A stretch of DNA of 40,298 bases from an uncultured Verrucomicrobiota bacterium (lineage in GTDB: Bacteria; Verrucomicrobiota; Verrucomicrobiia; Opitutales; Opitutaceae): the NCBI GenBank assembly GCA_903898675.1, contig CAIUGM010000019.1, positions 1 through 40,298 on the forward strand. Reading direction: 5' to 3'. This document shows positions 1-40,298 of the stretch, piece by piece. Within the stretch, counting starts at the first letter, position 1. Each line of letters begins with the position of its first letter. The position numbers and the translations under genes were made by a program. A model generated the notes under the pieces. The model saw nothing but the letters and a program-made list of their open reading frames with translations, ran no database searches and was not told where the DNA came from.

Positions 1-126
1 CACCGCAGCGTGCGCGCCGCCTGGCGCCAGGCCGCGGAAACCTGGCTTCGCTGCCAGGGCCTGATCACCGTCTCCCTCAACCAAAAAGTGTTACCCAATT
101 TACCGCGAAAATATGTCCGTGATTAG
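1..126 (+). CDS. C-terminal fragment of an unrecognised protein
   Basis: Frame 1 is open from the window edge to a TAG at 124-126, giving 41 residues. Third positions are almost all G or C for the first 27 codons, as in the neighbouring genes. They then become AT-rich for the last 14 codons (ending KYVRD), so the natural gene end may have been replaced or shifted by intergenic sequence. I recognise no domain; the visible part is rich in Arg, Ala and Trp. It converges on the ssb operon. A second forward frame is also open here, so coding is only the more likely reading. Confidence 0.4.
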   Translation, partial: HRSVRAAWRQAAETWLRCQGLITVSLNQKVLPNLPRKYVRD

Positions 127-180
127 GAAGTACGCACAAGATTACATCTTTAATCACGCCATCATTAATACAGTTAGCGT

Positions 181-210
181 ACAAAAAAAAGAGCGCCCGT
201 TGGGCGCTCT
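181..210 (-). terminator. Rho-independent terminator of the rplY-pth-rpsF-ssb operon
   Basis: A perfect 9-bp stem (190-198 pairing with 202-210) encloses a 3-nt loop. On the minus strand it is followed by a run of eight T (A-run at 183-190 on the plus strand). It lies about 80 bp beyond the ssb stop codon and fits termination of leftward transcription. The plus-strand side has no T-run, so it is not a terminator for the fragment at 1-126. Confidence 0.9.
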
Positions 211-290
211 AAGTTAAACCATCATTTTATCTATTAGGGAATTACACGCAAACTATCTCTAAATAGTTTACATTCCGCAAACACGTAATT

Positions 291-767
291 CTAGAACGGC
301 ACGTCTTCGTCGAGATTTTCCTGGGCCGCGGGAGCCGCGGGCTTGGGGGCACCGGGCCGGGGCGCGGGGGCCGCGTAGCGCGGGGCGGAGTCGCCACCGG
401 CTTCCGCGCCACCGGGAGCGGCCCCGTCGGAACGGCCGCTGCCGAGGAACTGGAAGTTGTCGCAGACCACCTTCATGCGGCTGCGTTTTTCCTTGGTCGT
501 CTTGTCCTCCCACTGGTCGAGGCGCAGGCGGCCCTCGACGAAGAGCGGACGGCCCTTGGTGCAGTACTTGGCGATGTTCTCGCCCGACTTGCCCCAGGCC
601 TCGATGTCGACGTAGGTCACCTCTTCGCGGTCGGCGCCGGACTCGTCGCGAAACTTGCGGTTCACGGCCAGGCTGAACTGGCAGATCGCGGTGCCTTTCG
701 GCGTGACCCGGAGCTCGGGGTCGCGCGTCAGGTTGCCGATCAGCATCACTTTGTTGAGGTTGGCCAT
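291..767 (-). CDS. ssb: Single-stranded DNA-binding protein
   Basis: SSB binds single-stranded DNA during replication, recombination and repair and recruits partner proteins by its C-terminal tip. The 158-residue product has the N-terminal OB fold (about residues 1-107, opening MANLNKVMLIGNLTRDPELR), a flexible Ala/Pro/Gly linker (about 110-147) and the acidic tip DEDVPF. Length and layout are normal for bacterial SSB. It is the last gene of a leftward operon, 23 bp after rpsF. In many bacteria rpsR and rplI follow ssb; here the terminator follows directly and neither is present. There is no Shine-Dalgarno sequence; the start is preceded by CCACCACC. Confidence 0.97.
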   Translation of the reverse strand: MANLNKVMLIGNLTRDPELRVTPKGTAICQFSLAVNRKFRDESGADREEVTYVDIEAWGKSGENIAKYCTKGRPLFVEGRLRLDQWEDKTTKEKRSRMKVVCDNFQFLGSGRSDGAAPGGAEAGGDSAPRYAAPAPRPGAPKPAAPAAQENLDEDVPF

Positions 768-790
768 GGTGGTGGGGCGGGCGAAAACGC

Positions 791-1087
791 TCAGGCGTTC
801 TGCACCAGCGCGCGGTAGACGCTTTCGTTGAGCCGCAGGCGCTCGTGGAGCGCCGCCGGGGCGGTCGCGGGGGCGGAGAAGTTCACCTGGACGTACACGC
901 CCGCGGGGAACTTGTCGTCCGTCTTGCGGATGAACTCGCGGCGGCCGATGTTCTCGACGGCGGTGACCTCGCCCTGGAGCGCGGCGATCTCTTTCTTCAC
1001 GCCCTCGATGATGGTCTCGACGGTGTCTTCCTTGCCGCGGTTATCGAGGATGAAGGTGGCTTTGTAATTACGCTTGGTCTGGCTCAT
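791..1087 (-). CDS. rpsF: Small ribosomal subunit protein bS6
   Basis: bS6 binds 16S rRNA with bS18 on the platform of the 30S subunit. The 98-residue product begins MSQTKRNYKATFILDNRGKE, contains the alternating strand/helix pattern of bS6, and ends without the long acidic tail found in some species. It lies between pth and ssb. Its start overlaps the last 20 bp of pth, suggesting translational coupling. Identification rests on sequence similarity recalled for the family and on the conserved neighbours. Confidence 0.93.
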   Translation of the reverse strand: MSQTKRNYKATFILDNRGKEDTVETIIEGVKKEIAALQGEVTAVENIGRREFIRKTDDKFPAGVYVQVNFSAPATAPAALHERLRLNESVYRALVQNA

Positions 1088-1667
1088 GGTGATCTCTGCG
1101 GTTGAGGGTGTTCATGGCTTCGGCGGGCCCGCGGTTGAGCAGCAGGCGGAGGCCGTCCACGAAAGTGGTTAGTTGTTGGGCAATGAGGGTGGTTTGTTCG
1201 TTGGAAAATTTCCCGAGCACGTAGTCCTTGATATCCATCTCCGCGGGTCGCGGGCCGCCGATGCCGAGCCGGTAGCGGATGAATCCGTTCCCGAGGTGCT
1301 CGAGCAGGCTGGCGACGCCGTTGTGGCCGCCAGCGCTGCCGCTGACGGAGACTTTCACGCGGCCGGTGTCGATCGTGAGATCGTCGTAGGCCACGACCAG
1401 CGCGTCGACCGGGGCCTTGTGGAAATCGAGCAGGGCGCGCAGGGCGCGTCCGCTGTCATTCATGAAGGTCTGCGGCTTGACGAGCAGGCGGGTGACCCCG
1501 GGTCGGACATCCCAGCGGGCGGTTTCGGCCTCGAAGCGGGAGTCTGATTTCCACTTGAGGCCTTCGGCGGCGGCCAGCGCCTCAACCAGGGTGAAACCGA
1601 GGTTGTGGCGGGTGCCGGCGTATTCGCGCCCGGGGTTGCCCAGTCCAGCGATCAGCGTGACGGACAT
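1068..1667 (-). CDS. pth: Peptidyl-tRNA hydrolase
   Basis: Pth cleaves the ester bond of peptidyl-tRNA released from stalled ribosomes and recycles tRNA in the cytoplasm. The 199-residue protein shows the family signatures: GLGNPGREYAGTRHN with the catalytic His at 21 and Asn at 11, PQTFMN with Asn70, AYDDL with Asp95/96, and GSAGGHNG near residue 110. Length is typical. It sits between rplY (59 bp upstream) and rpsF (20-bp overlap), the common bacterial rplY-pth arrangement. Confidence 0.97.
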   Translation of the reverse strand: MSVTLIAGLGNPGREYAGTRHNLGFTLVEALAAAEGLKWKSDSRFEAETARWDVRPGVTRLLVKPQTFMNDSGRALRALLDFHKAPVDALVVAYDDLTIDTGRVKVSVSGSAGGHNGVASLLEHLGNGFIRYRLGIGGPRPAEMDIKDYVLGKFSNEQTTLIAQQLTTFVDGLRLLLNRGPAEAMNTLNRRDHHEPDQA

Positions 1668-1726
1668 GACTCAAAGAACGGTGTGCAAAACGGCCCGCCC
1701 GCGGACGGACGGACCGGGGACTGAAA

Positions 1727-2485
1727 TTACTTCTTGGCCGGAGCGGCGGGCTTGGCGCCCGCAGCCGGAGCGGCGGCCTTCGCGTCGCCCTTGGCGGGCG
1801 CCGCGGCGGCGGCTTTCGGATCGCCAGGCTTGGCGGCGGCGGCATCGCCGGCGGCCGGAGCCGCGGCGGTACCATCGGCCGGCACCGCACCCTCGACGGG
1901 CGCGACGACCGCGGCGACTTCCTCGGCCGGCGGCTCGACGCAGAGAACCACGGTCTGGTTTTTGTCATCCAGGAACTCGACGCCCGCGATGGGCTTCAGT
2001 TCGCTGACGTGGATCGTCTCGCCGACCTTGAGCTCGGCGACGTTGACCTCGATGAGGTCGGGGAGATCCTTCGGCAAGCAGCGGATGCGCAGGCGGTGGG
2101 AGGCGGTCTCGAGGATGCCGCCCTCGGTCTTGACGCCGTAGGCCTCGCCCACGACGCGGATGGCGACGTTGATGATCATCTTCTCGTTTTCCTTCACTTC
2201 CTGAAGGTCGAGGTGGAGATACTTGTCCGTGATCGGGTCGCGCTGGACTTCCTGGAGGAAGGAGAGCGCGGTGGCGCCGGCATCGCGCTTGAGCTCGATG
2301 AGGGCGGAACGGCCGGAAATGTCCTTGAGGAGCTTGACGAATTCCGGGGCATTGACGGCCAGGTTCTCCGGCTTCGTGTGCTTGCCATAGAGAATGGCGG
2401 GAATCTGCTGGGCTTTGCGCAGGCGACGGGAGGCGCTGCGGCCTGTGCCCTCGCGGGACGTGACGGTGAGTTGATATTTCTTCAT
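1727..2485 (-). CDS. rplY: Large ribosomal subunit protein bL25, long (CTC/TL5) form
   Basis: bL25 binds 5S rRNA in the central protuberance of the 50S subunit. From the ATG at 2485 the product is 252 residues: an L25 domain (about 1-92, opening MKKYQLTVTSREGTGRSASR), the C-terminal TL5/CTC beta domain (about 95-185) and a low-complexity Ala/Pro/Lys tail (about 186-252). A longer reading starting at 2596 is possible, but I chose 2485. It matches the family N-terminus and has an AGGGGG Shine-Dalgarno at 2500-2495, unlike most genes here. First gene of the rplY-pth-rpsF-ssb operon. Confidence 0.95.
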   Translation of the reverse strand: MKKYQLTVTSREGTGRSASRRLRKAQQIPAILYGKHTKPENLAVNAPEFVKLLKDISGRSALIELKRDAGATALSFLQEVQRDPITDKYLHLDLQEVKENEKMIINVAIRVVGEAYGVKTEGGILETASHRLRIRCLPKDLPDLIEVNVAELKVGETIHVSELKPIAGVEFLDDKNQTVVLCVEPPAEEVAAVVAPVEGAVPADGTAAAPAAGDAAAAKPGDPKAAAAAPAKGDAKAAAPAAGAKPAAPAKK

Positions 2486-2494
2486 GATTTCGTT

Positions 2495-2500
2495 CCCCCT
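2495..2500 (-). promoter_or_regulatory. Shine-Dalgarno sequence of rplY
   Basis: AGGGGG read on the minus strand, nine bases before the ATG at 2485. It decides the rplY start and is one of only two strong Shine-Dalgarno sequences I found in the window. Confidence 0.75.
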
Positions 2501-2624
2501 GTGACTCCGGAATTGAAGGCAGGCGTAATGGAAAAGGGAGCCGAGTTGATGGAGCGCGTCGCGCTGATGCAACCAAAACTTTGGTCCCCCCGGCAAAAAG
2601 GCGCTTTTTTACAGGAGAGAGGGA

Positions 2625-2653
2625 TTGACAAGGCCTCAAGCGAGTCTCTTTTT
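2625..2653 (+). promoter_or_regulatory. Possible promoter of tRNA-Asn
   Basis: A consensus -35 TTGACA (2625-2630) is followed after 17 bp by a T-rich stretch (2648-2653) that is a poor -10. The spacing and the tRNA start at 2674 fit, but the weak -10 keeps this tentative. Confidence 0.35.
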
Positions 2654-2673
2654 GGCCGTTCTTTGTGCCACAC

Positions 2674-2748
<75 letters not shown>

Positions 2749-2752
2749 TTTT

Positions 2753-2785
2753 AACCCAACGACTTACGCTCGTTGGGTTTTTGTT
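2753..2785 (+). terminator. Rho-independent terminator of tRNA-Asn
   Basis: A perfect 10-bp stem (2753-2762 with 2770-2779) has a 7-nt loop and runs into TTTTTGTTTG. It starts four bases after the CCA end of the tRNA. Confidence 0.9.
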
Positions 2786-2924
2786 TGAAAATGCTGTGTA
2801 CCCGAACCTACCCCTTTTCGCTCAGCTATTCGGTGTCGTTTATAACAACGCATTCTACTCGCCAAGGTCTGTTTTCATCAATGTGAAGTACCGAGTACGG
2901 TAGCTGGAAGCCAAGAAGTATATC

Positions 2925-4979
2925 TTACGGCGCGACCTCCACAAACTCCGGCTCGAAGGGGTCGAGGGTGAAGCCGGCGACGTAATCCCGGTCGCGCAGG
3001 ATGCTGCGGGCGCGGCCTGGCAGGTCGATGCGCTTGGCGGTGCCGTCCAGGTTGAGATAGAGGACGTGGGTGCGGTCGATGAACCGGGCCATCACCCCCG
3101 CGGGCACGACGGGGCCGGTCTTGAGCGCCAGCCGGTCGATCAATTCACCGAGCACCACGTTCAACACGGCCTCGCGGGCGGGCAGGCCGACGTAGATCGC
3201 GGTGCCGGCGCCAAACTGGTTCGAGGTCACCACCGGGTAATCCTGGTCCAGGCTCACGATCCGGCCGAGCACCGTGGCGCCCTTCGGCTGGATCACATCG
3301 AACCGCGGCGACTCGCAATTGATCTCCCGCCCCTGATAGGCCACCCGCAGCTGGTTGCCCCGGAGCCCCACCCTCGACAATTCGTTCAGGTTCTCGGGTT
3401 CCTCAAATCCGCCGACGCGGATGCCAAAGACATCGCTGAGCCGGCCGGGCAGCGTCGTGGCGAAGACCTGGCCGCGTTCGTCGAGCATCGCCGAGTAGCC
3501 GGTCATCACGACCGTGCCGCCGTTGTGGACGAACGCCCGGATCTTGGCGCCGGTGGCTTCATCCATCACTGCGACCCCGGGCACGATGAGGAGTTTGTAG
3601 CGCAGATCGCTCCGGCTGATCTCGACGACCTTGGTCTCCACATTGCGGTGGTTCAGCACGTCGAAAGCGGTCTGCATCTGCCCGTCATGCGGCTCGGGAA
3701 ACGCCGCGCTCGCGATCTGGCTGGGAAAGGAAAACGCCAGCGCCACCTCCGGCTGCGGCCGGTAAGGAAAACCATACGGCTCGATCTTCCTAAACTCGGC
3801 CGCGATCTGCCGGTATTCGTCGTACTTGCGGTTCGGCGTGCCGTCCCAATCCACCATGCCCTCGAGGAACTGCTCCTCGCCTGCGTGCATGTTCTGCCAG
3901 GTCCAGCCGCAGATCATCTGGTTGCCGGCCATCAGGGAGGCGTAGGCCGACTTGCGGATCGAGCCGGGCACGGCCGTCATGGTCGTGAACTCCGTGCACC
4001 AGAACGGCGTGGTGTTCTCAAACTGGATGCGGGCGATGCCGAACAGGGCGCGGCCGATGCCCTCGTTCTTCACCAGCGAATTGCCGGGATAAAACCCGCA
4101 GCCGCCGCGCGCGATCTTCCCGGCGTAGGCGATCCCGGAGTAGTCAAAATACTTCAGGCTGCTGTAATACCACATGTTGGTGGTCGTCAGCGCGCCCGGG
4201 GCGTTGGCGTTCACCCGCGCGATCACCTTCAGGAGGAACCCGCTCACCTCGTCCGAGATGAAGCGCCGGAAATCGAGCACGCGTTCCGGCGCACCCGTGA
4301 CGCCCGCCACGACCGGCAGCCCCACCTCGTCAATGTCGCCGATCCGGCGCGACCAGCGCTGGCCCGCCCAGGCGGTGTTCAGTTTTTCGGGCGTGGAATA
4401 TTTTTGCTTCAACCATTCGATGAACCGCACGCGCACGGTTTCCGAGTACGAGATCGGCCCGTCGCCCGGCTCGTTGTCGATGCCGAAGGCCAGCAGCGCG
4501 GGATGCCGGCCGTAGCGCTGGGTGAGCGCATCCGTGAAACGCAGCGCATACTCCTGGTAATGCGGGTCGCCCACATCCTCCATGTACCGGTGGTTCGGGT
4601 ACTGGCTGGCGCCATGCGCGTCCGTGACGTTGATCGAGGGAAACTTGTGGTGCAGCCAGAGCGGCGCGGGCCGCACGGCGAGGTCGAGGACCACCTTGAT
4701 GCCCGCCGCGTGCAGCTGGTCCATGACGTCGTCAAACCACGCGAAATTGAACTGGCCGTCCCTGGGCTCGCAGCTGTCCCAGGCCAGGTGGCCGAGGCGC
4801 ACGACGCGGAAGCCCGCGGCCTGCATCAGCTTGATGTCCCGCTTCCAGGTCTCCGGATTCGAGTCATGCGGGTGGTAGTTGGCGCCGACATACAGCGCTT
4901 GGGCCGACGCGCGGGCCGCGAGCGCGCAAAGGGCGGCCGCGAGCAGGGAACGAAGTATCCGGGGCAGGTTATGGGTCAT
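2925..4979 (-). CDS. Exported beta-galactosidase-like glycoside hydrolase (GH42 type)
   Basis: The protein probably removes terminal galactose or a related sugar from oligosaccharides in the periplasm or outside the cell. The 684-residue product has a signal peptide (about 1-27, ending in AARASAQA), then a TIM barrel with GH42 landmarks: YHP at 35-37, FGIDNEPG with the putative acid/base Glu170, and FWCTEF with the putative nucleophile Glu330. Residues about 420-610 resemble the glutamine-amidotransferase-like trimerisation domain of GH42. Length matches the family. It is a single gene facing away from the DUF362 gene, with a 249-bp divergent gap. The exact substrate cannot be read from sequence. 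Confidence 0.85.
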   Translation of the reverse strand: MTHNLPRILRSLLAAALCALAARASAQALYVGANYHPHDSNPETWKRDIKLMQAAGFRVVRLGHLAWDSCEPRDGQFNFAWFDDVMDQLHAAGIKVVLDLAVRPAPLWLHHKFPSINVTDAHGASQYPNHRYMEDVGDPHYQEYALRFTDALTQRYGRHPALLAFGIDNEPGDGPISYSETVRVRFIEWLKQKYSTPEKLNTAWAGQRWSRRIGDIDEVGLPVVAGVTGAPERVLDFRRFISDEVSGFLLKVIARVNANAPGALTTTNMWYYSSLKYFDYSGIAYAGKIARGGCGFYPGNSLVKNEGIGRALFGIARIQFENTTPFWCTEFTTMTAVPGSIRKSAYASLMAGNQMICGWTWQNMHAGEEQFLEGMVDWDGTPNRKYDEYRQIAAEFRKIEPYGFPYRPQPEVALAFSFPSQIASAAFPEPHDGQMQTAFDVLNHRNVETKVVEISRSDLRYKLLIVPGVAVMDEATGAKIRAFVHNGGTVVMTGYSAMLDERGQVFATTLPGRLSDVFGIRVGGFEEPENLNELSRVGLRGNQLRVAYQGREINCESPRFDVIQPKGATVLGRIVSLDQDYPVVTSNQFGAGTAIYVGLPAREAVLNVVLGELIDRLALKTGPVVPAGVMARFIDRTHVLYLNLDGTAKRIDLPGRARSILRDRDYVAGFTLDPFEPEFVEVAP

Positions 4980-5085
4980 GGGAAAGCGGGTCGGTTATCG
5001 ACTTTGGGCCGGTGCAAGTCGAGCCCACGTGAAAGGAGGCGGTAGGGACCGGCCCAGCGCGGCGGATTATCCGCTCAACTCACTC

Positions 5086-5137
5086 ACGCGCACCGGGCAC
5101 CTAATTGTCAGTTTACGCGCACGACCGGCCAACTAAT
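5086..5137. repeat. Degenerate direct repeat in the divergent gap between GH42 and DUF362 genes
   Basis: Two related units, ACGCGCACCGGGCACCTAATT (5086-5106) and ACGCGCACGACCGGCCAACTAAT-like sequence (5115-5137), lie 29 bp apart in the 249-bp space between divergent starts at 4979 and 5229. They could be an operator shared by the two genes; the match is imperfect and I see no other support. Confidence 0.25.
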
Positions 5138-5228
5138 GCACACCGGGCCGGGCTGCCATGGGCTAAGCTGGATCGCCTTCTACCCTCTCTCTGCGCGATC
5201 AGTGCGGGCGGGCGTGGCTGACACTCCT

Positions 5229-6542
5229 ATGCATACCCGTTTGTTTGTCTCCCAGGCGCTTCTCGCCCTTGGCCTGTTCGCCAGTGGGTCGACGACCCTG
5301 CCGGCGGCGGAGTCCGCGGTGCCGCCCTGGGTGCCGACCGACGCGCCGAACCAGCCCATCGGGGTCGGACGCGGACTGTTTCCCGGACGCGTGACCTGGA
5401 TTCGCGACCTGGCCGCGACCCCCTGGGACGGCAAAACCGGCAACTGGTGGGACGAGGGCACGGGCATCAGCCAACCCGCCGTCGACCGCATGCTTTCCCG
5501 TTCCCTCCGGGCCCTGACCGGCCAGGGCACCGACGCCGCCGCTTGGTCCGCCCTTTTCCATTCCTTCAACCGGCAGCAACGGCAGGTCAGCGGCGGATAC
5601 GGGGCCGGTGAAAAGTTCGCGATCAAGATCAACTGCAACAACGCCTATGCGGGTTACGGCGACGTCGATGGCCAGATCGACCAATCGCCGCAGATGCTCC
5701 TCGGCTTGGTGCGTCAGCTCGTGACTGTCGCCGGCGTCCCGGAGAACCAAATTACAGTCTACGAGGCGACCCGGGTGGTGCCGGACCGCGTTTATCGGCC
5801 GACGCACGCCGCGTTCCCGCACGTCAGGTTTGTCGACTCCCAGGGCAACGGGGCAAATGGCAGGGATCCCGTGGACTATCAGAAGCAAAAGCTCGGCTAT
5901 TCCGTGCCCGACCCCAAGGTCGGCCGCGCTCTGCCCCGGTGCGTGGTCGAGGCGACTTACCTCGTGAACCTCACGCTGGTGAAGGGTCACCCGACCACGG
6001 GCGTATCGCTCACCGCCAAGAACCACTACGGCACGGTCGACGTGCGCGATCACGAGGTCTACGCAAACTCACATGCCCATCCGATGGCGACTTACCATCC
6101 GTTCGTGGACATGATCGGATCGAAGGAACTCGGTGGCAAAACCCTGCTGTTCATTCTCGACGGCCTCTACGGCATCCGCGACGTCAACGACCAGGTCGCC
6201 GAGTTCGCCCACTGGAACACGCTCTTCCATGGCGAGTGGTTCGCGAGTGTGTTCCTGTCCCAGGATCCGGTCGCCATCGATTCGGTCGGCCTGGATTTTC
6301 TCCGCACCGAATTTCCGTCCGGGCGCTTCAAGGATTTTCAACCGTTCAGGAACGCGGACAATTTCCTGCACGAAGCCGCGCTCGCCAATCACGCCCCCTC
6401 CGGCATCCGCTACGCCCCGGACGGGGTCCCGCTCCCGAGCCTCGGCGTCCATGAGCATTGGAACAATGCGGTGGACCGCCAGTATTCGCGGAACCTGGGC
6501 CGCGCTGCCGGCATCGAGTTGCTGACGGTCGCACCGCACTAG
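5229..6542 (+). CDS. Exported DUF362 domain protein
   Basis: The 437-residue product has a signal peptide (about 1-30, hydrophobic VSQALLALGLFASG) and then a DUF362 domain. Typical stretches are FAIKINCNNAY, LVNLTLVKGHPTTGVSLTAK, NHYG and FLSQDPVAIDSVGLDFL. DUF362 proteins are often annotated as Fe-S or uncharacterised secreted proteins; their reaction is not established. I chose the ATG at 5229 rather than one at 5136 because it gives a clean signal peptide and the extension is not GC3-biased. It ends 32 bp from the converging gene at 6575. No Shine-Dalgarno is visible. Confidence 0.8.
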   Translation: MHTRLFVSQALLALGLFASGSTTLPAAESAVPPWVPTDAPNQPIGVGRGLFPGRVTWIRDLAATPWDGKTGNWWDEGTGISQPAVDRMLSRSLRALTGQGTDAAAWSALFHSFNRQQRQVSGGYGAGEKFAIKINCNNAYAGYGDVDGQIDQSPQMLLGLVRQLVTVAGVPENQITVYEATRVVPDRVYRPTHAAFPHVRFVDSQGNGANGRDPVDYQKQKLGYSVPDPKVGRALPRCVVEATYLVNLTLVKGHPTTGVSLTAKNHYGTVDVRDHEVYANSHAHPMATYHPFVDMIGSKELGGKTLLFILDGLYGIRDVNDQVAEFAHWNTLFHGEWFASVFLSQDPVAIDSVGLDFLRTEFPSGRFKDFQPFRNADNFLHEAALANHAPSGIRYAPDGVPLPSLGVHEHWNNAVDRQYSRNLGRAAGIELLTVAPH

Positions 6543-6574
6543 GGCCGGCCCGGCGAGGATTCGAAAGCGCCCGC

Positions 6575-8038
6575 TCAAATCCCGTCGGCAAAGACGCCCG
6601 TCATTGCGCCCGTCTCGAAGGCGAGCGCACTCCGCAGGTACCGCACCACGTCGGCGGCCGTGAACTCTTCCTCGCCGGGCCGGACCAGCCGGGCGAGTTC
6701 GCTGAGCTCGTTGCCCGCGGTGACCAGCGCCGGTTCGGCCGCGCCGTCGCGCGTCTGGCCCAGGCCGACCGTGGCCGCGAGCCCATTGCAAAGACATTTG
6801 CGGCCCGCGGTGTCCGCCGCGTTGCCACCCTTGCGCACGTAATCCTCGACGGGTTCCCCGGGGCAGCGGTAGCCGACCTGGCCGTCGCTCTTCCGGTAAA
6901 GTTCCCGCAGGTAGCCCAAATCGCAGATTCGTTCGCGCGCCGCATAGACGGCGGCCTTGGCCACGGTACCGGCCAGCTCGACGACCTTGAAGGGAAACCC
7001 GGTGGGCGAAGCGAGCGGGTCGGTGAACACCCGCGCGTCGCCCGCGCGACTGGCGTTGAGCGCCTGCTTTTTCAAATGCGGCAGGACCCCGGATTCCGCA
7101 CAAAAGGCAAAGGCCGTGCCGACCTGGATGCCCGCGGCGCCGAGCCGCAGCGCTTCCGCCAGCTTCTCGGGCCGCGCATAGGATCCGGCCAGCCAGAACG
7201 GCAGGCCGAGGGCACGGATCTTCTCGAGGTCGGGCGCATCGCGCAGGCCGTAGACCGGCTGGCCGAGCTCGTCGAGCTGCAGTGCCCCGCGCGGCGGCGC
7301 ATTATGCCCGCCCGCCAGGTCGCCCTCGACGACGAAACCGTCCACCACTCCGTTGGATTTTTTCGCCAGCGTGATCGCGAGGGTCGTCGACGATACAATC
7401 GCCAGGAACTTCGGCCGGCGCAGTTTCAATTTCGGCCCGTTGGTGTAGGCCAGCGGATCGAGCGTGGTGCTGAAGTCGTCACCCGGCACCGCCCCGGCCA
7501 CATCCATTTTCAACTCCACCCGCTCACCGATCGCCAGCCGGTCGAGGATGCCGGGAATCGAGCGCGGGATGCCCGCGCCCATCAGCACGTAGTCGACGTC
7601 CGCCAGCATCGCGCCGTAAAGCGATGGCAGCGTGGGCACCTGGATTTTCTCCAGCAGGTTGATGCCCACGAGGCCGGCGTGGCCCTCCTTCGCGAGGAAG
7701 ACTTCCACAAAATTCGCCACGATCGTCAGCTCGGTCAGCGCCGGGCCGGGCTGGATCGTCGGCATCGCCGCCAGCGCAAACGGGGCGCCGGGTGCCTTGC
7801 CGCCGGGGACAAAGTGCCGGTCGAGGACGCGCTCGGCCAGACCCGGCAGGGGAAAGTTTCCGAGCGCCCGGCGCAGGTCACCCGTCGGGTCGCCCGCCTG
7901 GAGCCGGCGGGCGAGGACCATCGCCAGGGCCGTGCCGGACACGACGCCGAGTTCGCCCATGAGCGAAACGGCCCGCGCCAGCTGCCAGTTGGAGACCGCC
8001 ACGCCCATGCCGCCTTGGATGATCACTGGTTTTCGCAT
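6575..8038 (-). CDS. Nitronate monooxygenase / 2-nitropropane dioxygenase family flavoprotein
   Basis: Family members are FMN-dependent TIM-barrel enzymes that oxidise alkyl nitronates; relatives act as enoyl reductases in lipid or polyketide synthesis. From the ATG at 8038 the protein has 487 residues. It opens MRKPVIIQGGMGVAVSNWQL (the IQGGMG FMN-loop signature) and has DGFVVEGDLAGGHNAPPRG, the family VEG..AGGH segment, and later LRLGAAGIQVGTAFAFCAESG. It is longer than the roughly 320-350-residue classical enzymes, with an extra C-terminal region holding a Cys pair (CLCNG). A longer reading to 8134 exists but adds unlike sequence. Substrate unknown. Confidence 0.8.
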   Translation of the reverse strand: MRKPVIIQGGMGVAVSNWQLARAVSLMGELGVVSGTALAMVLARRLQAGDPTGDLRRALGNFPLPGLAERVLDRHFVPGGKAPGAPFALAAMPTIQPGPALTELTIVANFVEVFLAKEGHAGLVGINLLEKIQVPTLPSLYGAMLADVDYVLMGAGIPRSIPGILDRLAIGERVELKMDVAGAVPGDDFSTTLDPLAYTNGPKLKLRRPKFLAIVSSTTLAITLAKKSNGVVDGFVVEGDLAGGHNAPPRGALQLDELGQPVYGLRDAPDLEKIRALGLPFWLAGSYARPEKLAEALRLGAAGIQVGTAFAFCAESGVLPHLKKQALNASRAGDARVFTDPLASPTGFPFKVVELAGTVAKAAVYAARERICDLGYLRELYRKSDGQVGYRCPGEPVEDYVRKGGNAADTAGRKCLCNGLAATVGLGQTRDGAAEPALVTAGNELSELARLVRPGEEEFTAADVVRYLRSALAFETGAMTGVFADGI

Positions 8039-8333
8039 AAAGATAAGTGCCCGACGATGGGTACGGGACACCCATACCGGAAGTCCGATGCACCGCGCGC
8101 CGCGGGTATTAGCTGCGAGGTCAGTCCCGCCCACCGCTGGTGGAGCTTATGGCCTGGGCAAGAAATGCGGGACGCGCTGTCCAAAACCCGCCGCCCGAAA
8201 CGACGCCGCGTATTTTCCAACCCACCTGCCGGCCGCGCGTATCATTCAGCAATAATGACGAACGAAAACACAAGCGATGCGGAGCTGTCCGCGCGGTTTT
8301 TTCCGAAACTGGAGGCAGCTCATTCATCTGCCC

Positions 8334-9620
8334 ATGCATCGAATCTTTCCCCCGCCATTGTCCCGTCTCGCCTCGCCGGCGGGGGTTCGCCTCGGGCTGA
8401 TCCTACTCAGCCTCGCGACGGCAACCGCGTCCGGCACTGCAGTCGCGCCTCTCTGGCGCTTCGATTCAGGCCTGCAGTTCCGGGCCGGGGTTGACACCAA
8501 TCCCGACGGAACGAGCGGCACGTCCGCCGCCGTGCTCGGGGCGGCCTCGACCGCCACCTATGCGGCGGGCCTCAACCTCGGGCTGACGCTGGCCGCCGCC
8601 ACCCCGGACCGGTCGGCGCTGAAGTTCGTGTATGCCGGCGAGGCCGTGCGCTTCGACCGCTGGTCGGGCGAGGACTTTGCCACGCACCGGCTCAGTTTCA
8701 CCGGACGGTTTGCGACCGGTCGGTGGAAATTCAGCGGCGAGGGTTCGACGCTGTTTGTCGCCGGGCCGGACGAAACCCTGCGCTCGGTACCCTCGGTCAA
8801 CGCCAACGCGATCGCCCTCTGGCGCGAGCGCCGCCGCCAATGGCAGCACCGGCTCAAGCTGCAGGCGCAGGCCGATCTCGGTCTCTGGGTGGTCCGCGGC
8901 ACCGGCACGCTCCTCGCCTACGACTACCTCACCGCGGTCAAGGCGGGGCAGGTCGCGTTGGCCAACCGCTCCGATCTCCAGGGTGCGCTGGACCTCGGCT
9001 GGAAACAGAATCCCGGTTCGCTGTGGCTCGCCGGCGTGCGGGCCGGACACCAGCAGCAGGCGGCCATCGCCCTGCCCAACTGCGGCTACGACTACTCCAA
9101 CGACTACACCCGCCTGGCCGCCGGCTGGGAGGGAAAACCCTGCGCCAACACAACCGTCACGTTCGCGGCCGGCCCTGACTTCCGTCACTACACCGGCACG
9201 ATCGATCGCACTGTTTTTCTCGGCGGCCGCGACCGCACCTCGCTGTGGGTGGAAGGGGCATTCCTGGCGAAGCTGAGTCCGGTCCTCACCCTGACCGGCA
9301 AGGTGGTCCGGATGGACTGGCTCTCGAGCACGGGGAAATCGGCGTACCTGGACACCTGCGGCGACACCGCGCTCGCCTGGACGCCGGACCCGGCCTGGAC
9401 CGTACGCCTCACGGCCAGGCTGCACCGCTGCGATTATTTTCCGCTGGTGCGGGATGACTGGGAATCGCTTGCCGGGGCCGGCGCCGGCTGGAAGCTTTCG
9501 CCGCGGACCGAGGTGACGCTCGACGTCCTGCGGCACCGCGGGTGGAACAACCTTGCCGCCTACTCCGAGCGCGAATTCCACCGGGTGGTCGTGAGCCTCG
9601 GGGCCGTGACCAGGTTTTGA
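8334..9620 (+). CDS. Predicted outer-membrane beta-barrel protein
   Basis: The 428-residue product begins with a signal-like segment (about 10-36, GVRLGLILLSLATATASG) and is followed by alternating hydrophobic/polar stretches rich in Gly, Tyr, Trp and Arg. It ends in VTRF, the terminal Phe common in Gram-negative barrels. No named family is recognised; length would suit a 14-18-strand channel. Start choice is uncertain: ATG at 8334 is preferred, with 8277 possible. The 295-bp gap to the divergent gene at 8038 holds no gene and no recognisable site. It is followed by an 11-bp-period TGCGCA site and the CoA-transferase gene. Confidence 0.6.
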   Translation: MHRIFPPPLSRLASPAGVRLGLILLSLATATASGTAVAPLWRFDSGLQFRAGVDTNPDGTSGTSAAVLGAASTATYAAGLNLGLTLAAATPDRSALKFVYAGEAVRFDRWSGEDFATHRLSFTGRFATGRWKFSGEGSTLFVAGPDETLRSVPSVNANAIALWRERRRQWQHRLKLQAQADLGLWVVRGTGTLLAYDYLTAVKAGQVALANRSDLQGALDLGWKQNPGSLWLAGVRAGHQQQAAIALPNCGYDYSNDYTRLAAGWEGKPCANTTVTFAAGPDFRHYTGTIDRTVFLGGRDRTSLWVEGAFLAKLSPVLTLTGKVVRMDWLSSTGKSAYLDTCGDTALAWTPDPAWTVRLTARLHRCDYFPLVRDDWESLAGAGAGWKLSPRTEVTLDVLRHRGWNNLAAYSEREFHRVVVSLGAVTRF

Positions 9621-9630
9621 CGCCAGGCCC

Positions 9631-9658
9631 TGCGCAAAATCTGCGCAGGACTTTGCAA
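9631..9658. promoter_or_regulatory. TGCGCA direct-repeat site before the CoA-transferase gene
   Basis: TGCGCA (9631-9636), TGCGCA (9642-9647) and TTGCAA (9653-9658) stand exactly 11 bp apart, one DNA turn each. The last unit ends 61 bp before the ATG at 9720. This is one of three places with two perfect hexamers at this period. A possible -10, TACAGT, is at 9701-9706. The binding protein is unknown. Confidence 0.55.
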
Positions 9659-9719
9659 CCGATGGTCAGTTTCGGGGCTTCGCTCTGCGGCCGGCCTCGG
9701 TACAGTCAAGGTCACCCTC

Positions 9720-11021
9720 ATGACTACCAAGGCCCTTGACTGGAAATCCCGTGCCATCTCCGCCGCCGAGGCGCTCGCGCTGGTCCGCTCCGATACCAAC
9801 ATCTTCATTCACGGCGCCTGCGCGACCCCGGCCCCGTTGATCGACGCGCTCTGCGCCCGGCACGACCTCGAGGCGGTGCGCCTGTACCACCTGCACACCG
9901 CCGGCCCCGCCCCGTTCGCCGACAGTGGCCGCGAGAAGGAATTCCGCTCGGTGTCGCTTTTCACCGGCGCGCCGCTGCGCAAGGCCATCGCCGAGTCCCG
10001 CGCCGATTTCGTCCCGATCTTCCTCTCCGACATCCCGGGCCTGTTCCTCAGCGGCAGCGTGAAGCTCGACGTGGCCCTGCTCCAGGTCTCGCCCCCCGAC
10101 CGCCACGGCATGTGCTCGCTGGGCACCTCGTGCGACGCCGCGAAGGCCGCCGCGGCCACCGCCCGCCTCGTGATCGCCGAGATCAACGAGCAGATGCCGC
10201 GCACGCACGGCAACAACGTCCTGCCCTTCGCGCAGATCAACGCCTTCATCGCCACGAACCGCCCGCTGCATACGCACGGGTCCGAGCCGGAGACGCCCGT
10301 CGAGGCGCGCATCGGCGAAATCGTCGCCGACCTCATCGAGGACGGCTCCACGCTGCAGATGGGCATCGGCGGCATCCCCGACGCGGTGCTGTCGCGGCTG
10401 CACAATAAAAAGGATCTCGGCATCCACACGGAGATGTTCTCCGACCGCGTGGTCGACCTGGTCGAGTCGGGCGCCGTCACCAACCGCCTCAAGAACGTCG
10501 GCGTCGGCCGCATCATCACGAGCTTCACCAACGGCACGAAGCGGCTCTTCGACTTTGTCGACGACAACCCGCTGGTCGCCTTCTATCCCTGCGACTGGAC
10601 GAACGACACCGCGGTCATCCGGAAAAACCCGAAGGTCGTCGCGATCAATTCCGCCATCCAGATCGACCTCACCGGCCAGGTCTGCGCCGACTCGATCGGC
10701 CACCGGATCTATTCCGGGATCGGAGGCCAGATGGATTTCATCCGCGGCGCCGCGCTGTCCCCGGGCGGCAAGCCGATCATCGCCCTGCCCTCCACCGCGT
10801 CGAGCGGGCGCATCTCGCGGATCTGCCTCCAGCTGGCGGCCGGCGCGGGCGTCGTCACGACCCGCGGCCATGTGCACTGGGTGGTGACGGAGTACGGCGC
10901 GGTCAACCTGCACGGCCAGACGCTGCGCGAGCGCGCCGCCGCCCTCATCTCGATCGCGCACCCCGATTTCCGCGCGGAACTCGAGCGCGACCTGCGGACG
11001 ATCCGCCCGGCCATGGCCTGA
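9720..11021 (+). CDS. Acyl-CoA:carboxylate CoA-transferase / acetyl-CoA hydrolase family
   Basis: The 433-residue protein belongs to the Cat1/Cat2 (acetyl-CoA hydrolase/transferase) family, which moves CoA between acyl-CoA and carboxylates such as acetate, propionate or 4-hydroxybutyrate. Supporting segments are HGACATPAPLIDAL near the N-terminus, GSVKLDVALLQVSPPDRHGMCSLG (reported here only by its ends, residues 112-135), MGIGGIPDAV, IHTEMFSD with the putative catalytic Glu238, and GGQMDFIRGA near residue 345. Its size resembles 4-hydroxybutyrate CoA-transferase. It could serve fermentation or acetate handling. The start has AAGG at a suitable distance and a TGCGCA repeat upstream. Confidence 0.9.
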   Translation: MTTKALDWKSRAISAAEALALVRSDTNIFIHGACATPAPLIDALCARHDLEAVRLYHLHTAGPAPFADSGREKEFRSVSLFTGAPLRKAIAESRADFVPIFLSDIPGLFLSGSVKLDVALLQVSPPDRHGMCSLGTSCDAAKAAAATARLVIAEINEQMPRTHGNNVLPFAQINAFIATNRPLHTHGSEPETPVEARIGEIVADLIEDGSTLQMGIGGIPDAVLSRLHNKKDLGIHTEMFSDRVVDLVESGAVTNRLKNVGVGRIITSFTNGTKRLFDFVDDNPLVAFYPCDWTNDTAVIRKNPKVVAINSAIQIDLTGQVCADSIGHRIYSGIGGQMDFIRGAALSPGGKPIIALPSTASSGRISRICLQLAAGAGVVTTRGHVHWVVTEYGAVNLHGQTLRERAAALISIAHPDFRAELERDLRTIRPAMA

Positions 11022-11028
11022 GCGCCGG

Positions 11029-11045
11029 AACGCAAGCCATGCGCA
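11029..11045. promoter_or_regulatory. TGCGCA-type repeat before the gene at 11114
   Basis: AACGCA (11029-11034) and TGCGCA (11040-11045) are 11 bp apart, ending 68 bp before the GTG at 11114. One unit is imperfect. It matches the period and position of the other sites in the window. Confidence 0.4.
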
Positions 11046-11113
11046 CCAAACGACAGTCAACTATTGGCAAAAGGTGCTGAGCGGCAGGCGGCCTTTCGTG
11101 GAATACTGTCCCC

Positions 11114-11575
11114 GTGCAAACTGAACTCTTGCTGGCACTCGAAGCCCTGCGCCCGGGCATTCGCGCCAACTGGGAAAACCTGCTGCGCATCGAGCGGATC
11201 AACTCACCCCTGGCCAATCCGGACACGTTGGTCCACCTGCTGGACACGACCCTCGACGAAATTTTCCGCGACCTCCATGTCTGGTCGCCGCGCCGCCATC
11301 CGCCCCGGGCCCATGAGCCCCTGTGCCCGTGCGGCCGCAATCCCCTGCTGGCCTATTTCTCTTCCGGCCGGCAGGCCCTGCGCGAGGCCCTCATCGTGGT
11401 CGAGTCCGCCAGCCACGAGCACCTGGTCCACCAGCGGGATGTGGCCATGGAATGTCTCGACCAGGTTTTCGATCACATCGCGCGCCGCGAGATCGAGTCG
11501 TTCTGCGCGATCTGCCAGTTTCGCTCCGCCGTGGTCAACGCCGCCGTCGTCGCCCGCCAGCCCGCGCACGCGTAG
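11114..11575 (+). CDS. Unrecognised small protein with two Cys pairs
   Basis: The 153-residue protein starts at GTG and is not assigned to a family. It is mostly predicted helical (MQTELLLALEALRPGIRANW at the start). It has CPCG at 71-74, a Cys at 114 and CAIC at 131-134, so a metal site is possible. There is no signal peptide, so it should be cytoplasmic. It lies 92 bp after the CoA-transferase and has its own TGCGCA-type upstream site. Codon use fits the neighbours, which supports it as a real gene. Role unknown; a small regulatory or metal-binding protein is conceivable. Confidence 0.6.
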   Translation: MQTELLLALEALRPGIRANWENLLRIERINSPLANPDTLVHLLDTTLDEIFRDLHVWSPRRHPPRAHEPLCPCGRNPLLAYFSSGRQALREALIVVESASHEHLVHQRDVAMECLDQVFDHIARREIESFCAICQFRSAVVNAAVVARQPAHA

Positions 11576-11590
11576 GCGCGGGTCTATTCG

Positions 11591-11659
11591 TAGGGGCGCA
11601 GACTTGCTGCGCCTCGTGCACGGCATCATGGGCGAGGGCGCAGCGAGACTGCGCCCCTA
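11591..11659. repeat. Palindromic intergenic repeat, family 1 copy A
   Basis: A 23-bp arm (11591-11613, beginning TAGGGGCGCAGACTTGC) is repeated inverted at 11637-11659 with one mismatch, across a 23-bp spacer. The same arm occurs at 21631-21697. The structure is REP-like and non-coding, just downstream of the gene ending at 11575. Confidence 0.8.
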
Positions 11660-11674
11660 CTACGCGTCAGATAG

Positions 11675-11810
11675 TTTTCACCACCGAGGCCCGGAGACAC
11701 CGAGTCGGGCCAGACAGCACTGATTGCTCAATGTCCATCGGCCAATGTTCCCGGATCATTTTCCGACCCGATGAACATCGAACAATGAACGCTGACCGAT
11801 GAGCGATTCC
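11675..11810 (+). repeat. Composite intergenic repeat, copy 1
   Basis: A block opening TTTTCACCACCGAGGC, with a GGAGACACCGAG segment, is followed by an ATG/TGAACATCGAACAATGAAC-rich block. The same order of blocks recurs at 37915-38047 (same strand) and, reverse complemented, at 23932-24045. It ends 7 bp before the stop codon of the AraC-type gene. No coding capacity is seen. Confidence 0.75.
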
Positions 11811-11817
11811 GGCCGCG

Positions 11818-12726
11818 CTAGGCCGGCGCGGCCTGCTGGAGTTTCTCGCGGTAGGCGGAGGGCGGCTCGCCGGCCACGCGGCGGAAGACACGGTTGAACT
11901 GCGACAGCGACTGGAAGCCGGCCTCGTACGCGGCCTCGCTCACGCGCTTGTTCGGGTTCAGCAGCAGGTTCTTGACCTTCTCCACGCGCACCCGCGCCAC
12001 GTAGTCGGTAAAGGTCAGGCCCGTCGCCTTGCGGAAGCTCTTGCAGAAATAGAACGCGCTCATGTTGACCGCGCGCGCCACGCTGGTCAGCGACAGCTCG
12101 TCGGCATGGTGCTCGGTGATGAAGGCGCGGGCGCGGCTGATGGCCGGCGCCTCCTGCGCCTCCTCGCGCACGACCAGCTGGTTGCTGAGGGAGGAAAGAT
12201 GCTGCGCGAAAATCGTCAGCAGGCGGAGGATCGACTTGTACTGCTTCTGCGAGACGACGCGGCTCTGGTAGAAGGCCTCCTCGTATTTCTTGAGGTCGGT
12301 CTCCACGCCGAACTTGAGCAGGGCGCGGGTGACCTTTGCGAGCTGGGTGGCGTTGGGCTGGTGCAGCAGGATCTGGCCCGTCTGGAGGAAGGCGACGAGG
12401 TTTTCCCCGACGCGCACCGGGACCGCCGAGTCGCACAGCCCGGCAAAGCACTTGAGGGTCTTCGCCTCGAGCCCGCAGGCTTCCTCCACCTTCTTCTGCA
12501 TCTGCAGGCACGCGGAGCAGGAGTGGTTGGTGCCGGCCATGAGCGCGCAAAAGGGATTTTCGTTCGGGTCCCCGCGGTGCGGCAGGTCGAAGGTCTCCAT
12601 CGCCCGCAGGTTCAGCGGCAGCCCGGTCGTTTCGCGGAACGCCTTCTCGTAGTCGCGGTAGATCTGCGAACGACGGAGCTGATCGACCAGCGTGCGCTTG
12701 TGGCGGGTGGCATCGGGGACGGGCAT
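11818..12726 (-). CDS. AraC-family transcription regulator with PocR sensor domain
   Basis: From the ATG at 12726 the protein has 302 residues. Residues about 15-180 form a PocR-type ligand-binding domain with six cysteines (60, 70, 73, 84, 93, 98) in the arrangement NPFCALMAG / HSCSACLQMQ / LKCFAGLCDS. Residues about 200-297 form the AraC double helix-turn-helix (SVARAVNMSAFYFCKSFRKA and AAYEAGFQSLSQFNRVFRRV). PocR domains sense small organic molecules, and the Cys cluster suggests a metal or redox input. A longer start at 12816 is possible. A cluster of TGCGCA hexamers lies upstream, so it may regulate itself or be a target. Whether it is the factor that binds the TGCGCA sites is untested. 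Confidence 0.88.
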   Translation of the reverse strand: MPVPDATRHKRTLVDQLRRSQIYRDYEKAFRETTGLPLNLRAMETFDLPHRGDPNENPFCALMAGTNHSCSACLQMQKKVEEACGLEAKTLKCFAGLCDSAVPVRVGENLVAFLQTGQILLHQPNATQLAKVTRALLKFGVETDLKKYEEAFYQSRVVSQKQYKSILRLLTIFAQHLSSLSNQLVVREEAQEAPAISRARAFITEHHADELSLTSVARAVNMSAFYFCKSFRKATGLTFTDYVARVRVEKVKNLLLNPNKRVSEAAYEAGFQSLSQFNRVFRRVAGEPPSAYREKLQQAAPA

Positions 12727-12788
12727 GTCCACCGGGTTACGCCCCGCGCCGGGACCGCGCAAGCGAACACGGCCGGTGCGCCAATTTA

Positions 12789-12826
12789 TGCGCAGCAGTG
12801 GCCAAGCGATGCGCAAAAAGTGCGCG
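12789..12826. promoter_or_regulatory. TGCGCA repeat cluster upstream of the PocR-AraC gene
   Basis: TGCGCA at 12810-12815 and TGCGCG at 12821-12826 are 11 bp apart; another TGCGCA is at 12789-12794, 21 bp (about two turns) away. The cluster lies 63-100 bp before the ATG at 12726 on the minus strand. Confidence 0.5.
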
Positions 12827-13244
12827 ACAAATTCTGCGGCAACTACGCCAAGATTCGCCCGGCCCGGCGCGGCCCCCGGGCGTAAGGTAGCCGCGGCCGC
12901 CCCGGCCCGGATGCGGCGGCCGCACTTTCCCGTTCCTTGCGCTCCTCACTTTCTGCTGCCGCGCCAGTCGCGTCAGCCCACCCAGGACACTCCCCGACTG
13001 CGGGCATCGCGTCCGGCTTCACCCACCCGCCCCGCGGCTGGGCTCACCCTTGCGCGATTATTACCCAGCCCCGGCCTGCCTTACCCGGTGGGCGCGCCCA
13101 CTGGCGCGGTTCAGCAGATTATTTTGCCGAACGGGAAACCCTGCAGGGTTTCGTCGCCGCGCTTGGGGCGAAAGCGGAAGCGTGGCAGCCAGTAGACGAA
13201 CCCGGCCCGTCCGGAGACGGGCCCTCCACCTTGAGCCGTGCGAC
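12827..13244. other. Non-coding gap with two strong palindromes and a hairpin
   Basis: No convincing gene is present in this 418-bp stretch, which is GC-rich with no codon-like third-position bias in any frame. It holds a 14-bp perfect palindrome GTGGGCGCGCCCAC (13088-13101), an 18-bp perfect palindrome GAAACCCTGCAGGGTTTC (13135-13152), and an 8-bp GC hairpin (13204-13211 with 13216-13223). The hairpin lies just beyond the stop of the gene ending at 13245 and could help end its transcript, although no T-run follows. The palindromes could be operators; nothing identifies a binding protein. Confidence 0.5.
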
Positions 13245-13775
13245 TCAGGCCGCGGCGGCGAGGCGGGTGGCCAGGGCGTAGACCGTCTGCACGACCTCGG
13301 GCACGGCGGCCGCCACGGCCGGGGACAGCTCCATGCTCATGGGCTGCATAGCTTCCACGGCGACCGCATACTGGTGGAACCGCGGCGGCGGGTTCATGCG
13401 GGCCAGCGTTGAAAAAAGATCCTTCAACCCGAAGTCATCGACGCCCAACCCACGCGGAAGTTCGCCGAATACCCCAAGCTGAAGGAAAGTAATGGTCCCG
13501 GCGGGCTCGCCGTTCCGGGCCGCCCGAATCAGGACAATGTCGCTCGCGCTCTCGATCTCCGACGGCAGGCAGGCCCCGCCCGTCCCGATCCCGAGCAACC
13601 GCACCCCTTGCACCGGCATCTCGTCCTCGAGTTGGCGCAGGATGTGGATCCCCACGCCGGCATCGCCCATCACGAGGTAGCCGAAGCCGAGCACCAGGAC
13701 CCGGTCGCGCGCCAGATCCAGCGGACTGGTCATGGGGCTGCCGGCATCGGTCAGGGTTTCTTGGAGGCTGATCAT
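13245..13775 (-). CDS. Degenerate HybD/M52 hydrogenase-maturation-protease-like protein
   Basis: The 176-residue product (ATG at 13775; 13733 also possible) has the fold signature of M52 endopeptidases that trim the large subunit of NiFe hydrogenases: RVLVLGFGYLVMGDAGVG at the start, RNGEPAGTI mid-protein, and AVAVEAMQPMSMELSP in the C-terminal half. By my hand alignment to E. coli HybD the three nickel ligands are all changed: Glu16 to Ala, Asp62 to Arg (or Ala) and His93 to Asp. It may therefore be a non-catalytic relative. No hydrogenase gene lies in the window. It points away from hemN with a 321-bp divergent gap. No Shine-Dalgarno. Confidence 0.72.
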   Translation of the reverse strand: MISLQETLTDAGSPMTSPLDLARDRVLVLGFGYLVMGDAGVGIHILRQLEDEMPVQGVRLLGIGTGGACLPSEIESASDIVLIRAARNGEPAGTITFLQLGVFGELPRGLGVDDFGLKDLFSTLARMNPPPRFHQYAVAVEAMQPMSMELSPAVAAAVPEVVQTVYALATRLAAAA

Positions 13776-14096
13776 CGGAGGTGGGGAGTGGCAAACGCTC
13801 GAAGCAGTGAGCGGGAGTTTTGGATGAGCGCACAATACCTGAAATCCGGACGGGCCGATGCGCGTCTGTTGGCAAAATGTGTTCGTATCTTGCAGTTCCT
13901 TTTTTCGCGTCAGCCGGGCGCCGGCTGACGCGAAGGGACCGGGCCAAACCGCGCGCTTCCGGGCGTTTTTTCCCGGCCGGAAGGCCGCGATCGATCAGCC
14001 GCGCCCCGGCCACCGCAAGATATGCACAGCCTGCAGCAACGCCGGCGTTGCCGCCGGCCGGGCCGCCTGCTAACCTGACGGCAACCTCCACCACCC
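13776..14096. other. Divergent gap upstream of hemN with a 14-bp hairpin
   Basis: This 321-bp gap separates divergent starts at 13775 and 14097 and holds no gene. A perfect 14-bp stem (13904-13917 with 13921-13934, 3-nt loop) follows a T-run at 13898-13905. Because the T-run precedes the stem on the plus strand it is not an ordinary forward terminator. It could be a leader hairpin of the hemN transcript or a REP-like element. A weak TGCGCG-N5-TGGCAA pair is at 13859-13875. Anaerobic FNR-type boxes (TTGAT-N4-ATCAA) were looked for and not found. Confidence 0.5.
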
Positions 14097-15467
14097 TTGA
14101 TCACTGTCGATTTAGACCTCGTCCGGAAATACGATATCTCCGCCCCCCGCTACACCTCCTACCCCACGGCGGTGGAGTTCAAGGACTTCCCCTCGGCCGC
14201 GCCGCTGCTGGCGCACCTCGACCGGTCGAACCGCGATGCCTCGGTGCCGCTTTCGCTCTACTACCACCTGCCGTTCTGCGAGACCCTCTGCTGGTTCTGC
14301 GGCTGCACGACCGTCATCACCCTCAACCACCGCACGCCCGACGCCTACCTCGACTACCTCGAGAAGGAAGTCGCCCTGCTCGCGCCCCGCGTCCACCCGG
14401 ACCGCCAGGTGGTGCAGCTCCACTACGGCGGCGGCACCCCGACTTTCTTCCAGGCCCCGCAGCTCGCCCGCCTGAACGCGATCACGCGGAAATATTTCAA
14501 GCTCGCCCCGGACGCCGAGCTGAGCGTCGAGATCGATCCCCGCCGGCTGTCGCGCGAACAGGTCGTCGCCCTGCGCCAGAGCGGCTTCACCCGCGCCTCG
14601 CTGGGCGTGCAGGACTTCAATCCCGCCGTGCAGCTGGCCGTGCACCGCATCCAGCCGCGCGCCATGACCGAGCAGGCCATCGCCTGGCTGCGTGAGGAGG
14701 GTTTCACGTCCATCAACATCGACCTCATCTACGGCCTGCCCTACCAGACGGTCGAGAGCTTCACCGACACCTTGAAGCAGGTGCTCGAGATCAACCCCGA
14801 CCGGCTGGCGGTGTTCAGCTACGCGCATGTGCCGTGGATGAAGCCCGCGCAGAAGCTACTCGAGCGGGAGGCCGCCCTGCCCACGCCGGAGACCAAGCTC
14901 GCGATGCTCAAGCTCATCACCGAGACCCTCACGAGCCGCGGTTACGTCTACATCGGCATGGACCACTTCGCCCGCGAGACCGACGAACTCGCCGTCGCCC
15001 AGGCGGCACGCACGCTCCAGCGGAACTTCCAGGGCTACAGCACGAAGGCCGGCGCGGAGATCCTCGCCCTCGGCATCTCGGCGATTTCCCAGACACCGAA
15101 CAGCTACCGGCAGAACCACAAGACACTCGAGCCGTACTACGCCGCCCTCGACCGCGGTGAACTGCCCGCCAGCCGCGGCGTGGAGCTCTCGACCGAGGAC
15201 ACGCACCGCCGCGAGATCATCATGCGCGTGATGTGCCACCTGCGGCTCGACTACGCCCAGCTGTCGCGGGAATTCGCCTGCGATTTCACGGCAAAGTACG
15301 CGACCGAACTCGCCCGCCTGCAGCCCCTGGCGGACGACGGCCTGGTGCGGCTCACTCCGGATGGGTTGCAGGTGACAGACCTCGGCCGGCTTTTCCTGCG
15401 CAACATCGCCGTGTGCTTCGACGCCTACTACGCGCCCGAAACGAAGCGGCACTCGCGGACAGTGTGA
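14097..15467 (+). CDS. hemN: Oxygen-independent coproporphyrinogen III oxidase (radical SAM)
   Basis: HemN converts coproporphyrinogen III to protoporphyrinogen IX in heme synthesis without oxygen, using SAM and a [4Fe-4S] cluster. The 456-residue protein has the N-terminal YDISAPRYTSYPTA motif and the radical-SAM cysteines 61, 65 and 68 plus Cys70 in FCETLCWFCGC. HYGGGTPTFF follows, then NIDLIYGLPYQT, and the C-terminal HemN domain (about 360-440). Length matches true HemN rather than HemW. The start is TTG at 14097; no in-frame ATG gives the expected N-terminus. It supplies heme for the many cytochromes nearby; the later step is encoded at 36048. Confidence 0.95.
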   Translation: MITVDLDLVRKYDISAPRYTSYPTAVEFKDFPSAAPLLAHLDRSNRDASVPLSLYYHLPFCETLCWFCGCTTVITLNHRTPDAYLDYLEKEVALLAPRVHPDRQVVQLHYGGGTPTFFQAPQLARLNAITRKYFKLAPDAELSVEIDPRRLSREQVVALRQSGFTRASLGVQDFNPAVQLAVHRIQPRAMTEQAIAWLREEGFTSINIDLIYGLPYQTVESFTDTLKQVLEINPDRLAVFSYAHVPWMKPAQKLLEREAALPTPETKLAMLKLITETLTSRGYVYIGMDHFARETDELAVAQAARTLQRNFQGYSTKAGAEILALGISAISQTPNSYRQNHKTLEPYYAALDRGELPASRGVELSTEDTHRREIIMRVMCHLRLDYAQLSREFACDFTAKYATELARLQPLADDGLVRLTPDGLQVTDLGRLFLRNIAVCFDAYYAPETKRHSRTV

Positions 15468-15482
15468 GGCCGCCGAATTTTT

Positions 15483-15785
15483 ACCACAGAGGCACGGAGA
15501 CGCAGAGACGAACCGGATTTTTGAACCGCTAATTTCCGCTAATTGGACGCCAATTCCGATCTTTGCCGGAATAATTCATTCTGCGTTGACCACGAATAAC
15601 ACGAATTCTTCGCGAATTGTGGCGGTCGGAATAAAACCCAGACAGATCAAGAAGTAGTAACACCTGTATCTGGAATACTGCCTCTACCTGTCCCCGTTTC
15701 TGAACCATTCGTGTCAATTCGTGTAATTCGTGGTTAAACCGCATGAGTCCGGCTTAGTGAGCCGTTAGTGTGGATTGGTGGTTAA
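15483..15785. repeat. Nested inverted-repeat element in the hemN-cupin gap
   Basis: The 321-bp gap between 15468 and 15788 has no gene and is built of repeats. A CCACAGAGGCACGGAG block (15483-15510) is followed by two nested inverted pairs. The outer pair is AACCGCTAATTTCCGCTAA (15524-15542) with its partner at 15765-15783. The inner pair is ACCACGAATAACACGAATT (15589-15607) with its partner at 15716-15735, 18 of 19 bases matching. The inner arms enclose about 108 bp of unique sequence. Related outer arms recur at 16682-16749. Confidence 0.75.
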
Positions 15786-15788
15786 CCT

Positions 15789-16127
15789 CTATCCGCCATC
15801 CGCGGCCGCGAGATAATCTTCCCGCACCGGCGAAAACACCTCAATCGCCACCGTGTCCTCGAGTACCACCGCGCCATGCTCCACTCCGCCCGGGACACAC
15901 CAGCAGTCCCCGGGCTTGGCGTCGAAGGTCTCGGTGCCGATCGTGAAGCGGAGACCGCCGCTGATCAGGTAGCCCGTTTGCTCGTGTGGATGGGCGTGTT
16001 GCGGCAGCACCCGGCCCTTCTCGAGATGGAACTCGGTGAAGTGGGTCTTGGCGCCGTGGGCCAGGGTTTTCAGGCGGACACCCGGCAGAACCTCGCGGTA
16101 ACCGGAATCGTTGGCGGGAGTGAACAT
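15789..16127 (-). CDS. Small cupin-domain protein
   Basis: The 112-residue protein is a single cupin barrel. Motif 1 is seen in LPQHAHPHEQTGYLISG (two His, a Glu/Gln region and the conserved Gly) and motif 2 in PGDCWCVPGGVEHGA (Pro-Gly, then His). These would bind one metal ion. Such proteins act as sugar isomerases, dioxygenases or regulators; this one cannot be placed further. It lies 22 bp after the RidA gene on the same strand and is probably co-transcribed. No Shine-Dalgarno. Confidence 0.85.
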   Translation of the reverse strand: MFTPANDSGYREVLPGVRLKTLAHGAKTHFTEFHLEKGRVLPQHAHPHEQTGYLISGGLRFTIGTETFDAKPGDCWCVPGGVEHGAVVLEDTVAIEVFSPVREDYLAAADGG

Positions 16128-16149
16128 GGAATGAGGGATCGGGGTTGAT

Positions 16150-16557
16150 TCACTGCCGCGGCGGCACGTACGCGATGCACTCGAGTTCGACCCGCGCCCC
16201 GAGCGCGAGTCCGCTCGCAGCCAGCGCGCTGCGCGCCGGCAGATTGCCTTGGAAGAATTCGCGGTAGATCTCGTTGAAGGCCGGCCAGTCCTTGATGTCC
16301 GCGAGGAAGATCGTGCACTTGACGACGTGGCGGAGGGAGCTGCCGTGACGCTCCACGACCGCCTGCAGGTTCGCGATGGCCTGCCGCGATTCGGGGATGA
16401 TGCCGCCCGGCGGCAGCGTCAGGGTGCCGGGGAGATTCCCGATCTGCCCGGAAACATAGAGGGTCCCGCCGACCTGCACCGCCTCGGAGAACGGCAGCGG
16501 CGCGCCGCCGGTCGACGGCATGGGAAAGAAAACCGGCCCGGTCGATTCAGTCGTCAT
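16150..16557 (-). CDS. ridA: RidA family reactive enamine/imine deaminase
   Basis: RidA hydrolyses reactive enamine and imine intermediates released by PLP enzymes. From the ATG at 16557 the protein has 135 residues, the usual family length. Signatures are SEAVQVGGTLYVSGQIG, the segment VVKCTIFLADIKDWPAFNEI, and RSALAASGLALGARVELECI, where the catalytic Arg and Glu of the family lie. A longer reading to 16641 runs into repeat sequence and is rejected. The cupin gene follows after 22 bp. Confidence 0.93.
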   Translation of the reverse strand: MTTESTGPVFFPMPSTGGAPLPFSEAVQVGGTLYVSGQIGNLPGTLTLPPGGIIPESRQAIANLQAVVERHGSSLRHVVKCTIFLADIKDWPAFNEIYREFFQGNLPARSALAASGLALGARVELECIAYVPPRQ

Positions 16558-16617
16558 GCCCCGAGCAATGCGAGACCGGGCAGGTGCGGCAAGGCAAAGA
16601 TGAGAGCGGACTGTTTG

Positions 16618-16749
16618 ACCACGGATCACACGGATGAACACGGATTGATTCTACTTCCTAACCGACCAGACTCGGATGCTTAACCACTAATTTTCACTAA
16701 GGGGTCACTAACTCTGATCTTAGTGAGCCGTTAGGGTGGATTAGTGGTT
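16618..16749. repeat. Repeat block and long imperfect hairpin reaching into the DUF2007 gene
   Basis: An ACCACGGATCACACGGAT block (16618-16647) is followed by a 30-bp imperfect inverted repeat: arm 16682-16711 (AACCACTAATTTTCACTAAG...) and arm 16720-16749 with an 8-bp spacer. The right arm contains the stop codon (16731-16733) and last five codons of the DUF2007 gene, so this repeat is partly coding. Confidence 0.75.
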
Positions 16750-16979
16750 TCATCTTCCGACTTCGTGTTGTCGTCTGTACCGCCGGTAACACCCGCATAT
16801 AACGCCGAGGCCCGGTCGAAATCCTCATCCTCGACGTCCACCTTAACGCCGCCGATCGCCATCGAGTAGGAGGCGGCCATGTTCTCGTCGCGCACGTAGG
16901 CCGTGACTTCGTTGTTTTCCAGAAACGCGCGGAGATTGTAGGCCTCTTCGACCGTGGAGAAAGTGACGATGGTTTTCAT
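16731..16979 (-). CDS. DUF2007-type small protein (putative signal-transducing protein)
   Basis: The 82-residue protein opens MKTIVTFSTVEEAYNLRAFL and continues ENNEVTAYVRDE, the pattern of DUF2007 domains. These take part in unknown signalling or are fused to other domains; their ligand is not known. The domain ends near residue 62. The tail (DDNTKSEDETTNPP) is low-complexity, and its last residues and stop come from an intergenic repeat arm. No signal peptide and no Shine-Dalgarno. Confidence 0.8.
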   Translation of the reverse strand: MKTIVTFSTVEEAYNLRAFLENNEVTAYVRDENMAASYSMAIGGVKVDVEDEDFDRASALYAGVTGGTDDNTKSEDETTNPP

Positions 16980-17014
16980 AAGATAAATAGGCGAGACCAG
17001 ACCCCGGAGGTTTG

Positions 17015-17154
17015 ACCACGGATTGCACGGATGATTACCGATATTTCAGAGGCACCAGCCAGGCATTTGCTGCCGCGAAATTATTCTAACACCGTATCCG
17101 GCACGAGGTTTTCCAGTCTCCGTTCTGGCGTCAGTATCCGTGTTCATCCGTGGT
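17015..17154. repeat. Inverted 'ACCACGGAT' repeat pair flanking unique sequence
   Basis: The arm ACCACGGATTGCACGGATG (17015 onward to 17042) has an inverted partner at 17134-17154 (TATCCGTGTTCATCCGTGGT), enclosing about 90 bp of unique sequence. It fills most of the 278-bp gap between the DUF2007 gene and the end of ccsBA. Confidence 0.7.
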
Positions 17155-17257
17155 AAAATCAGAACGTTTGGGAGCTGCGTGCGATTCTTGCACCACCTTC
17201 TCCCTGCTTGCCCCTTTTAGCAACACCCTGATCGGCGCGACCCCGGCCCCGGCCGGA

Positions 17258-20200
17258 TCAGGCGGCGGGCTTGAAGCTGCGCCACTGGGCCAGCGGGAGG
17301 CTCGTGACGACGATGAAGGCGAGCTGGCTGGCGACGAAGATCAGGAGCCACCAGAAGGCGGCGTCAATGAAACCGTAGCTGTGCAGGCCGACGCCAAGCA
17401 TGTTGACGCCAAACCAGCTCCACGCCGTGACGATGTTGCCGAAGATCGCCAGGGCCATCAGACCCCGGGCCTTCACCATGCCACCCCAGCGCGCGTGCAA
17501 AATGAGGGCGTTCCACAAAACGATGATCAGCGCACCGTTCTCCTTCGGGTCCCAGCCCCAGAAGCGGCCCCAGGACTGGTCGGCCCAGATGCCGCCGAGC
17601 ACGGTCCCGACAAAGCTGAGGACCGTCGCGAAGCAGACCACCCCGTACACCATCCGGTTGAGCGAGTCGGCGGTCGCGGCATCCAACGATTTCGTGAACA
17701 CGCCCCGCACCACGTAGATCAGCGCGAGAAAGCCCGCGAGGAACGTGGCCGAGTAGCCGAGTGTCACGGTGACGACGTGGGTCGCCAGCCAGAAGTTTGA
17801 GTCGAGCACGGCCCGCATCATCTCGAGCGTGTCGCCGCCGAGCGCCAGGTGGTGCGCAATGAGCAGCGTGGCGAAACCGATCAGGCCCGCCGCCACGCTC
17901 CCGATGGCATTCTTGTACGTCACCTCCAGCACGAGGCAGAGCGCCACCGCGGCCCAGCCGATGAAGAGCGCGGAGGAGTAGAGGTTCGTGACCGGCGGCC
18001 GGCCTTCGAGCCACATGCGCGTCGCGATGCCGGCTGTCGCCAACACCCACGCGAGGGCGATGAGCCAGAGCGCGGAGCGCCCGAGTACCTCGGGCCACTT
18101 GAGCCAGGAAAAGACCGCGAGCAGGAACGCCACCACGTAGATCATCATGCTCGTGTAGAACGGCTGCGCGGCATTGAAGCGCGCCTCAAGGTCGACTTTC
18201 GACAGGAAGGCGGGGATCTCGCGCTCGAGCCCGGCGCGGTAGTCATGGATGAGCGCATTGAAGGCCGCCGGCTGGTTGTCCCGCCACGCGAGGCCGAGGC
18301 CGACGAAAGTTGCCGTACCCGCATCGAGACGTCCGCGATCCATGCTGGCCCGCAAGGCGGCTCCGGCATTCATCCAGCCTCTGGCGTCCGTCTTGCCCGT
18401 CTCCGGGGGGATCGGCCGGAGATAACCCAAGGTCTCGAGGCTGGAAAAAGTGTTGCTCAAATCGAGCAGGGCCTTGGCGGCGACCGCGTCGAATGGCTGG
18501 CCGGCCTGCCGGGCCTTCACAGCCGCCAGTCCGGCCGGCACCGTCTCGTTGAAGTGGGACAGCAGGCCCAGATAATCGTCCACGCCGGGGGCGATGAGGC
18601 TGTCCCCCAAGCTCTCGTAGAGCACGACATTGTCGCGCAACTGGATCACGGCCCGCTGAAAGGAATTGCGCAGCGCCGATTCAACCTCGTCGGCGAGCTT
18701 GGACTGCCGGTCCAGTTCGGGGATGCCCTTGACGAGCTGGGCAAAGCTGAACCGCTTCTTCCCCGCCCCGTCCTCCGGCGTGAGGTTGAAGAGCGTCAGC
18801 ACATCCGGGTGCACAATCTCGAACACCTGGTAGGAATTCGCGAGCTCGGGATGATAGAGTACGTCCAGCAGCCACTCGGCCGGGCTGATCGTTCGCCCGT
18901 CGGGCGCAGTGATGCGCTGGCGGCCCTGCAGCACCAGCAGCGTGGTGCGGGCGACTGTGTCGAGCGGCTTGATCCGGCCGTTGACGAGCGTCGGCAACCG
19001 GCCGAATCCGGCCAGGTCGAAATCACTCTTGGGCTGAGGGGGAAACAAGGAGACGGCCACGGCCACGGCCGTGCAGACAAAAATCGCCCAAGGCACTATT
19101 CCCGCGGCCGTCCAGCGGGCGCCCGCCGCCGACTTTGTTGGCGTACTCCCTGACGGCCCCTGTCGTTGGGTAGACTGCGGGCTGGGAGCCGCAAGATGAC
19201 GGCGTTTGCCGATGAAGCCGACCAGATGCATCCCGAATTGCAGGACCAGGCCGAGGGTCATCACGCCGCAGGCGATGTACGGGATGAGCCAGCTCGGGTT
19301 GCGGACGACCTGCAGCACCGTGGTCATGTCGTTGTTCTGAAAGCCCGCCTGGTAGAACGTGAGCCCGGCATAGCGCAGCGGGTTGTTCATGTAGATCAGC
19401 ACGTCGCGGTCGTCCTTGCCATCGGGGGTCGTCAGGCGGAGGCGGCTGGAAAAATTCTTCGGAATGTCGGTGCCGGCGTAGCGGTCGTGGCTGAATTTGA
19501 GCAGCGTAAGCGAGTACGGCTGGTAGTGGCGCGCGAAGCGCAGGGCAATTTTCCAGGTGTGGCCGCCGAAGGTGAAGCGCTGCGGGTCGTCGAGGAAGGG
19601 CGACACGAGCCACGTGCCGATCACGCCGTCCGGGCCGGTCAGCTCGACGTAGGCGGCGGGAATATTGCGCTCATCCTGCTTGTAGGTGAGCGGCTGGGCC
19701 GTGGCCAGGATCTGCGGGCCGACGCCCTGGGTGGCGGCGGTCGGCACCGCGGCGGCCGCGGCCGGCGCCATCTGCAGGGAGGCGTTGGGCAGGTAATTTT
19801 TCACCGCGACCCGGAACGGCAGCTTGGGGTGCTGGACCGTCTCCTTCCGCACGAGCGAACCCTCGGGAATGGCGACGACGTCGTCGAACTGCGGGTCGGT
19901 CGTGTCGGTGATCGCCAGCTCCACGTTGCGGTAGCTCTCGGAGAAATTCTTCGTCTGCCCCTGGTCGAGGCGCAGCTGGTACTCGTCCTGCATGAGGCCG
20001 GTCATGAGCTGGCCGACCAGCAGGAGGATGAGGCCGGCGTGAACGAACCAGATGCCGAGCTTCCGCCAGGTGAGCTTGAAGCGGTAGAAATGCGCCGCGA
20101 GGAGGTTGACCAGGAGGAGCCCGCCGATCGTGTAGCCGCCCGGGAAGATCGCGAGGGACATGTTGCCCGTCTTCCAGTACACCACGAAGGTGTTGAAGTA

Positions 20201-20341
20201 CTTTTGCTGCACCACCCAGATGCCGAGGTTCACCTGGTCGAGCGTCGCGACCAGAATCAGGATGATGGAAAACAGGATCAGTGCGACCGTCAGCTTGAGC
20301 GAGACGATCAGGTCGCGGGCGTCGCGGAGTAAGTTGGCCAT
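17258..20341 (-). CDS. ccsBA: CcsB-CcsA (ResB-ResC) fused cytochrome c synthase
   Basis: This is the system II cytochrome c maturation machine: it moves heme across the inner membrane and attaches it to CxxCH motifs. From the ATG at 20341 it has 1027 residues. The N-terminal ResB half (about 1-410) has four hydrophobic spans (near 12-34, 55-75, 80-100 and 385-405) with a periplasmic domain. The C-terminal CcsA half has the tryptophan-rich WWD motif, seen as WADQSWGRFWGWDPKENGA (WGWD at about 928). Candidate heme-ligand His are in AHHLALGG, THVVTVTLG and LHSYGF. Between the halves lies an unusually long soluble insert (about 470-720). It follows a lipoprotein gene by 5 bp. Confidence 0.93.
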   Translation of the reverse strand: MANLLRDARDLIVSLKLTVALILFSIILILVATLDQVNLGIWVVQQKYFNTFVVYWKTGNMSLAIFPGGYTIGGLLLVNLLAAHFYRFKLTWRKLGIWFVHAGLILLLVGQLMTGLMQDEYQLRLDQGQTKNFSESYRNVELAITDTTDPQFDDVVAIPEGSLVRKETVQHPKLPFRVAVKNYLPNASLQMAPAAAAAVPTAATQGVGPQILATAQPLTYKQDERNIPAAYVELTGPDGVIGTWLVSPFLDDPQRFTFGGHTWKIALRFARHYQPYSLTLLKFSHDRYAGTDIPKNFSSRLRLTTPDGKDDRDVLIYMNNPLRYAGLTFYQAGFQNNDMTTVLQVVRNPSWLIPYIACGVMTLGLVLQFGMHLVGFIGKRRHLAAPSPQSTQRQGPSGSTPTKSAAGARWTAAGIVPWAIFVCTAVAVAVSLFPPQPKSDFDLAGFGRLPTLVNGRIKPLDTVARTTLLVLQGRQRITAPDGRTISPAEWLLDVLYHPELANSYQVFEIVHPDVLTLFNLTPEDGAGKKRFSFAQLVKGIPELDRQSKLADEVESALRNSFQRAVIQLRDNVVLYESLGDSLIAPGVDDYLGLLSHFNETVPAGLAAVKARQAGQPFDAVAAKALLDLSNTFSSLETLGYLRPIPPETGKTDARGWMNAGAALRASMDRGRLDAGTATFVGLGLAWRDNQPAAFNALIHDYRAGLEREIPAFLSKVDLEARFNAAQPFYTSMMIYVVAFLLAVFSWLKWPEVLGRSALWLIALAWVLATAGIATRMWLEGRPPVTNLYSSALFIGWAAVALCLVLEVTYKNAIGSVAAGLIGFATLLIAHHLALGGDTLEMMRAVLDSNFWLATHVVTVTLGYSATFLAGFLALIYVVRGVFTKSLDAATADSLNRMVYGVVCFATVLSFVGTVLGGIWADQSWGRFWGWDPKENGALIIVLWNALILHARWGGMVKARGLMALAIFGNIVTAWSWFGVNMLGVGLHSYGFIDAAFWWLLIFVASQLAFIVVTSLPLAQWRSFKPAA

Positions 20342-20346
20342 GGTGA

Positions 20347-21450
20347 TCAGGGCGCTTGGAGGGTTTGCACGAGGGCGAGGAAGGAAGCCTGTTCCTTCGC
20401 CACCAGGGCCGCCGGGCCGGTGAACTTGAAAAACCAATTGGCGCCGTTGCTCGGCACGATGGCCCCGAGCAGCCGCACGGGCTGGCCGGCGGGGCCGCCG
20501 GTGATGTCCACCAGCGTGACCGCCAGGCCGTTGACCGTCTGGCGCGTGATCGCGCCGGCGAGCTCCGCCTCGGCAATCGGCGGCAGTTGCAGCTGGCCGC
20601 GCCAGCGGTTGACGTTGGCGAGTTCGCCCCCGACCGAACCAGGGAACGCGGTCACGGCGAGCTCGGCGGACGTGCCGTCGTCGCCGGTGACGGCATAGGT
20701 CGCCTTGCGCATGCCGGAGGCGGGCTTGCTCTGCCATTGCGGCGGCGCCACCCACTTGAGCTCGGGGCCGTCGGCCTTGGTCACGGGAATGTCACTCATG
20801 GCGGGAACCGGCGGGGTGAACGTCACCGGAGCCGCGGGCCCGGCGGACGCGCCGGCGGACGGCTTCACCGTCTGCAGGAACTCGAGGTAGGAGGACTTTC
20901 CCTTCGCCACGAGGGCGTCCGGGCCGGTGAGCTTGAAGAACCAGGTGGCGCCATCAAACGGGACGATGGCACCGAGCATGCGCTGCGGTTTCTGCGGCGT
21001 GCCGCCGGCGAGGTCGACGACCTGCATTTTCAGTCCGTTGGCTTCCAAGGGAGTCAAGGCCGCCGCGAGTTCGCTCTCGGCGATGGGCGGGAGGTCCAGC
21101 TGGCTGCGCCAGCGGTTGACGTTGGCCAGGTCGCCGCCGACGTTGCCCGGGAAGGCGGTGATCGCCATGTCGGCGCCCTTCTCGTCTTCGCCGATGGTGT
21201 AGCTGCCCTTGCGCATCGAGGACTTGGCCTTGGGTTTCCATTCGGCGGGCGCGGTCCATTCAAGCGCGGCCCCGGCCTTGGCAAAGACCATGGCCGGCTT
21301 GGCGGCATCAGCGCCGGCGGGGGGCGTCGCGGCGGTCGTGGGCGCTTCGGTTTCCTTGGGGATCCGGTAGGTCGCGACCTTGGCGTCACGGCAGGCCGCG
21401 AGCAGCAGAGGGAGCGAGAGCAGCAGCGCGCGGAGCAGGCGGGGCGTCAT
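20347..21450 (-). CDS. Lipoprotein with two tandem copies of one domain, upstream of ccsBA
   Basis: The 367-residue protein has a lipoprotein signal with Cys20 (LLLAAC). It has two homologous modules of about 140 residues (roughly 60-200 and 228-367). Shared landmarks are MRK-x-Y, AVTAFPG/AITAFPG with VGG-x-LANVNRWR, QLxLPPIAExELA, LLGAIVP/MLGAIVP and WFFKxTGP. Their order is the same in both copies, so an internal duplication is clear. I do not recognise the family. Its stop is 5 bp before the ccsBA start, so the two are co-transcribed and it may help cytochrome c assembly in the periplasm. No Cys other than the lipobox is present, which argues against a thiol-redox role. Confidence 0.8.
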   Translation of the reverse strand: MTPRLLRALLLSLPLLLAACRDAKVATYRIPKETEAPTTAATPPAGADAAKPAMVFAKAGAALEWTAPAEWKPKAKSSMRKGSYTIGEDEKGADMAITAFPGNVGGDLANVNRWRSQLDLPPIAESELAAALTPLEANGLKMQVVDLAGGTPQKPQRMLGAIVPFDGATWFFKLTGPDALVAKGKSSYLEFLQTVKPSAGASAGPAAPVTFTPPVPAMSDIPVTKADGPELKWVAPPQWQSKPASGMRKATYAVTGDDGTSAELAVTAFPGSVGGELANVNRWRGQLQLPPIAEAELAGAITRQTVNGLAVTLVDITGGPAGQPVRLLGAIVPSNGANWFFKFTGPAALVAKEQASFLALVQTLQAP

Positions 21451-21563
21451 AAGGGGGAAGGTGATGGGAAAAGTCGGGTCGTGGCAACCCAGTGAGCGTC
21501 GGAGGAGCGAATAAGGTCTTGCAGTGGAACAGTGCCATCATGGCTGAAGCCGGCGAAAGCTGC

Positions 21564-21580
21564 TGCGCATATCTTGCGCA
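21564..21580. promoter_or_regulatory. TGCGCA-N5-TGCGCA site before the lipoprotein-ccsBA operon
   Basis: Two perfect TGCGCA hexamers (21564-21569 and 21575-21580) are exactly 11 bp apart, 114 bp before the ATG at 21450. TTGCGG follows at 21595-21600, about two turns away. It sits in the 464-bp gap (21451-21914) shared with the divergent cytochrome gene; the gap otherwise holds a second TGCGCA site and a palindromic repeat, and no gene. Confidence 0.55.
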
Positions 21581-21630
21581 GGATTACCCAAACCTTGCGG
21601 GAACGGCAATAAATGCGCGTCTCGCTGGTG

Positions 21631-21697
21631 GGGGCGCAGACTTGCTGCGCCCTTGATCGTGTTGCCGCGCGCGAAGGGCGCAGCAAGTCTGCGCCCC
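21631..21697. repeat. Palindromic intergenic repeat, family 1 copy B
   Basis: The 22-bp arm at 21631-21652 (GGGGCGCAGACTTGCTGCG...) is perfectly inverted at 21676-21697, with a 23-bp spacer. Copy A is at 11591-11659. In this copy the stem is perfect. It lies between the two divergent TGCGCA sites and might separate the two promoters. Confidence 0.85.
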
Positions 21698-21794
21698 TAC
21701 CAATCATGAAAACAGCCAAGCACCGTGCCGCCGGTCTAGATAGCAAAAGACCGTCTCCCGTTGTCCCGGTGCGTTCCCCACCTACCGCAAGGGT

Positions 21795-21844
21795 TGCGCG
21801 AACCTGCGCAAGCAATGCGCAGCCTGCCCGGCTGATGTTATGGT
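21795..21844 (+). promoter_or_regulatory. TGCGCA repeat site and candidate promoter of the monoheme cytochrome gene
   Basis: TGCGCG (21795-21800), TGCGCA (21805-21810) and TGCGCA (21816-21821) are spaced 10 and 11 bp. A possible -10, TATGGT (21839-21844), follows the last hexamer by 17 bp, placing that hexamer where a -35 would be. The start codon is 94 bp beyond the last hexamer. Confidence 0.55.
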
Positions 21845-21914
21845 AGACTGCGCGTGACTTAAAAGCATGCGGCGGTTACGCTACCGCTGCCCTCCCCCCT
21901 CAATCCACTCCACC

Positions 21915-22253
21915 ATGAAACTCAGCACTAAAATCACCACAGCCAGTCTCGTTCTGTTTTTTGGCGCCGCCCTCGGTTTCGCGGCTCCCGTCTCGGAAAA
22001 TTGGGAAAACCTCTGCACCAAGTGCCACGGCGCCGACGGCAAGGGCCTGACCAAGGTCGGCAAGAAACTTCAGCTCAAGGACTACACCGACGCCAAGGTG
22101 CAGGCCGAGATGAAGGACGAAGACATTTTCAAAACCATCAGCGACGGTGTCACCGACAAGGCCGGCAAAGAGAAGATGAAGGCCTACAAGGCCGAACTAT
22201 CCGCGGACGAGATCAAGGATCTGGCCGCCTACGTCCGTAAGTTCAAAGCCTGA
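21915..22253 (+). CDS. Small periplasmic monoheme cytochrome c
   Basis: The 112-residue product has a signal peptide (about 1-23, ending GAALGFAA) and a class I cytochrome c domain with the heme site CTKCH and a C-terminal helix (AAYVRKFK). The distal Met ligand is probably in EKMKAYK. It would carry single electrons in the periplasm. It is clearly paralogous to the cytochrome at 35486-35815, sharing CHG-x-DGKG, the TDAK-x-QA stretch and AYVR. It precedes the seven-heme membrane cytochrome by 98 bp. A start at 21867 is possible but lacks a signal peptide. Confidence 0.92.
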   Translation: MKLSTKITTASLVLFFGAALGFAAPVSENWENLCTKCHGADGKGLTKVGKKLQLKDYTDAKVQAEMKDEDIFKTISDGVTDKAGKEKMKAYKAELSADEIKDLAAYVRKFKA

Positions 22254-22351
22254 CGCCCGCCTCCGCCCAACCCACGCCAACCGGCACGACCCGCAGGGGC
22301 GTGGGCCGTTGACGTGCCGGGGCCTTCCTCCTCCCGCCCACCCGCTCGAAC

Positions 22352-23848
22352 ATGCCTGAGAACACCCCGGTCCCTCCCGCGACGGCGGCCACGCCGAAGT
22401 CGCATTTCAACAATTGGATCAGCGCCATCGGCGGCGTGGTTGCGATGGGGGCGCTGTTCTCGTTCGCCCTGCTGGTCTGGATGGATTTCACGCAGGGGGA
22501 CAAGAATCCCTACCTCGGCATCTTCACCTATATCGTCGCCCCGGGCTTCCTGATCGTGGGCCTGGTGATGGTGTTTTTCGGCGCCTGGGCCCAGCGCCGC
22601 TGGGCGATCAAGCATGCCACGACCGCCCCCGACAAATGGCGGCTGGATTTTTCCAATGCCACGCAGCGCCGCTACCTGGTGTTGTTTGGTCTCGGCGCCC
22701 TCGGCTTCATCATGCTCAGCGCCTTCGGCAGCTATGAGACCTACCACTACTCGGAATCGGTGCAGTTCTGCGGCGAGGTCTGCCACCGGGCGATGAATCC
22801 CGAGTTTGTCGCCTACCAGCGCGGCGCGCACGCGCGCGTCGACTGCGTAGAGTGCCACATCGGCTCCGGCGCGGAGTGGTTCATCAAGGCCAAGATCAAC
22901 GGCACCCACCAGCTGATCGCCTACACCCTCGACAACTACAGCCGGCCCATCGGCACGCCGCTCAAGCAGCTGCGCCCGGCCCAGGACATCTGCGAGAAGT
23001 GCCACTGGCCCGAGAAATTCCACGGCAACATCGACATCAGCTACGACCACACCCTGACCGACAAGGCCAACACCCCGTTCAGCGTGCGCCTGCTCATGCA
23101 CGTGAACACCGCGGGCCCCGGCGGCCAGACCGGCGGCATCCACTGGCACGTCAACCGCAACGAGAAGGTCGAGTACTACGCCACCGATGAGAAGCGCCAG
23201 GACATCCCCTGGATGCGCGTCACCAGCCTGCCGGCCGGCACCTCCCGCGTCTACCGCACGGAAAAATTCATTGGCGAGCCGCCGGCGGACAAGATCCGCA
23301 CGATGGACTGCATGGACTGCCACAACCGCCCGGCCCACGTCTTCCCGACCGCCAACGATGCCGTCGAGAAATCCCTCAACTCCGGCGCCCTGAGCCGCAA
23401 CCTGCCGAACCTCAAGCGCGAGGCCGTCAAGGCCCTGCTGCAGCCAGGGATTGAGACAGCAGAAGCCGCCCCCGCCAAGATCGCGGAGTACCTCAGCGCC
23501 AAGTACGCCGGCGCCCCTGAACTTTCGTCCGCGATCACCGAGGTCCAGCACATCTTCGCCACCACCATCTTCCCCGAGCGCAAGGCCGACTGGCGCGTCT
23601 ACCCGAGCAATATCGGCCACAAGGACTGGCCCGGCTGCTTCCGCTGCCACGACGACAAGCACAAGACGGACAAGGGCCAGGCCGTGAGCGCGAGCGATTG
23701 CAACTCGTGCCATACCATTCTCGCCCAGGGCAAGGGCGCCGAGTTCGAGCTCCTCAACGCGAAGGGCATGGAATTCAAGCACCCCGGCGGCGACCTCGAC
23801 CCCGACCTGACCTGCTCGGATTGCCACAACGGCGGGATCCAGAAGTAA
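22352..23848 (+). CDS. Seven-heme NapC/NirT-family membrane cytochrome, ImcH-like
   Basis: NapC/NirT cytochromes oxidise menaquinol at the inner membrane and pass electrons to periplasmic carriers. The 498-residue protein has three hydrophobic spans (about 23-45, 55-79, 107-125) and then a periplasmic domain. Six CxxCH sites have first Cys at about 165, 214, 320, 429, 450 and 488. One CX3CH site, CGEVCH at 140-145, gives seven hemes in total. This length, heme count and three-helix anchor match Geobacter ImcH, the quinol oxidase used for high-potential acceptors, better than the tetraheme NapC or NrfH. Homology to ImcH itself is inferred from layout, not from an alignment. It follows a monoheme cytochrome by 98 bp. 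Confidence 0.85.
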   Translation: MPENTPVPPATAATPKSHFNNWISAIGGVVAMGALFSFALLVWMDFTQGDKNPYLGIFTYIVAPGFLIVGLVMVFFGAWAQRRWAIKHATTAPDKWRLDFSNATQRRYLVLFGLGALGFIMLSAFGSYETYHYSESVQFCGEVCHRAMNPEFVAYQRGAHARVDCVECHIGSGAEWFIKAKINGTHQLIAYTLDNYSRPIGTPLKQLRPAQDICEKCHWPEKFHGNIDISYDHTLTDKANTPFSVRLLMHVNTAGPGGQTGGIHWHVNRNEKVEYYATDEKRQDIPWMRVTSLPAGTSRVYRTEKFIGEPPADKIRTMDCMDCHNRPAHVFPTANDAVEKSLNSGALSRNLPNLKREAVKALLQPGIETAEAAPAKIAEYLSAKYAGAPELSSAITEVQHIFATTIFPERKADWRVYPSNIGHKDWPGCFRCHDDKHKTDKGQAVSASDCNSCHTILAQGKGAEFELLNAKGMEFKHPGGDLDPDLTCSDCHNGGIQK

Positions 23849-23867
23849 GCGGAGCCGGAGCCGGACT

Positions 23868-24045
23868 TTTAACCACGAAGGGCGCGAAGGTTCACGAAGC
23901 CGGAGAGGTCGGCTACCGGAATCGTCCACCGGTCAGCGTGCATTGGTTCGAACAATGAACGCTGATCATTGAACGATGAGAATTGAACAATCTCCGCCCA
24001 AGGACGGCCTGCTCTCCGTGCCTCTGTGTCTCTGTGGTGAAACAG
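23868..24045 (-). repeat. Repeat block including composite repeat copy 3 (reverse orientation)
   Basis: TTTTAACCACGAAGGGCG starts a short 'ACCACGAAG' block at 23868. From 23932 to 24045 the sequence is the reverse complement of the composite repeat seen at 11675 and 37915. Read on the minus strand it runs from a CCACAGAGACACAGAGGCAC block to a GTTCAATTCTCATCGTTC-type block. It fills the gap between the ImcH-like gene and the convergent small Cys protein gene. Confidence 0.7.
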
Positions 24046-24052
24046 AATTTAT

Positions 24053-24289
24053 TCACTGTCTCCCGCCGGCTGCCGGCTGCTTGCCCGGCGATCCCGCCCC
24101 CGGGTCGAACCACCGGCAGTCGGTCGCGCCGGGCCCCGTGAGTCGCACGGCGCCCAGCCGCCGGCACCAGATATAGTCCGACCCCGGATCCGGCAGGCGG
24201 CGGGCGTAACGGCACTCCGGGCCGCAGGGCGCCAGGGCCCCGATGCCATCGCCAGCGTTGGGGGCGGATGATCCAGTCTCAGGGTCCAT
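24053..24289 (-). CDS. Small four-cysteine protein coupled to the CbcL-like gene
   Basis: The 78-residue reading frame starts inside the last 11 bp of the multiheme cytochrome gene (ATG at 24289, upstream stop at 24281-24279), so its translation is probably coupled. The four Cys are at 22, 26, 42 and 58, spaced X3, X15, X15, in a compact segment (APCGPECRYARRL ... DYIWCRRLGAVRLTGPG ... DCRWF). The regular spacing suggests a bound metal or Fe-S cluster. There is no signal peptide. I do not recognise the family. It could be an assembly factor or small electron carrier for the cytochrome complex; it could also be a chance frame, although the Cys pattern and overlap argue for a gene. Confidence 0.55.
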   Translation of the reverse strand: MDPETGSSAPNAGDGIGALAPCGPECRYARRLPDPGSDYIWCRRLGAVRLTGPGATDCRWFDPGAGSPGKQPAAGGRQ

Positions 24290-26576
24290 GGTTTGGCTGG
24301 GTTCGGTCGCCCGGGCTTGAGGGCGGCGCGGCCGGATCGACCTTCAATCCGGTTGCCCGCGCAGCCTCCGCCGCCTTCTGGCGCGCCAGCTCGAGCGGAT
24401 GCTCCTCCAGCATTTCCTCCTCGGACATGCGGCCGGTCAGCCACGCCAGGTTCATGGGGTAGATGTCCGGGTTGAAGATCACGAAGTAGAAATGCCAGAC
24501 GATGATCGCGAGCGTCGCGAGGATGGCCTCGTAGAAGTGGATCGTCCGCGAGATGTCGAAGCCGAGCTTGGTAAACAACCCGAGCGAGGTGTTGTCGAAC
24601 CACAGGATCGCCCCGGTCAGGCCCATCAGGATCGAGCCCCACATCATGGCCCAGTACTCGGCCTTCTCGATGTAGCTGAAGCGGGGGAACGCCGGCTTGG
24701 TCGGCGCGAAGCCCAGGTTGTATTTCATCACCGCCAGCGGATCGGTGACGTCGCGCCAGCGCGGCAGCAGGTCGCGAAACAGGGCCCGGCCCGGTTGGGT
24801 GAAGGCGAGGTAGGAAAAATGCCACAGCCCCGACGCCACCAGCACGACCCCCGCGAGGCGGTGGCTCAGGCTCCGCCACTCGAAGGCCCGGACGCTGAGA
24901 TTGCGGATCGCCACCACCCACCACGCCTCGGGAAAGCGCAGCATAAAGCCGGTCACGACCAGGAGCGTGAAGCTGAGCACGAGCACCCCGTGCTGCAGCC
25001 GCTCATGGAGCGTCATCCGGAGATACAGCCGGTGCGCCACGTGCGCGGGCTCGATCAGTCCCTGCTGGATCGCGAGCTTCCGGCGGATCTTCTTCAGCAG
25101 GTCCAGGGCGTTGTGCACGACCATGCCGCCGGCCACGACGATGATCACCAGCACATAGATGCTCGAGATCAGGTACAGGATCGGGCTGCTGCCGTCCCCG
25201 CCGCCGGCGGTTTCGGGGCTGACGTGCACCTTGCCGACCGCAAACCGCTGGTTGGCCCCGGGGTGGCACTGGCCGCAGGTCTGGACGAGGTTGGCCTGGT
25301 TGACCGTGGAGGTCGGGTCGGTCTGCGACTTGATCGCGTGCGCGCTGTGGCAGCTGGCGCAATTCACGACCGCGACCGCGCCGCCGCGGTCCGCGAGCCC
25401 GTGGTAACTGTCCTCAAAGGTCTGGAACGTGTGCGAGGCCAGCCCGTATTTCCGGGTCAGCTTCAGCGAGGCATGGCACGTGGCGCAGACCTGCCGGGAG
25501 ACATTGCTGGCGTACACGGGCGAAGTGGCGTCCTTGTGGCCGCGGATGTCGTGCTCGCCGTGGCAGTCGGTGCACGTGGCCGAGTCGGCGTTGCCCTTGC
25601 GCAGGGCGCCGGCGTGGACGCTGGTGTCGAACGCGGCGGCAACCTTGGCGTGACACTTCGCGCAGGTTTCCGCGACGTGCAGCTTGTTGGTCCGCGCGCT
25701 CCCGATCATCGCCCGGTTCATCTCGTGCGCCCCGTGGCAGTCGACACAGTTGGCCGCCGCCACCTTGCCGGCGAGCAGCGCGGCCCCGTGCACGCTTTGG
25801 TCAAACGAACCGACGAACTTCAACCCGCGCACCGCATGGCCGGCGACACTGTCCTGGCCCACGTGGCACGACTCGCACTGCTTGGTCTGCGCGAGTTTCT
25901 GCGCGAGGGTCAGCTGGGCCGGGGCGGTCGCCACCACGGGCTGCCGGTGACAGGTCAGGCACTCGGGTGCGTTCGCCTCCTTGGCGGCAAAGGCCCGGCC
26001 GTGGGCCGAGGCCGCAAAATGATCCCGCGCCGCCTCGTGGCACTGGCCGCAGGCCGCGGCCTGCGGGCCGTCGTTGAAGGGAAAGGCCGCGCTCTTCACC
26101 GCCGCGACGTCGTGTTTGCCGTGGCAGGTGACGCAGGCCGTGTCCTCACCGGCCGGCACGGGTTGCCGGGCCAGACGGGGATGAAAGGCGTGTTTTTTGG
26201 CCGTCTTCTCGTGGCATGAGGCGCAGTCGACGGCCTTCATCGGCTTCAAGTGCGGCGAGCTGTCGCCATCGAAGCCCTCATGGCAATCGGTGCAATCGAG
26301 CGAGCCATGCGCGGATTTCGCCGTGATTTTCTCATCGACGAAGAGCGACAGCTTGCGGCCGGCCCGCTTGAGTGACAGGGCCGGGTCGCTGTGGCACTCG
26401 AGGCAGCTGGCGGTGGAATTGGGCGCCGGTTTGTCCGGGGCGGCGGCAGCCCCCTCGGCCCCGCGCAGGAGGCCGGCACCCAGGCCGATGAGCGCGGCGC
26501 CGACCAGCCAGCCCCACCGCGGCCCGGTGGGACGGGGCGGAAACGGGATGATGGACGGAAACGGTCGGGTGGACAT
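24279..26576 (-). CDS. 13-heme cytochrome c fused to a b-type cytochrome, CbcL-like
   Basis: From the ATG at 26576 the protein has 765 residues. An N-terminal hydrophobic span (about 21-40) leads to a periplasmic domain with thirteen CxxCH motifs (first Cys at 58, 95, 118, 148, 176, 206, 234, 277, 305, 335, 364, 406, 434). A HydC/FdnI-like membrane domain (about 465-705) with several helices follows, with candidate heme-b His 529, 572, 586, 680 and 695. Geobacter CbcL has the same order (multiheme c, then diheme b) and oxidises menaquinol for low-potential extracellular acceptors; it has nine c-hemes, so this one is larger. Followed by an overlapping small Cys protein and divergent from the MtrA-like gene. 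Confidence 0.88.
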   Translation of the reverse strand: MSTRPFPSIIPFPPRPTGPRWGWLVGAALIGLGAGLLRGAEGAAAAPDKPAPNSTASCLECHSDPALSLKRAGRKLSLFVDEKITAKSAHGSLDCTDCHEGFDGDSSPHLKPMKAVDCASCHEKTAKKHAFHPRLARQPVPAGEDTACVTCHGKHDVAAVKSAAFPFNDGPQAAACGQCHEAARDHFAASAHGRAFAAKEANAPECLTCHRQPVVATAPAQLTLAQKLAQTKQCESCHVGQDSVAGHAVRGLKFVGSFDQSVHGAALLAGKVAAANCVDCHGAHEMNRAMIGSARTNKLHVAETCAKCHAKVAAAFDTSVHAGALRKGNADSATCTDCHGEHDIRGHKDATSPVYASNVSRQVCATCHASLKLTRKYGLASHTFQTFEDSYHGLADRGGAVAVVNCASCHSAHAIKSQTDPTSTVNQANLVQTCGQCHPGANQRFAVGKVHVSPETAGGGDGSSPILYLISSIYVLVIIVVAGGMVVHNALDLLKKIRRKLAIQQGLIEPAHVAHRLYLRMTLHERLQHGVLVLSFTLLVVTGFMLRFPEAWWVVAIRNLSVRAFEWRSLSHRLAGVVLVASGLWHFSYLAFTQPGRALFRDLLPRWRDVTDPLAVMKYNLGFAPTKPAFPRFSYIEKAEYWAMMWGSILMGLTGAILWFDNTSLGLFTKLGFDISRTIHFYEAILATLAIIVWHFYFVIFNPDIYPMNLAWLTGRMSEEEMLEEHPLELARQKAAEAARATGLKVDPAAPPSSPGDRTQPNHGP

Positions 26577-26953
26577 GGGCAAAGGAGATTCCTCACCCCA
26601 AACATAAGTCCGGGACGCCGAAACGTCTTCGCATCCCTTGACGAAACCGGGGCAATTCTTGGCGAGCCTGCGCCGCCCAGGGGGCCGGCTCAGGCCCCGG
26701 GTGGCGATGTCGTGGCCCAGGCTCACGCCACGAAATGCCGCTGAACCGTGAGTTCCGCGCGCCCGAATACTCCCAAGGCCCCGCCGCGCTCTCCGGCTTT
26801 CGCGCCTGTCGGCGCCTGGCCAGATTAAGCAAGAGTTGCACAGGGCTAGGCAAGCCATGCGGAGTCTCTGCGCGGAGAATCCGATAGGATGTTAATGCCG
26901 ACACAGAGACTTTTATAAAAACCACCCCAAGCCCAACCCGCTATTTCACCGCC
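26577..26953. promoter_or_regulatory. Divergent control region between CbcL-like and MtrA-like genes, with TGCGCA-type site
   Basis: This 377-bp gap has no gene. At 26858-26874 stand TGCGGA and TGCGCG, 11 bp apart, 80 bp before the ATG at 26954. A TTAATG (26892-26897) follows by 17 bp as a possible -10, the same geometry as before the monoheme cytochrome at 21915. TTGCACA is at 26836-26842. The site is 282 bp from the start of the CbcL-like gene, so it more likely serves the conduit genes. Confidence 0.5.
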
Positions 26954-27754
26954 ATGACCACCAAGACCCGCTGGACCAAAAATACCCTGATATTCGGAGG
27001 CGTCGCCATCTGGGGCCTGCTCCTGATCTCCTGCGTCACCGTCAATCGTGCGGTGCTCGCCCCTCCCTCCGTGCCCGGCGCGAAGTTCGTCGGCTCCAAG
27101 GAGTGCGCCCAATGCCACGACGACCAGACCTCGCATTTTGGCTCGGCGTCCCACGCCAAGCTGGGACTAAAGGATGACAAGGGCAATGACAGCAGCTGCG
27201 AGGCCTGTCACGGTCCCGGCTCCATCCACGTCAAGGCAGGCGGCGGCAAGGGTAATATCGTCAACCCCCGCAAATCACCCGAGACCTGCTTCCAATGCCA
27301 TCTCGACAAGCGCGGCCAGTTCAGCCTGCCGCACAGCCACCCGGTGCTGGAGGGGCGGATCTCCTGCGTCGACTGCCATGAAGTCCACTCCGGCAATGCC
27401 ATCCGCGGCACTGGCGCCGACCTGGAGGCCCAGAACGAAACCTGCACCAAGTGCCACACCCAGCAGAAGGGTCCGTTTGTCTTCGAGCACGCCGCCCTGA
27501 AGGAAGGCTGCATTTCCTGCCATTCGCCGCACGGCTCGGTCAACCAGAAGATGCTGGTCGCCCGTGACGCCAACCTCTGCCTGCGCTGCCATTTGGAATC
27601 CCCCTCGATCCCCAACGCCGGCCAGATCAATGCGAACGCGATTCTCTCCACGCCCGAGAACCACAATACCCGCCTCATGCAGGGTACCTGCTGGAGCGCC
27701 GGTTGCCACGAGGCGCCGCACGGCTCGAACGTCAACAACCACTTCCGTCGCTGA
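26954..27754 (+). CDS. Eight-heme MtrA/OmaB-like lipoprotein cytochrome c
   Basis: The 266-residue protein has a hydrophobic N-terminus with a lipobox LIS-Cys27, predicting a lipoprotein. Seven CxxCH motifs have first Cys at 51, 82, 112, 138, 164, 186 and 209, and one CX4CH is at 246-252 (CWSAGCH), giving eight predicted hemes. MtrA/DmsE/PioA cytochromes have ten hemes and Geobacter OmaB has eight; they sit inside an outer-membrane barrel and carry electrons across it. The next gene, 21 bp downstream, encodes such a barrel. The lipid anchor and the CX4CH site are unusual. No Shine-Dalgarno (TTTCACCGCC precedes ATG). Confidence 0.87.
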   Translation: MTTKTRWTKNTLIFGGVAIWGLLLISCVTVNRAVLAPPSVPGAKFVGSKECAQCHDDQTSHFGSASHAKLGLKDDKGNDSSCEACHGPGSIHVKAGGGKGNIVNPRKSPETCFQCHLDKRGQFSLPHSHPVLEGRISCVDCHEVHSGNAIRGTGADLEAQNETCTKCHTQQKGPFVFEHAALKEGCISCHSPHGSVNQKMLVARDANLCLRCHLESPSIPNAGQINANAILSTPENHNTRLMQGTCWSAGCHEAPHGSNVNNHFRR

Positions 27755-27775
27755 TCACCCCTAACTAACCCTATC

Positions 27776-29974
27776 ATGCAAGCGATCTATCTTAATTTCC
27801 GCCGCAGTGCCAGCGTGCTGGCCGGGCTCGCCCTTGTCCTGGGTGCCGTCGGGGTCAAAGCCGACCCCACCGCCACCCCCACCAACCAGAGCGACGCGTT
27901 CCCGATCTTCGAGAACTACCTCACCCTCGCCGGCCAGGCTTCTTCGCTATCGGGCGACAAGGCCGCCTTCCAGAGCGTGACCCAACAACCCAAGAGCGGC
28001 TCCCTCGGCATCGAGGACTTCCACTACGGCAAGGATCTCGCGAACAACAAATCGTTGTCGTTCGACGGCCGGGCGATGTCCGGCACCGACGACTATCTGG
28101 GCAAACTGAGCTTCGCCAAGACCGACGTCGGGTCCTTCGAAATGGGTTACAAGACCTTCCGGACCTACTACGACGGCGTCGGCGGTTTTTTCCCGTTGAG
28201 CAATACCTGGCTGCCGATGTCGCCCGAGGGCCTCCACGTCGACCGCGGTTCATTCTGGGTCGAGGGTAAATTGACCCTGCCGAATGCGCCGGCCATCACG
28301 CTCAAGTACACCAATGACACGCGCCGGGGGAAGAAGGATTCCACCATCTGGGGTGACTCCGATTTCACGGGCCTGCCGAACAACAACTCGCCCATCTCAC
28401 AGGTCCGCAAATTCATCCCGAGCTACCTCAAGCTCGACGAACGGCACCAGGCCCTGGAGGCCAGCATGCATCACACGGTCGGCAAGACCAGCGTGCAGGT
28501 CACGCTGCTCGAGGACAAGGTCGACAATCTGGACACCCGGTACGTCACGCGCTTCCCCGGCGAAGTTAAACTCTTCCCGACGCCGGCGGCCACCGTGCGG
28601 GTACCTTCCGCGAACATGAACAATCAGATCGTCCAGGACCAGGTCGATGGCACCAAGGCCAAGACGTTCATGGGCCGGATCAATACCGAGACGGTCCTGA
28701 CGGACAAGGTCAAGCTGCTCGCGGGTTTCAGCTTCCAAGACATCAGCAACGATTTCAGTGGCGACCGTCCGCTCTTTACGAGCACCCCGACCAAGGTGGG
28801 GGTGATCGTCGTGCCGACGAACAACAACCTGAACCTGCTCGGCAACGCCAAGTCCACGATCTACACCGGCAACATCGCGCTGGATACGAAGCCCACCCCA
28901 AATTCAAGCCTCAAGGTGTCGCTGCGGGGCGAGGACAATTACACGAAGGCCCACGGCTCGCTCACCAGCGTGACGGCGGCCGTCAACACGACCACCGGGG
29001 TCGTGACGGTTACCCAGACGCCCCAAGTGGAGTATTCCCGCGTCAAGGAAACCTCCTGGACGCCGGTGCTCGATCTGGGCTACACGGGCTTCTCGAATGT
29101 CTCTCTGTATGCCTCCGGCTCGAAGAGCATGGCCACCGGCGACGAATACTATGCGACGCCCTATGGCACCCCGTCCCCGGCCGCCAGCGCCCTCGCCTAC
29201 AACAATCCCTCGCAGGATCACGCCTACTATAACGTCGGCGCCAACTGGCGCCAATCGAGTTACCTCACCGTCCGGGCGGATCTTTTCTACAAGGATAATT
29301 CCACCAGGTCCACCGGCTACAGCATCGATGTCGGCAACAACTACCAACTCGACACCCAATTCACCGGCGTGAAGTTCTCCGTCATCGTCAAGCCCCTGGC
29401 CACCGTGACCTCCACCAGCCGGCTCGTCTACCAGAAGGGCAAGGCGCAGGTGACCGGTTATCTGGCGACCACGCCGGAGTACGACTCGATGGACGCGAAG
29501 AACTACACGTTCAGCGAGACCGTGGACTGGACCCCGACGGCACAGCTCTATGTCCAGGCCAATGCCAACCTGGTATTCAATGTGATCAGCACCATCTATC
29601 CCCGGGCCGGCACGACCCCGGCAACCGCGACGGCGGTCGCGTTCAGCACCAATGGCGTCCTGCAGAACTCGAACAACAACAACTTCACCGGCAGCCTCCT
29701 GACCGGCGCCGTCCTCACCAAACTGGACGACCTGCAGCTGCAATTGACCTACTACCGGGCCGACAACGGCAACTCCCAGCTGGCGGTGCTGACGATGCCC
29801 TATGGCGTCGTGGCCAAGGAATTTTCCGTCACGGCCGGCTTGAAACACAAGTTTTCCAACCGACTGATCGGTAACCTGAAGGTCGGCTATTACGACAGCC
29901 AGAACGACACGACCGGCGGGCGGACAAACTTCCACGGCCCCCAGGCCTACATGTCGCTCGCCTACGCTTTCTGA
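27776..29974 (+). CDS. MtrB/PioB-like outer-membrane barrel of a porin-cytochrome conduit
   Basis: The 732-residue product has a signal peptide (about 1-28, cleaved after VKA). A long run of amphipathic strands rich in Tyr, Thr, Asn and Gly follows, and the protein ends in LAYAF with a terminal Phe. Length is close to MtrB/OmbB (about 650-750). It has no Cys, unlike MtrB of Shewanella, which carries an N-terminal CxxC. The strongest evidence is its place 21 bp after an MtrA/OmaB-like cytochrome and before a strong terminator. It would sheathe that cytochrome and let electrons pass the outer membrane. A different porin role cannot be excluded from sequence alone. Confidence 0.78.
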   Translation: MQAIYLNFRRSASVLAGLALVLGAVGVKADPTATPTNQSDAFPIFENYLTLAGQASSLSGDKAAFQSVTQQPKSGSLGIEDFHYGKDLANNKSLSFDGRAMSGTDDYLGKLSFAKTDVGSFEMGYKTFRTYYDGVGGFFPLSNTWLPMSPEGLHVDRGSFWVEGKLTLPNAPAITLKYTNDTRRGKKDSTIWGDSDFTGLPNNNSPISQVRKFIPSYLKLDERHQALEASMHHTVGKTSVQVTLLEDKVDNLDTRYVTRFPGEVKLFPTPAATVRVPSANMNNQIVQDQVDGTKAKTFMGRINTETVLTDKVKLLAGFSFQDISNDFSGDRPLFTSTPTKVGVIVVPTNNNLNLLGNAKSTIYTGNIALDTKPTPNSSLKVSLRGEDNYTKAHGSLTSVTAAVNTTTGVVTVTQTPQVEYSRVKETSWTPVLDLGYTGFSNVSLYASGSKSMATGDEYYATPYGTPSPAASALAYNNPSQDHAYYNVGANWRQSSYLTVRADLFYKDNSTRSTGYSIDVGNNYQLDTQFTGVKFSVIVKPLATVTSTSRLVYQKGKAQVTGYLATTPEYDSMDAKNYTFSETVDWTPTAQLYVQANANLVFNVISTIYPRAGTTPATATAVAFSTNGVLQNSNNNNFTGSLLTGAVLTKLDDLQLQLTYYRADNGNSQLAVLTMPYGVVAKEFSVTAGLKHKFSNRLIGNLKVGYYDSQNDTTGGRTNFHGPQAYMSLAYAF

Positions 29975-29997
29975 GCAGGAGACCGCTTCATCTTCGA

Positions 29998-30028
29998 GCC
30001 GCGAACCAAAGGGTTCGCGGCTTTTTTG
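29998..30028 (+). terminator. Rho-independent terminator of the MtrA-MtrB-like operon
   Basis: A perfect 10-bp stem (29998-30007 with 30012-30021), loop AAAG, is followed by TTTTTTG. It starts 23 bp after the stop codon and closes a two-gene transcript. Confidence 0.92.
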
Positions 30029-30351
30029 TGCCAGATACAAATGAGATAAACCAAGCCGGATAGACGGAATGTAGCCGGGGTCGCTGACCCTGGATCTGGT
30101 CGATAGAAAAGGCACCGGGGTCAGCGACCCCGGCAACCGTTAAACGCCGGGCGCCACGTGGCGGTTCTCCGCACCGCACCAATATACGCGGAGTCTTGGC
30201 CAAGGGAGCGTTGGCTGGGCGGGATGAATTGGGCGATACTCGGGACGGATTCAGCATGCGCGCCGCCGGATCCCACCCCAAGCCCCAGAGCCCGCCGCGA
30301 CCATCTCACTCCTCATTTGCGCCGGCTGTCACCCGCCGGCCCGTCCTCCAG
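30029..30351. repeat. Gap with a palindromic repeat (family 2)
   Basis: The gap of about 320 bp has no convincing gene. CCGGGGTCGCTGACCC (30075-30090) is inverted perfectly at 30118-30133 with a 27-bp spacer, a REP-like structure with a GGGTCAGCGACCC core. The remainder (30134-30351) has a high-GC frame in phase with the next gene, but no domain and no preferred start. Confidence 0.65.
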
Positions 30352-32016
30352 ATGAACCAGAACCCCGAGACCGCACCGATCGATGCCGTCCGTCGCCTGG
30401 CGCAACTGGAGCAGCGCGTCACTCAGCTCGAGTCCCGACTCGGTTTGGCCGCCGACGCGCCGCCGGCCGAGGCCGTGGCCCGGTGGATACCGGCGGCGAC
30501 CCCGGCCCGGCCGGCCGAGGATGAAATGGAATTTGAAGTCGGGCAGAACTGGTTCGCCCGGGTCGGCATCGTGGTGCTTGCGCTGGGCGCCGGGTTCACG
30601 GTTTCGCTCCCCTTTGCCAGCCTGCCGGCCGTCGTGCCGTCCCTGATCGGCTACGCGCTGGCCGGCGGACTCCTCGTCCTGGCCGCGCTGTGGCGCAATT
30701 CGTTTGAAATGGTCGCGGGGCATTTGCGCGGAGTGGCGATGGCCATGTTCTACTTTGCCACCCTGCGGTTGTATTTCTTCGGTACGCAGCACGTGCTGGG
30801 AACCGACAGCATTACGGGCGGAGCCTTGCTGGGGGTGGTGGTGGCGATCAACCTGACCCTGGCCTACCGGCGTCATTCGGTCTGGCTGCTGGGGCTGGCG
30901 CTGGTGACCGGCTATGTGAGTGCAATCGCCGTCGGCTCCGCCGGTTTTGCCTTGGGGTCGATCCTGTTGCTCGCCGCCCTGGCAGTCTCCGGCAGCCTGC
31001 AGGGCCGTTGGCCCGGCCTTGGCCTGGCCGGCGTGCTTCTCAGCCACACCACCTATCTGCTCTGGGCGGCAAATGACCCGCTCCTCGGCCGGCCGCTTCA
31101 GTTTGTCACCACGCCGGCTCTGGCCCCGGTCATCCTTTTTCTCAGCATCGTGATTTTCGCCACCGGCGCATTGCTGCGGCCGAACCGCCCGGAGGAGGAT
31201 GGGGTCACCAACGCCGGCTCCTTGCTGAACTGTGCGCTCGGCTACGGTGTTTTTCTGGTACACACCCTGCTCGCATTCAAGACCGGCTTCACGACCTACC
31301 ACCTGGCCGCCTCCGGGGTGCTCCTCGCCCTTGCCGTGCTGTTCTGGGTCCGGGACCGCAGCCGGGTCTCGACCTTTGTCTATGCGATGACTGGTTATAT
31401 GGCCCTCAGCCTGGCCATCATCAAGGCCGCCAACGCCCCCGCCGTCTTTGTCTGGCTCTCGGTGCAAAGCGTGGTGGTCGTCGCCACGGCCATCTGGTTC
31501 CGCTCGCGGTTCATCATCGTGGCGAACTTCCTGATCTACGCGTCCATCGTCCTGGCCTACATCTTTGTGGCCGAGCGGGAGACCGGCATCAGCATCGGCT
31601 TCGGGATCGTGGCCCTCGTCAGCGCCCGCATTCTCAACTGGCAGCGCAACCGGCTGGAGTTGAAGACCGAGCTGATGCGGAACGCCTACCTGCTGGGAGC
31701 GTTCGTCGTGTTTCCCTACGCCCTTTACCACCTGGTGCCGGGCCGGTACGTCGGCCTCGCCTGGGTCGGCCTCGCGCTGTTTTACTACGCGATGAACCTC
31801 ATCGTGCGAAACCAGAAGTTCCGCTGGATGGGCCATGCCACCCTGCTGGTCACGTCGCTCTACATCGTGATCGTGGGCACCAGCCGCTTCGGGCCGGTCT
31901 ATCGGGTGCTCTCCTTCCTCGCCCTCGGCACGGTGATGCTGGTCGTCTCCCTGGTCTTCACCCGGCTGCGCAAGCGGCAGCGGGCGGCCGGGGCGGGAGC
32001 CACCGGATCACCCTGA
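30352..32016 (+). CDS. Large multi-pass membrane protein of DUF2339 type
   Basis: The 554-residue protein starts with a short coiled-coil (about 8-30, RRLAQLEQRVTQLESRLG), then a polar linker ending in EMEFEVGQNWFARVG. About fifteen hydrophobic helices follow from residue 66 to near the end (RLRKRQRAAGAG). This layout, a coiled coil and then a WxxRxG segment before many helices, is that of DUF2339 membrane proteins, whose role is unknown. I chose the ATG at 30352; an in-frame upstream start at 30196 adds 52 residues of no clear type. It converges on the cytochrome operon ending at 32032, 15 bp away. Confidence 0.75.
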   Translation: MNQNPETAPIDAVRRLAQLEQRVTQLESRLGLAADAPPAEAVARWIPAATPARPAEDEMEFEVGQNWFARVGIVVLALGAGFTVSLPFASLPAVVPSLIGYALAGGLLVLAALWRNSFEMVAGHLRGVAMAMFYFATLRLYFFGTQHVLGTDSITGGALLGVVVAINLTLAYRRHSVWLLGLALVTGYVSAIAVGSAGFALGSILLLAALAVSGSLQGRWPGLGLAGVLLSHTTYLLWAANDPLLGRPLQFVTTPALAPVILFLSIVIFATGALLRPNRPEEDGVTNAGSLLNCALGYGVFLVHTLLAFKTGFTTYHLAASGVLLALAVLFWVRDRSRVSTFVYAMTGYMALSLAIIKAANAPAVFVWLSVQSVVVVATAIWFRSRFIIVANFLIYASIVLAYIFVAERETGISIGFGIVALVSARILNWQRNRLELKTELMRNAYLLGAFVVFPYALYHLVPGRYVGLAWVGLALFYYAMNLIVRNQKFRWMGHATLLVTSLYIVIVGTSRFGPVYRVLSFLALGTVMLVVSLVFTRLRKRQRAAGAGATGSP

Positions 32017-32031
32017 CACCCGCGGGGCGGT

Positions 32032-32535
32032 TCAACCGCCGCAGCTGCAGCCGCCGCCGCCACATTCGCCCGGCGACGGCAGTGACTCAAGTTCCTCCCC
32101 GCCTCCCAGCTGGTCCGACAAGGCACAGACCCGGTCGTAGTACTCGTCGCGGCCGAGCCCGAGGGCGGCCGCACCAAAAGTCTCCGCCTCCTCGTTCGAC
32201 GCAAACTCACCGTAGTTGAGCGCGACCAGCTGGTAGAGCACCAGGGCCGGAACCTGATCGAGCTGCACCATGAAAAGCGGGTGCACAAACATCGTGAAGC
32301 CATCAGCCGGAGTTTCCCCGGTTGGCACCGGATGGGCAAATTCCCCGGGGTGGAGCGGGCCGGCGTCAAAGCTGACCGTGCAGGGATAACGGACGAAGGC
32401 CCGGTCGGCCAGCAGGAGCTGCAGTTCGCCCCAGCCCAACCCTGGACCATATTTCGCGCAAATCTCGGCTCCCTTCGCCGCCACGTGGGCGGTGAGGGAT
32501 TCCCGGGCGTCTTCCGCGGTGAGTTGTCGGGCCAT
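32032..32535 (-). CDS. Unrecognised protein with Cys-Gly tail, last gene of the NrfD operon
   Basis: From the ATG at 32535 the protein has 167 residues, no signal peptide and no membrane span. It starts MARQLTAEDARESLTAHVAA and ends GECGGGGCSCGG, a Cys/Gly tail that could bind a metal ion. Two more Cys lie at about 26 and 52. I do not recognise the family. It begins 5 bp after the NrfD gene, so it is translated with it and may help assemble or insert cofactors in the membrane complex. Downstream, a short GGCGG/CCGCC hairpin overlaps its end; no T-run follows. Confidence 0.65.
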   Translation of the reverse strand: MARQLTAEDARESLTAHVAAKGAEICAKYGPGLGWGELQLLLADRAFVRYPCTVSFDAGPLHPGEFAHPVPTGETPADGFTMFVHPLFMVQLDQVPALVLYQLVALNYGEFASNEEAETFGAAALGLGRDEYYDRVCALSDQLGGGEELESLPSPGECGGGGCSCGG

Positions 32536-32540
32536 GGCGG

Positions 32541-33821
32541 TCAGTGGGGCGTGTGGGCGGACAACGGGGCGAGCGGCTCGTCGCCCTGGATTTCGGGCCG
32601 TCCCTCGTTGGCCTTCGAGAGCCGGCCCTGCAGGATGGGCACGGACATCCGCAGAAAGATGGTGTAGCACAGCAGCCCGAAAGCCCAGATGCCGAGGCAA
32701 ACCAGGGTCTCGTTGAGCGAGGGGACATAATCCACGATGGCGCCGAGCGGCGTGGGGATGAAGCCGGGGATGACGAGGCCCATGCCCTTTTCAATCCAGA
32801 TGCCCACGATGCTGAGCCCGCAGGCGACATTGAGGTACTTGAGGCCGCGGCTGACCGGCAGCAGGAGAATGACCATCGCGATGAGATTGAAGGTGATGGC
32901 AGTCCAGATCCAGGGGACCAGCGCATGATGGCCGTGCAGCCCGAAGAAGAGGTATTTCGCCGAGGCACCGTGGGTGGTCCCGGAGTAGAATTCCTTGAAC
33001 ACCTCGCAGACGAGCAGGAAGACATTGATGATCATCGAAACCTGCACGATGCTGCGCAGCGTGAGCAGGGCCTTGTCGGTGATCCGATAGTTGGTGAAAT
33101 GGCGGATGATCTGCAGCGCGAGGATGATGATGGCGGGCCCGGCGGTGAAGGCGGATGCCAGGAAGCGCGGGCCGACGATCGAGGCATTCCAGAACGGGCG
33201 GCCGCCCAGCCCGACGTAGAGGAAGGCCGTGACCGTGTGGATGGAGACCGCCCAGAGGATCGCGGTAAAGACGAACGGAATGTAGAACCACTTCGCCGGC
33301 TTTTTACTTTGGTAGCGACAGTACAACAAGTAGCCGCAGATATGGACGTTGAGCAGCAGGTAGCCATTGAGCACGAGCACGTCCCAGCTGAGCATCGAGC
33401 GGGGAAAGTTCATCTGGCCGAGGCCCGGAATGAGATGCCAGAAACGATCGGGCCGCCCGAGGTCAACCGTCACAAACGCGAGGCACATGATGATGGCCGC
33501 GACCGCCAGCAGCTCGCCAAAAATAACCAGGTCATGCAGCTCCTCGTTGTCGTAGATGTAGACGGGAATGACCATCATCACGGCGGCCGCCGCGACGCCG
33601 ACCAGGAAGGTGAAATTGGCGATGTAGACGCCCCAGGAGACCTCGTCGCTCATGCCGGTGACCGCCAGGCCGTGGACCAGCTGCTTCGCGTAGGCATTGA
33701 GCCCGAACAGGGCGACGACGGTCAGCGCGCCCATCCACGCGTAGTAGCGCCAGTCGCCGACAAAGGCGATGCGCGCGCACCGCCGGAGAAACACAAGGTA
33801 GTTGCGGGCGGCGGTAATCAT
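32541..33821 (-). CDS. NrfD/PsrC-family quinol-interacting membrane subunit
   Basis: NrfD-type subunits exchange electrons (and in some complexes protons) between quinones and a partner Fe-S protein. The 426-residue product has eight to ten hydrophobic helices. It has family-like segments such as MSDEVSWGVYIANFTFLVGV near residue 57, FGELLAVAAI, LGRPDRFWHL and PRSMLSWDVLVLNGY. Its ATG overlaps the stop of the Fe-S gene (ATGA, 33821-33818), which marks tight coupling and a shared complex. The partner order tetraheme c, Fe-S, NrfD resembles the bc-type Cbc complexes of Geobacter and the NrfBCD module of nitrite reduction. Confidence 0.9.
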   Translation of the reverse strand: MITAARNYLVFLRRCARIAFVGDWRYYAWMGALTVVALFGLNAYAKQLVHGLAVTGMSDEVSWGVYIANFTFLVGVAAAAVMMVIPVYIYDNEELHDLVIFGELLAVAAIIMCLAFVTVDLGRPDRFWHLIPGLGQMNFPRSMLSWDVLVLNGYLLLNVHICGYLLYCRYQSKKPAKWFYIPFVFTAILWAVSIHTVTAFLYVGLGGRPFWNASIVGPRFLASAFTAGPAIIILALQIIRHFTNYRITDKALLTLRSIVQVSMIINVFLLVCEVFKEFYSGTTHGASAKYLFFGLHGHHALVPWIWTAITFNLIAMVILLLPVSRGLKYLNVACGLSIVGIWIEKGMGLVIPGFIPTPLGAIVDYVPSLNETLVCLGIWAFGLLCYTIFLRMSVPILQGRLSKANEGRPEIQGDEPLAPLSAHTPH

Positions 33822-34771
33822 TTGTCGAAGTAGTAGAAGAACCGTGGCGAGGTGCCCATTTCCTCCTTGAGCTGGATGAACACCCGTTTCTCGCGGAGGA
33901 TATAGGAAACCTCGCTGTCCGGATCCAGGATGTTGCCGAATTTGCGGGCGCCGACCGGGCAGACCTCGAGGCAGGCCGGGTAGCGGCCCGCGCGGGTGCG
34001 CTGGATGCAGAAGTGACACTTTTCCATCACGCCCTGCTTGCGCGGCCGGTTGCCGAGATAGGCCATGTTGGGGTTGATCCGCTCCCGGGGAATCTCGGGC
34101 TTGGTGAAATTAAAGCGCCGCGCCCAATACGGGCAGGCCGCCTCGCAGTAGCGGCAACCGATGCACCAGTCGTAGTCGATAACGGTGATGCCGTCTTTTT
34201 CCTGCCAGGTGGCGTTGACCGGGCAGACCTTGACGCACGGCGGGTTCTTGCACTGCTGGCACTGCACCGGCATGTAGAAAAATCCCTTCTCCGGCACCTG
34301 CTTGGCGTCGTAGGTGTGGTCGCCCTTCTCCACGTCCATCGAGCCATGCGGCATCTTGAGCACGCGGATGTACTGGATCTCCGGGTTGCGCGACTGGTTG
34401 TTCTCCGCCACGCAGGCGTGCACGCATTTGCGGCAGCCGATGCAGCGCGTCAGGTTCAGGCAGTAGACAAACTCGACGCCGTCCATCGGCTTGAGATCCC
34501 GTACGTGCGGGCGGAGGCCGTACTGGCGCTGCACCTCGCCCTCGATCCGCGCAATCACCTTGGTCATGTCCTCGGGCGTGAGCTCCTTGTAATATTTCTG
34601 GAGGAACTGCTCCTTCGAGGTGTAGTCGCCCATCTCCCCCATCTCCCGCAACGGCGCCAGGCTCGCCGCAAGGGCCGTCAGGCCGCCGAACGCGGCGCAA
34701 CCGCGGAGAAAATTGCGGCGCGACATCGCGGCGTCGGAGCTCTTGTCAGGCGGGGGAAATGACGGGGACAT
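33818..34771 (-). CDS. Tat-exported Fe-S protein with four [4Fe-4S] clusters
   Basis: The 317-residue protein has a twin-arginine signal (SRRNFLRG at 17-24) and sixteen Cys in four ferredoxin sets. They are 110/113/116/120 (CIGCRKCVHAC), 171/174/179/183, 203/206/209/213 (CIGCRYCEAAC) and 252/255/267/271. This matches NrfC/PsrB/TtrB-type subunits that relay electrons between an NrfD membrane partner and a periplasmic enzyme or cytochrome. The Tat signal places it on the periplasmic side. It starts 2 bp after the stop of the tetraheme cytochrome gene and overlaps the NrfD start by four bases. Confidence 0.93.
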   Translation of the reverse strand: MSPSFPPPDKSSDAAMSRRNFLRGCAAFGGLTALAASLAPLREMGEMGDYTSKEQFLQKYYKELTPEDMTKVIARIEGEVQRQYGLRPHVRDLKPMDGVEFVYCLNLTRCIGCRKCVHACVAENNQSRNPEIQYIRVLKMPHGSMDVEKGDHTYDAKQVPEKGFFYMPVQCQQCKNPPCVKVCPVNATWQEKDGITVIDYDWCIGCRYCEAACPYWARRFNFTKPEIPRERINPNMAYLGNRPRKQGVMEKCHFCIQRTRAGRYPACLEVCPVGARKFGNILDPDSEVSYILREKRVFIQLKEEMGTSPRFFYYFDK

Positions 34772-34772
34772 T

Positions 34773-35444
34773 TCAGGGGGCGGCCTCAGCCGGTTCGTGG
34801 GTTTCGGGGTTCGGATGCAGCTGATGGGGACCCGGTGCCGGCTCGCGGGTCGGGATGCGCGGGGCGTGCGGATTGTGGCAGTTCGCACAGCTGAGGCGCT
34901 GGAAGTCACCCAGGCTGCGGTTCCAATAACCGCTGGTGCGGCCGTGCGCGCCATTCTCCCAGTCCCGGTACGTCGGACCGTGGCAGCTGCCGCACAGCGG
35001 CGGGATGTTGTCGAAGCTCACCTCCCGCCCGTCCCGCACCTGCAGCGTGAGCAGGTTCTGCTCGTTGTGGCAGTTGAAGCAGAGATTATTCCGGTCATGC
35101 GACCCGTGGCCCATCACGATGTCCGAATGCTCCTGCGGCACGATGATCTTGTGGTTCGCATCGTAGCGGATGGGCGGCGGCTTGTTTTTGTCATGACACC
35201 CGTAGCAATCGTAGTCGGAAAGATCCTCCTTGGCCTTGACCAGGTCGGCGTAGGTTTGCCGCCATGGCGTCGTGGCCAGAAACTTGGGATCGACGAGGGG
35301 TATGACCGCACGTGCGACCGGGTGGCCGCCGGCCTTCACCACGAACAGGGCGGCCAGGGCGAGAAACCCGGCCGTGAGCCCGCCCAGCCAATAGTTGGTG
35401 AGCGCGCCATTCCTCCCTGAGGGTGCCGGGGGGCGGTTTTCCAT
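34773..35444 (-). CDS. Membrane-anchored tetraheme cytochrome c
   Basis: The 223-residue protein has one N-terminal membrane span (about 17-37) and a periplasmic domain with four CxxCH motifs (first Cys at 80, 122, 151, 186). His-rich stretches around 104-116 could give distal ligands. The C-terminal 30 residues are Pro/His/Glu-rich and probably flexible. It lies between a monoheme cytochrome gene (41 bp upstream) and the Fe-S gene (1 bp downstream), so it is likely the electron acceptor or donor of the Fe-S/NrfD pair. It is not NapC-like: the hemes lack the NapC spacing. Confidence 0.88.
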   Translation of the reverse strand: MENRPPAPSGRNGALTNYWLGGLTAGFLALAALFVVKAGGHPVARAVIPLVDPKFLATTPWRQTYADLVKAKEDLSDYDCYGCHDKNKPPPIRYDANHKIIVPQEHSDIVMGHGSHDRNNLCFNCHNEQNLLTLQVRDGREVSFDNIPPLCGSCHGPTYRDWENGAHGRTSGYWNRSLGDFQRLSCANCHNPHAPRIPTREPAPGPHQLHPNPETHEPAEAAP

Positions 35445-35485
35445 GACAGCAAGGTGTGGGGTTGCGTCGCGCGGGGGCCGCGCGA

Positions 35486-35815
35486 TTACTTTTTGAGGGT
35501 GCGGACGTAGGCGACCAGCGCCTTCATATCCTCGTCCGACAGGCCCTCGATGGCCTTCATCGTGGTCTTGCCGTTGGCGTCGGTGCGGCCCGACTTGATG
35601 GCCTTGAAGGCCTCTTCGTCCGTGAACTTGGCCTGCATCTTCGCGTCAGTCAGATCGCCGATGCTCAGCTTGCGGCCCATCTTGGTTTCACCCTTGCCGT
35701 CCTCCCCGTGACATTTGGCGCAGGATTCCTTCCAGTTGCCGGCCGCGTCGGCGCCGTAGGTTGAGAGTGCGATGCTCGCGAGGGCCAGGACAATGAAGCG
35801 GTGGATGGTTGTCAT
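35486..35815 (-). CDS. Small periplasmic monoheme cytochrome c, paralogue of 21915-22253
   Basis: The 109-residue product has a signal peptide (about 1-24) and a class I cytochrome c domain with CAKCH and a terminal helix (VAYVRTLK). The distal Met is probably in TTMKAIEG. It lines up over its whole length with the cytochrome at 21915, with roughly half the residues identical by eye. It is the first gene of the operon that continues with tetraheme c, Fe-S, NrfD and a Cys-tailed protein. A longer start at 35929 is rejected because it removes the signal peptide. A TTAATATAT (about 35925-35933) may be its -10 region. Confidence 0.9.
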   Translation of the reverse strand: MTTIHRFIVLALASIALSTYGADAAGNWKESCAKCHGEDGKGETKMGRKLSIGDLTDAKMQAKFTDEEAFKAIKSGRTDANGKTTMKAIEGLSDEDMKALVAYVRTLKK

Positions 35816-35976
35816 GTTGATGCAATGGTGACAGGCAGAGTTTGTCGGATTGGGGTAAGGTTGGGACTGGCCACAGTATCGGCGATTCCGGGCTTCCGTA
35901 CTCACTGTATTTTGGCGGCCTAGGTGCATATATTAACCAAAGACGCCGCGAACCATGCGGGACGCCGGCCCCGGCC

Positions 35977-35993
35977 GCCGCAAGAACTGCGCA
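35977..35993. promoter_or_regulatory. TGCGCA-type site between the cytochrome operon and hemY
   Basis: On the minus strand TGCGCA and TGCGGC are 11 bp apart (35993-35988 and 35982-35977). It lies in the 232-bp gap between divergent starts: 55 bp before hemY (36048) and 162 bp before the cytochrome gene (35815). Confidence 0.45.
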
Positions 35994-36047
35994 GCGACCA
36001 GCAACAAGCGCGAGGCCGCGCCGTCCGGAGATTGCTAAGCTGTCCCC

Positions 36048-37490
36048 ATGACAACGCTTGGGCCACGCCCCCTCATGCAAACCTCGTACGACGCCTTCAC
36101 CCGGCCGGTGCCGCGGGCGGCCCTCGCGCCGGTGGCCGTCATCGGCGGCGGTATCACGGGCCTGACGGCGGCCTGGCAACTCCGGCAGCACGGGGTGCCG
36201 GTGGTGGTGTTTGAGGCCGGCCCCGCCCCGGGCGGCGTCATCGGCTCGGTCCGCGATGGCGGGTGGCTGCATGAGACCGGCCCCAATACCCTGTTCGAAA
36301 ATTCGCCGGAAACCACCGCCCTGCTCGACGGCCTGAACCTGCGCGACCGCCGGCTCGTCGCCTCGCCCACCGCCAGCAAGCGTTACGTGGTGCGCGGGGG
36401 CCTGCCCGTCGCCCTGCCCGACACGCCCCTGAAATTTTTCGCCAGCCCGCTGCTGTCCTGGTCGGCCAAGCTCGGCCTGCTCAGGGAACCGTTCATCCGC
36501 CGCGCCGCGCCGGAGCTCGATGAGTCGGTCGCGGCCTTCGTCACGCGCCGCCTCGGCCCCGAGTTCCTCGACTACATTGTCAACCCGTTCGTCGCGGGCG
36601 TGTACGCCGGCGACCCGGGCTCGCTCTCAGTGCGGCATGCGTTTCCCAAGCTGCACGCCCTCGAGCAGCAGCACGGCTCGATGATCCGTGGCTCCATCCG
36701 GCGCCGGAACGCGAGCGCCGGCCCGCGCGGCAGCATGCTCTCCTTCCCCGACGGCCTCGCGGAGATTCCGCGGGCCCTGGCCGGCGCCCTCGGCCCGGCT
36801 CTCCGGCTGGAGCACCGGGTCACCTTTGTCCGTCGCTCCGGCGGGACGTGGCGGATTGGTTTTGCCGAGGGCGGCCGCACCGGAGAGGAGGATTTCTCGG
36901 CGGTCATCTGCGCGCTGTCCCCCGACGCGCTCGCGCACCTGAACCTGGAGGGCGTCCCGTGCGCCGGCCGGTTGTCGGCCCTGCGTTCCATTCCGCAACC
37001 GCCCGTGGCCTCGGTTTTCCTGGGCTTTCGCCGCGCGGACGTGGCGCACCCGCTGGACGGGTTCGGCCTGCTCACGCCCGCCGTGGAAAAGCGCCGGATC
37101 CTCGGCACGCTGTTTTCCAGCACCCTGTTTCCCGGCCGCGCCCCGGAGGGGCATGTCGCGCTCACCACCTTCGTCGGCGGCGTGCGCCAGCCCGACCTCG
37201 CGCGCGCGGACGACGCGGAACTGCTCGCCTCGGTGCAGGGCGAACTGGCGGCGCTGCTCGGCGTGCGCGGCGCCCCGGTGTACGCGCGGATCCAGCGCTG
37301 GCCGCGGGCGATCGCCCAGTACGTCGTCGGCTTCCAGCAATTCAAGGACGCGTGCAGCGCGGTGGAGCAGTCGTCCCCGGGCCTGTTCCTCGGCGGCACG
37401 TGCCGGGACGGCGTCTCACTCTCGCACTGCATCCTGGCAGGCCAGCGCCTCGCCAGCGTGGCGTGGCAAAGCACGGCCGCGCGGTTGTAG
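36048..37490 (+). CDS. hemY: FAD-dependent protoporphyrinogen IX oxidase
   Basis: HemY oxidises protoporphyrinogen IX to protoporphyrin IX, the step before iron insertion in heme synthesis. The 480-residue protein has the dinucleotide-binding motif VAVIGGGITGLTAAWQL (about 29-45) with FEAGPAPGGV after it. It also has WLHETGPNTLFEN, FLDYIVNPFVAGVYAGDP (residues about 172-190), SMLSFPDGLAEIP and the C-terminal GTCRDGVSLSHCI, which fits the second FAD-binding segment. An alternative start lies at 36075. It follows the pathway step encoded by hemN at 14097 and faces the cytochrome operon. Confidence 0.93.
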   Translation: MTTLGPRPLMQTSYDAFTRPVPRAALAPVAVIGGGITGLTAAWQLRQHGVPVVVFEAGPAPGGVIGSVRDGGWLHETGPNTLFENSPETTALLDGLNLRDRRLVASPTASKRYVVRGGLPVALPDTPLKFFASPLLSWSAKLGLLREPFIRRAAPELDESVAAFVTRRLGPEFLDYIVNPFVAGVYAGDPGSLSVRHAFPKLHALEQQHGSMIRGSIRRRNASAGPRGSMLSFPDGLAEIPRALAGALGPALRLEHRVTFVRRSGGTWRIGFAEGGRTGEEDFSAVICALSPDALAHLNLEGVPCAGRLSALRSIPQPPVASVFLGFRRADVAHPLDGFGLLTPAVEKRRILGTLFSSTLFPGRAPEGHVALTTFVGGVRQPDLARADDAELLASVQGELAALLGVRGAPVYARIQRWPRAIAQYVVGFQQFKDACSAVEQSSPGLFLGGTCRDGVSLSHCILAGQRLASVAWQSTAARL

Positions 37491-37688
37491 CCGGTTCGCG
37501 TGACGGCCGGCGACCAGGCCGGCCTGGTACACGAGCCCGCACAGGCACGGAGCCCGGTGGCCACGACGGCGACGGTCCTGCACAGAAATCTTCCGGTAGG
37601 GTTAGACCTCATCGACGGATCCCGGCGCGCCGGGCATCATCCGCGCCGAAGCTAAACGTCATCAACCCAAACAGAGAGGATACATCTT

Positions 37689-37808
37689 ATGGCAAAGAAA
37701 AGCAGAGGCGGCAGAATGACCGCCGCCAAGAATCGTGCCGCCAAGAAAACCGGCGGCAAAGGTCTGATCAAGAATCGCCCGGCCGGCCGGAACATCATGA
37801 AGACCTGA
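37689..37808 (+). CDS. 39-residue highly basic protein, unrecognised
   Basis: The reading frame ATG-TGA encodes a 39-residue protein with about fourteen Lys or Arg and repeated Gly, opening MAKKSRGGRMTAAKNRAAKK and ending RNIMKT. An AGAGAGGA Shine-Dalgarno (37673-37680) is well placed eight bases before the ATG. A terminator follows at 37835. These signals make it a real, free-standing small gene. Its composition fits a ribosome- or nucleic-acid-binding protein, but I recognise no family. The leader holds a 14-bp perfect palindrome CCCGGCGCGCCGGG (37621-37634) and a possible promoter TGCACA-N17-TTAGAC near 37575-37605. Confidence 0.75.
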   Translation: MAKKSRGGRMTAAKNRAAKKTGGKGLIKNRPAGRNIMKT

Positions 37809-37834
37809 CAACCGCCGCGGTTGTCCCTCCTTGC

Positions 37835-37862
37835 AAAGGCCGTCGCATGAGGGCCTTTTTTT
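37835..37862 (+). terminator. Rho-independent terminator of the small basic protein gene
   Basis: AAAGGCC (37835-37841) pairs with GGCCTTT (37852-37858) around a 10-nt loop and leads into a run of seven T. It begins 26 bp after the stop codon. Confidence 0.8.
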
Positions 37863-37914
37863 ATGCCCGTGGCCGGCACGGCACCGGTTAGTCGTCGGTT
37901 GCACAACAAATTCG

Positions 37915-38047
37915 TTTCACCACAGAGACACGGAGTCGGACCAGACGCAGGCCACAGGGACTATTCAATGGTCGTCGTCCCATGTTCACCGTTCATTTTC
38001 CGATCCAATGAACATCGAACAATGTACATTGACCGATGAACAATTCC
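37915..38047 (+). repeat. Composite intergenic repeat, copy 2
   Basis: It has the same block order as 11675-11810: TTTCACCACAGAGACACGG first, then the ATGAACATCGAACAATG-type block. It fills most of the 386-bp gap between 37809 and 38194. The rest of the gap (37863-37914 and 38048-38194) shows no gene. Confidence 0.75.
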
Positions 38048-38194
38048 CGCCGAATCACCGGCCTGCGCCCCTACCAAGGCAAAGGGCAACCGCGCCAGCC
38101 GCCGGTTCCGATTGCGCCGGCCTCCCCGGCCTTCCCGGTAGCATTTCACCCCATTTTCGCACGGCAGTTAAGCGGCTAGTCTTGGCGGATCGTC

Positions 38195-38932
38195 ATGGTT
38201 GCACAAAATACATCCTCTGTTTCCGCCGCGCGCCCTGCTTCCGATCGCGCCGCCCGTTCCGCCCTTTCCCGCGCCGAAGCCCTTTACGACGCGGGGCTCG
38301 TCAGCCGTTTCATTGCCGGCGATGAATCCGCCTTCGTCGAGATCGTCACCCGGTACCGCGAGAAAATGTTTCACGTCGCCCTGGGCCTCCTGCGCAACCA
38401 CGCCGACGCCGAGGAAATCGCGCAGGACACCTTCATCCGCGCCCACCGCAGCCTCGCCCGCTTCCGCGGCGACTCCTCCCTAGCCGCCTGGCTTTACTGC
38501 ATCACGCTCAACCTCGCGCGCAACCGCTACTGGTATTTCTTCCGCCGCCGCCGCCATGCGATGCTCCCGCTCGATGCGGTCCTGAGCGACGAGAGCAGCG
38601 CAACCTTTGCCGAGCTGGTCGCCAGCGAGGCGCCGAGCCCGGTCCGCGTGGTGGCCAACAACGAGTTCGCCGCGATCATCACGGGCTGCATGGAAAAACT
38701 GCCCGTCAGCCAGCGGGACATCCTCACGCTGCGCAACGTACAGCACCATTCCTACCACCACATCAGCCGGACCCTCGGCGTCGGCATCGGCACGGTGAAG
38801 AGCCGCATCGCCCGGGCCCGGAGCAACCTCCGCGTCCTGCTGACCAAGTCCTACCCGGAATTCCTGCCGGGCGTCTCCCCGCTCGAATGCTTCGAGCCTG
38901 TCCGGTCCACCGGCCGCCTCGCCGTCGCCTGA
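38195..38932 (+). CDS. ECF-type RNA polymerase sigma factor
   Basis: The 245-residue protein has sigma region 2 (about 45-125; FIAGDESAFVEIVTRYREKM and AEEIAQDTFIRAH) and region 4 (about 165-215; LPVSQRDILTLRNVQHHSYH, then GIGTVKSRIARARSNLRVLL). It has no region 3, which marks the ECF group. An N-terminal Ala/Ser-rich stretch of about 35 residues and a 30-residue C-terminal tail go beyond the usual core. Region 4 carries four His in a row of six (HHSYHH), where most ECF factors have acidic residues. No anti-sigma gene lies next to it. A weak Shine-Dalgarno (GGCGGA) precedes the ATG. Confidence 0.93.
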   Translation: MVAQNTSSVSAARPASDRAARSALSRAEALYDAGLVSRFIAGDESAFVEIVTRYREKMFHVALGLLRNHADAEEIAQDTFIRAHRSLARFRGDSSLAAWLYCITLNLARNRYWYFFRRRRHAMLPLDAVLSDESSATFAELVASEAPSPVRVVANNEFAAIITGCMEKLPVSQRDILTLRNVQHHSYHHISRTLGVGIGTVKSRIARARSNLRVLLTKSYPEFLPGVSPLECFEPVRSTGRLAVA

Positions 38933-39063
38933 GCCGCACCCGGAGTCATGCAGGCCGACCGCGCTACCTGGGCCCAGCCCGCCTCTCCGCCCGGCGGGGC
39001 CGCCCGGATTGCCGCGCGAGCTTTCGGCTGGTCAACCCCGGGCGTTCCGGCACCCTGATCCCC

Positions 39064-39807
39064 GTGCTCCCTCACCCCACTTTGGCGGCCCACTACGCCA
39101 CGCCCGAGGCGAAACCGGAATTCGTCAACCGGCTGTTCGACCGGGGCGCCAAGCATTACGACTCCGTCGTCGACTGGGGCTTTCTGCGCAGCGGGGCCTC
39201 CTACCGGCGCTGGACCCTGCAGCAACACGGCCTCCGCCCGGGGGCGCACCTGCTCGACGTGGCCTGCGGCACCGGCCTCGTGGCGGTGGAGGCGGCCAAA
39301 ATTCTCGGCACTGCGGAGAACATCACCTGCCTCGACCCGAGCGCGGGCATGCTCGCCGTCGCCCGGACAAAGCTCGCCGCGCACTTTGTCCTCGGCCGCG
39401 CCGAGGAGATTCCCGCCCCGGACAATACGTTTGATTTCCTGACAATGGGCTATGCCCTGCGGCATGTGACCAGTCTGGAGGAGACCTTCGCCGAATATCA
39501 CCGCGTCCTGAAACCCGGCGGCAAGCTGCTCATCCTTGAAGTCACCAAGCCCGCGGGCCGGGTGTCCGCGTGGTTCTTCCGCCTCTACTTCGGCCGGATC
39601 TATCCCTTTCTCACCCGGCTCTTCACCCGCAGCCGCGATGCCCGCGACATGATGCGCTACTATTGGGAGACCATGGACGCCTGCGTGCCGCCGGCTGCGG
39701 TGCTCGCCGCGCTGGAAGGCGCGGGCCTGACCGCGGTGAAACGCCACATCGTGCTCGGCCTCTTTAGCGAGTACACGGCCGTGAAGCCGGTCCCGCCCGC
39801 CGGATGA
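39064..39807 (+). CDS. UbiE/MenG-like class I SAM methyltransferase
   Basis: The 247-residue product (GTG start at 39064) has the SAM-binding motif HLLDVACGTGLVAVEA, acidic loop CLDPS, and TMGYALRHVTSLEETFAEYHRVLKPGGKLLI (given by its ends; residues about 137-167), which is typical of the UbiE/COQ5 family. True UbiE methylates demethylmenaquinol or the ubiquinone precursor; with quinol oxidases in the same region this is plausible. Its C-terminal part (residues about 170-247, RLYFGRIYPFLTRLFTRS) differs from classical UbiE, and the acyl carrier protein next door suggests a lipid or polyketide role instead. A start at 38887 is possible but reaches into the sigma gene. Confidence 0.82.
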   Translation: MLPHPTLAAHYATPEAKPEFVNRLFDRGAKHYDSVVDWGFLRSGASYRRWTLQQHGLRPGAHLLDVACGTGLVAVEAAKILGTAENITCLDPSAGMLAVARTKLAAHFVLGRAEEIPAPDNTFDFLTMGYALRHVTSLEETFAEYHRVLKPGGKLLILEVTKPAGRVSAWFFRLYFGRIYPFLTRLFTRSRDARDMMRYYWETMDACVPPAAVLAALEGAGLTAVKRHIVLGLFSEYTAVKPVPPAG

Positions 39808-39846
39808 GGTTGATCCGGCTCTCATCTTCGCTCTCCCTCCAGACCC

Positions 39847-40218
39847 ATGCCGCAACAACTGACCGCCGCCACCAAGGCTTCTCCCGCTTCCGAGCAGGAT
39901 GCCCGGATCAAGCACCTGCCCGCCGCCGCCCGCGAGGCCTTCGCGCGGCTCCAGGCGGGCGGCAACGCGGCCGGCCTCGATCCGGTGATTTTTGCCATCC
40001 TGGAGGATTTTATTCCGCAGGTCCCTTCCCTGCCCCTGGCCGAGCTGCCGGGCAGCACCCGGCTGATCGATGACCTGGCCTTTGACTCGCTGGCGATCAC
40101 CGAGGTTGTCTTTTTCACCGAGGACCTGTTCGGCATCAGCATCACGAACGAGGAGATTGACCGGACTCAAGTTTTCGAGCCACCCCGTGTGTTAGTCCGG
40201 GATGTTGTTATGGGTTGA
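39847..40218 (+). CDS. Acyl carrier protein-like protein with aberrant C-terminus
   Basis: The 123-residue product has a variable N-terminal extension (about 1-38), then an ACP fold with LIDDLAFDSLAITE, where Ser81 would carry phosphopantetheine. VVFFTEDLFGISITNEEIDRTQ follows (given by its ends; about residues 87-108). After about residue 108 the sequence becomes FEPPRVLVRDVVMG, with AT-richer codons, where ACPs usually have a final helix. A palindromic repeat starts 20 bp after the stop. The gene may have lost its natural end by insertion of an intergenic repeat. It follows the methyltransferase by 39 bp and may work with it in lipid or secondary metabolism. Confidence 0.75.
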   Translation: MPQQLTAATKASPASEQDARIKHLPAAAREAFARLQAGGNAAGLDPVIFAILEDFIPQVPSLPLAELPGSTRLIDDLAFDSLAITEVVFFTEDLFGISITNEEIDRTQVFEPPRVLVRDVVMG

Positions 40219-40237
40219 TCTATCGGTTGTCGTTAGC

Positions 40238-40284
40238 GCTGTCCCGACGGAGGGAGGCCGTAGGCCGACCGGAGTCGGGACAGC
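40238..40284. repeat. Palindromic repeat (family 3) at the window end
   Basis: GCTGTCCCGAC (40238-40248) is inverted perfectly at 40274-40284 around 25 bp that contain a GGCC-GTA-GGCC core. It resembles the other REP-like elements in size, but the sequence is distinct. It follows the ACP stop directly. Confidence 0.7.
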
Positions 40285-40298
40285 AGGAAGTAGTGCGG

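Follow-up and report, generated by a model that had tools for sequence, protein, structure and literature searches.

An eight-heme cytochrome in complex with a novel porin was described from Verrucomicrobia, including Opitutus terrae, in 2017 (He et al., PMC5615132), where the porin is given at least 20 predicted transmembrane motifs and is at times accompanied by a further extracellular multiheme cytochrome gene. Homologues of ImcH and CbcL were reported from Verrucomicrobia the following year (PMC6295460). That survey describes ImcH as a protein with three N-terminal transmembrane helices, a membrane-adjacent CX3CH motif with six CX2CH motifs and partial NapC/NirT similarity, and gives a range of 3-23 motifs for the N-terminal multiheme region of CbcL/MtrH/MtoC. 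Cbc4 (CbcSTU) is described as a c-type cytochrome, an Fe-S protein and a membrane subunit encoded together (PMC11434368), and MtrB as a barrel of 26 strands (PMC7198977). Here we describe a ~14-kb stretch of an Opitutus-like genome that appears to encode a respiratory electron route from the inner membrane to the cell exterior; its parts are kin to known ones, and their combination in one such arrangement has been little described before.

Gene content of the island

The window, i.e. the whole stretch of DNA that was analysed (40,298 nucleotides), contains the following features in and around the island.

17258..20755, minus strand: CcsB/Ccs1-type fusion protein for cytochrome c biogenesis, whose true start lies within the ORF
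20347..21450, minus strand: putative lipoprotein with two repeated halves, often adjoining CcsBA (ORF)
21915..22253, plus strand: secreted monoheme cytochrome c, putative periplasmic carrier (PF13442, E 3.9e-10; one CXXCH)
22352..23848, plus strand: ImcH-type heptaheme menaquinol oxidase, 498 aa (PF03264, heme motifs, transmembrane peaks, alignment)
about 24279..26576, minus strand: CbcL-type cytochrome with 13 c hemes and a C-terminal b561/FdnI-like domain (PF01292, 13 CXXCH, tree)
26954..27754, plus strand: octaheme lipoprotein, MtrA/DmsE lineage, with a predicted position inside the barrel (profile match, family models)
27776..29974, plus strand: outer-membrane barrel with MtrB-like fold, 732 aa (AlphaFold2 and Foldseek)
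30196..32016, plus strand: DUF2339 membrane protein (PF10101, E 3.1e-10)
32541..33821, minus strand: NrfD/DsrP/CbcU-type integral membrane quinol subunit (PF03916, E 8.2e-38)
33818..34771, minus strand: multi-[4Fe-4S] subunit, DsrO/CbcT-like, probably Tat-exported (PF13247, E 4.2e-18)
34773..35444, minus strand: tetraheme cytochrome c with CbcS-like layout (four CXXCH; hydropathy peak at 20-38)
35486..35929, minus strand: second monoheme cytochrome c (PF00034, E 5e-12)

Each of the five proteins that the initial annotation had placed between 21915 and 29974 was found there, and its guess of a Verrucomicrobiota host agrees with the nearest named relatives, which are Opitutae MAGs; no Geobacter locus occurs among the best 80 of the 546 relatives. 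A six-frame scan of the whole 40 kb detected CXXCH in only seven stop-to-stop segments longer than 60 aa. Six of these correspond to the island's cytochrome genes, and the remaining one, a frame of 98 aa, has a single motif, indicating that the island is not a chance accumulation of motifs. Outside the interval first annotated lie the linked cluster at 32541-35929 and the gene for cytochrome c biogenesis at 17258-20755, both on the minus strand. The biogenesis product matches TIGR03144 (ccsB) with an E-value of 5e-36 and 124.7 bits, under the cut-off of 187.6, while the putative lipoprotein beside it has no Pfam match at E <= 0.001. For comparison of gene order, 60 of the 65 other barrel-matching genomes were taken into neighbourhoods (those missing are G030, G088, G125, G153 and G224). 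CcsBA homologues occur in 20 of 61 barrel neighbourhoods and homologues of the lipoprotein in 19, both counts including the window. The window also holds the heme synthesis genes hemN and protoporphyrinogen oxidase, and nothing ties the DUF2339 protein to the electron transfer system.

The 22352..23848 product has all of the published ImcH hallmarks, which supports its description as ImcH-like in the initial annotation and its designation as ImcH-type, the likeness to the Geobacter protein being drawn through the published description. Hydropathy peaks at residues 23-41, 57-75 and 109-127 correspond to three N-terminal transmembrane helices, one CX3CH (residue 140) is combined with six CX2CH, and the partial similarity to PF03264 (NapC/NirT) lies above the cut-off (E 2.3e-7). 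Residues C140, G141, C144 and H145 are invariant in an alignment of 30 frames of at least 440 aa, from 31 found. The second protein, also proposed earlier to be CbcL-like, is backed in this by its domain layout and by its position in a tree. C-terminal to its 13 CXXCH motifs lies a cytochrome b561 domain (PF01292, E 2.3e-15, above cut-off; TIGR01583, E 2.3e-11, below cut-off) with four hydropathy peaks above threshold, six transmembrane helices being the family trait. In the tree of 59 frames (>= 560 aa and >150 bits), it groups with homologues that likewise have 13 hemes, from Bacteroidota, Chlorobiota and Ignavibacteriota (one each); the first directly adjoins an imcH and the other two lie within about 4 kb of one. 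The CbcL alignment was built from the five frames that scored highest among 17 with at least 600 aa, and each of the five has 13 hemes. Searched against plasmids, the CbcL-type query gave no match and the ImcH-type query a partial NapC/NirT match only.

The cluster at 32541-35929, overlooked earlier, comprises monoheme, tetraheme, Fe-S and NrfD genes and probably encodes a Cbc4-like third menaquinol oxidase. The NrfD-type subunit passes the NCBIfam DsrP model (425 bits against a cut-off of 350), whereas the Fe-S subunit falls below that of DsrO (170.8 against 200). The Fe-S ORF opens at 34954, with 34771 as the presumed start, and its TAT-signal match is weak (E 0.025, below cut-off). At the N-terminus of the tetraheme cytochrome lies a hydrophobic segment that is an anchor or a signal. 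The monoheme cytochrome of the cluster is 51% identical over 90 aa to the one at 21915..22253.

The octaheme-barrel pair

Of the eight heme motifs in the octaheme lipoprotein, seven are CXXCH and one is CX4CH. An alignment of 49 homologues (of 62 frames, those used having at least 200 aa) shows no variation at the lipobox Cys27 or in any of the eight CH dyads, and hardly any at C246, the first cysteine of the CX4CH. Judged by its sequence, the protein is an MtrA homologue: it matches the MtrA structure chain 6r2q_A with an E-value of 2.1e-28 as a single sequence and 3e-44 as a profile, and it matches the GSU2203-family decaheme model at E 6.4e-51 (173.4 bits, below the cut-off of 325). Eight motifs, and not the ten of MtrAB/PioAB/MtoAB, are kept across the 49 homologues, and the alignment suggests that they correspond to MtrA hemes 1-2 and 5-10. 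The structure model of the octaheme is poor (pLDDT 51.6) and unfit for judging its fit in the barrel.

The barrel gene starts 21 nt 3' of the octaheme gene. Its AlphaFold2 model has 26 long strands (mean pLDDT 84.8), and the top Foldseek match of 756 is MtrB (6r2q_B; E 5.8e-12, TM 0.55/0.62), with an rmsd of 8.1 that is high enough to limit the resemblance to fold-level support. MtrB leads the runner-up, the siderophore receptor Fiu (E 9.3e-12, TM 0.45/0.47), narrowly by E-value and more clearly by TM-score; TonB-dependent receptors and other large barrels rank after MtrB with lower TM-scores. Sequence alone is silent on the kinship of the barrel, since a single-sequence search of the PDB yielded no relative (one match, a purine-synthesis protein, E 0.43) and a profile search nothing at E <= 1. 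No Pfam family, MtrB_PioB included, matches the window barrel at E <= 0.01. Its 60 aligned homologues (60 of 61 frames, >= 600 aa; L063, broken into two frames, was excluded) touch ten Pfam families, among them Porin_O_P in five (best E 2e-8) and MtrB_PioB in three (best E 3.3e-6). We rejected an unrelated porin as the identity of the barrel on the Foldseek ranking, narrow as it is by E-value, although Porin_O_P is touched by those five homologues. The initial reading of the pair as MtrAB-like is thus upheld by MtrA homology, strand number and best fold, but not by the heme number or the Pfam MtrB/PioB search; the evidence supports a cytochrome-barrel pair that works like MtrAB, not strict family membership.

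Among 286 genomes of the class, 66 have a match to the barrel, in some cases a partial one. With kinship ignored, ImcH (55 genomes) co-occurs with it in 52 against 12.7 expected, and CbcL-type proteins of all heme numbers (40 genomes) in 35 against 9.2 expected, with E-value thresholds of 1e-3 (barrel) and 1e-30 (ImcH, CbcL). ImcH is the partner that co-occurs most tightly with the barrel, 14 of the 66 barrel genomes being without detected ImcH. The octaheme adjoins the barrel in 60 of 61 neighbourhoods, and the exception (L045) stops at a contig edge. In 16 of the 61, a gene for eight or nine hemes immediately precedes that of the octaheme, and all three quinol modules are near the barrel in only three.

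Candidate routes for the electrons

We consider it probable that the island equips its Opitutaceae-like host for extracellular electron transfer in the outward direction. Menaquinol oxidases of the inner membrane, two and probably three in number and alternative to one another (ImcH-type, CbcL-type and a Cbc4-like tetraheme/Fe-S/NrfD complex), would pass electrons to the small periplasmic monoheme cytochromes and these to the octaheme lipoprotein of the MtrA lineage, which, held inside the 26-strand MtrB-like barrel, would carry them across the outer membrane. By analogy with Geobacter, the quinol oxidases may divide acceptors by redox potential. The island encodes no surface cytochrome, which makes humic quinones, other shuttles or chelated Fe(III) the likely acceptors at the end of the wire. 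Elsewhere in the genome, the MtrC/MtrF domain is matched only by an unlinked protein with eight hemes, encoded on contig 3, which scores 31.9 against a cut-off of 30 with its stretches summed and 22.8 as one protein, making it a weak candidate for a surface partner. A cluster resembling alternative complex III is also present in the genome, which means that the host is not necessarily reliant on the island route.

The same genes could work in the opposite direction: Fe(II), reduced humics or partner cells would supply electrons that enter through the barrel and octaheme and reach quinone via the CbcL/MtoC-type protein, as proposed for MtoAB/PioAB. A locus without a surface cytochrome resembles PioAB/MtoAB in this respect (PMC6344600), and CbcL/MtoC homologues are known from both reducers and oxidisers, but ImcH, the partner in most barrel genomes, has to date, according to PMC6295460, been reported from no organisms other than Fe(III) reducers. 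We therefore regard an inward conduit as unlikely. More improbable still is a role of the cytochromes in reducing a soluble acceptor in the periplasm, such as nitrite or a sulfur compound, with the barrel being an ordinary porin. NrfH is the top NCBIfam match for the ImcH-type protein (E 4.1e-11), yet at 43.1 bits it is far below the cut-off of 134.2; the DsrP match and the Porin_O_P matches point the same way as NrfH, but the barrel adjoins the octaheme almost throughout and has MtrB as its best fold. Nitrite respiration was rejected, as the genome has no NrfA and the ImcH-type protein is its only NapC/NirT-family match (E <= 0.001); the sole PF02335 match at that threshold is an 84-position stretch in a pentaheme protein (G000 C40) of the alternative-complex-III-like cluster. 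Sulfate or sulfite reduction was likewise rejected: DsrA is absent from the genome, and of a DsrMKJOP and dissimilatory sulfite reductase set DsrP passes its model while DsrO stays below cut-off. In view of the Porin_O_P matches, the small lead of MtrB in the fold search and the cytochrome on contig 3, we hold the outward route slightly less firmly, and the soluble-acceptor and porin reading slightly more so, than we otherwise would. A DmsEFAB-like system, in which the conduit feeds a surface terminal reductase of an extracellular soluble substrate, is very improbable, since the octaheme match to the DmsE-family model (E 6.3e-45, 153.7 bits) lies below the family cut-off of 192.2 and no molybdoenzyme catalytic family appeared among the window proteins scanned, which were part of the window ORFs.

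Among the common polysaccharide degraders of soils and humic lakes are the Verrucomicrobiota. We suggest tentatively, at somewhat less than even confidence, that many of them possess a related island whose menaquinol oxidases, chemically different from one another (ImcH and CbcL, joined in some, the present genome included, by a Cbc4-like complex), all deliver to a shortened, eight-heme wire of the MtrA lineage in an MtrB-type barrel that is unrecognisable by sequence, without a linked surface cytochrome. Sugar-degrading Opitutaceae could then dump electrons on humics at several potentials. A single locus that joins inner-membrane quinol oxidases to an outer-membrane conduit bears on whether Verrucomicrobiota respire humics or Fe(III) and offers testable knockouts.

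Comparison with described systems

Shewanella MtrAB (6R2Q; PMC7198977) has in common with the window pair a homologous cytochrome, a 26-strand barrel and adjacent genes. It differs in having ten hemes and MtrC, whereas the window cytochrome has eight hemes and a predicted lipid anchor, there is no MtrC in the locus, and the kinship of the two barrels lies below recognition by sequence. Geobacter CbcL resembles the window protein in domain layout, with nine c hemes against 13 (PMC6295460). Likened by description, Geobacter Cbc4 shares with the minus-strand cluster the set of cytochrome c, Fe-S protein and membrane subunit (PMC11434368), and the cluster differs in its added monoheme gene and in the NrfD subunit that passes the DsrP model. 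Geobacter ImcH has the same heme motif pattern and helices as the window protein. The survey of PMC6295460 reports no mtrAB or mtoAB adjoining imcH, whereas in the window imcH sits near the porin-cytochrome pair, which would place it near its probable outer-membrane partner.

Also close to the conduit are the verrucomicrobial clusters of PMC5615132, in which an eight-heme periplasmic cytochrome likewise stands beside a large porin; architecture and host group, compared by description, suggest that the window pair belongs to this family. That account deems its systems non-homologous to those of Shewanella and Geobacter, whereas the window pair combines an MtrA homologue with MtrB as best fold, which connects with the MtrAB lineage a conduit that was described as novel in 2017. 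Its description of the clusters makes no mention of the ImcH, CbcL and NrfD modules that are present in the window. The initial annotation had called such a set notable in a Verrucomicrobiota-like genome; octaheme-porin pairs (PMC5615132) and ImcH and CbcL homologues (PMC6295460) had already been published, and what is new is the linkage of the quinol modules to the conduit, together with the MtrA/MtrB kinship of the conduit itself.

Gene layout of the cytochrome island

The initial annotation proposed an extracellular electron transfer locus with ImcH-like, CbcL-like and MtrAB-like parts at 21915–29974, and the window ORFs together with a heme-motif scan placed its five genes where it had claimed them. 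A minus-strand cluster outside that range runs from 35929 down to 32541 in the order monoheme, tetraheme, multi-[4Fe-4S] and NrfD-type.

Genes of the island
21915–22253, plus strand: monoheme cytochrome
22352–23848, plus strand: heptaheme ImcH-type protein (498 aa)
24279–26576, minus strand, opposite to the other four genes of the annotated locus: 13-heme c plus b CbcL-type protein
26954–27754, plus strand: octaheme lipoprotein
27776–29974, plus strand: barrel, starting 21 nt after the octaheme gene
32541–33821, minus strand: NrfD-type membrane protein
33818–34771, minus strand: multi-[4Fe-4S] protein, probably Tat-exported
34773–35444, minus strand: tetraheme cytochrome
35486–35929, minus strand: second monoheme cytochrome

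The left flank of the island carries a cytochrome biogenesis gene of the CcsB/Ccs1 type (NCBIfam match), and the window also encodes hemN and protoporphyrinogen oxidase. The frame at 32032–32700, which overlaps the end of the NrfD gene, encodes a small protein whose tail is rich in Gly and Cys; it has no Pfam match. A quinone methyltransferase of the UbiE/MenG type, scoring below the model cut-offs, lies near the island (38887–39807), and the left half of the window holds a hydrogenase maturation protease (13245–13835; TIGR00072, over cut-off) and a CoA-transferase (9720–11021) of the butyryl-CoA:acetate type, the latter by a score below cut-off.

The host genome (40 contigs, 3.52 Mb, completeness 99.95%) additionally contains a pentaheme/1122-aa Fe-S/NrfD cluster, which we take to be alternative complex III. 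Neither NrfA nor DsrA was found in this genome, and none of its proteins scored above the cut-off of Pfam MtrB_PioB.

ImcH-type and CbcL-type proteins

In the available text of Zhong and Shi (2018; PMC6295460), ImcH of Geobacter and its allies is a protein of 495–519 aa with three N-terminal helices, an adjacent atypical CX3CH and six CX2CH motifs. The window protein shows all of these hallmarks, and the cysteines and histidine of CX3CH are invariant in an alignment of 30 homologues of the class. Among the best 80 of 546 relatives, the nearest named ones are MAGs of Opitutae and Opitutaceae, reaching 80% identity in their best segment, which makes an Opitutaceae-like verrucomicrobium the likeliest host; ImcH-type homologues ~38–44% identical occur in Ignavibacteriota, Bacteroidota, Acidobacteriota, Calditrichota and others. 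The loci of these 80 relatives contain 82 ImcH frames, 80 with CX3CH; the two that lack it come from loci in which the gene is cut or split.

The CbcL-type protein comprises 13 c-heme motifs followed by a b561/FdnI-like domain. In a tree of 59 CbcL homologues, the 13-heme proteins (n = 12) form a single group (99/97 as drawn) of nine Opitutaceae-type rows and one each from Ignavibacteriota, Chlorobiota and Bacteroidota, while the 9-heme CbcL of other Verrucomicrobiota fall mostly outside it, with Acidobacteriota. This branching pattern hints at transfer or old paralogy.

The proposed octaheme–barrel conduit and its conservation

By profile search the octaheme protein is homologous in sequence to MtrA (6r2q_A, E 3e-44). 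In the PDB table, chain 6r2q_A is labelled 'Cystathionine beta-synthase', while in the fold search the title of 6r2q reads 'Structure of the Mtr complex', and the accessible part of PMC10654088 identifies 6R2Q as the MtrAB complex. In our own reading, the alignment fits MtrA hemes 1–2 and 5–10, as though one heme pair were absent. The NCBIfam decaheme models of the GSU2203 type (E 6.4e-51) and DmsE type (E 6.3e-45) also match, both below cut-off.

Neither Pfam (at E ≤ 0.01) nor NCBIfam has a model that matches the window barrel; among 60 barrel homologues, three match MtrB_PioB and five match Porin_O_P. An AlphaFold2 model built from 60 sequences has 26 long strands (pLDDT 84.8), the number given for MtrB in the consulted portion of PMC7198977 and for the modelled PioB and MtoB in that of PMC10654088. 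Its best Foldseek match is MtrB (E 5.8e-12, TM 0.55/0.62), followed by a siderophore receptor (E 9.3e-12, TM 0.45/0.47).

Searching for the barrel gave matches in 66 of the 286 genomes examined from the class (E ≤ 1e-3), but in only 17 of 288 sampled across the phylum (E ≤ 1e-10); of these 17, 15 belong to the window's class and 13 to its family. The octaheme gene adjoins the barrel gene in 60 of 61 barrel neighbourhoods, the window's among them. Many of these neighbourhoods end at contig edges; as fetched, 31 contain ImcH, 17 a CbcL-type frame, 14 both, eight the NrfD of the third quinol module and 20 CcsBA, and the full set of three modules occurs in only three, window included. Genome-wide, in the 286 genomes of the class, the barrel is present in 52 of 55 with ImcH and in 35 of 40 with the CbcL type. 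It also occurs in 22 of the 80 named ImcH loci (flanks ≤10 kb). One of these 22 is from Omnitrophota and one from Acidobacteriota, the second having a ten-heme cytochrome together with a very divergent barrel.

A Pyrinomonadaceae (Acidobacteriota) locus, L157:2822–6211, encodes a ten-heme MtrA-like cytochrome and a barrel that is a distant relative of the verrucomicrobial one and likewise lacks a Pfam match, with ImcH ~4 kb downstream; it is possibly a bridge to classical MtrAB. In seven of the 61 neighbourhoods (L084, L088, L075, L080, L082, L085 and L086) the barrel frame bears one heme motif, and ImcH is present in none of these seven fetched stretches. The L084 frame, the one scanned, carries a fused N-terminal Planctomycete-type cytochrome domain (PSCyt1).

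Proposed route and relation to known systems

Most likely, one of the inner-membrane modules present would oxidise menaquinol, the monoheme carriers would take the electrons across the periplasm, and the octaheme within the barrel would pass them to the outside. We infer the assembly, direction, acceptor and any potential-dependent choice of quinol oxidase, with shuttles or humics as the likeliest acceptors. The island encodes no surface cytochrome. A surface partner is possible because an eight-heme, 662-aa cytochrome on contig 3 of the same genome (L183:5572–7557), a contig other than the island's, weakly matches the MtrC/MtrF model (31.9 bits summed, 22.8 as one protein; cut-off 30), making it a weak candidate for this role. 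In 16 of the 61 neighbourhoods (L042, L043, L054, L056, L060, L072 and others), a frame of 503–916 aa with eight or nine hemes lies immediately upstream of the octaheme gene and is a candidate for the surface cytochrome absent from the window.

The initial interpretation was mostly right in kind, and the reading is widened by the NrfD module that it missed and by the conserved association of the conduit with ImcH. Its claim of surprise is lowered, however, because earlier papers, as far as their available text goes, already had an octaheme–porin and ImcH and CbcL homologues in Verrucomicrobia. He et al. (2017; PMC5615132) published the octaheme with a novel porin, in Opitutus terrae among others, and suggested humic respiration as its role; He et al. 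(2019; PMC6344600) revisited the pair. In the text available from Zhong and Shi (2018; PMC6295460), Verrucomicrobia have four CbcL-type homologues and one of ImcH, and no mtrAB or mtoAB is reported beside imcH. The parts are known; searches of one open-access library, judged mostly from search entries, found no paper describing the linked island. Compared with MtrAB, the cytochrome here is a shortened MtrA-type wire with eight hemes.
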